40,095 bases of DNA from a virus: positions 1 to 40,095 of the IMG/VR virus record IMGVR_UViG_3300027796_000021; one strand, written 5' to 3'. The translations under genes and the position numbers were made by a program. The notes beneath the pieces are model-generated. The model saw only the letters and a program-made list of their open reading frames with translations, was not told where the DNA came from and did no database searches. Below, one piece after another: positions 1-40,095 of the stretch. How positions within the stretch are numbered: position 1 is the first letter of the stretch; each line of letters begins with the position of its first letter.

Positions 1-3
1 CAT
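1..3 (-). other. possible start codon of a gene running off the left edge
   Basis: The first three bases read ATG on the minus strand. A purine-rich stretch (AAAGAGAAAG) lies just upstream of it, at about positions 7-16. The next leftward gene would begin here and leave the window. Nothing of its product is visible, so this is only a positional guess. Confidence 0.3.
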
Positions 4-73
4 GTATCACTTTCTCTTTATGCTATGTTTACTCTACTAAGATGTTTGCTAAGTATTAAACCATGATACATGC
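1..73. repeat. inverted repeat in the leftmost intergenic region
   Basis: CATGTATCA at 1-9 is the exact reverse complement of TGATACATG at 65-73. The arms flank about 55 AT-rich bases between the 110-residue gene and the presumed next gene. The copies may form an operator or an mRNA stem, or may be chance in AT-rich DNA. No U-run follows, so it is not a clear terminator. Confidence 0.3.
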
Positions 74-99
74 TAAACACGAACCTTCTGAATAGTATT

Positions 100-432
100 T
101 TAATTATAAGGAATTACAACAACCAGATGCTTCTTACCACGAGCATTTTCTTTGTAAGTAACCTTTCCCAATCTAATCTGGGTAGATTTAAGCTTATTAT
201 ATTCTTCACCTGCTAAAGTGACTTTTGAACGATTAAGAAGTTTGAAATCTTCTTTATACTCAGGAATTCCGATATATTCAAATCTTACATAACTAGGAAA
301 ATCAACAGGCCCCATTCCATCGAATAGCTCAACTATATCAGATTTAGGTTTAGATTCAGACTTCCTCATCTTGTTGTATTCGATTGAAACAATTTTTCCG
401 CTGTCTACCATTTTAAATTCAATTTTCTGCAT
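100..432 (-). CDS. hypothetical phage protein, 110 aa
   Basis: I do not recognise this protein. It is soluble, charged and lysine-rich, with no Cys pairs, membrane segment or obvious catalytic motif. The C-terminal half (GKVTYKENARGKKHLVVVIP) looks like paired beta strands. ATG at 432 is preceded by AAGGA at a normal distance. It is the last complete gene of the leftward unit that appears to start at the 2987-3014 promoter. Confidence 0.75.
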   Translation of the reverse strand: MQKIEFKMVDSGKIVSIEYNKMRKSESKPKSDIVELFDGMGPVDFPSYVRFEYIGIPEYKEDFKLLNRSKVTLAGEEYNKLKSTQIRLGKVTYKENARGKKHLVVVIPYN

Positions 433-495
433 TTCTATCCTTTCTAATAATTTAATCTATAGGTTGATTTGTTAAATATTAAACTTACCCACATT

Positions 496-921
496 TTAAT
501 AACTACTGCCACAGTAAGGACAATAATCTTCTGATTCTTCATTTTGTGTTACAGGATTCTCTTCTGTATAATTAATCTGAATTTCTTCTGGAGATACAAT
601 ATTTTCATCTGTAAAATCAATCTGAATTTCTTTTGGAGATAATGAAGTAATTCCTAAAAATAATTCCTTTGAATCGCCATTATAATGAACTTCAGTAATT
701 ATAATTTGTTGTGTAACAGTCCTACCTTCATCTTTTAGAATTATTTTTAACGGTATACCAATAAAATCTATAAATTCATTAATAGAAGCTCCAGAAATTT
801 CTTTTAAAATAATAGTAATCTGACAATCATTAATAAAACAATCTATAGAACGAGTAATAGATATGAAATTAAATCCTACAGCAACACATTTCTCATCATT
901 TTCAAATGTGACAAATTCCAT
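496..921 (-). CDS. hypothetical protein with C-terminal CxxC, 141 aa
   Basis: The product is unknown. The N-terminal 90 residues are beta-rich and acidic. Two near-identical segments follow, SPKEIQIDFTDEN then SPEEIQINYTEEN, which is a short internal duplication. The protein ends in DYCPYCGSSY, a single CxxC knuckle that could bind zinc by dimerising or be half of a zinc ribbon. The start has a GAAAGG-like site upstream. It is a member of the leftward early operon. Confidence 0.75.
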   Translation of the reverse strand: MEFVTFENDEKCVAVGFNFISITRSIDCFINDCQITIILKEISGASINEFIDFIGIPLKIILKDEGRTVTQQIIITEVHYNGDSKELFLGITSLSPKEIQIDFTDENIVSPEEIQINYTEENPVTQNEESEDYCPYCGSSY

Positions 922-934
922 TAGCCTATGCCTT

Positions 935-1162
935 TCACTTAGTTAAGAATAAAAAGAACTTATAAATAAAGTTGAAAATCTGATGATGAAAGAATATAAT
1001 AGCTACACTAAGAGTTATAAAAAAATATTCTAATCCATTATTTTCCACGGGCTTTTTATCACTCTCAACAGTGATTGACTTGCTCTTTATAGTTTCAAAA
1101 TCTTTTTCAGAAACTACATAAAGAGATTTCTTTTCAGCAGACTTATCTTCATTGGAATTCAT
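935..1162 (-). CDS. small single-pass membrane protein, 75 aa
   Basis: The first 42 residues are charged and soluble. They are followed by one hydrophobic segment (about residues 45-73: YFFITLSVAIIFFHH onward) that reaches almost to the C-terminus. This is a tail-anchored layout. The adjacent downstream-strand neighbour at 1172-1420 has the same plan and shares a SITV-x2-D-KK-x-E-x-N stretch before the membrane segment and an FNF motif in it, so the two look like diverged duplicates. ATG at 1162 follows GAGGA. Function is unknown. Early phage membrane proteins of this size often act on the host envelope, but nothing here proves that. Confidence 0.75.
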   Translation of the reverse strand: MNSNEDKSAEKKSLYVVSEKDFETIKSKSITVESDKKPVENNGLEYFFITLSVAIIFFHHQIFNFIYKFFLFLTK

Positions 1163-1171
1163 TTTTATCCT

Positions 1172-1420
1172 CTAGTTTTTAATGATTGAAATAAGTTGGA
1201 TAAGAAAATTGAAAACAGATTGATATGCAAAGAGGAATACAAGTGCAAAGGCAATCATGATACAACCACAACCGCCAGAGAAACTAGATAAAGGAGAGTT
1301 TTTCTCAATCTTCTTTGTATCTTTCTTTACAGTTATGGATGCATCTTCTTTCACATTATTTTCTCCGGCTGGAAATGTATAAATAACCTTGTTATCAGAT
1401 GTAGTTGTAAAATCTTTCAT
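1172..1420 (-). CDS. small single-pass membrane protein, 82 aa, paralog of neighbour
   Basis: A charged N-terminal half (residues 1-44) is followed by SFSGGCGCIMIAFALVF and a hydrophobic helix to the C-terminus. The two cysteines in GCGC sit at the membrane boundary. The general plan, the SITV/KK/E/N stretch and an FNF motif are shared with the 75-residue protein at 935-1162, which suggests tandem duplication. ATG at 1420 is 8 bases after GAGGA, which overlaps the end of the previous gene, so the two are probably translationally coupled. Function is unknown. Confidence 0.75.
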   Translation of the reverse strand: MKDFTTTSDNKVIYTFPAGENNVKEDASITVKKDTKKIEKNSPLSSFSGGCGCIMIAFALVFLFAYQSVFNFLIQLISIIKN

Positions 1421-1423
1421 AAT

Positions 1424-1891
1424 TCAATCCTCTACCTTAACTTCATTCTTGAGCATGGTTATAGTATTCTGATAAGCTCTTTCCAATACCTCAGGAGGAA
1501 GATTATCAGGATAGACATTTCCATTTCTTCCCATTCCTGCCATAGTAATATCAGCAATCCGTTCAAGAATATCAAACATATTCACATCCTCAGGAACATA
1601 CTGGTCAAGATGATGCCTCTCTTCTTTAATATGCTTCTGATACCAAGGAAGCTTTGTAAAATCACACTTTGTATTTTGAGTTTGTTCAAAATCTTTATGA
1701 AACTGGTCAATATCCTCTAGCTTAGTATAATCATGTTTCGTGGCTTTCACACTCATCAGGAACATGAACCACTCCATAGCTTGTTCAACATCAGAAATGT
1801 GCTGTTTAGAAGATTCTAGAAGCATTTCTTTAGTCACTTTTACACTAGCACTTCTTGTATCTGCTGCTTTAGATTTTTTAATTGTAATCAC
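1424..1891 (-). CDS. DUF5662-like protein, 155 aa
   Basis: The middle reads KHDYTKL, then PWYQKHIKEERHHLDQYVP, then DVNMFDILERIADITMAG. The ordered His residues, the HHLDxY core and the NMFDILE-IAD helix resemble the DUF5662 family of phage and bacterial proteins, recalled by pattern only. That family has a histidine-rich helical core but no settled function that I know. The start is GTG at 1891, chosen because GAGGAGG lies 9 bases upstream and overlaps the end of the RNA ligase gene, so it is probably coupled to it. A hydrolase-like metal site is possible but unproven. Confidence 0.7.
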   Translation of the reverse strand: MITIKKSKAADTRSASVKVTKEMLLESSKQHISDVEQAMEWFMFLMSVKATKHDYTKLEDIDQFHKDFEQTQNTKCDFTKLPWYQKHIKEERHHLDQYVPEDVNMFDILERIADITMAGMGRNGNVYPDNLPPEVLERAYQNTITMLKNEVKVED

Positions 1892-1895
1892 TTAA

Positions 1896-2957
1896 TCAAT
1901 CCTCCTCTTCAAGAAGATAGCTGTTATTAATATTTTTGAACGAAGTAAATCCATCCATAGACTTAAATACAAGTCCTTCCAGATTATTTCCTCTTTCTGT
2001 TTTCATTCCATTTACAAAAGATTTCATTTCCTCCATTGTAGTAATCTCTTGAAAGACTTTCCAATTTTTCTTAAACACATGAACATGTTCCAGACCAAGA
2101 GATTTACAAACTTCATATCTTTCTTCCGGAGTAAGCCATTTTTGATTTTTAATATCAAAGATTCTGAATACAAGAAAGTGAGGTTCTTCAAATAAATCTC
2201 TATTTTTCTGAATTCCGGGAGAAACCAATTCTCCTTGAATAGCCAGTTCTTTACCAAATTCTTTCATTTTATTTTGAATATCATATTTCCTGACTATATT
2301 CCAAAAAGCATTATTTCCATCTTTCTTTTCAAGGTTCCTTGAACAAACTCCAAAAGGATCATCAGGACGATAAGTAGGGGAATAAAAAATAGTGAGAGAA
2401 CTTCCATCAGCTTTAAAAGTAGCTTCAAATTCAATATCTTTCATGGAAGCAAAATATTCACTAAGATTTTCAATCCTCTCTTCATCTGTTTTAGGAATGT
2501 AAGAAGGAAAGTTCCCTTTTGCATCAGAACTTAGGGAACAACTTCCTTGAATCTTAGCATATTTTTCAGAAAGTTCATCATAATGCTCAATTCTAAGGAG
2601 TTCAGTAACATCCTGCTGTTCAATTACTTCTGAAATTTCTGAAAATAAACGAATAGGCATTAGCAATCCTTGTGAAAGAACTCCACGAAGTTTGCAAGTT
2701 TTAATCCTGACTCCTTCATAAAGCAATTCTTCATGATTCATAAATCTTTTTGAACAGCGTTTATGGAGGAATTCATAACGAGAATCATCAATAGGAAGAA
2801 AACTATCAATTTCAAAAAACACTCCATAAGCTCCAGATTTGAAATCACTCTTACCAACTACACATTGCCAACCCCCAATATGAGCAAGTTCAATTTTATC
2901 TGCTTTATCAATAGGAGTTATTGAATCTACCTTTCTAACCGATGCTAATTTTCTCAT
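1896..2957 (-). CDS. RNA ligase, DRB0094/Rnl5-like, 353 aa
   Basis: This is an ATP-dependent RNA ligase of the covalent nucleotidyltransferase superfamily, which seals RNA ends through a lysyl-AMP intermediate. The N-terminal domain (1-110, MRKLASVRKVDSITPIDKAD) matches the extra N-terminal module of the DRB0094 (TIGR02306) group. Motif I is KADGSS with nucleophile Lys182. A GELVSPGIQKNR segment follows at about 243, then FLVFRIFDI (motif IIIa). EGLVFKS (motif IV, about 327-333) and SFKNINNSYL (motif V, Lys341) lie near the C-terminus. Its own promoter (2987-3014) sits directly upstream and ATG at 2957 follows AAAGGAA. With a phage tRNA at 3492-3569, a role in repairing nicked tRNA or sealing damaged RNA is plausible. 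Confidence 0.92.
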   Translation of the reverse strand: MRKLASVRKVDSITPIDKADKIELAHIGGWQCVVGKSDFKSGAYGVFFEIDSFLPIDDSRYEFLHKRCSKRFMNHEELLYEGVRIKTCKLRGVLSQGLLMPIRLFSEISEVIEQQDVTELLRIEHYDELSEKYAKIQGSCSLSSDAKGNFPSYIPKTDEERIENLSEYFASMKDIEFEATFKADGSSLTIFYSPTYRPDDPFGVCSRNLEKKDGNNAFWNIVRKYDIQNKMKEFGKELAIQGELVSPGIQKNRDLFEEPHFLVFRIFDIKNQKWLTPEERYEVCKSLGLEHVHVFKKNWKVFQEITTMEEMKSFVNGMKTERGNNLEGLVFKSMDGFTSFKNINNSYLLEEED

Positions 2958-2986
2958 TCTGAGTATTCCTTTCTTTATGAAAGCTC

Positions 2987-3014
2987 AATATATCATATAA
3001 AAATTATTTGTCAA
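2987..3014 (-). promoter_or_regulatory. leftward sigma70-type promoter for the RNA ligase unit
   Basis: On the minus strand, TTGACA (3009-3014) is followed by a 16-base spacer and TATATT (2987-2992), with TGA before the -10 giving an extended -10. The predicted start near 2980 leaves a leader of about 20 bases before ATG at 2957. This matches the other two leftward promoters. Confidence 0.8.
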
Positions 3015-3039
3015 GTAAGTTTTATAAAAATTTAAATCA

Positions 3040-3438
3040 TTATTTCTTATTAGCATCTTCTTTATTATCAGTCAATTTAGATTTAAGATAATCTTTTGCC
3101 ATAGAATAAATTTCTCTCCCCTCTTTCGGAAGTTCTTTCTGAACAAAATCACTGTTCACAATTTTTGGAAGAACATAAATACAAGCCACTTCTTTAGTAG
3201 TTGGGATAAAAACTTGAGTAAGAATAGATGCAAATAAAATAAATACTGCTGTTTTAAAATATTTAATTATTTTATTAAATATTTGTTCATCTTCTTTTTC
3301 ATTTATACTATCCATAGATGCTAAAATAATGCAACCAAGTGCAAGAGAAACAATTCCAGATATAATAGAAATAATACAAAAGAAGCCTCCAATAGAATCC
3401 AATCGTGTGAGCCAGTAAAGTTGAGACATTGTAATCAT
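3040..3438 (-). CDS. membrane protein with two or three TM segments, 132 aa
   Basis: The N-terminus (TRLDSIGGFFCIISIISGIV, then ALGCIILAS) forms two close hydrophobic segments. A charged loop follows, then a third segment (AVFILFASILTQVFIP, about residues 67-83). The C-terminal 40 residues are soluble and lysine-rich. The 'YWLTRLDSIGGFF' opening is familiar from phage membrane proteins of unknown role. ATG at 3438 has AAAGGAAA upstream, and a second ATG three codons in is also possible. It is the last gene of the unit starting at 4430-4457, after the tRNA. Confidence 0.75.
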   Translation of the reverse strand: MITMSQLYWLTRLDSIGGFFCIISIISGIVSLALGCIILASMDSINEKEDEQIFNKIIKYFKTAVFILFASILTQVFIPTTKEVACIYVLPKIVNSDFVQKELPKEGREIYSMAKDYLKSKLTDNKEDANKK

Positions 3439-3491
3439 GATAATTTCCTTTCAGTTAAATTTACTTTTAAATTATTTATAAAATATTGAAT

Positions 3492-3569
3492 TGGTGGAAC
3501 TAACTGGACTCGAACCAGTAAATAGGATGTTTATGAGGCATCTGCCTTAACCAATTTAGCTATAGTTCC
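3492..3569 (-). tRNA. tRNA with CAT anticodon (Met elongator or Ile2)
   Basis: The minus strand folds as a full cloverleaf. Acceptor GGAACTA pairs perfectly with TAGTTCC, followed by discriminator A and an encoded CCA. The T arm is ACTGG-TTCGAGT-CCAGT. The anticodon stem GATGC/ACATC (inner C:A mismatch) carries the loop CTCATAA, giving anticodon CAT. The D arm is short (GCT/GGC) with a GG in its loop. It is not an initiator, because it lacks the 1:72 mismatch and the three GC pairs. Met versus lysidine-modified Ile(AUA) cannot be settled by eye; the T arm resembles bacterial Ile2. It lies within a protein-coding unit, so it would need processing from that transcript. Confidence 0.93.
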
Positions 3570-3582
3570 ACAATATGTTTAA

Positions 3583-3771
3583 TCAATCTTCAGATTTAAT
3601 CACATCCACTTTATGAATCTTGAATGATTTATTGCTCAATTCATTAGAACTATCTTCCTTCAAAACCTTCATAATTTCCCGCGCACGATTTCTTGTACTG
3701 AAAATTGCCATAAACCTTCCATATTCACTATTAAGTTCCACAACAGAATCCCCGCATGCAATAGCCCACAT
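3583..3771 (-). CDS. small paralogous protein of the W-IA-TR-AR family, 62 aa
   Basis: One of four adjacent tiny genes (3583-4403). It opens MWAIACGDSVVEL, followed by AIFSTRNRAREIMKVLKED, and so shares a TR-x-x-AR helix start with its neighbours. The predicted layout is a short beta meander, then one helix, then a strand. A clear AAAGGA lies before ATG at 3771. Function is unknown. The small size, duplication and early promoter suggest a host-targeting or regulatory protein, which is inference. Confidence 0.7.
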   Translation of the reverse strand: MWAIACGDSVVELNSEYGRFMAIFSTRNRAREIMKVLKEDSSNELSNKSFKIHKVDVIKSED

Positions 3772-3788
3772 TTTCCTAATCCTTTCTA

Positions 3789-3995
3789 TTAATACATAAA
3801 ATCAGCAGTCAATTTCATTATACACAACTTTTCACCATGATAAAGATAATAATCTGCTTTGATATTCTCTACAGCTTTCCTTGCTTCCCTTCGTGTTTTA
3901 TAGATAGCAAGAGATTTTTCAAAATTATCAAGACGTTCCATAATTTCAAAATCAAATTTTTTATTACTGAGATTTACAATAGCCCAAAGAGTCAT
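3789..3995 (-). CDS. small paralogous protein of the W-IA-TR-AR family, 68 aa
   Basis: It opens MTLWAIVNLSNKKFDFEI, then SLAIYKTRREARKAVENIK, so it has the same strand-strand-helix plan and TRREAR helix cap as the flanking genes. The C-terminus (KLCIMKLTADFMY) is a final strand. ATG at 3995 follows AAAGGAAG. It belongs to the four-gene tandem family transcribed from 4430-4457. Function is unknown. Confidence 0.7.
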   Translation of the reverse strand: MTLWAIVNLSNKKFDFEIMERLDNFEKSLAIYKTRREARKAVENIKADYYLYHGEKLCIMKLTADFMY

Positions 3996-4007
3996 TTTAA
4001 CTTCCTT

Positions 4008-4205
4008 TCAATTATTCAGATCAACGGTTGTTTTTACAATTTTGCAAATCAGATACGGGTAATCTTTTTTAATCCATTTCAAAACTTCTCTTGCTTCATC
4101 TCTTGTTCTGTAAGTACTGATACACACTCCATACTTAGTATGAAAATCAAAAAGTTCAAAGTCAATCTCATCTTTGCAATGACAGGCAATAATCCACAAA
4201 TTCAT
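4008..4205 (-). CDS. small paralogous protein of the W-IA-TR-AR family, 65 aa
   Basis: It opens MNLWIIACHCKDEIDFELF, then ISTYRTRDEAREVLKWIKKD, clearly alignable with the two genes downstream in the operon. The conserved points are an N-terminal LW-x-IA, a DFE segment, a TR-x-EAR helix and a final KIVK/KLT strand. AAAGGGAG lies before ATG at 4205. Function is unknown. Confidence 0.7.
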   Translation of the reverse strand: MNLWIIACHCKDEIDFELFDFHTKYGVCISTYRTRDEAREVLKWIKKDYPYLICKIVKTTVDLNN

Positions 4206-4241
4206 AATAACTCCCTTTCTCTCTTTTAGTCTTAAACTTTT

Positions 4242-4403
4242 TCAAATAGGTTTTGAATTCTTACAACGAATATAAGCTGAATTCTTCAATGCTTCCAAAG
4301 CCCTCAGTGCATCCTTTCCAGTTTTAAAATATTCAGTTCCAATTACTGTTCCATTAAAACTCCATACAATCTTGTTTCCAACTACAACTGAATTCAAATT
4401 CAT
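4242..4403 (-). CDS. small protein, 53 aa, degenerate member of the same family
   Basis: A short gene with ATG at 4403 directly after a strong AAGGAGG site. The product starts MNLNSVVVGNKIVWSFNG, continues TEYFKTGKDALRALEALK and ends KNSKPI. The beta-beta-helix plan and the FKTGKDALRAL helix echo the TRxEAR helix of the next three genes, but the N-terminal LWxIA and the arginines are lost. It is the first gene after the 4430-4457 promoter, which supports it being real despite its size. Confidence 0.65.
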   Translation of the reverse strand: MNLNSVVVGNKIVWSFNGTVIGTEYFKTGKDALRALEALKNSAYIRCKNSKPI

Positions 4404-4429
4404 TTTATACATCCTCCTTTTGTAAGGTT

Positions 4430-4457
4430 AATCTATCATGAAATTTATCATTGTCAA
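4430..4457 (-). promoter_or_regulatory. leftward promoter for the small-paralog/tRNA unit
   Basis: On the minus strand, TTGACA (4452-4457) is followed by a 16-base spacer and TAGATT (4430-4435), with an extended TGA before it. The start would be near 4423, about 20 bases ahead of the 53-residue gene. The spacing is the same as in the other promoters in the window. Confidence 0.72.
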
Positions 4458-4486
4458 GCGTTATTTAAAAGATTTTTGTAAAATAA

Positions 4487-4759
4487 TTATTCCTCGAAGT
4501 TTTCAGAGCCACCATCCAAAGTATATATAACAATATTTGCAGAAGGTTTATCAAAAACATTCATCTCAGCCTTGTCCATGATTTCATTCATTGCAGTCGT
4601 TGTATTACTGGCAACATAATAAGCTCCATAGTTGATAGAAGCTGTTACAAGCTCACCCAATTTAGCATAAAGCATTCTATTATCTGAAATATCCTCAATT
4701 CCAGCCTCTTTCAAAACATCTTTAAATTTAACATCAATCTCATCAACAAACTTATTCAT
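4487..4759 (-). CDS. hypothetical protein, 90 aa
   Basis: I do not recognise this protein. It is acidic and mostly helical: an N-terminal DEIDVKFKDVLKEAGIED helix, a middle GELVTASINYGAYYVAS helix, and a C-terminal strand IVIYTLDGG with an acidic tail. ATG at 4759 follows GGAGG by 6 bases and overlaps the stop of the preceding gene by one base (TGATG). A TTG one codon earlier is less likely. It is the last gene of the unit starting at 9139-9166. Confidence 0.72.
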   Translation of the reverse strand: MNKFVDEIDVKFKDVLKEAGIEDISDNRMLYAKLGELVTASINYGAYYVASNTTTAMNEIMDKAEMNVFDKPSANIVIYTLDGGSENFEE

Positions 4760-5301
4760 CAAATTCCTCCAGTTTCTATATTCTTAATTTTAATAAACTC
4801 AAAAACATCATAATCTTTCCAAAAGCTCATGGGTCTGCTTTCTGGATTTCTACCGTCAAACATATTGCACCCATTTTTCAGCCATATTGATTTAAATGAT
4901 TTGGAATCCTCTGTCTTACTTCCGATTATAGGGAAGTATCCAGTTTCTTTTTCATACTGCTTAGATAACTTTCTCTTTTCCTCTTGAGCAATATCCAAAG
5001 GTTTATCTTTAAAATCATTTTCAGACATTACTATATCAACATTATCCTGTTTCTTTATAAACTCCTTGACTTTATCAGAATCCAAAGATAGATCAATATA
5101 CATTAAGCAAATATCTGGATAAAGCAATTTTGAAATATACAAGAGAACGATACTTGCTTTATCTCCTGAGAATGAGATATATACATTTCCTTTATAGTAT
5201 ATATGCCATTCTGTAATCCTCGCTATGGTAAACCCAACCTTCCTTTCCAATGGAAGTGCTTGCAATTCCTTTAATCGTTTATTCGGAGCCTCGATTTTCA
5301 T
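4759..5301 (-). CDS. PAPS-reductase-like ATP-pyrophosphatase, 180 aa, short at C-terminus
   Basis: This protein has the adenosine-nucleotide alpha-hydrolase (PP-loop) fold of PAPS reductase and phage relatives. The loop at residues 43-50 reads SFSGDKAS, a variant of SGGKDS. Further on come GYFPIIGSKTEDS, NGCNMFDGRNPESRPMSFW and DVFEFI, the usual order in phage PAPS-reductase-like proteins (activate-substrate region, then W-x-x-DVxxYI helix). The protein stops about 10 residues after that helix, so the C-terminal part carrying the reductase Cys is missing and sulfate reduction is unlikely. A role in nucleotide or DNA modification is possible. ATG at 5301 follows GAGAGG and overlaps the upstream gene by 23 bases. 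Confidence 0.8.
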   Translation of the reverse strand: MKIEAPNKRLKELQALPLERKVGFTIARITEWHIYYKGNVYISFSGDKASIVLLYISKLLYPDICLMYIDLSLDSDKVKEFIKKQDNVDIVMSENDFKDKPLDIAQEEKRKLSKQYEKETGYFPIIGSKTEDSKSFKSIWLKNGCNMFDGRNPESRPMSFWKDYDVFEFIKIKNIETGGI

Positions 5302-5596
5302 TTAAGTTACCTCTCAATTTCTTCTTCGCGACTTTCAGAAGAATCAAATATCCGAGCAAATCTTCCTCAATATCCTCATCATCATCATCTTGCCTATTCA
5401 TCATTCGGTTAATTTTATCATCAATACGAACTTTGATTTGTTCTACAGAATCAGCCTTTGAGAAACAGCGGATAGGATTTACAGCAGAATCCCCATACTT
5501 ACGATTCTTCTCAAGAAGGAATTTACAAATATCCTTACAAACATCCTGAATCAATTTCTGTGTATCTGTCACTGTAACACTTTTCTCATTTTCCAT
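5279..5596 (-). CDS. DUF1599/Nmad1 MazG-like protein, 105 aa
   Basis: The core is FLLEKNRKYGDSAVNPIRCF, then VEQIKVRIDDKINRM, then an acidic run (DDDDEDIEED) and LLGYLILL. This matches DUF1599 (nucleotide modification associated domain 1), an all-alpha relative of MazG-type NTP pyrophosphohydrolases. The acidic side chains before LLGYLILL and the RIDDK segment would be the metal-binding and helix-core positions. Such proteins are often found in phages with nucleotide-pool or base-modification genes, and here it sits next to the PAPS-reductase-like gene. AAAGGGA lies before ATG at 5596. Confidence 0.82.
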   Translation of the reverse strand: MENEKSVTVTDTQKLIQDVCKDICKFLLEKNRKYGDSAVNPIRCFSKADSVEQIKVRIDDKINRMMNRQDDDDEDIEEDLLGYLILLKVAKKKLRGNLNENRGSE

Positions 5597-5598
5597 TT

Positions 5599-5748
5599 TT
5601 ATTTCCCTTTATATCCGCTTGAGTAAATTGCTGCCTGTTGTTTCATAGCTTTTTGTTTAGCACCCTTCCCACAATAAGTTTTTCCACTACTTCCCCATTT
5701 GAAACAATCTGACCTACCACCTTTTCCAGTAGTTTTATGAACAGGCAT
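5599..5748 (-). CDS. small basic phage protein, 49 aa (KWGxSGKTY family)
   Basis: Starting at ATG 5748, which follows GAGGAG, the product opens MPVHKTTGKGGRSDCFKWG, then SSGKTYCGKGAKQKAMKQQA and AAIYSSGYKGK. Small phage proteins with the same KWG-x-SGKTY...AIYxSGYK pattern are common and uncharacterised. An upstream extension of the frame is rejected because it would run through the previous gene without a ribosome site. It is very basic, so nucleic-acid binding is possible. Two cysteines (DC and YC) are not seen in the simplest versions of the pattern I remember. Confidence 0.75.
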   Translation of the reverse strand: MPVHKTTGKGGRSDCFKWGSSGKTYCGKGAKQKAMKQQAAIYSSGYKGK

Positions 5749-5749
5749 T

Positions 5750-6286
5750 TTAATTCTCCTCTTTTTTAAGTTTATAATTATATACTTCAATATAATCAGG
5801 AATATCAAGATTATATTTTTTAATATTCTCAAGCCTAGTATACTCCCACTCTTTAATGGAGTTATACAAGGATTGAATTATAAGCATTCTTGTATTTGGA
5901 TTTGACATATTCTTGAGATTCTCATCCATCCACGTAAGGTTTGTCTTGAATACTGATAGATAGCTTACCCAAGCATAACCAGAATCTGTGTAAATCGTAT
6001 AATTTCGTTTTACATAATCAATTTCCCAATCACTCTTGAAAACAAAACATTTTCTCAACTCTCTCCGGTTATCAATATCTGCATCTCCAACTCTTATGAA
6101 ATCATTCACAATTTCTTGCAAATCATATGATCCATTAAATTTTTTAAGCGAGTTGAATTCTACAGCAGAACAAAGAAGGTCTTTATCAACTACGACTACT
6201 CCTTCTGGAAGTTCATGATTAAGTATCAAAACAACTTGTTTATCACCTAGAGTGTAAATTTTATTCAATTCTACTTGGCTAATCAT
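5750..6286 (-). CDS. hypothetical protein, 178 aa
   Basis: I do not recognise this protein. It is mixed alpha/beta with many aromatic residues and no Cys pair beyond scattered single cysteines. The C-terminal third (NPNTRMLIIQSLYNSIKEWE...) is helical. There is no membrane segment. ATG at 6286 follows AAAGGA, and the stop lies one base before the start of the 49-residue gene, so coupling is likely. Confidence 0.75.
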   Translation of the reverse strand: MISQVELNKIYTLGDKQVVLILNHELPEGVVVVDKDLLCSAVEFNSLKKFNGSYDLQEIVNDFIRVGDADIDNRRELRKCFVFKSDWEIDYVKRNYTIYTDSGYAWVSYLSVFKTNLTWMDENLKNMSNPNTRMLIIQSLYNSIKEWEYTRLENIKKYNLDIPDYIEVYNYKLKKEEN

Positions 6287-6288
6287 AT

Positions 6289-6774
6289 TTATCCTTTCTG
6301 ATTACAAGGTTTAAATTCTCCACAAATCCCATTCCGATATTTGCACATAGGAATCATAGCATCACTTAATTCAGGATCAATTTCATGAATTTTATCTTTT
6401 AATTCACTCATAAATTCACGAGTCTTATCTTCGGCCTTATTGCAAAGCCTTTTATGTGACCAATCCATAATATGTTGTGCATTGAACATGAAGAACATCT
6501 TCCTTATGGAATCTCTTGTATGAGTTTTTGCAGAGCCAATATCAGGTCTGCCAGATTCGATCAAGAACAAAGCACCATTCTTATCATGAGTCCTCATCTG
6601 CATGGCAACACTATAGGGAACTTCACAAAAGCAAGCATACCATTGAGTTCTTATAGGAGTATGACCAGATTTGATCCACTTTGCATAAGATGCTTTCATC
6701 TCTACTCCAAATACAAATTCAACAGCTTCTTTCATGAGAGAAATATCAGTAACTTTTTTAACTACAATGTTCAC
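6289..6774 (-). CDS. thyX: ThyX-like protein, 161 aa
   Basis: It resembles phage versions of flavin-dependent thymidylate synthase. RTQWYACFCEVPYSVAMQMR leads into THDKN, then ESGRPD, then the helix FNAQHIMDWSHKRLCNKAED and DPELSDAMIPMCKYRNGICG. The NxQHxxDxSxKRLCxKA segment corresponds to the ThyX N-x-R...R-L helix. The canonical RHRxxSxxExSxR signature is altered (MRTHDKN, ESGRPD) and the length is below the usual 210-250. It may be a substrate-specialised relative (for example a deoxynucleotide methylase or hydroxymethylase) or inactive. The start is GTG at 6774, overlapping the previous stop. Family call good, activity uncertain. Confidence 0.7.
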   Translation of the reverse strand: MNIVVKKVTDISLMKEAVEFVFGVEMKASYAKWIKSGHTPIRTQWYACFCEVPYSVAMQMRTHDKNGALFLIESGRPDIGSAKTHTRDSIRKMFFMFNAQHIMDWSHKRLCNKAEDKTREFMSELKDKIHEIDPELSDAMIPMCKYRNGICGEFKPCNQKG

Positions 6775-7082
6775 TTATCAGTTTCAACCTTCTTATGATT
6801 TTTTTCGAAAATATCAGGTGAATTGGCATAAAATTCTCCATAAGCACCTTTAATAATAAAATCACCTTGAACTGCAAGATGATCTCCTTCAAATGTATGA
6901 AGAATCAATCCAATACGCTGGTCAGTAAGGTTTTCATCCTTGAAGGGATTATCAGAATATTCTGAACTATTTTTTCTTACCCACACACCTTTTCCAAAGG
7001 CGGCTGGACTTACAAAATTGCAAATCTCTTCCCAAGTATTCCAATCAAGTTTAACAGCTTCAACAGCAACCAAATATTTCAT
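6771..7082 (-). CDS. hypothetical phage protein with GDxIIKGxxGEFY motif, 103 aa
   Basis: The segment ILHTFEGDHLAVQGDFIIKG then AYGEFYANSPDIFEKNH is a pattern found in many small phage proteins, loosely PGDYG-like, of unknown role. The N-terminus (MKYLVAVEAVKLDWNTWEEI) is strand then helix. ATG at 7082 follows AAGGAG, and the end overlaps the ThyX-like start by four bases, showing tight coupling. Confidence 0.75.
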   Translation of the reverse strand: MKYLVAVEAVKLDWNTWEEICNFVSPAAFGKGVWVRKNSSEYSDNPFKDENLTDQRIGLILHTFEGDHLAVQGDFIIKGAYGEFYANSPDIFEKNHKKVETDK

Positions 7083-7096
7083 TTCAAATTTTCTCC

Positions 7097-7432
7097 TTAT
7101 TTTTCAAGTTCTTCAGTCAACTCATTCAATCTTTTCTGCAAATCTTCATTTTCCATATATTCAAAATTAAAGGGCTTATCATATTTCTCACATCTGAGCA
7201 ATGGAACAAAAGTTCCATACGGAACACCTGTATTCCAATGAAGTTCAGAATCTATGAAAGTTGTTTGGAACTTATATCTTTCTCCATAAAATTTTCCATC
7301 CACATAAAAAGCTACATCAAAGTTCCTGCCAATCCCTGCATAAATATATCCATCTTCACATGAATCAATGGGAATCAATTCACCAGATTTATTATATTCT
7401 TCTAAAACTTTCATATACAATTCTTTACTCAT
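7097..7432 (-). CDS. hypothetical protein, 111 aa
   Basis: The product is unknown. It has an N-terminal helix (ELYMKVLEEYNKSGE), a beta-rich middle (YIYAGIGRNFDVAFYVDG) and a C-terminal coiled-coil-like helix (NEDLQKRLNELTEELEK) that suggests oligomerisation. ATG at 7432 follows GAAGGG, which overlaps the stop of the dUTPase-like gene only a few bases upstream. Confidence 0.72.
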   Translation of the reverse strand: MSKELYMKVLEEYNKSGELIPIDSCEDGYIYAGIGRNFDVAFYVDGKFYGERYKFQTTFIDSELHWNTGVPYGTFVPLLRCEKYDKPFNFEYMENEDLQKRLNELTEELEK

Positions 7433-7437
7433 GATAT

Positions 7438-7842
7438 TTACCCTTCATCCTTAATAAAAAATACTTCTGGAATTTTATGAACAATACCTTGAAGAATCTT
7501 ATCACCCTTTTTGATTGTATAACTATACAATCCATAATTTATAAGAAGAGCTGTAATTTCTTTTTTATTATTTGAATGAATTACTTCAATTCCATTTGCA
7601 AGTCCAATCCAGTTACTGAAGGAAATATCAGGACGAATAATCACTTCCATATTATATCCTTCAGGAAGTTCAACATAAACTCCTGTATGAACATGTTGAA
7701 CAGATCGTGCAGGAATAATAACAGTTTCAGAAGAGAATAAATCCCATCCATGTTCACTTGTCAATTTCTTAGGAATTGGAATTTCACATCCTTCGACAAA
7801 GCTATATTTAATCCTTACTTTTTTCTTAAAATCAAAAAACAT
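7438..7842 (-). CDS. dUTPase-fold protein with degenerate catalytic motifs, 134 aa
   Basis: The motif order of a trimeric dUTPase is visible: HGWDLFSSE (motif 1, Asp kept), EVIIRPDISFSNWIGLANG (motif 2, RPD in place of RSS), GIEVIHSNNKKEI (motif 3, His where the catalytic Asp of VIDxDYxGEI normally is) and KGDKILQGIV (motif 4, GDRIAQ). The glycine-rich C-terminal motif 5 is absent. It therefore keeps the fold but probably not dUTP hydrolysis. It could bind nucleotide or signal, or use another substrate. AAGGAG lies before ATG at 7842. Confidence 0.82.
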   Translation of the reverse strand: MFFDFKKKVRIKYSFVEGCEIPIPKKLTSEHGWDLFSSETVIIPARSVQHVHTGVYVELPEGYNMEVIIRPDISFSNWIGLANGIEVIHSNNKKEITALLINYGLYSYTIKKGDKILQGIVHKIPEVFFIKDEG

Positions 7843-7843
7843 T

Positions 7844-8062
7844 TTAAATCATCTCCTTAACATAAACTAGTGCATCTTTACCACAAAAGAACGAACCATC
7901 CACTTCAATGATAGGCAAACTCTTCATTCCGCTTTTATTTGCAATCTCAAGTGCCTCTGGCGAGGATACATCATAAACAGTATACTCTTTACCCTTAGAA
8001 TTCAAAGTAAGTTTAACATACTTGCAAATGCCACAGGAAGAGCTTGTAACTAGATTAATCAT
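7844..8062 (-). CDS. glutaredoxin-like protein, 72 aa
   Basis: It has a thioredoxin fold of minimal length. The N-terminal strand leads into SSSCGICKYVK (active site Cys10 and Cys13), then a helix, then GMKSLPIIEVDG with the cis-Pro loop and a final helix. The size matches NrdH/phage glutaredoxins. It is a cytoplasmic dithiol reductant. Class III reductase (nrdD downstream) uses formate instead, so the partner may be a host reductase or another thiol enzyme in this cluster. GAGAGG lies before ATG at 8062. Confidence 0.88.
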   Translation of the reverse strand: MINLVTSSSCGICKYVKLTLNSKGKEYTVYDVSSPEALEIANKSGMKSLPIIEVDGSFFCGKDALVYVKEMI

Positions 8063-8077
8063 TTATACCTCTCTTGT

Positions 8078-8326
8078 TTAAAATTTAATATTATCCAATT
8101 CAGTAATACACTTCTTGCACAAGGTTGCATCATGATGCCTTTTCTTATATCCGCAATCCAGTTGAATTGCATATTCAGAATGACACCTATCACATAGGAA
8201 GGGAGTATCACTTGATTCAATAAACATCCTTTTAATAACTTTTACCTTCCCATCCAGTTCATCTTTTACAAAACACTCATCAAAAGCACATTGAAAATTA
8301 CCACTTTCTTCACAAACTTTAATCAT
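8078..8326 (-). CDS. cysteine-rich putative zinc protein, 82 aa
   Basis: The pairs LCDRCHSEY and LCKKCITEL are separated by about 20 residues containing DCGYKKRHHD. This is consistent with a two-knuckle zinc ribbon (C-x2-C...C-x2-C) in the C-terminal half. Two further Cys lie in the N-terminal third. No enzymatic motif is seen. GGAG lies before ATG at 8326, and the end of the preceding gene overlaps this start. A small nucleic-acid or protein-binding adaptor is likely. Confidence 0.72.
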   Translation of the reverse strand: MIKVCEESGNFQCAFDECFVKDELDGKVKVIKRMFIESSDTPFLCDRCHSEYAIQLDCGYKKRHHDATLCKKCITELDNIKF

Positions 8327-8571
8327 ATTTCAACTCCGCTACAATTTGAATCTGTCAATGCAGAATAATACCCGTTAAAAAAAGCATCATACTCTTTCAG
8401 CTCATATCCGTTAATCAGATAATCCCGTTTTGTAATGATATGCTCAATATAATCATTCACACTGGATTTCTTTGCATAACGGTTGCAAGATTGCTGAATC
8501 CTTACTTCCAGCTCATGAACTCCTCCACAAGCTTTGCAAATCTCATAAATTGTTTTTTTATCTTCTTCCAT
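8323..8571 (-). CDS. hypothetical protein with N-terminal CxxC, 82 aa
   Basis: It contains ICKACGG near the N-terminus (a single zinc knuckle), followed by a helix (EVRIQQSCNRYAKKSSVNDY) and an aromatic-rich C-terminal half. The function is unknown. AGGAGAG lies before ATG at 8571. Its 3' end overlaps the next start by four bases. Confidence 0.7.
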   Translation of the reverse strand: MEEDKKTIYEICKACGGVHELEVRIQQSCNRYAKKSSVNDYIEHIITKRDYLINGYELKEYDAFFNGYYSALTDSNCSGVEI

Positions 8572-8595
8572 TATCTCTCCTATATAAAAGTTTAT

Positions 8596-9111
8596 TCAGG
8601 CTATAAAATTGTTTTTACAAATCTCAATGGTCATGATTTTGAATACCCACTCATTAATCACACTGTTGATATAGTAATCAGAAGTTATGAACTCCTTATA
8701 ATCAAAATAATCCCATCCAACATGATTCAAAACGAGGCTCAATCCAATGGCAACAGAGCGTGACATTCCTTTAAAGCAGTTGATATGCAGTAACATATGA
8801 TTAGTATCGTATACTTTATGATGAGCTATTAAATTAGCCGAAACAAAATTGTAAACATCATCAGCCATATTCTTATTGAACAATACAGGATTTCTTGTCA
8901 GAAATTCATTTTCATAGTAAGGATGGCAGAGATGATTATCAATCAGAAATGGAGTTACATCATCAAACTGAAGATTCAGAACATTATACTCAGCAGGAAC
9001 TACACTCTCATATCCAATATCATAGACACTGATGATTGGTTCATTGTGGGGAATTGTATGATTATTTACTGCCTCCTCCATCTCTTTTCTCGAATAAATT
9101 TTTATTCTCAT
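8596..9111 (-). CDS. tyrosine/dual-specificity phosphatase-like protein, 171 aa
   Basis: The P-loop NCFKGMSRSVA fits the CX5R(S/T) signature of cysteine-dependent phosphatases (Cys112, Arg118), preceded by the usual hydrophobic strand (MLLHI). An Asp-rich turn (FDDVTP, about 50-54) could supply the general acid. The N-terminus has SRKEMEEAVNN and a VYDIGYES segment typical of phage dual-specificity phosphatases. The start is ATG at 9111, because AAGGAG lies 8 bases upstream. A GTG 36 bases earlier lies inside the -10 box and cannot be used. As the first gene after the early promoter it would be made immediately. It may act on host phosphoproteins or on a small phosphorylated substrate. Confidence 0.8.
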   Translation of the reverse strand: MRIKIYSRKEMEEAVNNHTIPHNEPIISVYDIGYESVVPAEYNVLNLQFDDVTPFLIDNHLCHPYYENEFLTRNPVLFNKNMADDVYNFVSANLIAHHKVYDTNHMLLHINCFKGMSRSVAIGLSLVLNHVGWDYFDYKEFITSDYYINSVINEWVFKIMTIEICKNNFIA

Positions 9112-9138
9112 CAATCTTCTCCTTTCTTTTCTTGATGT

Positions 9139-9166
9139 AATATACACCGGTAGAAACCATTGTCAA
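9139..9166 (-). promoter_or_regulatory. leftward early promoter
   Basis: The minus strand has TTGACA (9161-9166), a 16-base spacer and TATATT (9139-9144), a near-perfect sigma70 promoter. The predicted start near 9132 leaves about 20 bases of leader. It drives the leftward gene run down to about 4487. It lies back to back with the rightward promoter at 9220-9247. Confidence 0.85.
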
Positions 9167-9219
9167 GCATCATTTTTAGTAATTTTTCAATTATTTTTCA
9201 ATTATTTTTAATTTTTCAC

Positions 9220-9247
9220 TTGAATTTTGTACAAACCGTGCTATATT
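9220..9247 (+). promoter_or_regulatory. rightward promoter P1, extended -10
   Basis: TTGAAT (9220-9225), 16-base spacer, TATATT (9242-9247) preceded by GTGC/CGTGC, which supplies the TG of an extended -10. Transcription would start near 9254, giving a leader of about 130 bases to the ATG at 9386. Confidence 0.85.
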
Positions 9248-9275
9248 ATATATAAAGAAGAATTAATAGTATATT

Positions 9276-9342
9276 ATTGATTCAGGTAAAACGGAAACTA
9301 GAACCGTTGACGGGTTAGTCCTTCTTCCCATCCTGAATCAAT
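9276..9342 (+). promoter_or_regulatory. structured mRNA leader of the 617-residue gene
   Basis: An 11-bp perfect outer stem joins ATTGATTCAGG (9276-9286) to CCTGAATCAAT (9332-9342) and encloses 45 bases. Inside, AACGG (9290-9294) and CCGTT (9304-9308) form a 5-bp hairpin with a 9-base loop. ACTA in that loop could pair with TAGT at 9316-9319 (pseudoknot). GGG 9312-9314 and CCC near 9327-9329 give another stem. A short U-run (9343-9346) follows the outer stem, so a weak attenuator or a ligand-sensing leader is possible. I do not match it to any known riboswitch. Confidence 0.6.
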
Positions 9343-9385
9343 TTTTAATAAAATTTAGAAGGACATAGTTAAAAAGGACATAGAA

Positions 9386-11239
9386 ATGATAAAGCATCCG
9401 TTCATAACAAAAGCATCTTCATATAAGTTTACTCGCCAGAATGTTGCATTCAAAGTTTTTCAAAAGAAAAAACGCAAGGAATGCAGAGACAGAGCTTATG
9501 CGTTTGTTTCCTACATTGATACCAAAACTTCCTATGATGACCTTGCCTATTCCAAAAAGAAACCTGTGGATTTGAATTATGAAATCCTTGATAAGTATTT
9601 TGGAAGCAAGCATACTTGTGAAGCAACTAAGAAAATTCTTCGTGAAATCGAAATTCTTAAAATTACCAAAGGTGTGAAAGTTTCTTCTTATGGTTACAAC
9701 TCCACTTTTTATGATCCTTCGGTAGAGATGTGCAAAGAATCGGCGAAAACCTATATTGATGAATTGCCAGATTCAGAAAATATCCTTAAATATTTACATG
9801 AACTTGAAGATATTATCAGTGATTACTATGAGAAACATAAAAAAGAAAATCCTGAAGAGTATAAAAAGCTTGATGAAGAGTATCATGAAGTCTGGTTCAA
9901 TGCAGATACCGCAGATAAAATCACTCAGAAAAAGTTTGGTGTTACTTATGCTTATACCAAAGAGAATTTCATGGAGTTCAGAAAGAAATATCCTAAAGAA
10001 GCTATCAGAATGTCTTTAATCCATGCTGCTGAAGAAAGCCTCAATGGAAAGAAGTATAAAACAAAGATTGCTCATGGAAGAGCTTACAACTATATTCATA
10101 CTCTTCCTAAGGATTATAGAGACTGCCTTGAAAATAACCATGAACAGATTGTGGAAGCTTCTGATGTTCATGCTATGTTTGTCCTGATTATGCTTTCCTG
10201 TGCATTTGTATACTTTGAAGAAAGAAAAGACAGAAAAGGAATGAAGGAAGTTTCAGAAGCTCTTCTCTTTTTCACAAACGCTGAAAATGACTTATATAAC
10301 TATATCGCTGAAAATTCTGATAACTCTATTCTATACTCTATATATAATGATAAGGACTCGATCCGTAAAGATGCCAAGAAATCATTACTCTCTTTTATGT
10401 TCTCTTCCAATTCTCAGAGAAGATTGAAGGAAATGACTTATACTAAATTGGAACAAGCTCTTGGTCCAAAGAAAATTAAAAGTGCTATCAAGCACTCCAT
10501 AGAGATTAATAAACTTATGCAGGATTATTCTAATCCGTCTGACATTGTTCTAGATTATAAGTACGAGAAAGAATTCTCTCCAATTTTTAAATCTCATATC
10601 ATTAGTAATTATAAGAAGAATCTTGAAAGAAAAGAGAATGATTCTAAGAATAAAGATAGCAGGGGGGATACCATAGATAGCCATCCATACAGCGAACGTA
10701 AAATTGATAAAACATTTGTTTCCCTTTTTGATGCTATGGAGAACCGTTCTGCCGCCGAGAGAAAAGCCGATTATCTTTATATGAATTTCATGATTACTGC
10801 CGCTTTTTACCATCATATTGCTGATTCGGCTCTCCAAAAGTCCTTTAAAAAGTTCCGTGAGTTCCTAATTTTCTCTGCTGATGCCTGTAAAAAGGTTGAA
10901 GATATGAATTTGAAGCCTATTGTTAATAGATTAAAGTCTCTTGCCAAGCAAAAACGTCAAAAAGGACTGCTTACACCTGTACTTAAGTTTATGGCAAATC
11001 TTCCCCGATTGAATATGTCTATCATCTCTCAGAGGATTGAGTCTAAGATTATCATAGAACTCATTCTTCCGGCTCTCCGCAAGGCTTTCCCACAGTATAT
11101 ATGGATTTCCCTGCATGATGCTATTCTTTGCAGTAAAGGGGCTTTGAAATTCATTTCTGAAGAGGTTCTTAATAAAATGGTTTTTAATAGCATGTTGATT
11201 GTTTCCCGTGCTACTGTAAAATCTTCTGGAATTCTTTGA
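9386..11239 (+). CDS. putative polymerase-palm-like protein, 617 aa
   Basis: This is not a recognised named protein, but it has the motif order of family A/T7-like polymerase palms. GRAYN...LPKDYRDCL lies at 231-248. EASDVHAMFVLIML (257-270, Asp260) sits where motif A would be. DAKKSLLSFMFSS (Lys331/332) resembles motif B. QRIESKIIIELILPALR then ISLHDAI (His577-Asp578) resembles motif C. The same order occurs in a group of uncharacterised proteins I recall from Bacteroidetes and mobile elements. The length of 617 is short for PolA, and no 3'-5' exonuclease motifs were seen. It stands alone under its own promoter and structured leader, with two copies of AAGGACATAG just before the ATG. A replicative or RNA-making role is a hypothesis. 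A structural role cannot be excluded. Confidence 0.55.
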   Translation: MIKHPFITKASSYKFTRQNVAFKVFQKKKRKECRDRAYAFVSYIDTKTSYDDLAYSKKKPVDLNYEILDKYFGSKHTCEATKKILREIEILKITKGVKVSSYGYNSTFYDPSVEMCKESAKTYIDELPDSENILKYLHELEDIISDYYEKHKKENPEEYKKLDEEYHEVWFNADTADKITQKKFGVTYAYTKENFMEFRKKYPKEAIRMSLIHAAEESLNGKKYKTKIAHGRAYNYIHTLPKDYRDCLENNHEQIVEASDVHAMFVLIMLSCAFVYFEERKDRKGMKEVSEALLFFTNAENDLYNYIAENSDNSILYSIYNDKDSIRKDAKKSLLSFMFSSNSQRRLKEMTYTKLEQALGPKKIKSAIKHSIEINKLMQDYSNPSDIVLDYKYEKEFSPIFKSHIISNYKKNLERKENDSKNKDSRGDTIDSHPYSERKIDKTFVSLFDAMENRSAAERKADYLYMNFMITAAFYHHIADSALQKSFKKFREFLIFSADACKKVEDMNLKPIVNRLKSLAKQKRQKGLLTPVLKFMANLPRLNMSIISQRIESKIIIELILPALRKAFPQYIWISLHDAILCSKGALKFISEEVLNKMVFNSMLIVSRATVKSSGIL

Positions 11240-11247
11240 TAAAATGC

Positions 11248-11275
11248 TTGACTTTTAGAATTTGAACTATATATT
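11248..11275 (+). promoter_or_regulatory. rightward promoter P2
   Basis: TTGACT (11248-11253), 16-base spacer, TATATT (11270-11275). It lacks the TG of the extended -10 seen in the other rightward promoters. It drives the 166-residue gene and the heptosyltransferase-like gene. The -35 lies just after the stop of the upstream gene. Confidence 0.75.
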
Positions 11276-11301
11276 ATACAAAAATTAGAAAGGAAAGTAT
11301 T

Positions 11302-11802
11302 ATGAGCATTATGAAGTTTGAAGAGTTTAAGAAGGAAGTAAGTATTCTTGAAATGAGTTATTTGTGTTACAAGCAAGTTTCAAAAGTAGAGCAACGAACA
11401 GAAGAAGAATATCAATCAATAATTCTTGTTCAAAATTCTATTCGTATTGTAGCAGAGGATATTTGTTTCAAGCTTGGGGATGTTAATAAGATTTTTCTTT
11501 ATTGGGTATTTTCTGGTGAATTTGGAACAAAAGAAGAGAACTTGAATTTTTCTTCTGGAAAGAATATTCCTTCTGATTTGAAAGAACTTTATGATGTTTG
11601 TTGTAAATCTGATAAACCAGATTTGGAAGATTGGGATTCTATTTTGGAAAGTTATGTTGTTCCATTCGATTTGAATGAAGTTGCTAAAAATATTTTGAAG
11701 AATATTCCATATGAAACTTCTTATAAAGTTGTTTCTGATCTTTCCAAAGATTTTGCACTTAAAATGATTATGACTTATCAGACAAAATATTTGAAGGATT
11801 AA
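11302..11802 (+). CDS. hypothetical protein, 166 aa
   Basis: I do not recognise this protein. It is mostly helical and acidic, with no Cys pairs and no membrane segment, opening MSIMKFEEFKKEVSILEMSY. Helical stretches include EYQSIILVQNSIRIVAED and LSKDFALKMIMTYQ. A single-base gap separates its stop from the next start, so it is coupled to the heptosyltransferase-like gene, and a partner or regulator role for that enzyme is possible. AAAGGAAAG lies before ATG at 11302. Confidence 0.75.
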   Translation: MSIMKFEEFKKEVSILEMSYLCYKQVSKVEQRTEEEYQSIILVQNSIRIVAEDICFKLGDVNKIFLYWVFSGEFGTKEENLNFSSGKNIPSDLKELYDVCCKSDKPDLEDWDSILESYVVPFDLNEVAKNILKNIPYETSYKVVSDLSKDFALKMIMTYQTKYLKD

Positions 11803-11804
11803 TA

Positions 11805-13148
11805 ATGACTCCTGAAAAACTTAAGCAGATGGAAGAAAAAGGATTGGTTTTCATTGATCCTTCAAAAGTCTATAATTATGGTTCGTCCAGTGTATTTGTT
11901 GGTGATATTCCTCGATATAATGCTTTTGGAATGGTTTATTATGATTTCCTTAACGGATTGAGGATTATCTCTCTGGATCAGGATAATGAATATGATTATG
12001 AATTGTATGATGATTTTACAAATACTCTTATCAGTCGTGGAGTTTTGATTAAGAATGGAAAATTGGAAAGCCGTAGACGGCATTTTGTAAAATATAGGTT
12101 CAGGATTCTGAAAGAAGGAAAACTTCTATTCGAGCATACTATGGATTTGAAAGGAAAGAATGTTGTTATTTCTCTTCCTTTCTATAGTGGTATTGGAGAT
12201 GATATTGCTTGGTTCTCTTCGGTTCCAGAATTTCAGAAGAAGAATAAATGTCATGTTACAGTAGTTATGAAGTCTCTTACATCTCTCCTTTTTCAGAAAC
12301 AATATCCTGAGATTAAATTTGTTGAGAAAGTTGATACTACCAAAGAAGATTTCTATGCTATGTATATTCTGGCTCTTGACCAGAATCAGGATAATAAAGT
12401 AATGTTGGAACTTCCATTTGATTGGAGATTCGCAGGATTTGCAAATAGCATCCCCTATGCTCTTGGACTGATGGGTAATGTTCTTACCAGAGCAAAAGTT
12501 GATCTTTCTGCTCCGAGAATGATTAAGGATAAATATGTTTGCATTTCAGCAAAAGCGTCTAATGTGCAGAAACAATGGAATAATCCTAAAGGATGGAATT
12601 CTGTTATTTCTTTTTTGAAAAATGCTGGATATAGAGTTTTTATTATTGATGCTTCTAATAATGCAGATGAACAGACTTCTCCTTCTACCTGTCATTTTCC
12701 TGATAATGGAGCAGAAGATTTTACAGGTAAACTTCCATTGCAGGATAGATTGAATCTTATTAAGGATGCTGATTTCTTTATTGGATTATGTAGTGGGTTG
12801 TCTTGGCTATCTTGGCTTGCTAAAACTCCTACTGTTGTAATAGGAGGATTCTCTCATCCAGAAAACGAGTTTAAGACACCATACAGGGCAATTAACTGGC
12901 ACTTCTGCAATAGTTGCTGGTCTGATAAAATGCAAGCAGGATGCAAGCAGTTGGAAATTGAAGAAATCAAGCCTGAAGATATTTGTCCTAAGCATTTTAT
13001 GACTCCTCAAATGTTTCAATGCTCTGGAAGAATTACTGCTGAGCATGTGATTAATATTATTAAAACTATTCCAGAATTCAATGGAAAGATTTCTAGTGGA
13101 AGAAAAGAATTTAAGAGAGGATTGAAGAGCATAGAAATTAATAAATAA
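11805..13148 (+). CDS. BAHT-like heptosyltransferase (TibC/GT9-type), 447 aa
   Basis: It resembles the bacterial autotransporter heptosyltransferase (BAHT) family, such as TibC, which transfers heptose from ADP-heptose onto protein serines and binds iron through four Cys. The first Rossmann-like domain has SLPFYSGIGDDIAWFSSVPE at 123-142 (GIGD pattern). The second has ISAKASNVQKQWNNPKGW at 247-264 and GLCSGLSWLSWLAKTPTVVI at 327-346. The metal-site Cys are probably CNSC (368, 371), DICPKH (394) and FQCSGRIT (406), with Cys380 extra. The N-terminal 110 residues form a strand-rich accessory region. It may glycosylate a virion protein or a host surface protein. GAAGGA lies before ATG at 11805. 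Confidence 0.85.
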   Translation: MTPEKLKQMEEKGLVFIDPSKVYNYGSSSVFVGDIPRYNAFGMVYYDFLNGLRIISLDQDNEYDYELYDDFTNTLISRGVLIKNGKLESRRRHFVKYRFRILKEGKLLFEHTMDLKGKNVVISLPFYSGIGDDIAWFSSVPEFQKKNKCHVTVVMKSLTSLLFQKQYPEIKFVEKVDTTKEDFYAMYILALDQNQDNKVMLELPFDWRFAGFANSIPYALGLMGNVLTRAKVDLSAPRMIKDKYVCISAKASNVQKQWNNPKGWNSVISFLKNAGYRVFIIDASNNADEQTSPSTCHFPDNGAEDFTGKLPLQDRLNLIKDADFFIGLCSGLSWLSWLAKTPTVVIGGFSHPENEFKTPYRAINWHFCNSCWSDKMQAGCKQLEIEEIKPEDICPKHFMTPQMFQCSGRITAEHVINIIKTIPEFNGKISSGRKEFKRGLKSIEINK

Positions 13149-13184
13149 AATAAAAAATAAACATTTGTGTTACAGATTTAAGTG

Positions 13185-13240
13185 TCAAGCTCCTTATAAA
13201 AGATTTATATAAAATAAACAAATATAATGAGCTTGATTTT
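13185..13240 (+). terminator. probable terminator overlapping promoter P3
   Basis: TCAAGCTC (13185-13192) pairs with GAGCTTGA (13229-13236), followed by TTTTTT. The loop is 36 bases, long for an intrinsic terminator, so confidence is moderate. The 3' arm and U-run contain the -35 box (TTGATT 13233-13238) of the next promoter. Confidence 0.5.
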
Positions 13241-13260
13241 TTGTAAAACAGTGCTATATT
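13233..13260 (+). promoter_or_regulatory. rightward promoter P3, extended -10
   Basis: TTGATT (13233-13238), 16-base spacer, TATATT (13255-13260) preceded by GTGC. It drives nrdG-nrdD. It partly overlaps the terminator arm upstream. Confidence 0.85.
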
Positions 13261-13271
13261 ATATAGTAATT

Positions 13272-13305
13272 AATCCACCGTAGTTAAAATGATGGTGGAT
13301 TTTTT
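13272..13305 (+). terminator. hairpin with U-run in the nrdG leader (attenuator candidate)
   Basis: AATCCACC (13272-13279) pairs with GGTGGATT (13294-13301), with a 14-base loop and a run of six T ending at 13305. It has the form of an intrinsic terminator, but it starts only about 5 bases after the expected transcription start (near 13267). Unless it is bypassed, it would stop transcription before nrdG, giving a short RNA or a regulated attenuator. No upstream gene would read through it except by crossing the P3 promoter. Confidence 0.65.
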
Positions 13306-13377
13306 ATCTAATTTTTTCAGATTTCGGTTTGATTTATGAAAAATTTATTATATATTATATCACATGAAGGAGTTCAA

Positions 13378-13857
13378 ATGATAAACATTTTTGATATAGG
13401 GATTACATGGAAAGAGGCTCCAATGTCCTCTTCTGGAAGTTTAACTGTTTTTGTAGGATTTCCAAATAAGAGTTGCAGATTTCATTGTGATGGATGTTCT
13501 TGGGGAAAAGATGGAGAGAAGCCTATTGGAGAACCTTTGAGTTTGGAGAAATTCAGAGATATTCTTAATAAGAAAAGAAAGTATACGGATTTTGTATGTT
13601 TTCTTGGAGATGGTGGTTGTGGAGAGAATCTTATTGAATATTTGAGAATTGTAAAAGAATATGGAATGAAAACTTTATTGTATACCGGAGGAAAGGTTGA
13701 TGATTATAGTAAGGAAGTTTTGAAAGCTCTTGATTGGATTAAAACAGGGAGATGGGAAGGGAAGAGTCTGGAAGATGTAAATACTAATCAGAAGATTTTT
13801 AAATTGGCTGATGGGAATATTATTGGCATTGAGAATTATAAAGCTTATTATGTATAA
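13378..13857 (+). CDS. nrdG: anaerobic ribonucleotide reductase activase NrdG, 159 aa
   Basis: Radical SAM activase for NrdD. SCRFHCDGCSW carries CX3CX2C (Cys33, 37, 40), which binds the 4Fe-4S cluster and SAM. Then come EPLSLEKFRDIL, CFLGDGGCGENL (a GGE-like SAM-amino segment) and GMKTLLYTGG. The length is typical of NrdG. The start is ATG at 13378, because AAGGAG lies 5 bases ahead. An upstream in-frame ATG at 13336 has no ribosome site. The order nrdG then nrdD is the reverse of the usual nrdD-nrdG. The enzyme requires anoxic conditions, so the host is probably anaerobic. Confidence 0.9.
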   Translation: MINIFDIGITWKEAPMSSSGSLTVFVGFPNKSCRFHCDGCSWGKDGEKPIGEPLSLEKFRDILNKKRKYTDFVCFLGDGGCGENLIEYLRIVKEYGMKTLLYTGGKVDDYSKEVLKALDWIKTGRWEGKSLEDVNTNQKIFKLADGNIIGIENYKAYYV

Positions 13858-13878
13858 AATTTAAAGGAAGAAAATAAT

Positions 13879-15885
13879 ATGAGTGATGAAGAGCAAGTTG
13901 AGCAGGAGATTAATTGTTTTGAAGCAGATGCAAAAGCGGCTATTACAAGAAAAAATATTACATATAAATTGAAAAAACATTTGAAAGAGAAATATAATAA
14001 GGAAGAATTGACAAATCCTATTCTGAAAGAACAGGGGATTGATCCAAAGAGATTTAATATTCTTGCTAATATTGAGAATTTCATGCTTGGGAAGATTGCA
14101 GATATTTCTGTTGATCCAAACGCAAATAAAAATGAAGTGAATTCTGAAGCTATTATTCAAGAAGCATTTAATCCTATCAGAAAGCTGTATGGAGCTGATA
14201 TTCTTTATCGTGAAATGAAATCCATGTATGGAAAAGAAGAAGCAGACAGGCTTTCCATGCTTATGTATGATTATTCTCTATATCTTGCAGATAGTACCAA
14301 AGTGGAACGTGTTTATTGTTGGGCCATGTCTACAAACTTTCTTGTGCAGGAAGGGCGTAATTTTGGAGTAGCACCCTCTACTCCTGCCAGAAGGTTGGAT
14401 TCTTATATCGGAGCTGTTTGTGAGATGCTTCATCAGCTTAGCAATCATACTGCCGGAGCTATTGCACTTTCTACTTTATTCATTGATTGTGCTTCTATTC
14501 TTATGTCTTATAAAGGGATTCTTGGAGAACCTGTTTCCTATGAAGATATTTGCAATGATCCGGTAATTAGAAAACGCATTGAAAATGAAATGCAGAGTTT
14601 GATCTATTCTTTGAATTTTTTATCTAGGTCTGGATGTGAACCTCCGTTTAGCAATGTTACGCTTTCAGATGATGCTAAACTTGCAAAAATGGCTGAAGAT
14701 TATCAATATCAATTTACAAAGCCAGATGGAACTGAATTTTCCATTGACGAGATTGTGAAATATACTCTGGAAGTCCAGAAACTTTATGTAAAGGTTTTTA
14801 ATGCTGGAAATATTTCTCAAGGAGGAACGCAATTCAGATTTCCAGTTACTACCTGTGCTTTTACAAAACTTTCAACTGGTGAAGTTTCAGAAACTTCTTG
14901 GTTTAGATGGATGATTGATAATGCAGATATGACTAGGTATAATATTTTTATTTCTGAAGGAGATAAGCAATGTTCCTGTTGCAGACTTATTAATGACGGG
15001 GAATTGCTTAAGCAGGGAAGTCAAATATCTTCTTTGGGAAATGTTACAGTTTCAATGGGATCAATTCGAGTAGTCACTGTAAATTTTATGCGCCCTGCTT
15101 TAATGGCTAATACTATTGAAGAGTTTTGGAAGATTTTTAATGAAAACATTCATTCAACTGCAAAGATTCTGAAAGCACATAGGAGCCTTATTCAAAGACT
15201 CACAGATGCAGGACTTCAGCCTTTCATGAATAAGATTTTTTCAATGGATCGTTTGTTCAGCACTTTTGGATGTGCTGGTATTGTAGAGTGTGCAGAAACT
15301 CTTAAGAAGAAGTTTAATATCCAAGGGGATGTTATGCGTGATTTGCTTTCTTTCTTTAAGGATAAAAGCAACATCTATTCTAGAGAATTGAATTTTCCAA
15401 ATAATTCTGAATTTGTACCCGGAGAAACTCTTTGCTGGAAGCTTAGTAAAGTTGATGCAATTATTTTTGGAAAAGAAAATCAGCCATATACAATGTATTC
15501 CAATCAATTTGTTCCGCTTTGGAAGAAAGCTTCCATTTATGAACGTCTGGAAGAAGCAGGAGACTATGACTTGTTGTTTAGCGGAGGTGCAATCACACAT
15601 GCACAGATTAATGAAAAGATTAGTAAAAAGCAAGCAGAGCATATTATTAAATTTGCGGCAAAATGCAATAATCAACACTTTGCCATTAATACAATAATGA
15701 CATACTGCGTTAATAATCATTATACTCAGGGAAAACATGATAAATGCCCTGAATGTGGAGGAGAGGTAAAGGATTATTATACAAGGATTGTTGGATATTT
15801 TATTCCAATTTCTGCCGCAAATAAGATTCGCAGGGAATGGGAATTTCCTCGTAGAACATTTGTGGATGTTCCTGAAATTGAGTAA
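13879..15885 (+). CDS. nrdD: anaerobic ribonucleoside-triphosphate reductase NrdD, 668 aa
   Basis: Class III reductase that converts NTPs to dNTPs using a glycyl radical and formate. Visible points: HQLSNHTAGAIALSTLF (about 190-206), QGGTQFRFPVTTC with the substrate-site Cys, CSCCRL, and a C-terminal zinc finger region with CVNNHYTQGKHDKCPECGG. The glycyl-radical loop RIVGYFIP has Gly639 as the likely radical site, 30 residues from the end. I see no obvious N-terminal ATP cone. The length is near that of T4 NrdD (about 605) plus an extension. Its activase lies directly upstream. Confidence 0.93.
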   Translation: MSDEEQVEQEINCFEADAKAAITRKNITYKLKKHLKEKYNKEELTNPILKEQGIDPKRFNILANIENFMLGKIADISVDPNANKNEVNSEAIIQEAFNPIRKLYGADILYREMKSMYGKEEADRLSMLMYDYSLYLADSTKVERVYCWAMSTNFLVQEGRNFGVAPSTPARRLDSYIGAVCEMLHQLSNHTAGAIALSTLFIDCASILMSYKGILGEPVSYEDICNDPVIRKRIENEMQSLIYSLNFLSRSGCEPPFSNVTLSDDAKLAKMAEDYQYQFTKPDGTEFSIDEIVKYTLEVQKLYVKVFNAGNISQGGTQFRFPVTTCAFTKLSTGEVSETSWFRWMIDNADMTRYNIFISEGDKQCSCCRLINDGELLKQGSQISSLGNVTVSMGSIRVVTVNFMRPALMANTIEEFWKIFNENIHSTAKILKAHRSLIQRLTDAGLQPFMNKIFSMDRLFSTFGCAGIVECAETLKKKFNIQGDVMRDLLSFFKDKSNIYSRELNFPNNSEFVPGETLCWKLSKVDAIIFGKENQPYTMYSNQFVPLWKKASIYERLEEAGDYDLLFSGGAITHAQINEKISKKQAEHIIKFAAKCNNQHFAINTIMTYCVNNHYTQGKHDKCPECGGEVKDYYTRIVGYFIPISAANKIRREWEFPRRTFVDVPEIE

Positions 15886-15920
15886 ATTATTTAAAAATTA
15901 GCAATTATTTTTTAAATAAT
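15886..15920 (+). terminator. AT-only hairpin after nrdD
   Basis: ATTATTTAAAAA (15886-15897) pairs with TTTTTAAATAAT (15909-15920), 12 bp around an 11-base loop directly after the nrdD stop. It has no GC pair and no separate U-run, so termination is weak or uncertain. Promoter P4 starts three bases later. Confidence 0.4.
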
Positions 15921-15922
15921 AC

Positions 15923-15950
15923 TTGATTTTTAAAAAAGATGTGCTATATT
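15923..15950 (+). promoter_or_regulatory. rightward promoter P4, extended -10
   Basis: TTGATT (15923-15928), 16-base spacer, TATATT (15945-15950) preceded by GTGC. It drives the glycosyltransferase-terminase-portal unit. Confidence 0.85.
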
Positions 15951-15976
15951 ATATAGTTAGAGAGATTATAGGTTAA

Positions 15977-16025
15977 GCAAGAGTATGTCACCTACCACGA
16001 TTATACTGTGGTTAAAAACTCTTGC
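15977..16025 (+). promoter_or_regulatory. structured leader before the glycosyltransferase
   Basis: GCAAGAGT (15977-15984) pairs perfectly with ACTCTTGC (16018-16025), enclosing ACCAC (15994-15998)/GTGGT (16008-16012) with a 9-base loop. The plan, an outer stem around a 5-bp, 9-base-loop hairpin, is the same as in the P1 leader, though the sequence differs. No U-run follows. Confidence 0.55.
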
Positions 16026-16082
16026 ATAATTTAATAATGGATTCTTTGTGTAAAGTAATAGTTTGTTTAATTTTGGAGAGTT

Positions 16083-17159
16083 ATGTTAAAAAATAAATAT
16101 CTTTTTGCTTCTTCTTATTTAGGAAATGGAGCAGTATCATTTTATAGAAGCAGAGCCGTTACAGCTATTCTCTCTTCAGCTTATGGAGATTCTGCCATTT
16201 TTAATGAAAGTGGTTCTTTTATTAAGGATATTGAATTTTTGACATATTGTGATAATATACGATTGCAGAGAGTTGCTTTGGATATGTGCACAAATTACTT
16301 TGATAAAGTAAAAGCACTATCCAATGAACTTGGTTTTTCTGTGATTACGGATTATGATGATATTATGTTTGCCGATGATTTTCCAGATTATAATGAATAT
16401 AAGGATTCTTATAAACAAATAAAAGATGAAACGGTTAAACATTTTATGGAAGGTTCAGATATAGTAACCGTTACAACTGATGTGCTTGCACAATACTATT
16501 CCAAACGGCTGAATCTTGACATTAAGAAATTTAAAGTAATTGATAATTACCTTCCTGCATTTTGGGGAAACGGATTATATGACACAGAAAAAATCTCAAA
16601 AAGATACAGTGATTTTCATAGACACCCCCGAATTCTTATCTCATGCTCTAGTTCTCATTTTTGTAATAATGGACTTGCTGATAATTGTGATGACTTTGAT
16701 AGCACATTGGATTGGATCATAGCAAATAAGAATAAATATGAATTCTTTATTCAAGGAGGAAGCAATAAGCGTTTAAGAGATTGCGGAGCTGATATTAAAT
16801 TTGTAAAATCTCAAAATGTTTATAATTATTTGTACAGCCGGGATTCTGTGGAGCCTCTTCTTTATATTCAGCCTTTGAAGGATTGTATATTTAATAGATG
16901 TAAGAGTGCAATAAAACTTTATGAAGCTGATAAATCTGGTATTCCTATTTTGCTACAGGATATTCCTCCGTATCAAGGAAAGACAGACCTTCTATTCACC
17001 AATGGAGACGATTTGAATACTCTTGCAACTCGATTGTTCAGTGATAAGGAGTTCTATATGGATCAGGTTAAGAAAGCCCGTGACAGGTCTTATAATCAGA
17101 TTTTGGAAACTCATGCAGATGAATGGGTAAATGTTATGAAGAGGAATTTTCAAAAATGA
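16083..17159 (+). CDS. GT-B type glycosyltransferase-like protein, 358 aa
   Basis: The sequence has the pattern of a phage GT-B enzyme. It starts with SYLGNGAVSFYRSRA. TDYDDIMFADDFPDYNEY and GSDIVTVTTDVLAQYYSKRL precede a linker, VIDNYLPAFW. The second domain has HPRILISCSSSHF and PLLYIQPLKD, then an NRCKSAIKLYEADKSGIPIL segment that fits the sugar-nucleotide pocket of GT4-like enzymes. Donor and acceptor are unknown. With the BAHT-like enzyme one unit upstream, it may extend a glycan on the same target. It lies immediately before terS, with ATG/TGA overlap. GGAGAG lies before ATG at 16083. Confidence 0.72.
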   Translation: MLKNKYLFASSYLGNGAVSFYRSRAVTAILSSAYGDSAIFNESGSFIKDIEFLTYCDNIRLQRVALDMCTNYFDKVKALSNELGFSVITDYDDIMFADDFPDYNEYKDSYKQIKDETVKHFMEGSDIVTVTTDVLAQYYSKRLNLDIKKFKVIDNYLPAFWGNGLYDTEKISKRYSDFHRHPRILISCSSSHFCNNGLADNCDDFDSTLDWIIANKNKYEFFIQGGSNKRLRDCGADIKFVKSQNVYNYLYSRDSVEPLLYIQPLKDCIFNRCKSAIKLYEADKSGIPILLQDIPPYQGKTDLLFTNGDDLNTLATRLFSDKEFYMDQVKKARDRSYNQILETHADEWVNVMKRNFQK

Positions 17160-17845
17160 CGGAAGAACTGGTTAAAATAGATAATGAGAGTTGGTTGAAT
17201 GATAAGAAGCTTGATGAATCTATTAATGTAATTCCCCGTGAAATTCCTGATGAAAAGTTTGATATAATTGATTTGAGATTTCCTTCAGAAAAGGATAAAG
17301 CTGATTATGTAAGCAATGTAGGTAACAAATTATTTCAACTTTCCAATATGATTTATGCACAAGAATCTGAAAAGAATATACTTTCTTTTTTGGGATTGAG
17401 CAGAAAGAAATTTTATCTATTTAAAAGATGGTTTCCAGAGTTTAGGAATGCAGTTGCACAAGGAAAATTGAGCATGGTTGAAAGAGTTGAATCTTCTCAA
17501 GAGAGACGTGCTATTGGAATGAATACTACTGATGTAGAAATCACTAATATTTATGAACCAGATAGAGATGGTGTGATGAAACTTGTTCAGAAAAAAGAAA
17601 AGATATTGAAAAAAGAAATTCCACCGGATGCTCGTGCTGCTGAAATGATATTGATTAATAGATCGCCTAACCGATGGCAGAAAGCAAAATCTGACAGTTT
17701 TGTTCAGAATAATACTCAGAATGTTATCAATGTTTCTGAAGATGCTGTCAAAAATATGTTAAATCGTATGAATGGTTTATCTATTGATACAAAAGAAATG
17801 AAAGAAGAGATAAAAGATGCTGAGGTATTAGATAATGGCAGTTGA
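17156..17845 (+). CDS. terS: terminase small subunit, 229 aa
   Basis: Its position just before terL and its size support terminase small subunit. After an acidic N-terminus comes a helix-turn-helix-like region, MIYAQESEKNILSFLGLSRK then KFYLFKRWFPEFRNAVAQGK, the DNA-binding part that recognises the packaging site. The C-terminal half (KSDSFVQNNTQNVINVSED) probably contains the oligomerisation and TerL-contact part. The start is ATG at 17156, overlapping the glycosyltransferase stop with GAGGAA 8 bases ahead. An earlier ATG at 17123 lies inside the upstream gene without a site. The end overlaps terL by 11 bases. Confidence 0.78.
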   Translation: MTEELVKIDNESWLNDKKLDESINVIPREIPDEKFDIIDLRFPSEKDKADYVSNVGNKLFQLSNMIYAQESEKNILSFLGLSRKKFYLFKRWFPEFRNAVAQGKLSMVERVESSQERRAIGMNTTDVEITNIYEPDRDGVMKLVQKKEKILKKEIPPDARAAEMILINRSPNRWQKAKSDSFVQNNTQNVINVSEDAVKNMLNRMNGLSIDTKEMKEEIKDAEVLDNGS

Positions 17846-19376
17846 TTATAATTTTGATGTTATGGAAATGGAAGTGGAAGAAAGGGCTATTGTAAGGAAA
17901 ATCTTTGATAGTGATTTTTCTAAATTTGCATCCTATTTTTTCAAGGTTCTTACTGGTGAAACAATGCTTATGAATTGGCATCATAAATGGCTTTGCAAAA
18001 TTCTTGAGCAAGTTTATAATCAGGAATTGAAAAATGTTATTATCAATATCTCTCCCGGAGCTTCTAAAAGTGTAATGCTTTGCCGATTGTTTCCGGCTTA
18101 TTGTTATTCTAAAAAACCACATTGTCGATTTTTGGAAATTTCTTATGATTCAGAACTCGTTGAATCTCATTCAGTTGCTGTAAAAGATATTATTGGTTCA
18201 AAAGAGTTCAGAGCCTTGTATGGAAATTATTCATTTAAAGCTGATAATGATAAAAAAGCCGAATGGACTTTATCTTATGGAAATCAAATAAATGCAGGGG
18301 AATTTGTTGCTGTTTCTTTGAAAGGTGGTATCACCGGTAAGCGCGGGGGGTATATGGAAGAAGGATTTACCGGATGCATTATTATTGATGACCCTATAAA
18401 AGTGATGGATGCGGCTTCCAAGGCAAAGAGAGATGAAGCAAATACAGTTCTGTCAAGTACGGTTAGTAGTAGACGTGCTCTTGAAGGTAAAACTCCCATT
18501 CTTATGATTATGCAGAGACTCAATGAAGATGATCCTACAGGATATTTGCTTTCTGTTCAGGCTAAGGAGAATTGGACGCATATTTCAATCCCTGCACTTA
18601 TTGACAGAGAAATTTATGATGCTTTTCCAGAGAATGTAAAACAATTTGCTCATGATTATATTAATGATGAGATTGAAAAAACAGGAGCTGCTTCTTATTG
18701 GGAATATAAAGTTCCAAAGAAAATGCTTTTTGAATATAAAGAAAAAAATACTTATGAATTTGAAGCACAGTATCAGCAGAATCCAGTTCCAAAGGGAGGA
18801 GCTTTATTTCAAACGGATTGGTTCCAGAATTATAATAATATTCCAGAAAAATTTGATTCGGTAAAGATATTTGCAGATACGGCAGTTAGTGCAAAAACTT
18901 ATTCTGATAGTTCTGTTCTATTGGCTGTTGGGGAAGTTAATAAAAATTTATATCTGCTTGACTTGATGAAGGGTAAATGGGAAATGCCTGAACTCACAAG
19001 GAATGCAATTAGTTTTGCCACGGCAATAAGAACTCGATTTTCAAATAGTATTTTCAAAGGATTTTTCATTGAATTTCGTTCTTCAGGGCAGGGATTGGTT
19101 CAGACTCTTAGAAATGATACAAGACTTCCCATTATTGATATTGCTCCAAAAGGAGAGAAGGTTCAACGAGCACAACAAGCACTTCCATATGTTCAAGGGA
19201 AGAGAATTTACATTCCAGAGAAAAGTTTATGGGTAGCTAATTTCTTGTTGGAAATATCACAATTTTCTCCGGCAATGTCACATAAACATGATGACCAAGT
19301 AGACGTTCTTGTTTATGCAATCTGGAATGCTTATATAGAACCTAAAACAGTTGTTATACGAGATATACATTTTTAA
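17835..19376 (+). CDS. terL: terminase large subunit, 513 aa
   Basis: This is the packaging motor: an ATPase at the portal plus a headful or site-cutting nuclease. The Walker A-like loop SPGASKS is at 73-79. GITGKRGG is at 165-172. The Walker B strand CIIIDDP is at 181-187. MIMQRLNEDDPTG is a Terminase_6-type coupling segment. The nuclease domain shows KIFADTAVSAK (Asp348 area) and HDDQVDVLVYAIW (about 488-500) as RuvC-fold acidic residues. The length is typical. GAGGTA lies upstream of ATG at 17835, and translation is coupled to terS. Confidence 0.95.
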   Translation: MAVDYNFDVMEMEVEERAIVRKIFDSDFSKFASYFFKVLTGETMLMNWHHKWLCKILEQVYNQELKNVIINISPGASKSVMLCRLFPAYCYSKKPHCRFLEISYDSELVESHSVAVKDIIGSKEFRALYGNYSFKADNDKKAEWTLSYGNQINAGEFVAVSLKGGITGKRGGYMEEGFTGCIIIDDPIKVMDAASKAKRDEANTVLSSTVSSRRALEGKTPILMIMQRLNEDDPTGYLLSVQAKENWTHISIPALIDREIYDAFPENVKQFAHDYINDEIEKTGAASYWEYKVPKKMLFEYKEKNTYEFEAQYQQNPVPKGGALFQTDWFQNYNNIPEKFDSVKIFADTAVSAKTYSDSSVLLAVGEVNKNLYLLDLMKGKWEMPELTRNAISFATAIRTRFSNSIFKGFFIEFRSSGQGLVQTLRNDTRLPIIDIAPKGEKVQRAQQALPYVQGKRIYIPEKSLWVANFLLEISQFSPAMSHKHDDQVDVLVYAIWNAYIEPKTVVIRDIHF

Positions 19377-19396
19377 TATATTAAGGAAAATTTACT

Positions 19397-21091
19397 ATGT
19401 ATGCAGAAAATGATGATGTAAAGAATTCTGGAATTGTCGATCATGAAGCTTATCAGGATTATGAAGGGGTTTGGGATTTGATTGATGATTGTGTGGATGG
19501 AGAAGCTGTTATTAAGAGTAAGACTGAAACTTATTTGAGTAAAACAGAAGGAATGGCTTCAGATGCTGTTTATGGAGCGGCTATTTATGCAAGATATTTG
19601 AGGAATGCACAATTTCCTGAATATACTTATGATTATCTTTCTGCTGTAAATGGAATGCTCAGGCAAAAAGACCCTACAGTAAATGTTCCTGAAAAGATTG
19701 AAAAGGAGTATCTTATTTCTCCTACAGATGAAGCAAATAAAACCTTCATGGATATTTATGGAGAAGTCATTGATGATGTGATTAAATATTCCAGATGCGG
19801 AATTCTTCTTGATCCTCCTGAAACAATCGAGATGAAAGCAGATTTGTTTCCAAGTATGATTAAATATGGAACACGTTCTATTCGTAATTGGGGATACTCT
19901 ATTTTCAATGGAAGAAAAATTCCTACTATGATTCTTCTGGATGAGAGTTTTACAAGTTATGAAAATGAATCTTTGTCTGCAAAAACTGTTGAGAAGTTTA
20001 GATTTTTAGGATTGAAGATAAAAGATACTTATTATGATTCTGATGGAACTATCAGAGAGATTTATTTGAAACAGCCTCTGTATTATACTTATACAGGAGA
20101 TAGATTTACAAAAGCTATATTCAATCCTCCTGCACCTGATGCAAACGGTTTTGCCGAAGTAGATGGTACTGAAATTCGTTATCCAAGGTTGAATGGGTCA
20201 TATTCTAACTCCATTCCTTTCTTTTGCTTTGGCTCTACTGAAATGTCTTTATATCCTGAAAAGCCTCTTGCATATCCTATTTGCAAAGGTTGTTTATATC
20301 TTTATGGATTGAATGCAGACTTCAGGGAGTATCTTTATAAAACAGGATTTGGAATTTATTTTGCAAACGGAGTAGATTCTGATAAGGATATATATGTTGG
20401 AACTAATAAAGTTTGCGTTGTATCTTCTGAAAAAGCTGATTTGAAATTGGTAGAAAGCAACGGAGTAGGTTTGTCTGAATATAGGCTTGCAATTCAGAAT
20501 ACTACTGAATATATTAAATCTCTTGGATTGTCCATTTTGAAAAATGCAGGAGATGAAAGTGGAACTAGTGTTGGGAAAAGAATTTCACTGAGGACTAGTA
20601 ATCTTAAATCCATTTCAAAAACTATTGCTGAAGGATTTGCCCTGATTATTAAGAAAGCCGCTGAATGGAACGGTAATATTCCACAAGAAGGTGAGTCTGG
20701 TATTGATAGCATTTCTATTGTTCCGGTTACAGAATTTCATACATCTCCTCAGCTTTCTGACCTTATTTCAATTAGTTCTACCGTTAATGCTAATAGGGTT
20801 ATTATTTCTGATTATGATACTTATCTTAATCTGAGAGCACAGAACTTTACTCCGATTACGACTTTTGATGAATGGAATACAGCAAGAAGAGAAACTCAGG
20901 CTGAAAAGGATGCTAGGGATTTGGCTATAAAGAGGGCAGAACTTCAGATGCAAAAAGATATTGAATTTGAAAGTTTGAAAAAGAAAGCTCTTCTTGATAT
21001 TGAAATAAATAAACTTAAACCTGTAGAACCTGTTGAAACAAATCCTAAAAAGAAAGTTGCAAAGATTGTAGTTCAGAATGATGCAAATTAA
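19397..21091 (+). CDS. portal protein (DUF4055-like), 564 aa
   Basis: Dodecameric ring at the unique capsid vertex through which DNA is packaged and ejected. The N-terminus (VWDLIDDCVDGEAVIKSKTE, then TYLSKTEG, then IYARYLRNAQF) fits the DUF4055/phage-portal-like group. The middle (about 130-400) is mixed alpha/beta. The C-terminus (about 480-560: ETQAEKDARDLAIKRAELQM) is a long coiled coil, as in portal crowns or barrels. Its position directly after terL supports it. AAGGAAAA lies before ATG at 19397. Confidence 0.85.
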   Translation: MYAENDDVKNSGIVDHEAYQDYEGVWDLIDDCVDGEAVIKSKTETYLSKTEGMASDAVYGAAIYARYLRNAQFPEYTYDYLSAVNGMLRQKDPTVNVPEKIEKEYLISPTDEANKTFMDIYGEVIDDVIKYSRCGILLDPPETIEMKADLFPSMIKYGTRSIRNWGYSIFNGRKIPTMILLDESFTSYENESLSAKTVEKFRFLGLKIKDTYYDSDGTIREIYLKQPLYYTYTGDRFTKAIFNPPAPDANGFAEVDGTEIRYPRLNGSYSNSIPFFCFGSTEMSLYPEKPLAYPICKGCLYLYGLNADFREYLYKTGFGIYFANGVDSDKDIYVGTNKVCVVSSEKADLKLVESNGVGLSEYRLAIQNTTEYIKSLGLSILKNAGDESGTSVGKRISLRTSNLKSISKTIAEGFALIIKKAAEWNGNIPQEGESGIDSISIVPVTEFHTSPQLSDLISISSTVNANRVIISDYDTYLNLRAQNFTPITTFDEWNTARRETQAEKDARDLAIKRAELQMQKDIEFESLKKKALLDIEINKLKPVEPVETNPKKKVAKIVVQNDAN

Positions 21092-21110
21092 TTTTAGGTG
21101 TTAATTATTG

Positions 21111-21153
21111 AAATCATAGATGGAACTGTTTGAAGAGCATAAATCTATGATTT
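21111..21153 (+). terminator. probable terminator after portal
   Basis: AAATCATAGAT (21111-21121) pairs perfectly with ATCTATGATTT (21143-21153), 11 bp with a 21-base loop, followed by TATAAT. The last three T of the stem and the following AT-rich run give only a modest U-tract. It separates the portal from the scaffold/capsid unit. Confidence 0.6.
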
Positions 21154-21229
21154 TATAATAAAAGTTCATTTAAAATGTATTTAAATCAAAGAAAAGTAGA
21201 AAATAATTGATATTTTTACAAATTTTTAC

Positions 21230-21257
21230 TTGAATTTTTAAAAAAGTGTGCTATATT
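21230..21257 (+). promoter_or_regulatory. rightward promoter P5, extended -10
   Basis: TTGAAT (21230-21235), 16-base spacer, TATATT (21252-21257) preceded by GTGC. It drives scaffold, capsid, connectors and tail tube. It has a leader of about 100 bases. Confidence 0.85.
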
Positions 21258-21327
21258 ATATAGTAAAGTAAATTACCATACTTACAAATAATGCTCAAGG
21301 ATGTGAGATTTTTGAGATTATATAAAT

Positions 21328-21348
21328 AATCAAGAGTGATTCTTGATT
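21328..21348 (+). promoter_or_regulatory. GTGAT-loop hairpin before the scaffold ribosome site
   Basis: AATCAAGA (21328-21335), pentaloop GTGAT (21336-21340), TCTTGATT (21341-21348), perfect 8 bp. It ends 8 bases before the AGGAG (21357-21361) of the scaffold gene. An alternative stem, GATTAT (21316-21321) with ATAATC (21326-21331), shares the AATC and would compete with it. See the two other GTGAT hairpins. Confidence 0.65.
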
Positions 21349-21366
21349 GGTAAATTAGGAGATGTT

Positions 21367-22191
21367 ATGCCAGAACTGAATTTTGAAGTGGAAAATCTTG
21401 AGTCCATTGAAGAAACCTTTCGTCCTCTCTATAAAGAGGTAGAACAAGAAGTTGAGAAAGATGGTGTTAAAACTAAAATTAAAGCTTATCAGCTTAATGC
21501 GGTTGGCGCAAAATCGGAAAAAGATATTGAAGGTTATCGGACTGCCTTGAATAAAGAACGTGCTTTCCGGGAAGCCGCCGAAAAGAATTTGAAAGCGTTT
21601 GGAACACTTACTCCTGAAACTGCTCGTGAAATGGAAAGTAAACTTAAGAACTTCGAAGTTGCCGGAAGTTCTAAAACCGAAGAAGATTTCAGGAAGCGTT
21701 TGGAAGATACCCGTTCTGCACATCAAGCTCAGTTGCTTGAGTATCAGAATAATTGGAATTCCTCTATTGCAGAAAAAGATAAAATCATTTCTGAAAAAGA
21801 AGGAGAGATTACCGGATTGATGCTTTTTTCCCAGCTTAGTGAAGCTTATGCTGAAAAAGGTGTTGAAGGGGGTCTTGATGTTGCTCTTGATTTTGCAAAG
21901 CGTGATTTGGAGTTGAATAAAGATACTAAGAAGTTTGTTACCAAAGATGGTTTGCTTACTGTTAAACAGTGGCTGAATGATGTTCTCTGGAAAGATCGTC
22001 CATTCCTTCTTAAAGCAAATGTATCTGCCGGTGCAAATCGTCCTAGCAGTCTTGGTGGAGTTAATTGGGAAGAAGTATTTAATCCTAATAGTAAAGGATA
22101 TCGTATTAAAGAAAATATGCAAAAAAGAGTTCAGCTTTTTAAGGATAATCCTGATAGAGCATACGCTCTGGCTGAAAAATATAAAAAATAA
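21367..22191 (+). CDS. capsid scaffold/assembly protein, 274 aa
   Basis: Its position between portal and major capsid and its composition fit a scaffold. It is helical and charged (TALNKERAFREAAEKNLKAF; EFRKRLEDTR-like helices around 120-165), with a small C-terminal segment, RPSSLGGVNWEEVFNPN, then a basic tail ending LAEKYKK. Such proteins guide shell assembly and are later lost or cleaved; no protease gene was seen nearby. The start is ATG at 21367 after AGGAG. An earlier in-frame TTG/ATG at 21343 lies inside the hairpin and is rejected. Confidence 0.8.
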   Translation: MPELNFEVENLESIEETFRPLYKEVEQEVEKDGVKTKIKAYQLNAVGAKSEKDIEGYRTALNKERAFREAAEKNLKAFGTLTPETAREMESKLKNFEVAGSSKTEEDFRKRLEDTRSAHQAQLLEYQNNWNSSIAEKDKIISEKEGEITGLMLFSQLSEAYAEKGVEGGLDVALDFAKRDLELNKDTKKFVTKDGLLTVKQWLNDVLWKDRPFLLKANVSAGANRPSSLGGVNWEEVFNPNSKGYRIKENMQKRVQLFKDNPDRAYALAEKYKK

Positions 22192-22192
22192 A

Positions 22193-22317
22193 TATAAGGG
22201 AGCATGGTGCTCCCTATAAATAAAGACTATAAGAGAAGTCTAGAGAGTGATTCTCTGAGATTATGCGGCGTGAGGCTAAATAATCCTTCTTAAAGTAGTT
22301 TCAAAGAAAGTTTGAAA
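22193..22317 (+). promoter_or_regulatory. multi-hairpin leader of the capsid gene
   Basis: Five stems stand in series between scaffold stop and capsid start. GGGAGCA (22198-22204)/TGCTCCC (22208-22214). AGACT (22224-22228)/AGTCT (22237-22241). AGAGA-GTGAT-TCTCT (22242-22256). GATTAT (22259-22264)/ATAATC (22280-22285). TTTCAAA (22299-22305)/TTTGAAA (22311-22317). The last ends just before AGGAG. There is no promoter here, so this is processed or read-through mRNA structure that may protect the 5' end or tune capsid output. Confidence 0.65.
22242..22256 (+). promoter_or_regulatory. GTGAT-loop hairpin, second copy
   Basis: AGAGA (22242-22246), GTGAT loop (22247-22251), TCTCT (22252-22256). Same AGA-GTGAT-TCT core as the hairpin before the scaffold gene. 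Confidence 0.65.
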
Positions 22318-22337
22318 TTTAAAATAGGAGAAGCCTT

Positions 22338-23354
22338 ATGGCCGTTGTTAAAATTACTGATGTTGTTGTTCCAGAACTTTTTACACCTTATAATAGTTTG
22401 GATTTGCTGGAAAGGAATGCCTTTATTAAAAGTGGAGTTGCGTTCAGTGACCCTGCTGTTACTAAATTGATGGATGCTGTTCAAGGAGGGGATGTTATCT
22501 CTCTTCCGTTCTGGAATCCGATTACTATTGCCGAGCCTAATGTCGGTGATGATTCTGATGTGAATTCAACCCCCGGTGGTATTACTGCCAGCAGAGAAAT
22601 TGCTACTAAGACCTTTGTGAATGAGTCGTGGGGAGCTAAAGATATTGCTGGATTGCTTGCAGGGTCTAGTCCGATGTATGATATTGCAATGAAAGTTGAT
22701 GACTTCTGGACGGCTGATGGTGAGAAGCGCATCATCTATGCCGCTACAGGTATTCTTGCTGAATCCGTTGCTAGCCATGATTCTGACCTTGTGTATGATA
22801 TTTCTGCACAGACCGGAACGGGTGAAGTCTCCACTCTCGGTGCGGCTTCTATTATTACTGCTCGTGGTTATCTTGGCGAATACATGGAAGACCTTACCAT
22901 GATTGCCATGCACCCGGTTGTTTATACGAATCTTGAACAGCAGAACCTTATTGATTTTGTTCGCGATTCTGAAAACAACACTCTGTTCAAAACTTATAAC
23001 GGAATGCGTGTTATCATTGACAAAAATATGCCTAAAGTTTCCTTGGGTGGAAGTGTTTATAAATATTACACTTACATGTTTGGAACTGGTGTGTTTTCTC
23101 TCAATTATGGTGATCCCGGAATTGCACAGGAAATTGAACGTAATCCTGCAAGTGGTAACGGACAGGGCGAAGAGATTCTTTATTCTCGCAGAGCCATTCT
23201 GGTTCATCCGCGTGGTTATCAGGTCAATGTTACGACCACTCCGGCTCTTGCACACGGTTTGACTTATGCCAACCTTGCGCTTGCCAGCTCTTGGACGCGC
23301 GCTTGGACGGAACGCGAACGCATTAAATTTGTTGCTATTGCAACGCTCGGATAA
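22338..23354 (+). CDS. major capsid protein, HK97-type, 338 aa
   Basis: Its position after scaffold, its length and pattern fit a HK97-fold capsid protein. VVVPELFTPYNSLDLLERN (N-arm), GGDVISLPFWNPI (E-loop region), then an A/P-domain with TMIAMHPVVYTNLEQQNLID and MRVIIDKNMPK strands, and YSRRAILVHPRGYQ. The gene uses more G+C-ended codons (CGC, GCC, CCG) than its neighbours, as expected for a very highly translated gene. AGGAG precedes the ATG at 22338. No protease is needed if the scaffold is released intact. Confidence 0.9.
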   Translation: MAVVKITDVVVPELFTPYNSLDLLERNAFIKSGVAFSDPAVTKLMDAVQGGDVISLPFWNPITIAEPNVGDDSDVNSTPGGITASREIATKTFVNESWGAKDIAGLLAGSSPMYDIAMKVDDFWTADGEKRIIYAATGILAESVASHDSDLVYDISAQTGTGEVSTLGAASIITARGYLGEYMEDLTMIAMHPVVYTNLEQQNLIDFVRDSENNTLFKTYNGMRVIIDKNMPKVSLGGSVYKYYTYMFGTGVFSLNYGDPGIAQEIERNPASGNGQGEEILYSRRAILVHPRGYQVNVTTTPALAHGLTYANLALASSWTRAWTERERIKFVAIATLG

Positions 23355-23357
23355 AAC

Positions 23358-23374
23358 CTGCATAGTTCTTGCAG
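23358..23374 (+). promoter_or_regulatory. small hairpin after capsid gene
   Basis: CTGCA (23358-23362)/TGCAG (23370-23374), 7-base loop, between the capsid stop and the third GTGAT hairpin. No U-run. Confidence 0.4.
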
Positions 23375-23383
23375 CAGTCTCCA

Positions 23384-23412
23384 CTAGGGAGAGGAGTGAT
23401 TTCTCTCCCTAG
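23384..23412 (+). promoter_or_regulatory. GTGAT-loop hairpin, third copy (12 bp)
   Basis: CTAGGGAGAGGA (23384-23395), GTGAT loop (23396-23400), TTCTCTCCCTAG (23401-23412). It forms 12 bp with one G-U pair and closes the same loop with A-U as the other two copies. It lies downstream of the capsid stop and just before the next gene. No U-run follows, so it is more likely a protein-binding or RNA-protecting element than a terminator. Confidence 0.7.
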
Positions 23413-23436
23413 CTTAACTTGATAAAAGGAAAAAAT

Positions 23437-23787
23437 ATGGCTAGAAATTCAAATGTGATTAAAGAGGATGCAAAAGCTTCTTCTACGATCATACAAGTCA
23501 CTAATGACGAAAGCGCTAAAAAAATGATTGAGAAAGTAAATCCGGTTAAGTCTTTGGATGATTATACTCCTGAGGAACTTGAGCAGAAAGCAAAAGAACT
23601 CAAACAGAAAAAGATTAATGATAGTCCGTTTCAGCCTTTGACTGAAGATATTCCTATGCACATTCTTCTGAAATCTGCAATTAAACCGAGAGAGAAAAGT
23701 ATGAGAGATATTATCTCGGCAGAAATTCAGAGGCAGAATAAAAAGGTTCTAGGGACTAGATCAAATCCGATTGTTTATAAGGCGTAA
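23437..23787 (+). CDS. hypothetical capsid-region protein, 116 aa
   Basis: The function is unknown. It is hydrophilic and largely helical, with a C-terminal segment KPREKSMRDIISAEIQRQ and a basic end. Its place between major capsid and connector proteins suggests a head-associated (decoration or head-tail junction) protein. The start is ATG at 23437 with AAAAGGAA upstream. A TTG six codons earlier lies in the ribosome site. Confidence 0.72.
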   Translation: MARNSNVIKEDAKASSTIIQVTNDESAKKMIEKVNPVKSLDDYTPEELEQKAKELKQKKINDSPFQPLTEDIPMHILLKSAIKPREKSMRDIISAEIQRQNKKVLGTRSNPIVYKA

Positions 23788-23794
23788 ATAATTC

Positions 23795-24316
23795 ATGTCA
23801 ATATCATTTGATGCGTTGGATACAACAATAGGTGGAGAGAATTCCAATTCTTATGGAACTTTGGAAGAATTAAAAGCCTATTTTGCTAATAGGAGCGAGG
23901 CTTCCACGTTTCTTGCGATGGAAGATGATGAGCTTATTGCTCGTATGATACAGGCTGTAATGATAAATGACACGTTGTTGACTGCTTTTGGTACTCTTGC
24001 TGACGGGGAACAGTCTTTACAGTTCCCCCGAACCGATCTAGTTGACAGACACGGAAGAGAGTATGAGGATACAGTAATTCCAGAGAAAATTAAATGGGCG
24101 CAGTTTGAACAGGCAAAATATCTTGCAACGAATAGCATTTCACTTCCGTCAATTCTTACACAAGGATTTAGTGAAGCTAAAATGGATGTTATGTCAATTA
24201 AATTGAGCAAAGAGTTTATTCCTAGAAAAGTATCTTTTGATGCTATTGATTATCTTGAGCTTTTTGGAACGGTTTCTGAAGGTGATACTAAAAGTGTTAT
24301 GCTGATAAGGTATTGA
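23795..24316 (+). CDS. head-tail connector/adaptor-like protein, 173 aa
   Basis: The order GENSNSYGTLEELKAYFAN, LIARMIQAVMINDTL, LQFPRTDLVDRHGR and IPEKIKWAQFEQAKYLA matches the family labelled DnaT-like in Pfam but found in phage morphogenesis clusters as a head-tail adaptor. It would sit as a ring on the portal. The ribosome site is weak (AAGGCG), probably translated by coupling to the preceding gene, whose stop is 7 bases upstream. Confidence 0.75.
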   Translation: MSISFDALDTTIGGENSNSYGTLEELKAYFANRSEASTFLAMEDDELIARMIQAVMINDTLLTAFGTLADGEQSLQFPRTDLVDRHGREYEDTVIPEKIKWAQFEQAKYLATNSISLPSILTQGFSEAKMDVMSIKLSKEFIPRKVSFDAIDYLELFGTVSEGDTKSVMLIRY

Positions 24317-24322
24317 AAATAA

Positions 24323-24712
24323 ATGGCAAATATATTTGATGAGATATTTAGTGGAGAAGGTGGTTTAGCAGATACCTTGCTTGATGTTCTTGGAAATGTT
24401 GCAACTGTTTATGTAAAGAAAACACTTGGTGCTACTGTTGATATTATTAAAGGAACTAGGACGGAAACAACTGTTTCAACAAATGTGATTACCTCTCCTT
24501 TGCTGAAATATTCAGCTTATGAGACAAAGACTTATGGTATACAACAAGGAGATTCTAAAGTTATTGGCAAAGGGATTGATTTTACAGATGTTCAGGACAA
24601 TGTAGACAGTATTACCATTGCTGGTACAACTTATATGATTGTCTCACATAGGGATATTAATTCCGGGGCAAATAAGGCACTTGTGATGCTTCAAGTAAGG
24701 AAACAGGTATGA
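24323..24712 (+). CDS. putative neck/head-completion protein, 129 aa
   Basis: The N-terminus (IFDEIFSGEGGLADTLLDVL, then GNVATVYVKKT) is helical, then beta-rich with DSITIAGTTYMIVSHRDIN near the C-terminus. The motif DSITIAGTTYMIV fits stopper/neck proteins of the small beta-barrel type. Context (between adaptor and gp10-like protein) is the main support. The start site is weak (AAGGTAT). Confidence 0.65.
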   Translation: MANIFDEIFSGEGGLADTLLDVLGNVATVYVKKTLGATVDIIKGTRTETTVSTNVITSPLLKYSAYETKTYGIQQGDSKVIGKGIDFTDVQDNVDSITIAGTTYMIVSHRDINSGANKALVMLQVRKQV

Positions 24713-24716
24713 GATT

Positions 24717-25310
24717 ATGTCTAAATGGAAGTTTAACGTTCCTAGGCTTACTATAGGAGTACAATCAAACTTACAAAATTATGCACAGCAAGTTGCAATT
24801 GGTTTTTCAAAAGATGTGATTCGAGATTTTATCCCTGCATATTTTGAAATATATTTGAAACATGCTCCAGTTAGAACAGAACGTTTTATTTATGCAACAA
24901 GAATGTTTTTGGAAGGAGAAGCTGATCCGGGAATTTCTTCTACAGGATTTTCAGAATCAATAGTTCCAAAAGGAGAAAGAGCAAGAGCTTCTGAATTTAT
25001 TGACACAAATAATTATATACGAGCCATAGGATATGATAGAGTTATGAATAAATTGGATTCATATAAGACAAAATCATCCTTTAAGCTAATCATAAAAAAT
25101 GATGCAGAATCTGATAGCGGATATGGGTATTCACCTCATGTTGAAGAATGGGGATGGAAAAGCAATACTGGAAAAACCCCTCCGCTAAGACCTAGTGATT
25201 ATGCACGAGAGGGAACAAAACAAGCATTGGATGCAATAAAGAAGTTTTATTTAAGTAAATTACAGAAGCAAGTAAATAAAGATATAGCGAAAGTGATATT
25301 TGGTAAATGA
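24717..25310 (+). CDS. HK97 gp10-like neck/tail-completion protein, 197 aa
   Basis: Its pattern resembles gp10-type minor tail/neck proteins. An N-terminal helical region (FSKDVIRDFIPAYFEIYLKH, then APVRTERFIYATRMFLE) is followed by a strand region and YSPHVEEWGWKS, the YAxxVExG-like signature of this family, then PLRPSDYAREGTKQALDAIK, a closing helix. It would join head to tail. It overlaps the next gene by four bases. Confidence 0.75.
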   Translation: MSKWKFNVPRLTIGVQSNLQNYAQQVAIGFSKDVIRDFIPAYFEIYLKHAPVRTERFIYATRMFLEGEADPGISSTGFSESIVPKGERARASEFIDTNNYIRAIGYDRVMNKLDSYKTKSSFKLIIKNDAESDSGYGYSPHVEEWGWKSNTGKTPPLRPSDYAREGTKQALDAIKKFYLSKLQKQVNKDIAKVIFGK

Positions 25311-25765
25311 GCAGTATAGATCATTATATAGTTCAAGCGTTTTTCAGATCGTTTCTGAAAGATATGCAAACTGCACATACAATTACTTGTCCAGTATGTC
25401 TTGAAGGAACTTATGAAGAGAATAGTAAAGGATTATACATAGCCGAGAGATTTTTTCCGGCTTCTGAAAGAAGTTATTCACAAGATTTTGATACTTTGAA
25501 AGGGTTATATACTCTATCTGTTTTCGGAGATAAGAATACTGGAAGTTTATCAAGAAAATTAGCGGATATTTTGAGAGCGGCTTATAAAAAAGGTCCATAT
25601 ACTGTAGCAACTGAAATAACTTCAACAGATACGGGATTAGCTTTTGATGAGGATTTACAGGTTGTGATTGATGAATGTGAAGGAACGGCAATGCTTTATG
25701 AAAAAGGTTCTGATAAGACTTGTATAAATGTAAACATTTCTTTTAGAGCTTTTTTGATAAATTGA
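25307..25765 (+). CDS. putative tail terminator protein, 152 aa
   Basis: Context (after gp10-like, before the tail tube gene) and size fit the tail terminator that caps the tube. Strands such as GLYTLSVFGDKN and DEDLQVVIDECEG, and a CPVCLEG pair, are visible; I do not see a decisive motif. It overlaps the upstream gene by four bases and has no strong ribosome site of its own. Confidence 0.6.
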   Translation: MSSIDHYIVQAFFRSFLKDMQTAHTITCPVCLEGTYEENSKGLYIAERFFPASERSYSQDFDTLKGLYTLSVFGDKNTGSLSRKLADILRAAYKKGPYTVATEITSTDTGLAFDEDLQVVIDECEGTAMLYEKGSDKTCINVNISFRAFLIN

Positions 25766-25775
25766 TAGAATGATT

Positions 25776-25854
25776 AACTTATCTGAAATTCAGGAAAGAG
25801 CTCAAACTGAATTTATAAAGATAAGTTTTCATATAGTTCAGATGAATAATCTGA
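25776..25854 (+). promoter_or_regulatory. compound stem in leader of tail tube gene
   Basis: AACTTATCT (25776-25784) pairs with AGATAAGTT (25819-25827). Inside, AAATTCAG (25786-25793) pairs with CTGAATTT (25807-25814). A second hairpin follows, TCAGAT (25838-25843)-GAATA-ATCTGA (25849-25854). The gap between tail terminator and tail tube has no promoter, so these stems may act as processing or protection elements for the abundant tube mRNA. Confidence 0.6.
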
Positions 25855-25894
25855 TTTACTTTAAACTAGTTTAGAAGAAATAGGAGAATTAAAA

Positions 25895-26335
25895 ATGGCG
25901 AATCCTAAAAATTATGAAATTACAGGTCATAATATTAGTGTTACACTCGGTACGCTTGTATTTACTTGTACTTCGGTGACTCCTCCGGGAGCCTCTGCTG
26001 GAGATCAGATTGATATTTCTACGAACCAAACTGCTACTCAGCGTGAATATGCTCCGGCTGATTTGAGCGAACCTTCGGAAATGACTCTTACATGCGTGTA
26101 TCGTGTTGAGGATACCAATGCCGCTCTTGCGCTTATTGCAGCTGGTGGTGGACAGACTCTTACGATGGTGTTTGGAACCTGTGGAAATAGAAGTACTGCT
26201 GCCACGATTACCAGCACTACGGCATATCTGAAGAGTTATGAACCGTCTGAACTTACGACCAATGAGATGCCTACTGCATCCGTTACGGTTGGTTTGAATA
26301 CGTTTACTGCTTCTGGCGGTGCTAAAGTTTCCTAA
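25895..26335 (+). CDS. major tail protein (tail tube), 146 aa
   Basis: It is beta-rich, with an N-terminal loop-strand (ITGHNISVTLGTLVFTCTSV, then TPPG), a central strand series ending EPSEMTLTCVYRVEDTNAAL, and C-terminal ASVTVGLNTFTASGG. This is the length and style of siphophage tube subunits, which stack as hexameric rings. The high G+C codon use resembles the capsid gene and implies high expression. AGGAG precedes ATG at 25895. The gene is followed by a clear terminator. Confidence 0.8.
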   Translation: MANPKNYEITGHNISVTLGTLVFTCTSVTPPGASAGDQIDISTNQTATQREYAPADLSEPSEMTLTCVYRVEDTNAALALIAAGGGQTLTMVFGTCGNRSTAATITSTTAYLKSYEPSELTTNEMPTASVTVGLNTFTASGGAKVS

Positions 26336-26343
26336 TTAAGTAG

Positions 26344-26396
26344 AATAGTTCACAGATTGGTTTTCAGAATATGATAATCATCTGTGAATTATTTTT
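26344..26396 (+). terminator. intrinsic terminator after tail tube gene
   Basis: AATAGTTCACAGAT (26344-26357) pairs with ATCTGTGAATTATT (26380-26393), 14 bp including one G-U pair, then TTT and a T-rich tract. The 22-base loop is long, but the stem is strong. It closes the P5 unit and lies just before P6. Confidence 0.78.
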
Positions 26397-26417
26397 GATT
26401 ATTTTTCAATCTTTTAC

Positions 26418-26445
26418 TTGAATTTTGTAAAAAGTGTGCTATATT
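26418..26445 (+). promoter_or_regulatory. rightward promoter P6, extended -10
   Basis: TTGAAT (26418-26423), 16-base spacer, TATATT (26440-26445) preceded by GTGC. It drives tail chaperones and tape measure. The leader begins with a 6-bp hairpin, GTAAAG (26456-26461)/CTTTAC (26472-26477). Confidence 0.85.
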
Positions 26446-26504
26446 ATATATTAAAGTAAAGTTTAATAAGGCTTTACAATAACTGCTAAACTAAGGAGAC
26501 AAGA

Positions 26505-26783
26505 ATGGCAGAATATTGGACGAACACGGCATTGGAAGAATTCGCGAAAATGACAAAGGAAGTTGAAGTTCAGGGAAAATCTGTTGTGATTAAAAAGCTT
26601 CCCGGAAGTATTCTTGAAGGAACTGGAAAAGATACTCTTCTTGAAACTATGAGTAAGGGTTTGGAAATTCCGAAACTTACCGTCAGTGAATTGAGAGCAC
26701 TTCCTGTTGATTTTGTGAAAGAAGTTGTTGAGCAGATTACCAAATTTTCCGGAATTAATACGGATCAAGCAGAAAAAAACTAA
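26505..26783 (+). CDS. tail assembly chaperone gpG-like, 92 aa
   Basis: Small protein directly before the tape measure, in the position of lambda gpG. It has no enzymatic motif and contains KLPGSILEGTGKDTLLETMS and LPVDFVKEVVEQITKF. The stop is preceded by a perfect slippery heptamer (A AAA AAC, 26774-26780), so a fraction of ribosomes would continue into the next frame. ATG at 26505 follows AAGGAG. Confidence 0.85.
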   Translation: MAEYWTNTALEEFAKMTKEVEVQGKSVVIKKLPGSILEGTGKDTLLETMSKGLEIPKLTVSELRALPVDFVKEVVEQITKFSGINTDQAEKN

Positions 26784-27112
26784 TCCATAACCTAATGTTG
26801 GAGCAGATTTTTGAAGTTGCTCTGGCATTAGGATTTTCAGATCCGCGCAAGATGCTGGAAGAAATGGATGTAGAATTGCTTATGTATTGGATTGCGTTTC
26901 TCGATAAAAAGAAGAGAGCCAATACGAAACAAGATTATGCATTGGCACTTCTTACGAAAGTTTGTGCTGAAAAAGATACAAAGGTTAATAGAAATCTTGA
27001 GAAATATATGATTTCAATTAAATCCAATGTTGAAAGAGATGAGGAACAAAGAAAAGAAGAGGACCAGTTTATTAATTGGGCTAAATCAATTCCCGGAGTT
27101 TCAGTTACTTAA
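26505..27112 (+). CDS. frameshifted tail chaperone fusion gpGT-like, about 202 aa
   Basis: Predicted product of -1 frameshifting at 26774-26780, where tRNAs on AAA and AAC slip back one base. Reading continues as LIHNL then MLEQIFEVALALG. The GT part is C-terminal and binds the tape measure in lambda. The fused frame is open from the heptamer to 27112. A stem (26791-26832) follows the heptamer. Confidence 0.82.
26774..26832 (+). promoter_or_regulatory. -1 programmed frameshift signal
   Basis: Slippery heptamer A AAA AAC (26774-26780) ends one codon before the zero-frame stop TAA. After a 10-base spacer comes a 15-bp stem: CCTAATG (26791-26797) with CATTAGG (26826-26832), three G-U pairs (TTG/TGG), and GAGCA (26801-26805) with TGCTC (26818-26822), loop of 12. 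The downstream frame is -1 relative to the first. These are the textbook elements. Confidence 0.88.
26795..27112 (+). CDS. tail chaperone T-segment, 105 aa if started separately
   Basis: This is the frame reached by the -1 slip. It begins at an ATG without a strong ribosome site, so independent initiation is doubtful and fusion to the upstream frame is preferred. It is acidic and helical (FSDPRKMLEEMDVELLMYW). The C-terminal half is charged. Supported by context and by the open frame, as in lambda gpT. Confidence 0.7.
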   Translation: MLEQIFEVALALGFSDPRKMLEEMDVELLMYWIAFLDKKKRANTKQDYALALLTKVCAEKDTKVNRNLEKYMISIKSNVERDEEQRKEEDQFINWAKSIPGVSVT

Positions 27113-27120
27113 AATTTATA

Positions 27121-27145
27121 AGAAGGTTCTATTCCAGAGCCTTCT
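27121..27145 (+). promoter_or_regulatory. hairpin between chaperone and tape measure genes
   Basis: AGAAGGTTCT (27121-27130) pairs with AGAGCCTTCT (27136-27145), 10 bp with one G-U pair and pentaloop ATTCC. A short T-rich run follows. It may reduce read-through into the tape measure or simply protect the RNA. Confidence 0.55.
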
Positions 27146-27170
27146 TTATATTATTATATAGGAGTCTTTC

Positions 27171-30100
27171 ATGGCTGATGAAATTACATTAGTAGCTGAT
27201 AGCCAAAGTTTTGTAAACGCTTTTAAAGCGTGTGACGATGCCATGAAAAGAACTAATGAGTTTTTTGGTAAAACCCAAGAAGCTCTATCAAAAGTTGGAA
27301 CTACTTTTGAAAGCGCTAGTGCTTCTATTAAAGCTGCCGCTGATGATATTCAGAGAATTCAAGAAAGCCTTATCACTGTAGATAAATCCTTTGCGAATAT
27401 TAGCAATACTTTTGGAACTCTTGGAAGCAAACTCGATGGAGCAGGAAAAGGAATCCAATCTGCTTTTCAAGGTTTGTATGGAAAGATTAAATCTGGAAGT
27501 AGTGTTGCAGATGTTGCTAAAGAAGTAAATGAAAAAATAAAAACATCAATTACTTCTGGAACTGGAGCGGGTTCTGAAAAAGCTTGGACAGGACTTGATT
27601 CTTTAAAAAGCCTTATGCTTGGATTAAAATCTGTTCAAAAGCTTGACCGAGGGGGAATGGTTGCAAAGCTTTCCAAAACTTTTTTAACCCTTTCAAACGC
27701 ATTGAATATTATTTCAAAGCTTCCTATGGAAGGTCTTACAAAACTTGATACTATGGGTGCTAATGAAAAAGTAACGGGTATAAAGTTATTTTTACAATCT
27801 CTTACAACAATGTTATCTACGGAATTTAAAGGAGAAAATCTTCAAGTATTTTCTGCAATAACATCTTCATTAAGTAAACTTGGTTATTTTTTCAAAACAT
27901 TGGAATCATTTTCAAGTGCAAGCAAAAAAACAACTTTTGACAGCAGTGCTTTAGTCACATCTATTAGAAGTCTTATTATTGATCTAGGAAGCCTTGCCAA
28001 TGCTCCTGAATATTCAAAGTTTATAGAATTGGCAAATGCAATGGAGAAAGTTTCCCTTGCATCTAAGAATATATCTGGTTCTACTAAAAAAGCAACTTCT
28101 GCATTAAATTCACTAACAACTACAACCTCAACATCTGGTTTAAATCTTCTCGCTGGAGGATTTCGTTCTATTGTTGCTGCCTTTATTGGCGGCAGTGTTA
28201 TTTATTCTACTGTCCGTGCAATTAAACAATCTATTACTGAATTAATTGATCTTGAATCAATCATGCGCAGGATAAATACGATTGCTCGTGAATCTGAAGC
28301 TTCATTAGCAGGAATGACTACGGGTATTTTACAATTAAGTCAAGCTACAGGTATTAAGAAAACCGATCTTGCAGAAGCTTTGTATGAAATCAACTCTGCT
28401 ACAATAAAAGGTTCTGATGCAATGCTTGTATTAAGAGCTTCTGCATATTCAGCAGTAGCTGGATTTACTGAAACTAAAAAAGTAGCTGAACTTATTTCTA
28501 AGATTTTGAACGCTTATGGTGAATCTGCAAATAAAGCAGAATATTATTCTGACGTATTGTTCAAGACAGTTGAACGTGGTATCAATCCCATGAGTGAACT
28601 TGTTCAATATCTTGGAAATGTTATTACTGTTGCAGCAGGTGCCGGAATATCCTTTGAAGAAGTTTCTGCCGCTGTAGCTACTCTTACTGATATGGGTTAT
28701 AAAACAAACGTTGCTGTTACTTCTCTTAATAGTGCCATCTTGAAGTTTGCAAAAGGAAATAAGCAGTTAAATAAGCTTTTTCAAGATAGTGGATATGCTT
28801 CTTCAGCGGCGGCTGTTAGAGTAATTGGATTGAAAAGAGCTTTTGATTTGATAAGAGATGCCACAGGAGGAGCTACTGAGAAATTAGCAGAATTAGGCTT
28901 TAATTACCGGGATATTAGAGCGGCTTCCGTTCTTGCTTCCAAAAGTCTAGCTCTTTATCAAACAAATATGGATGAAATTGTAAATAAAACAAACGTAGCA
29001 GGAGCTACTCAAGCGGCTTTTGTTGAAATTCAAAAATCACTTAAACAGGTTTTTGATGAAACATCTGCTTCTATAAGTACTTTTATTTCAAACATTACTA
29101 ATTCAACTCAATCATTAAGTATTTTTAGAAATGTTTTGCTTGGGGTTAAAACTTTATTTGAAGAAGTTAATAGTGCATTAATAAAATATAATGAAAATAT
29201 GAATCTGAGTTTTGGACAAAGTGTTCTTGTAAAAATTGTTAGCATAGGAGCTGCTCTAATAGGTGTTTTATCTACAGTTTTACTTTTTAAAAAGATAGGA
29301 ACTCTTTTAGCCGGATTAACAATTTCTTCTGGTCTTATTGTAGGAACTTCAACCCTTGCTAAACAAGCTTTAAAGATTGGAACATATTTTGCAAAAATAG
29401 GAATTCCGCATGCAGTAATTCTTTCAGCACTTAATCTTAGTAAGATATTTTATTTAATTGTGAATAGAATAACTATTTGGGTAGTAGCCATTGAAAAAAC
29501 ATATTCATGGATGTCTGAATTACTCAAACTAACCGGGTCATGGTCATATGCCATAAAAGAAATATGGGAGAATATTAATTCTATTCCAAAATTAGTAAGA
29601 GCAGTTCTCGTAACTATAGTTTCTGCTGTCGGAGCTTCTTTAGACATACTCACTTTAGGAATTTTTGGATTTACAGAGCAATTTGGTGATGCTATGACTA
29701 ACTTAGCAAATAGAATTCTTGGAATTAAATTAGAATTCTCCGTTCCAGAAGAAAATCAAGGCATTGCATCACTTAGAGAACAAGTGATTGCACTTAATAA
29801 AGAATTTGCTAATACTAAAAAAGGAACAGAGGAATATAGTAAATTAATTTATAAATTTAACATGCTTAAAGAAGCTATTGCAAAAGTTCCCGGAGCATCT
29901 AAAGAACTTGGAGAATCTTTAAAAAATCTTCAAGGGAAAATTAAAACAGTACAAGAACCTTCCATAGAGCTTGAAAAATCAAATAGAGATTTACTTTCTA
30001 ATATAATAAAAGAATTAGAAGATGCTGAGTTTAAGAAAATGGAACCCATCAAGAGAATAGTTGATTTAGAATATAAGTCAAAAATTACAGAACGTGCTCT

Positions 30101-31097
30101 TAGTGGATTTTCAGGATTTAATACGGAAATGATAGAGAGTTCTAAATATATAAATTCTTTTGTAGAGTTAATAAGAAAAACACAAGGCGAATTTGCTGTC
30201 GGAGGATTTCTTGAAAATTTAAAATCTTACAGAGATTTAATTCAAGAAATTGGAAAAGATTATGCGAAGATTGAGAAATCTGCAAAAGATGCTTTTAATA
30301 CTTTGGCTAAAACTTTTTCAAAAGAAAAATCCATTTCTGAAATTATTAAAGAAAACTTAATTGCTCTTGAAAAACTTAAGCAGAACGCTACCATAAAAGA
30401 AGATTTAAAGATTTTATTTGAGATTTCAAACATTACAGATGTAGCTCAGCAAAAAGAAGCTTATGATAAATTTTTTGCAGATTTAAAAAGTTCTTTCGGA
30501 GCAGATTCTGCCGAATATTTAAGATATGTAGATACTTTGAAAAAAGGAATGATATACCAGAACGAGCTTTCCAAAGGAACTCAAAAACTTACAAAAGAAA
30601 TGGAATCTCTTTCAAAATCTATTGAAGATTCTATTATGGATATTGATAAGCAAATATTAGAATATGAAGGAAAAGGTCTTTCTATAGAAGATAAGAAAGA
30701 AAAAGCTTTTAATAAAGTTACAATACAATATGAGAAACTTCAGGAATATATAATTCCCGGAATGACCCCTCCAAAGGAAGAGATAGATAAATTTAAGTCT
30801 TTATATGGGGATTATTTTGAGTTATTGAAAAAATCAGTTCCCGGACAATTAGGAACAGCTATTAGAGAAACATCTGCTGTTGAAATGGGTGGTAAAGAAG
30901 CTTTTGATATAATTGCAAAGACAGTTTACAGAGAAAACAAAGATAATGTAAAGGATATTAAAGATAATACAGATGATATGCTCGGTCATTTGATAAGCTT
31001 TAAAGGTGTTTTGGAAAGCATAGATAAGAATGCACAAGGAATGGTAAATAAAATGACAGGAACTGCTGATACTATAATAACTTCGAGTTCTTTGTGA
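27171..31097 (+). CDS. tape measure protein, 1308 aa
   Basis: It sets tail length and is ejected with the DNA. It is very long, rich in Ala/Ser/Lys/Glu and helical. The TP901-type core runs about 325-640 (NLLAGGFRSIVAAFIGGSVI, then MRRINTIARESEASLAGMTT, GILQLSQATGI, VITVAAGAGISFEEVSAAVA, TLTDMG). Hydrophobic segments around 683-725 (VLVKIVSIGAALIGVLSTVL) and later can insert into the membrane. The C-terminal third is coiled coil (KKGMIYQNELSKGTQKL). At about 1.5 angstrom per residue the tail would be near 190-200 nm, which is inference. AGGAG lies before ATG at 27171. Confidence 0.93.
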   Translation: MADEITLVADSQSFVNAFKACDDAMKRTNEFFGKTQEALSKVGTTFESASASIKAAADDIQRIQESLITVDKSFANISNTFGTLGSKLDGAGKGIQSAFQGLYGKIKSGSSVADVAKEVNEKIKTSITSGTGAGSEKAWTGLDSLKSLMLGLKSVQKLDRGGMVAKLSKTFLTLSNALNIISKLPMEGLTKLDTMGANEKVTGIKLFLQSLTTMLSTEFKGENLQVFSAITSSLSKLGYFFKTLESFSSASKKTTFDSSALVTSIRSLIIDLGSLANAPEYSKFIELANAMEKVSLASKNISGSTKKATSALNSLTTTTSTSGLNLLAGGFRSIVAAFIGGSVIYSTVRAIKQSITELIDLESIMRRINTIARESEASLAGMTTGILQLSQATGIKKTDLAEALYEINSATIKGSDAMLVLRASAYSAVAGFTETKKVAELISKILNAYGESANKAEYYSDVLFKTVERGINPMSELVQYLGNVITVAAGAGISFEEVSAAVATLTDMGYKTNVAVTSLNSAILKFAKGNKQLNKLFQDSGYASSAAAVRVIGLKRAFDLIRDATGGATEKLAELGFNYRDIRAASVLASKSLALYQTNMDEIVNKTNVAGATQAAFVEIQKSLKQVFDETSASISTFISNITNSTQSLSIFRNVLLGVKTLFEEVNSALIKYNENMNLSFGQSVLVKIVSIGAALIGVLSTVLLFKKIGTLLAGLTISSGLIVGTSTLAKQALKIGTYFAKIGIPHAVILSALNLSKIFYLIVNRITIWVVAIEKTYSWMSELLKLTGSWSYAIKEIWENINSIPKLVRAVLVTIVSAVGASLDILTLGIFGFTEQFGDAMTNLANRILGIKLEFSVPEENQGIASLREQVIALNKEFANTKKGTEEYSKLIYKFNMLKEAIAKVPGASKELGESLKNLQGKIKTVQEPSIELEKSNRDLLSNIIKELEDAEFKKMEPIKRIVDLEYKSKITERALSGFSGFNTEMIESSKYINSFVELIRKTQGEFAVGGFLENLKSYRDLIQEIGKDYAKIEKSAKDAFNTLAKTFSKEKSISEIIKENLIALEKLKQNATIKEDLKILFEISNITDVAQQKEAYDKFFADLKSSFGADSAEYLRYVDTLKKGMIYQNELSKGTQKLTKEMESLSKSIEDSIMDIDKQILEYEGKGLSIEDKKEKAFNKVTIQYEKLQEYIIPGMTPPKEEIDKFKSLYGDYFELLKKSVPGQLGTAIRETSAVEMGGKEAFDIIAKTVYRENKDNVKDIKDNTDDMLGHLISFKGVLESIDKNAQGMVNKMTGTADTIITSSSL

Positions 31098-31113
31098 TAT
31101 TTTTAATTTACAC

Positions 31114-31141
31114 TTGACTTTTTGTAAAAGTGTGCTATATT
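31114..31141 (+). promoter_or_regulatory. rightward promoter P7, extended -10
   Basis: TTGACT (31114-31119), 16-base spacer, TATATT (31136-31141) preceded by GTGC. Short leader of about 35 bases. It drives the distal tail genes. Confidence 0.85.
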
Positions 31142-31182
31142 ATATAGTATGAATAAAATGTGGTTTATATAGGGAATGATTA

Positions 31183-32343
31183 ATGGCGATACGAAGAATA
31201 GTTCTTGATAAAAATACAGGCAATGTTGATTCAGTAGGAGAGAGTTATCAACATACTTATCAACTCATTGTTGATAAAACCGATACTGCAAATACTATTT
31301 ATGGTTATGCAAAGTTAGGAACTCAAACTGTTAGACTTCCTATTTATGGAGATTCTTTATCGGGAATTCCATTGACAGATATTTCTATCAATAAATCCAG
31401 TGATGCAGATTTTAAGAAAAATGGAGATACTTGGTGTAGTGGTGTAGATGGTCCATTTTCTAAATGGGATTATGTTGTAAATTATAAGAAGTCTGAGATA
31501 AGTGGTTTTTCAAGTGAAGAAGCTCCTTGGTTACAAGATGCTATCGGAGCAGTATTAGAGCCTATTACTTATGATGATTATTCCTGCACTTCTTATAAAA
31601 AAGACACTACATATATAATAAATGCGCAAGGCGAACAGGTAGTAAAAACCGCGATAATAACAAATGCTGTAGGAAAACCTGTTTATAGAAATGCAAAGCT
31701 TTATAATTTTATGTTGTCATTCACTTATGGAACAAAAACTTTTAACCCTCTTTGGATGAGAAGTGTATTGAATACTGTGAATGGTAAGGATGTACAGATA
31801 GCCGGAATTATCATTGGAAAGAAAAGCGGAGTTTTGAGAAGCATTATTCCTTCAATGTCTGAATATAATGGAACCTCCTATTATAGCGTGGCGGTAAAAA
31901 TTGAAATATCATTTGAAAAACCTTTATATGAATCACGATCAGTAGGAACCAGTTTTTCTGCATATATGACACAAGCAGATGCAATAGCAAAGGATGAATC
32001 TAAGATTGTTGACCTTCAATCATGGATTGGACCTGATATTGATAGTGTTCCTGTTGCTTGTTGGTGTACAGGATATGATGGAACAAGTTATGATACAACT
32101 ACTGGAAAGAAAAAGAAGATAGGATATTTTTCAACCGTAAAATCTGGTACAAATCCAAAATATGCGGCAATGGTTGATTATAAGAATCTGGAAGAACCTA
32201 TTGTTCTTGCAAGTAATGGACTTATTTATTCTGGAACAATGGAACAGGCAATGGAAGAAAGTAAAATAAATGTAGTGAAATATTATGATTCTGTAATAGC
32301 AGATTGGACTCCGTTAGGTTTTCCAAGAAGAGGTTTCATTTAA
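31183..32343 (+). CDS. distal tail/baseplate-type protein, 386 aa
   Basis: Placed just after the tape measure, as the distal tail or baseplate hub protein usually is. It is beta-rich. The segment KKSGVLRSIIPSMSEYNGTS then YYSVAVKIEISFEKPLYE recurs in the following gene (GLLRSV...YYKITLNIELECEKPLY). Both end with a W-x-x-L-x-x-PR segment (WTPLGFPRRGF). The two proteins are diverged paralogs, perhaps forming one mixed ring. GGGAA lies before ATG at 31183. No enzymatic motif is seen. Confidence 0.7.
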   Translation: MAIRRIVLDKNTGNVDSVGESYQHTYQLIVDKTDTANTIYGYAKLGTQTVRLPIYGDSLSGIPLTDISINKSSDADFKKNGDTWCSGVDGPFSKWDYVVNYKKSEISGFSSEEAPWLQDAIGAVLEPITYDDYSCTSYKKDTTYIINAQGEQVVKTAIITNAVGKPVYRNAKLYNFMLSFTYGTKTFNPLWMRSVLNTVNGKDVQIAGIIIGKKSGVLRSIIPSMSEYNGTSYYSVAVKIEISFEKPLYESRSVGTSFSAYMTQADAIAKDESKIVDLQSWIGPDIDSVPVACWCTGYDGTSYDTTTGKKKKIGYFSTVKSGTNPKYAAMVDYKNLEEPIVLASNGLIYSGTMEQAMEESKINVVKYYDSVIADWTPLGFPRRGFI

Positions 32344-32364
32344 TAGTAATTATGGGGAGGGCGA

Positions 32365-33105
32365 ATGATTGTAGAAAATTCAGCATATGAAATTTGTGAA
32401 TATGATAAGGTTTATCAATCTTCCATAGCATATTCATTAAAAGCGGATAAAATCAATATAACAAATCCAAGGGATATTTCAGAGAATTTGAATAAATCCG
32501 TTTTGGAAGTGATTCATTCTTCCAGCGGAGAGATTTGTTATAAGAATAAACAGTTGATAAATAAAGTCCTTTGTTTTCATTATTATGTTCCTATCAGGAA
32601 TATCAATAATATAGAAAATATTTATGATTTGAGAATGACTATGAATAAGCGTGATTATTTCATAGCCGGAAGATATATAAAAGCCAAGACTGGATTGCTT
32701 CGTTCTGTAAGCAGTTTTCTAACAACCGATAAAAAGTATTATAAAATTACTTTGAATATAGAATTGGAATGTGAAAAACCTTTATACTCTGATTTTTATC
32801 CTAATCTTGGATATTATTTTAATGTCGGAGGGGATTCTAGTAAAAGAAGGAGAATCCAGTTCAGTTCAAATCCTTCGAGAATTCTTAGTGATAAAACTAA
32901 TTTCCCAGACGCACTTCATGTTGTAAATGGATTTGGTTATTATAGTGATTTTCATCCTGAGCTGAATATCAGTGACCCAATTCCTTTGAAAGAGAATGGG
33001 GATATTCTTTTGGATTATAAAGATATTATCTGGAATGAATCTTTTGAACATTTTATCACATCATGGAATGGTCTGAGCCTTCCTAGGAAAGTGTATGGGG
33101 AATAG
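32365..33105 (+). CDS. distal tail-type protein, 246 aa, paralog of previous
   Basis: It shares with the upstream gene a core of KTGLLRSVSSFLTTDKKYY then KITLNIELECEKPLYSD, a later PIPLKENG, and a final WNGLSLPRKV. It lacks about 140 residues of the larger copy. Beta-rich, no signal or membrane segment. GGGAGGG lies before ATG at 32365. It is probably part of the tail tip. Confidence 0.68.
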   Translation: MIVENSAYEICEYDKVYQSSIAYSLKADKINITNPRDISENLNKSVLEVIHSSSGEICYKNKQLINKVLCFHYYVPIRNINNIENIYDLRMTMNKRDYFIAGRYIKAKTGLLRSVSSFLTTDKKYYKITLNIELECEKPLYSDFYPNLGYYFNVGGDSSKRRRIQFSSNPSRILSDKTNFPDALHVVNGFGYYSDFHPELNISDPIPLKENGDILLDYKDIIWNESFEHFITSWNGLSLPRKVYGE

Positions 33106-33108
33106 ATT

Positions 33109-34086
33109 ATGGGATATGCTATTGGTGCTGATACAAGGCCTCGTGCAAAGGAATATGTAAATGCTCTTGTCAGAATTACGGGTGATGGGGGAAAGACAGG
33201 AATAAACCCTATTGGGAGGCGTTCTGCCGGGTTTGGTGCAGGAGGGTCTACAACTACTTCTGATTATCTTGGATATTTCAAACTATATTTGATTTCCACA
33301 ATAGTTGATGAACAAACTCTTTACACAGTCAGGATTGCAGATGGAGCAACTTATGTGGATGAAGAAACTGTTGGGGGAAATAGTATTTGCAAAGCAAATA
33401 ATGTAAGATTTGAAATTGCTCCTTATCTTTCTTCTGTATTATCTGTTAATATGCTTTTTTATCTACAATATGATTCAACAAATAATACTGTTGTTATTTC
33501 TTCTACAACAGAATCTTCCATACCAGAAGACACTTCAACCATTCTTTATTATCAGCTTGGTAGATTTGTATATGGCTCCTCCAATGATAGCTATATAATT
33601 CAAGATCATTTGACGGGAATTCCCCAAATGTACTTGATACCTGCTTCAGCGGCTTATTCTGGATATTTCAAATTATATCTGATTTCTGCAACTGTTGAAG
33701 GAGTTACAAGTTATGGTGTTAGAATTGCAGATGGAAAAACCTATGTAAGTGAATCAAGTGTTGGTGGGAACAGCACATGCAAGGTTAATGAAACTTCTTT
33801 TCCAATAGCTTCATATTTTTCTGGTGCATTGACTGCAAACACTCTTTTCTATTTGAAATACACTCATGCTACAGAAGCTGTTGTTATTGAATCTTCTTCT
33901 ACATTGACTATACCAAGTGATACTGATGCACTTGCATATTATCAATTAGGAAGATTCTATACTGGAACTACCCCCTATGTTGCACAAGATCATTCCAATA
34001 TTGGTGTAATTGTTGGAAGTTCAACTATTCCAGCAGTTGTTGCAAATGGCATTCCTCAAATATGGTGGGTAAAGAATGAGTGTTAG
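33109..34086 (+). CDS. tail tip/fibre protein with two tandem domains, 325 aa
   Basis: Two copies of a domain of about 120 residues. The first starts GYFKLYLISTIVDEQTLYTV (residue 55) and the second GYFKLYLISATVEGVTSYGV (residue 185), both followed by RIADG-x-TYV, SVGGNS/TVGGNS, a FYL strand and YYQLGRF. Period is 130 residues (390 bases). It is beta-rich, probably a trimeric receptor-binding or spacer part. GGGGAA lies before ATG at 33109. The end overlaps the next start. Confidence 0.75.
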   Translation: MGYAIGADTRPRAKEYVNALVRITGDGGKTGINPIGRRSAGFGAGGSTTTSDYLGYFKLYLISTIVDEQTLYTVRIADGATYVDEETVGGNSICKANNVRFEIAPYLSSVLSVNMLFYLQYDSTNNTVVISSTTESSIPEDTSTILYYQLGRFVYGSSNDSYIIQDHLTGIPQMYLIPASAAYSGYFKLYLISATVEGVTSYGVRIADGKTYVSESSVGGNSTCKVNETSFPIASYFSGALTANTLFYLKYTHATEAVVIESSSTLTIPSDTDALAYYQLGRFYTGTTPYVAQDHSNIGVIVGSSTIPAVVANGIPQIWWVKNEC

Positions 34087-35038
34087 ACCAATACTTTTAC
34101 AATCTGATGGAGCTATTTATGGAACTCCGGGAGCTTATAGAACTTCTCCTCCTCCAATGGCAGGAAAATATGCAGGAAGTTCTTTGAGGGAAGATGTTAC
34201 CTATTACACAGTAGATGAAACTGGAACAGCAGTATTGAAAACAGTAAAAGCTTATCCATTTTATTGTGATTCTGTTTCAGGAGGATTGGATACAAGCGGA
34301 GACGGTTCTTTAGAAAATCCTTTCAGAAGTGTTAATCAAGCATTAATTATATTACAGCCTATTTTGACTTGTCTTAATTCAAGTTCCTGTTGTACTTATA
34401 TTGTTTTGCGAGTGAAAGGAACAGTAGATTATCCGGTTCAATATGAAAATGAATCAATTTTTAATGGATATGATAAATTTATTATTGAGCCTTGGAGTAT
34501 TGATAAAGTTATTTTTTATAGTATAAATGGAAATAAATGTATTAGTAAATTAACCTATTTGATTTTTAAAAATATTGAAGCAAATCTTGTAAGTAATTTA
34601 GATATATATTTAAAAAATGTATATTTAATAAATACTTGTACAAATTCAATATTCAATTCTTGTATAACAAATATAAATGTGAGTTCAAGTAGTTTTAGTA
34701 ATTTTATTGGATTTTATAATAATGATTCTTCTATTTTTTATAAATGTGAAGGAGAGCATTATATAAAAGGAAATAATTCTGAAACATCTGTATTTGGAGA
34801 TAATAATGAATCAATATTTTATGAAGCAATCGGAAATTCTAGTGGATATAATAATATAACATTTGGAATGCTTTTGTATGGATTTTTTCGTAATCCAAGT
34901 TCTGCAATGTATGAATGTAATGGTAATGTAGCCTCTACAAACGGGTACATTGAGGGTTGCGGATTTTATGAAAATACAAATTCAACTTATTTGAATTGCA
35001 CTGGAAATTCTTTAAATAGAACTAATTGTGATATTTAA
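34076..35038 (+). CDS. beta-helix-like tail fibre protein, 320 aa
   Basis: A short N-terminal head (ILLQSDGAIYGTPGAYRTSP) is followed by DSVSGGLDTSGDGSLENPF then RSVNQALIIL, the start of a pectate-lyase-like parallel beta helix. Then come Asn/Ser/Cys-rich rungs (IFNSCITNINVSSSSFSNF). No catalytic motif is recognised. Such fibres bind or cut surface glycans. It begins inside the 3' end of the previous gene (11-base overlap). Confidence 0.68.
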   Translation: MSVRPILLQSDGAIYGTPGAYRTSPPPMAGKYAGSSLREDVTYYTVDETGTAVLKTVKAYPFYCDSVSGGLDTSGDGSLENPFRSVNQALIILQPILTCLNSSSCCTYIVLRVKGTVDYPVQYENESIFNGYDKFIIEPWSIDKVIFYSINGNKCISKLTYLIFKNIEANLVSNLDIYLKNVYLINTCTNSIFNSCITNINVSSSSFSNFIGFYNNDSSIFYKCEGEHYIKGNNSETSVFGDNNESIFYEAIGNSSGYNNITFGMLLYGFFRNPSSAMYECNGNVASTNGYIEGCGFYENTNSTYLNCTGNSLNRTNCDI

Positions 35039-35047
35039 GGTTTTATA

Positions 35048-35320
35048 ATGAGTTATTCAAACTGTAACAAAGAAGAATATGAACAAAAAGTAAAGGAATT
35101 GTTATTATTGCATAGTGGAAAAGAATGCAAGGACAAATTAGTTGTGCAATCTATTTCCATTATAACAGATTGTATTCATGCAGATGACACAAAAGAGATG
35201 AATCCCAATTGCAAATGTCGTGGAACAAAAATCATTTGCAATAATTCCAATTTATCAGGTTTTACAAATTATAGTAAATATTGCAATAAGTATAATTGCA
35301 AATATTATGCAAATAGTTGA
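35048..35320 (+). CDS. cysteine-rich small protein, 90 aa
   Basis: Unrecognised. Cys-rich: CNKEEY (N-terminus), GKECKDK, DCIHADD, NCKCRGTKIICN, YCNKYNCKYY. The Cys spacing could bind zinc or form disulfides. It lies between tail fibre genes under P7, so a virion or fibre-processing role is possible. No signal peptide. AAGGTTT is a moderate site before ATG at 35048. Confidence 0.65.
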   Translation: MSYSNCNKEEYEQKVKELLLLHSGKECKDKLVVQSISIITDCIHADDTKEMNPNCKCRGTKIICNNSNLSGFTNYSKYCNKYNCKYYANS

Positions 35321-35339
35321 ATAATTTAAAATATTTTGC

Positions 35340-35367
35340 TTGACTTTTGCAAAAAGTGTGCTATATT
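35340..35367 (+). promoter_or_regulatory. rightward promoter P8, extended -10
   Basis: TTGACT (35340-35345), 16-base spacer, TATATT (35362-35367) preceded by GTGC. Short leader of about 38 bases. It drives the fibre unit. Confidence 0.85.
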
Positions 35368-35411
35368 ATATATTAAAGAAATTAATGAAAGAAATATAAG
35401 GGGGATTTTTT

Positions 35412-37325
35412 ATGGCGAATGACATTATAGTTTATTATGAAATAAACTCAGGAAATTTATATGATGTAAACGGAACCCTCTTCGGAAATAATAATCTGAG
35501 CATGTTCCTTGATACTCATTCCGTGATTGAGCTTCATTATGTAACTGAAGTAACTTCTTCTGAAATTCCTTCTGAATGGACTGAATGGACAGGAGTTGCA
35601 GGATTGGGAGTTTCTTCTGAAGCTTCCATTGATGATAATTATCTTCATGCAATTCGTGGAACGCTTACCACCGCCATTGCAATTAATGATACCACAGTTG
35701 CAACAACCGCTACAATCGATACTGCCGATGTAAACCCTGCTGGAACCATTACGTGTATTAAAGCCGATGGAACTACTGTTTCTTTTGCTTATACTTCCTA
35801 TGTTGCAACCGCTACGACTGTTATATTTACTCTGGCTGAAGCTTCTACAGTTGCTGTTGCCACTTCGGGAACGGTTGTTCGAATTCCTGAAGCATTGTTC
35901 ATGAAAACTTCTGGAACTGATATTGATAATACTTCTTCTGATACGGGTATTTTTAAAATCTCTCTTTATGCACTTTCTCATAAACTTTTGAATTCTCTTG
36001 ATTATGCTAATACTGCTTCTATTGAAGGGATTTTTCAGCATAAGATTGTAGATGCCGGAGAAACAATCAATACTTTTGAATTCCCATTCAAAATTATAAA
36101 TGTTCTTGATTATGATAATGATATTACACTCCCTTCTCAAACAGGGGATTATGCAAGTAAGACTTGGGCTTTGTCCTTTTTGAATGCTCCTCTTGTTTAT
36201 CAATATAGTGCTGACGGAACTAATTTTCATGCTACTCAAGCTTCTACAGATATTTATTATCAGCAAAAGTTTGATAATGTAGATGCTACATGGTCTGCTA
36301 CAATGCAGTTGCTCAGGGGAAATGTTGGTTACGGATATTCTGTTCCTGCTGTTTATGCCGCCGGAACTACTTATAATCCAGTATCTGTTTCAAATCCTAT
36401 TTATGCAGTAGTTTTGAATCAGGATTGTTCATGGGTATTTATAAGTTCTTCTGCAAGCACGGGAAATGCACCTCCGACTCTTCCGACCACCAGTAATGCT
36501 TATTGGACATTGTTTGCAAGTGCCGGAACTGATTCTTATACTTACTATGCTTATGCTTCAGATGCTTCTGGAACTAATTTTTCACTTACTCCTAGCAATT
36601 CTCTTCTTTATATTGCACAAATCAATGTGAATCTTCCTATAGCAACTCCTACGATTACCGATTTTGCTTCTGCAACTTGGGTAAAATATTTAGGAACAAA
36701 CGGTTCTGACGGAGCACTTATTACTCTTGGTTCAGCGGCTGTAAGTTTTACTACGACAAATACTGCCGGAGTTGTTACTTCCACTCTTGGAACTGTTTCG
36801 GAAGATTATTTTACAATTACTTTTACTAAAACCCAACTTGGCGGGATTACTGATGAATGCGAATTTGATTTGAGTGATGCTAGCGGTTATAATATCAGTG
36901 CAGATTCTCGAATCTCTTTTCAATGGGCTAGCAGTTCATTGTTGGTAAAGTATTCCTCAGGAACTGATTCATGGCCCTCTGCGTCTTGGACGCTGAAGCC
37001 CAAGGGTATTAGAGGAAGAGATGGGTATATTTATGACCGGGTTACAGTTGCAGATAATACTATTACTGCAACGCTTGTTCCTCAGGATTTTTATTGGACG
37101 GCAGTTTCAGCCGCAACTCTTGTATTTGATTTTTCCGCTGTTTCTACAAAAGATACAACCATTCTTTTGAAAATAACAATGCCCTCTCCGGTTGTTTCTT
37201 TTACATGGCCCATTATTACATGGCTTGATGGAAGTGCTCCTGATATGTCTGTGGCTGGAATTTATTGGGTAACTATTCATAATGATGCTAATGGTTTGTA
37301 TGGAAATCTAGCGAAAGGATTATAA
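35412..37325 (+). CDS. large tail fibre protein, 637 aa
   Basis: It is rich in Thr, Ala, Ser and Gly, with many short strands and an alternating pattern typical of fibre shafts. The N-terminal region (YYEINSGNLYDVNGTLFGNN) would attach to the tail. The middle (about 300-385) has GYGYSVPAVYAAGTTYNPVS and AYWTLFASAG, a small carbohydrate-binding-like module seen in many phage fibres. The end has VYWVTI-like strands (MSVAGIYWVTIHNDANGLYG). No enzyme motif is seen. AAGGGGGA lies before ATG at 35412. Next gene begins at its stop. Confidence 0.75.
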   Translation: MANDIIVYYEINSGNLYDVNGTLFGNNNLSMFLDTHSVIELHYVTEVTSSEIPSEWTEWTGVAGLGVSSEASIDDNYLHAIRGTLTTAIAINDTTVATTATIDTADVNPAGTITCIKADGTTVSFAYTSYVATATTVIFTLAEASTVAVATSGTVVRIPEALFMKTSGTDIDNTSSDTGIFKISLYALSHKLLNSLDYANTASIEGIFQHKIVDAGETINTFEFPFKIINVLDYDNDITLPSQTGDYASKTWALSFLNAPLVYQYSADGTNFHATQASTDIYYQQKFDNVDATWSATMQLLRGNVGYGYSVPAVYAAGTTYNPVSVSNPIYAVVLNQDCSWVFISSSASTGNAPPTLPTTSNAYWTLFASAGTDSYTYYAYASDASGTNFSLTPSNSLLYIAQINVNLPIATPTITDFASATWVKYLGTNGSDGALITLGSAAVSFTTTNTAGVVTSTLGTVSEDYFTITFTKTQLGGITDECEFDLSDASGYNISADSRISFQWASSSLLVKYSSGTDSWPSASWTLKPKGIRGRDGYIYDRVTVADNTITATLVPQDFYWTAVSAATLVFDFSAVSTKDTTILLKITMPSPVVSFTWPIITWLDGSAPDMSVAGIYWVTIHNDANGLYGNLAKGL

Positions 37326-38149
37326 TGCCCTCCCCTTATATTATAAATCCTTTTGGAGTAAAATATGCATTAGGAAATGTTTCAGCATTTCTTGTGCAGA
37401 TTACTGCTTCTGATATTACAAATTCAACAGCAGTTCATTCCTTTAATCTTGTTGGAGCATCTGGCTGTGTAATACGTTGGGGAGATAGTGTAGAGACTTC
37501 ATGGACTACTGATGCATTATATTCTCACACTTATACAAAAGCTGGAACTTATTTAGTCCAGATTAAAGGACCTCATACACGTTTTTATCATCAAGGGGGA
37601 ACTCCTACAAAAGTTATTGAAGCTATGAAGCTTTACACAGGAATAACAAGTGGTCAAGCTACTTGGTATGGTTGTACTAATCCTTTGTTTCATCTTCATC
37701 CTTTATATCGCTTTCATTCGGGAATTACTACTCTAGCTAACCATTTCATAGGTTGTACTGGTAATGGATTTAAACTTGTTGAAGGATTGTCTTTACCAGC
37801 TTCTTGCATAAGTATATATCGAATTTGTTATGGAGATAGTGGTAACGGGTTTACATCTTTACCTAGCACTTTTGTATTTACTCCCCAATGTTTTGAAAAT
37901 ACTGGTGCTTTTTATGGGGCTACAAAATTGACCTCGGATATAAGTAATAAATTTCCAACCTATACAGCCAATTCTTCTGTAAGTTTTTATCAAACTTTTT
38001 ATAATGCAAAGATTACAGGAACTGCACCGGCAAATAAATTATGGGGAAGAACTGATATTACATGGACTCCCGGAGGTGCTTTTACAGGAGCTACAACTTT
38101 AACTAATTATACATCCATTCCTGCTGCTTGGGGTGGAGGAGGAGCCTAA
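37325..38149 (+). CDS. fibre protein with PKD-like domain, 274 aa
   Basis: Residues about 45-90 (CVIRWGDSVETSWTTDALYS, then HTYTKAGTYLVQIKG) match a PKD-type beta sandwich: W-G-D-G-like turn and HxYxxxGTYxVxI. The rest contains repeated short blocks with FxGATxL elements (GAFYGATKLTSDI, GAFTGATTLTNY), similar to BspA-like surface repeats. It probably contacts the host surface. The ATG overlaps the end of the preceding fibre gene. Confidence 0.72.
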   Translation: MPSPYIINPFGVKYALGNVSAFLVQITASDITNSTAVHSFNLVGASGCVIRWGDSVETSWTTDALYSHTYTKAGTYLVQIKGPHTRFYHQGGTPTKVIEAMKLYTGITSGQATWYGCTNPLFHLHPLYRFHSGITTLANHFIGCTGNGFKLVEGLSLPASCISIYRICYGDSGNGFTSLPSTFVFTPQCFENTGAFYGATKLTSDISNKFPTYTANSSVSFYQTFYNAKITGTAPANKLWGRTDITWTPGGAFTGATTLTNYTSIPAAWGGGGA

Positions 38150-38151
38150 TC

Positions 38152-38532
38152 ATGCCTTATGCAAAAATTGTGAATAATAAAATAGTTTACCCACCTCATA
38201 ATGATGGAAATAAAGTAAATGTCCATGAAGATTTGACATGGCTTTCTGAAAATGGATTTACTATAATGAGTGATGCTGAAATTGCTCCTTATATTGTTAA
38301 TGAAACTCCTGAATATTATACTCAACGTCAAATAAGACTTGCTATGAGAGCTTTGGGGATGGAAACATTATTGGATTCTATTCTAGATTCAGATGCTATA
38401 ATTAAGCGCGATTGGCTTGAGGCTCAGGGTATTGATTTTAATAATTCTACAGTGATTTCTGCTATTACTGAAGCTGGAATTACTAGTGAGCAAATTACTG
38501 CATTGAAAAATAAAATTTTGGAGACATTATGA
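38152..38532 (+). CDS. small fibre-associated protein, 126 aa
   Basis: The N-terminus (PYAKIVNNKIVYPPHNDGNK, then VHEDLTWLSENGF) resembles tail fibre assembly/chaperone proteins (YAKxxNxxIxxPP). The middle helix RQIRLAMRALGMETLLDS and the C-terminal helix EAGITSEQITALKNKIL would form a helical tail. The start is ATG at 38152 with GGAGGAG 8 bases upstream, which lies in the end of the PKD gene; an earlier ATG at 38128 is not supported. It overlaps the LamG fibre by four bases. Chaperone of the next fibre is a reasonable guess. Confidence 0.7.
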   Translation: MPYAKIVNNKIVYPPHNDGNKVNVHEDLTWLSENGFTIMSDAEIAPYIVNETPEYYTQRQIRLAMRALGMETLLDSILDSDAIIKRDWLEAQGIDFNNSTVISAITEAGITSEQITALKNKILETL

Positions 38533-40004
38533 GCAAGAAAATATTTGGAATTAAATCTGGTGGTGAAACAGTTCTTTTGCAAGTTGATACTTCGACAAAG
38601 ATTACTGAATATAGTTTGGACGGAGTTACATGGACTCAGACTATGCTTGCAAATGCTACTACTGAAGTTGCAGGATTGATGTCCTCAACAGACAAGACAA
38701 AACTTGATAATCTTTTAGTTGGATATAAAGGATATTATGCAACCAGTGCAGCATTGATTTTTGCTCATGCAACAGGGGTTGATGGAGATTTTGCAAGTGT
38801 CGGAGCTGCTGATACTCTTTGGGCTTGGGACTCTGATACTTCTGCTTGGGTAAATACTGATAGCAATACTATTAATCCTACTTGGGAAAGTGTTACTGGA
38901 AAACCAACTTTTGCAACTGTTGCAACTAGTGGAAGCTATAGTGATTTGAGTAGTAAACCTACTCTAATTACAAGTTATGATGATCTGACAGAAAAACCTA
39001 TTGATCTTTCTAATTATGGTGCAGAATCAGAAGGGCATTATACAAGATTTGGATATTCAACGGGCGGGATTGACGAATATACTTCTGCATGTTTTCATTT
39101 TGATGATTCTTTAGTGGATTCTACCGGACATATTACTGGAGGAACAGTTACTGGAACAACTACCTATGCAAATGGTAAATTTGGAAATACATTCAGTTTT
39201 GATGGATCAACAGTTTTGAAATATACAAAAAATCAAACTTATGATGGTTTTACAAGTTCAGATAAAATTACTTGTGATTTCTGGATTAATACAACAGACA
39301 CAACCGCCTCAGGGGCATCTCCATTTTGTAAAAATGGATATGATGTTAATAGATTTTATTTTTATTTAAGATCAGGTGTTTTGAGTTTTGAAGTTTATGA
39401 AAGTGGCTGGGTGTCTTTCGCAATTGGTTCTGTTAGTGATGGAGCATGGCATCATGTTACGCTTACCTATGATGGAACTTCCTCTTCTGCATTGAAAACA
39501 TATCTTGATGGTAATCTGATTACTTCAACAACACATTCAATTTCTTCTTCTGAAGGAGAGGATGGATTTATTTTTGGAGATTACGGATTTATTGGTAAAG
39601 TTGATGAATTAAGATTTTCAAAAGGAATTATTAGATGGACAGGAAATTTCACCCCTCCAGTGCTTGCATATAGCACAGGTATTTCTAAAGCGTTGTATGT
39701 AGATTCTAAAAGCCTTGAAGAAAATATTTCTGATGTTGTTGCCTCTTCAGAAACTACTGTAACAAGTACTTATACAGCAGATTATGATACTGCAACTATT
39801 CATCGAATTAAAACAACTGCTTCAACAGCTTGTACATTAACTGTTCAAGATATTCCTTCTGGAAAATCTTTGATAATCCGTGTTGATAATTCAGCGGCAG
39901 GAAGTGTTTCTTTTGGAGCAGATGAATGTATTTCCACTTCTCAAACAGGGATTAAATTTCTTACTTTTGTAAATGTAACAGGAACTATTGAATGGGTTCA
40001 TTGA
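38529..40004 (+). CDS. tail fibre with LamG/concanavalin-like domain, 491 aa
   Basis: Residues about 130-165 hold the fibre-type motif TSGSYSDLSSKPTLITSYDD (GSYxDLxxKP) found before folding domains. A lectin-like domain follows at about 185-365, with ACFHFDDSLVDSTGH, KITCDFWINT and GAWHHVTLTYDGT leading to LKTYLDGNLI, the LamG jelly-roll signature. The C-terminal part (TVTSTYTADYDTATIHRIKT) is another beta module. It would bind host surface sugars. GGAG lies before ATG at 38529. Confidence 0.85.
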   Translation: MSKKIFGIKSGGETVLLQVDTSTKITEYSLDGVTWTQTMLANATTEVAGLMSSTDKTKLDNLLVGYKGYYATSAALIFAHATGVDGDFASVGAADTLWAWDSDTSAWVNTDSNTINPTWESVTGKPTFATVATSGSYSDLSSKPTLITSYDDLTEKPIDLSNYGAESEGHYTRFGYSTGGIDEYTSACFHFDDSLVDSTGHITGGTVTGTTTYANGKFGNTFSFDGSTVLKYTKNQTYDGFTSSDKITCDFWINTTDTTASGASPFCKNGYDVNRFYFYLRSGVLSFEVYESGWVSFAIGSVSDGAWHHVTLTYDGTSSSALKTYLDGNLITSTTHSISSSEGEDGFIFGDYGFIGKVDELRFSKGIIRWTGNFTPPVLAYSTGISKALYVDSKSLEENISDVVASSETTVTSTYTADYDTATIHRIKTTASTACTLTVQDIPSGKSLIIRVDNSAAGSVSFGADECISTSQTGIKFLTFVNVTGTIEWVH

Positions 40005-40005
40005 T

Positions 40006-40095
40006 ATGAAAATTACACAAGCATTATTTGATTTTGGATCAGTTATTTCAGTTTCATATACCGGGAATCTTGTATTTTATCCTCCAATAACCGGA
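40006..40095 (+). CDS. partial gene running off the right edge
   Basis: ATG at 40006 directly after the LamG fibre stop (TGA 40002-40004). The frame is open for 30 codons to the end of the window: MKITQALFDFGSVISVSYTG then NLVFYPPITG. It probably continues the fibre/tail unit. Function is not visible. Confidence 0.7.
   Translation, partial: MKITQALFDFGSVISVSYTGNLVFYPPITG

Follow-up and report, generated by a model that had tools for sequence, protein, structure and literature searches.

A phage gene of the Aah/TibC (BAHT) glycosyltransferase family and its possible part in virion glycosylation

The heptosyltransferases called 'autotransporter' enzymes are familiar from bacteria, where they modify surface adhesins. 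In TibC, the iron ligands are Cys339/342/358/370, the catalytic base is Asp110 and the donor residues are Thr226, Lys230, Arg286 and Trp305; Pro300 determines stereoselectivity, and F265/V266/F368 serve ring assembly (PMC4358343). Among phages, mycobacteriophages glycosylate virion proteins, according to Freeman 2023 as cited in PMC12619734. We found no description of a phage BAHT in the literature, in a search that was thin on subscription papers.

We analyzed a viral sequence of 40,095 nt (IMG/VR record IMGVR_UViG_3300027796_000021, positions 1-40,095), hereafter the window, which carries the following gene:

11805-13148, + strand: BAHT-type (Aah/TibC-like) glycosyltransferase; ATG start, open frame, 447 aa

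A first-pass annotation of the window had assigned this gene to the BAHT/TibC family as opposed to ordinary GT9 LPS enzymes lacking the four Cys, and both profile searches and structure prediction bear this out. The ORF scores 355.4 bits (E 3e-106) against TIGR04414 ('autotransporter strand-loop-strand O-heptosyltransferase'; curated cut-off 200 bits), and a phmmer search of the PDB returns TibC (4rap/4rb4, E 2e-67; 38 % identity) and no other sensible match. An AF2 model of the enzyme (pLDDT 84, pTM 0.84) superposes on TibC with Z 43.1 and rmsd 2.1 over 376 residues. The next structural match is a Veillonella GT9 protein (Z 21.6), and GT9/WaaC/WaaF structures give Z about 19-22. Ahead of the GT-B core lies an N-terminal flattened beta-barrel, with strands between residues 22 and 112 in the model and an alignment to TibC from residue 29 on. 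A GT9 LPS-core heptosyltransferase picked up by the phage would fit the Pfam GT9 score of 41.7 bits, but the LPS models RfaQ and heptosyltransferases I and III reach only 22.6-29.3 bits against cut-offs of 170-467; together with the iron finger, the barrel and the gap in Z scores, this refutes such an identity at the family level and leaves it next to no probability. Profile scores, homology to a solved structure, the fold predicted by AF2 and the residues of the active site together identify the ORF as a diverged BAHT-family GT-B glycosyltransferase.

Alignment to TibC places the functional residues as follows:

12198-12200, + strand: codon of D132, aligned to TibC Asp110, within GIGDDIAWF (12189-12215)
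12558-12572, + strand: S252 to K256, aligned to TibC Thr226/Lys230 (donor beta-phosphate)
12651-12719, + strand: thumb region, with a longer polar loop in place of TibC F265/V266
12747-12806, + strand: R315 to W334, aligned to TibC Arg286/Trp305 (adenine and heptose contacts)
12906-13022, + strand: predicted iron finger with C368, C371, C394 and C406, aligned to TibC Cys339/342/358/370

The cysteines and GIGDDIAWF (residues 129-137) lie exactly where the first-pass annotation had put them. In an alignment of 61 homologues, all four predicted iron-finger cysteines are invariant, as is D132. K256 and W334 are likewise kept in 61/61 and R315 in 60/61, and position 252 is S in 48 and T in 13, making S252 a conservative Thr-to-Ser change relative to TibC Thr226. 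The finger holds about 9 extra residues between its two knuckles compared with TibC, and pLDDT block means in this region range from 50 to 90. At the position of the TibC stereoselectivity residue Pro300, the window enzyme has C329, a Cys unique among the S, G, P or A of its homologues. Of the residues serving ring assembly, TibC F368 is retained as F404. The hydrophobic thumb tip F265/V266, needed for TibC ring assembly and activity, is not kept, and a TibC-like dodecamer is therefore doubtful for the window enzyme.

We also considered the setting of the gene within the window:

11248-11278, + strand: promoter-like site TTGA-N-TATATTATA of the enzyme operon (motif search)
11302-11802, + strand: 166-aa ORF immediately preceding the enzyme gene, apparently in the same operon

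The enzyme gene comes second in what appears to be an operon of two genes; for the first gene, our searches gave neither a family nor a relative. The pattern TTGA-N18..22-TATATTATA occurs nine times in the window against 0.05 expected, always on the + strand (at 9220, 11248, 13233, 13329, 15923, 21230, 26418, 31114 and 35340), and 7/9 sites share the exact extended core GTGCTATATTATATA. Besides the site of the enzyme operon, there are sites ahead of the operons for nrd, terminase/portal, capsid, tape measure, tail and fibre genes. Judged by its sequence, this motif is a promoter-like class shared by the + strand operons of the phage, and because the enzyme operon and the structural genes have it in common, they are probably expressed together.

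Elsewhere in the window, 13336-13857 encodes an NrdG-like activator and 13879-15885 an NrdD anaerobic ribonucleotide reductase, both scoring below equivalog cut-offs; this diverged phage pair suggests an anaerobic host. A DRB0094-type RNA ligase is encoded on the - strand at 1896-2957 (TIGR02306 159 bits, just over the cut-off; PHROG 968).

The enzyme had been thought exceptional for a phage. This does not hold: two alignment-query scans of IMG/VR found at least 576 and at least 580 relatives, four phage records, Microcystis phage Mel-JY01 among them, match by tblastn, and one UniProt entry is already named 'Glycosyltransferase Aah/TibC [uncultured Caudovirales phage]'. Alignment queries were needed to detect these relatives; single-sequence queries gave no matches, either for the enzyme against viral and genome contigs or for the capsid protein against viral contigs. 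IQ-TREE places the window protein basal to the bacterial type, and a midpoint-rooted FastTree groups it with an aquatic phage clade. Its placement thus differs between trees, in all of which it forms a long branch; its identity (43 %) and the layout of its thumb bring it closer to the bacterial type. A long branch and an unconserved thumb tip would also fit a passenger gene that persists by chance and is decaying or inactive, but this is very unlikely, given that the frame is open over its full length, that the catalytic and iron residues are all intact and that the promoter-like site belongs to the class used by the phage itself.

A 205 kb viral contig (L092) carries two BAHT-type genes (7857-9125 and 14767-16113) flanking a 1186-aa protein without a Pfam match. 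In contig L088, a BAHT match at 8001-9101 (41 % identity) is spread over more than one ORF under table 11. In the Mel-JY01 record (L002), the gene at 4750-8430, annotated as methyltransferase FkbM, is a fusion ending in a BAHT-like domain (match 7360-8424).

The known acceptors of the enzyme are the repeats described by models TIGR04415/PF16168 (AIDA stalk), and proteins with these repeats adjoin the enzyme in related phages. In viral contigs L085, L086 and L091, a tail-fibre-like protein is followed by an acceptor-repeat protein of 487-730 aa and then by the enzyme, all on one strand, and the same order on one strand recurs in L178/L206 and L181/L215. Genes around these cassettes include tape measure, tail fibre and integrase matches. 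Among seven phage acceptor proteins scanned, PF16168 is well above cut-off in six and marginal in the seventh (L218), and none has an autotransporter beta-domain or ESPR signal; in L183, where a true autotransporter adjoins the enzyme, the same scan detected both barrel and ESPR signal. The phage acceptor proteins also have an N-terminal stretch and a C-terminal cap in common. Because no export domain was detected in them, we infer that they are most simply read as virion parts. Downstream of the cassette in L085, 11866-12990 encodes a probable reverse transcriptase, possibly of a diversity-generating element acting on a fibre; one unspecified member of the set of genes in its neighborhood matches PHROG 1423 (E 5e-98).

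The window has a fibre module of its own, at its far end:

35412-37325, + strand: tail-fibre-like protein, Ser/Thr-rich (phmmer 7e-25 to L085, 5e-71 to L205)
37325-38149, + strand: second fibre-module protein with weak PKD/BspA-like resemblance, in the place of the acceptor-repeat protein of relatives
38529-40004, + strand: third fibre-module protein with a Laminin_G_3/concanavalin-like domain, 27 % Ser+Thr
40007-40095, + strand: ORF cut by the contig end (sequence)

The first of these proteins is homologous to the fibre found ahead of the acceptor-repeat protein and the enzyme in related phages, and the window's fibre, portal and tape measure are all homologous to their counterparts in L085. 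As the first-pass annotation had noted, the fibres are Ser/Thr-rich, with 24.2, 22.3 and 27.1 % S+T in the three genes; proteins of at least 100 aa in the window average 13.9 %. The further proposal of that annotation, that the phage's own fibres are the target, is strongly suggested for the phage relatives by their cassettes; for the window itself it lacks the corresponding acceptor, as no TIGR04415 repeat was found in the 40,095 bases even at E 10, in a contig cut just past the fibres. Because the contig ends inside an open gene at this point, the fibre module may continue beyond the window. The second fibre-module protein is also present in a 29.5 kb record (L239) in which the enzyme was not found. 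Its AF2 model has pLDDT 43, and we therefore claim no fold for it. An N-terminal motif that it shares with the acceptor-repeat proteins was dropped as a sign of homology, being poorly kept in L239.

Among 24 viral records with the window's fibre domain, six carry both the enzyme and acceptor repeats and 18 carry neither, a count that is only indicative because three of the six were search seeds and some of the 24 records are near-duplicates; excluding the three seeds, the fraction is 3/21 (p about 7.5e-4, by our own count). A further scan, directed at acceptor proteins lacking a barrel, yielded seven records, each with the enzyme, but was discounted as circular, all seven being seeds.

The enzyme gene of the window is not part of the fibre module: some 22 kb separate it from the fibre genes, and it sits upstream of the terminase genes. 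This layout recurs elsewhere, with bacterial-type phage enzymes encoded ahead of terminase genes in L089 and L094 and within the head module in L090 and L095, all four without acceptor repeats. Because these four carry the enzyme in this way, the acceptor in the window may be of another kind, and perhaps no fibre.

Such an acceptor could belong to the host. Modification of a host surface protein, such as an AIDA-type autotransporter, might mask a receptor or alter adhesion and so lead to superinfection exclusion. Acceptor repeats are present in 13/14 bacterial genomes carrying the enzyme, its closest bacterial homologues belong to Lentisphaeria/Victivallales with repeats of this type, and the window shows no acceptor of its own, with the gene outside the fibre module. 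Against this, relatives with the same fibre family encode their own barrel-less acceptor, and the enzyme operon shares its promoter-like motif with the structural genes. G+C is 33 % in the window against 48-59 % in two Lentisphaeria loci, and the lack of a capsid protein homologue in 198 Lentisphaeria genomes is uninformative, as that search had no positive control. We regard a host-surface target as rather unlikely.

The more distant phage homologues bear on virion glycosylation as well. They lie near T4-like tail-sheath genes, in clusters of glycosyltransferase, methyltransferase, carbamoyltransferase and epimerase genes, and adjoin genes for Gly/Ser/Thr-rich or collagen-like (fibre) proteins. 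The window holds one further candidate of this kind:

16083-17159, + strand: possible second glycosyltransferase (PHROG 7162, E 6e-17), about 3 kb downstream of the enzyme

The first-pass annotation had placed a second glycosyltransferase nearby; the PHROG match agrees, but confirmation came neither from Pfam nor from a PDB sequence search. An enzyme with this fold and active site could instead use a different nucleotide sugar, or an acceptor other than Ser, as one step of a longer pathway for virion glycans in which this second gene may take part. The co-occurrence of distant homologues with GT4-type glycosyltransferase, epimerase, methyltransferase and carbamoyltransferase genes, the Cys in place of the TibC stereoselectivity residue and the divergence of the thumb would all be consistent with this possibility, which we nonetheless consider distinctly improbable given that the TibC donor-binding residues are kept with one conservative change.

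We read the glycosylation of virion proteins as the likely role of these phage-encoded enzymes in general, and as a plausible one for the window phage. By a modest margin of belief, we favor the view that the BAHT moves heptose from host-made ADP-heptose to Ser in a protein of the virion, with a Ser/Thr-rich tail fibre as the probable target, prior to lysis. ADP-heptose would bind in the GT-B cleft, where the residues for its binding are present, and D132 would then activate the acceptor Ser. The host would be the donor's source, since the window has no match to rfaE_dom_II, the one ADP-heptose-synthesis model searched, which is matched by 12/12 enzyme-bearing bacterial genomes tested. The acceptor, judged from relatives, would most likely be a Ser/Thr-rich virion protein, modified in the infected cell before lysis. 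For the window, we infer that the sugar is heptose, that the host supplies it and that it is attached to a virion protein. Virion glycosylation is supported by the cassettes with barrel-less acceptor-repeat proteins, the counts among fibre-bearing records, the homology of the window's fibre, portal and tape measure to those of L085, the sugar-modifying gene clusters and collagen-like proteins around the distant homologues, the motif common to the enzyme and structural operons, the ADP-heptose-synthesis match in the bacterial genomes and the precedent in mycobacteriophages; it is weakened by the missing acceptor repeat, the gap of ~22 kb, record L239, in which the enzyme was not found, the head- or terminase-side enzymes of L089, L090, L094 and L095, and the unconserved thumb tip.

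More tentatively, and with the balance leaning against it, tailed phages may have turned bacterial adhesin heptosylation into a tail-fibre system that combines fibres of AIDA-type strand-loop-strand repeats with a phage BAHT, which would heptosylate them as the cell dies. The window would then represent a branch with the enzyme relocated away from the fibre module, the thumb contacts of the TibC ring lost and a virion acceptor without repeats. If phages do heptosylate their own fibres, this would be a route for sugar-coating virus particles; it would suggest that bacterial adhesins and phage fibres have traded both the enzyme and its acceptor repeats, and many phage genes that now lack annotation, that in the Mel-JY01 record among them, would gain a function open to testing.

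Compared with described systems, the window enzyme has the GT-B core and probably the ADP-heptose donor type of the GT9 LPS enzymes WaaC, WaaF and RfaQ, which lack the iron finger and the N-terminal barrel and give lower structural and HMM scores. Mycobacteriophages likewise carry glycans on virion proteins (Freeman 2023, cited in PMC12619734), but there the acceptors, per that citing text, are capsid and tail tube C-termini. With TibC/AAH (BAHT; TIGR04414; PDB 4RAP, 4RB4), the enzyme shares the N-terminal beta-barrel, GT-B core, four-Cys iron finger, catalytic Asp and ADP-heptose contacts (38 % identity, Z 43.1). It differs in being phage-borne, in its longer polar thumb tip without F265/V266, in the roughly 9 extra finger residues and the Cys at the Pro300 position, and in having no adjoining acceptor repeat. 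The BAHT-like domains of aquatic phages (Microcystis phage Mel-JY01, jumbo phages LR756501/LR756504 and many IMG/VR contigs) are alike in iron finger and catalytic residues, but show 27-34 % identity and another thumb motif, and are often fused to or beside GT4 and FkbM-type genes. Finally, the cassettes in L085, L086, L091, L178, L181, L175, L177 and L218 hold an enzyme of the same family, and their upstream fibre is homologous to 35412-37325 of the window; in them the enzyme gene follows the AIDA-repeat protein in the tail module, whereas the window has it ahead of the terminase genes.

Follow-up and report, generated by a model that had tools for sequence, protein, structure and literature searches.

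The three hairpins that flank the scaffold and capsid genes of this phage are read here, with about even confidence, as parts of an mRNA-level control of the scaffold-capsid operon and not as copies of one operator recognised through its loop. From the predicted structures and their positions, a post-capsid hairpin position that is conserved in relatives, and a predicted lock on the start of the major capsid protein (MCP) gene, we infer that the hairpins most likely tune the amount of each protein made. In tailed phages the amounts of scaffold, capsid, and connector proteins have to be kept in balance, for which mRNA structure offers one route.

The window, that is, the whole stretch of DNA analysed, comprises 40,095 bases of a virus record (33% GC). 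Family searches identified genes for TerL (17835-19376), portal (19397-21091), head-tail adaptor and closure (23795-24712), and tape measure (27171-31097) proteins. The MCP gene (phrog_247, E 1.4e-79) lies on the + strand at 22338-23354. Upstream of it, also on the + strand, a gene at 21367-22191 encodes a scaffold-like protein of 274 amino acids, so designated from its position and from weak similarity (27%) to the ORF preceding the MCP gene in one relative (L053); despite this position, family searches gave no family match for the product. A tRNA-Trp gene (6183-6258) lies between the scaffold-like gene and the MCP gene of L053. No close relatives were detected using MCP (against viral and genome contigs), TerL, TerL profiles, or an MCP profile, nor by blastn of the scaffold-capsid region against phage records, and an alignment of eight MCP sequences was too divergent to serve as a search query. 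The best homologues of the phage are distant, with 35-39% protein identity, and for this reason covariation of the stems could not be assessed. The window also encodes an NrdD-type anaerobic ribonucleotide reductase (13879-15885; best listed phage match Desulfovibrio phage ProddE, 28% identity), which suggests an anaerobic host.

The initial annotation had described three GTGAT-loop hairpins closed by A-U pairs and placed before scaffold, before capsid, and after capsid, and inspection confirmed the structures, their coordinates, and their placement. All are on the + strand. Hairpin 1 (AAUCAAGA-GUGAU-UCUUGAUU, 21328-21348, loop 21336-21340) has 8 bp and precedes the scaffold gene; hairpin 2 (AGAGA-GUGAU-UCUCU, 22242-22256, loop 22247-22251) has 5 bp and lies between the scaffold and MCP genes; and hairpin 3 (CUAGGGAGAGGA-GUGAU-UUCUCUCCCUAG, 23384-23412, loop 23396-23400) has 12 bp, including a single G-U pair next to the closing A-U, and follows the MCP gene. 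Pair probabilities in context were 0.93-1.0 for hairpin 3, 0.87-0.92 for hairpin 2, and about 0.7-0.8 for most pairs of hairpin 1 (0.36 for the outermost). Two additional hairpins with GUGAG loops (1a and 2b), which the annotation had overlooked, adjoin hairpins 1 and 2. A further GTGAT hairpin of 5 bp (16244-16258) was found within a coding region. All three regions folded better than shuffled sequence, with z-scores of -2.60 (R1), -4.40 (R2), and -2.56 (R3).

A sigma-70-like promoter with an extended -10 (TTGAAT-16-TATATT, TG) was detected by promoter scan at 21230-21257 on the + strand. It belongs to repeat family D1, of which the window has about seven near-identical copies; the promoter-like repeats occupy 9194-9255, 13207-13268, 15897-15958, 21204-21265, 26392-26453, 31088-31149, and 35314-35375. 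The copies (TTGA..., extended -10 TGTGCTATATTATATA) precede gene blocks of the + strand, and a scan of viral contigs gave no match to the repeated pattern elsewhere. Given the copy at 21230-21257, hairpin 1 falls within the 5' leader of the scaffold-capsid operon. Within this leader, element R1 (21273-21353, + strand) was predicted to form an outer helix (21273-21277/21349-21353) around two hairpins, with agreement between the MFE and centroid structures; hairpin 1a (21288-21321, + strand) carries its GUGAG loop at 21303-21307 on a predicted stem of 9 bp plus 5 bp. R1 ends immediately before the scaffold Shine-Dalgarno sequence AGGAG (21357). The scaffold start is open (opening energy 2.2 kcal/mol), as is the start of the gene at 23437 (1.9 kcal/mol). 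Lying just 3' of the repeated promoter and before an open ribosome-binding site (RBS), the R1 double hairpin would probably protect the 5' end or space the RBS.

The most unusual element of the region is the predicted lock on the capsid start. In the scaffold-MCP region (R2), a long imperfect hairpin at 22265-22345 (+ strand; 13, 5, and 9 bp with internal loops) sequesters both the MCP Shine-Dalgarno sequence GGAG (22327-22330) and the AUG (22338). In the fold of the full RNA, 22265-22277 pairs with 22332-22345, locking the start codon, and 22286-22290 is paired over the Shine-Dalgarno sequence. Opening the MCP start was predicted to cost 12.8 kcal/mol, compared with 7.0 +/- 1.7 kcal/mol when the upstream sequence was shuffled, and 1 of 200 shuffles reached it. 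An RBS so strongly locked would be surprising in a highly expressed capsid gene if nothing opened the fold. Hairpin 2 is followed by this long fold, and under mRNA-level control translation of MCP would need its opening. One possible means of opening is co-transcriptional folding into hairpin 2b (22259-22285, + strand, loop GUGAG at 22270-22274), which appeared in the nascent-RNA fold of 22192-22290; hairpin 2b and the lock are predicted to be mutually exclusive. Alternatively, a ribosome on a short upstream ORF, or cleavage of the long hairpin, could open it. A candidate ORF of six codons (MRREAK, 22263-22283, + strand), identified from sequence only, overlaps the locking strand. In most relatives too few bases separate the scaffold and MCP genes to hold a counterpart of R2 or hairpin 2, so R2 is without comparative support.

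Hairpin 3 is best read as this phage's version of an ordinary post-capsid hairpin. Among the 66 distinct MCP relatives whose sequence was long enough, 44 have a hairpin of 7 bp or more in the 80 nt that follow the MCP stop, compared with 8.7 expected from shuffles, and hairpin 3, with its 12 bp, is of this kind; T-rich tails followed 23 of the 44. In SPP1, a terminator has been predicted directly after the MCP gene 13 (8775-8815) and another before the scaffold gene 11 (6780-6824) (PMC6316719). It is the retention of this position in relatives, together with the SPP1 terminator, that leads to our reading of hairpin 3: the post-capsid hairpins or terminators of SPP1, Serratia phage Eta, PaMx25, and other relatives resemble it in place and size, and in having a variable stem. 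Unlike those terminators, hairpin 3 has no U-tract (its tail is CTTAACTTGA) and shares its loop with two more hairpins of the same operon. It does not qualify as an intrinsic (Rho-independent) terminator, and none of hairpins 1, 2, and 3 was listed by a terminator scan; simple termination at hairpin 3 is unlikely because the U-tract is absent. Hairpin 3 may instead weakly attenuate transcription or stabilise a 3' end, and would thereby set the ratio of capsid to downstream gene products. By this survey, a hairpin directly 3' of the capsid gene is general in this capsid lineage, its position being conserved and its loop free to vary. Before the scaffold ORF, a hairpin within 100 nt was found in 26 of 65 relatives (8.7 expected), with start codons assigned mechanically.

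The annotation had also proposed looking in related phages for a fixed GTGAT loop on covarying stems, and the survey of distant relatives gave no support for such a loop. The post-MCP loops of relatives were TTCG, GTAAAA, GAAA, and many others, and GTGAT was present in none of the 44 hairpins of these distant relatives. The hexaloop GTAAAA follows MCP on differing stems in the distinct relatives L101, L107, L116, L130, and L136. In no relative was a loop of at least 5 nt common to the post-MCP hairpin and another hairpin of the locus.

Sharing of the loop within this genome was assessed by shuffling the intergenic sequence, scoring any loop shared by at least 3 of the 12 intergenic regions. 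With stems of at least 5 bp, a shared pentaloop arose in 13 of 2000 shuffles; with stems of at least 6 bp, in none (0/2000). When loops of 4-7 nt were allowed, sharing rose to 48/800 and 3/800, respectively. The observed maximum with stems of at least 5 bp was four regions, which probably reflects the repeated near-palindromic promoter. The sharing of a pentaloop across three intergenic regions exceeds chance modestly. That three unrelated, ordinary mRNA hairpins share five bases by coincidence is, in our judgement, somewhat unlikely. The 48 matches in 800 shuffles speak for it, as do the unrelated loops on the post-MCP hairpins of relatives and the weakness of hairpin 2, which has only five Watson-Crick pairs and reaches six only if a terminal U-G is counted. 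Against it stand the shuffles with stems of at least 6 bp, the location of the sites in consecutive intergenic regions of one operon, and the fact that all three copies of the 8-mer GAGTGATT on the window's + strand fall at the three hairpins.

In the preferred reading, the loop is shared partly by chance and partly because R1 and R2 are to some extent related. The words GAGATTAT and TAAATAATC occur in the same order in both regions, and their alignment beats shuffles with p about 0.002, a value that is marginal after correction since this was one of 28 pairs tested. A general preference for GNRAN or GTGAT pentaloops was not seen in a survey of 2.6 Mb of related loci: GNRAN loops were not over-represented, and none of 1361 pentaloop hairpins had GTGAT closed by six Watson-Crick pairs. 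GTGAT is therefore not an ordinary loop of related-phage hairpins, and its recurrence in this genome is not explained by such a preference. The shared loop, for which a general loop preference gives no account, counts against mRNA-level control of the kind proposed here.

It is unlikely that one RNA-binding protein, of phage or host, recognises GUGAU (perhaps also GUGAG) and, once bound to the scaffold-capsid mRNA, either represses its translation or directs its processing. Such a protein would account for the recurrence, in three intergenic regions in a row, of one loop with its closing A-U on stems that differ, for the shuffles with stems of at least 6 bp, and for the two GUGAG loops nearby; a fixed loop on varied stems fits recognition of RNA rather than DNA. 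By sequence, GUGA-U matches GNRA with an extra base after the A. In RNase MRP, a GNRA pentaloop with an n5-n6 insertion has its looped-out base facing protein (PMC12550061), a precedent for the possibility that GUGAU takes a GNRA-like fold and presents its looped-out fifth base to a protein. On the other side, the loop is absent from the post-MCP hairpins of relatives and from the 6-bp pentaloop hairpins of related loci. When viral contigs (IMG/VR) were scanned with the hairpin 1 core, 57 matches (2 intergenic) were returned, no excess over the 49 (6 intergenic) of a permuted-loop control. No RNA-binding repressor was recognised among the phage proteins by profile search, and the spacing between hairpin and start codon is far from uniform (about 18, 81, and 24 nt). 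As an element GUGAU is not widespread, and as a pentaloop it is not favoured in general. In Rfam covariance models, only a tRNA reached the gathering score in the window, the hairpin region being far below thresholds in a permissive scan, and a literature search found no report on a GUGAU hairpin element.

The positive support for a loop-specific RNA-binding protein is the recurrence itself, and we regard such a protein as unlikely to improbable; its more specific form, in which GUGAU operators for a protein yet to be identified coordinate scaffold, capsid, and head-joining synthesis with the MCP lock as one output, is improbable. If the loop were a recognition site, the capsid operon of a dsDNA phage would have an RNA operator. 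Of the protein-binding RNA element suggested by the initial annotation, a function at the RNA level around scaffold and capsid is borne out by the folding z-scores, the post-capsid position, and the MCP lock, whereas recognition of a fixed loop is not supported; nor is it refuted, because the searches found no relative close enough to show covariation.

Three known systems invite comparison. The MS2 coat-protein operator is likewise a hairpin near structural genes; the hairpins described here share no loop with it and have no bulged A, and they belong to a dsDNA phage, whose capsid protein is unrelated. They also differ from it in lying at differing distances from start codons and in being candidate sites known from sequence alone. 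The lambdoid boxB sites of the N peptide are hairpins with a GNRA-like pentaloop, a fold that GUGAU would fit by sequence, and hairpin 1 is in a promoter-proximal leader. Unlike in boxB, the loop and the inserted position are different and hairpins 2 and 3 are intercistronic; no N-like protein was recognised and no convincing boxA was seen in this phage. The P22 scaffolding protein is autoregulated post-transcriptionally, and control at the RNA level of how much scaffold is made relative to coat would follow the same principle; binding of scaffold to its own mRNA would be hypothetical in this phage. A literature search on P22 scaffolding autoregulation found no paper.

Processing by an RNase III-type enzyme, in which cutting of the 22265-22345 fold would release the MCP RBS while the GUGAU hairpins cap the ends of processed mRNAs, is rather improbable. 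The length and internal loops of that fold resemble phage RNase III sites as generally known, and the lock must open for MCP to be translated. This reading is built on the predicted fold, however, and the GUGAU hairpins (5-12 bp) are too short for typical substrates. A DNA-binding palindrome is unlikely, as the half-sites differ and the spacer is constant; a tRNA anticodon mimic, an IRE-like loop, and a CsrA GGA motif were dropped since the loops do not match.

Structured leaders were also observed elsewhere in the window. The leader before a glycosyltransferase gene (15958-16082) contains a long stem (GCAAGAGT/ACTCTTGC) and the word GAGATTAT found in the scaffold and capsid leaders. The leader (9257-9385) of a 617-amino-acid gene at 9386 contains the stem TTGATTCAGG/CCTGAATCAA, and its AGTCCTTCT is complementary to a downstream AGAAGGACA near the start, making an RBS-sequestering switch possible. 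An 11-bp hairpin with the loop ATTCC (27120-27146, z -3.27) lies just 5' of the tape measure gene. An RNA ligase gene (phrog_968, 1896-2957) and a tRNA-Met(CAT) gene (3492-3569, minus strand) were also identified, and possibly represent an RNA repair pair.
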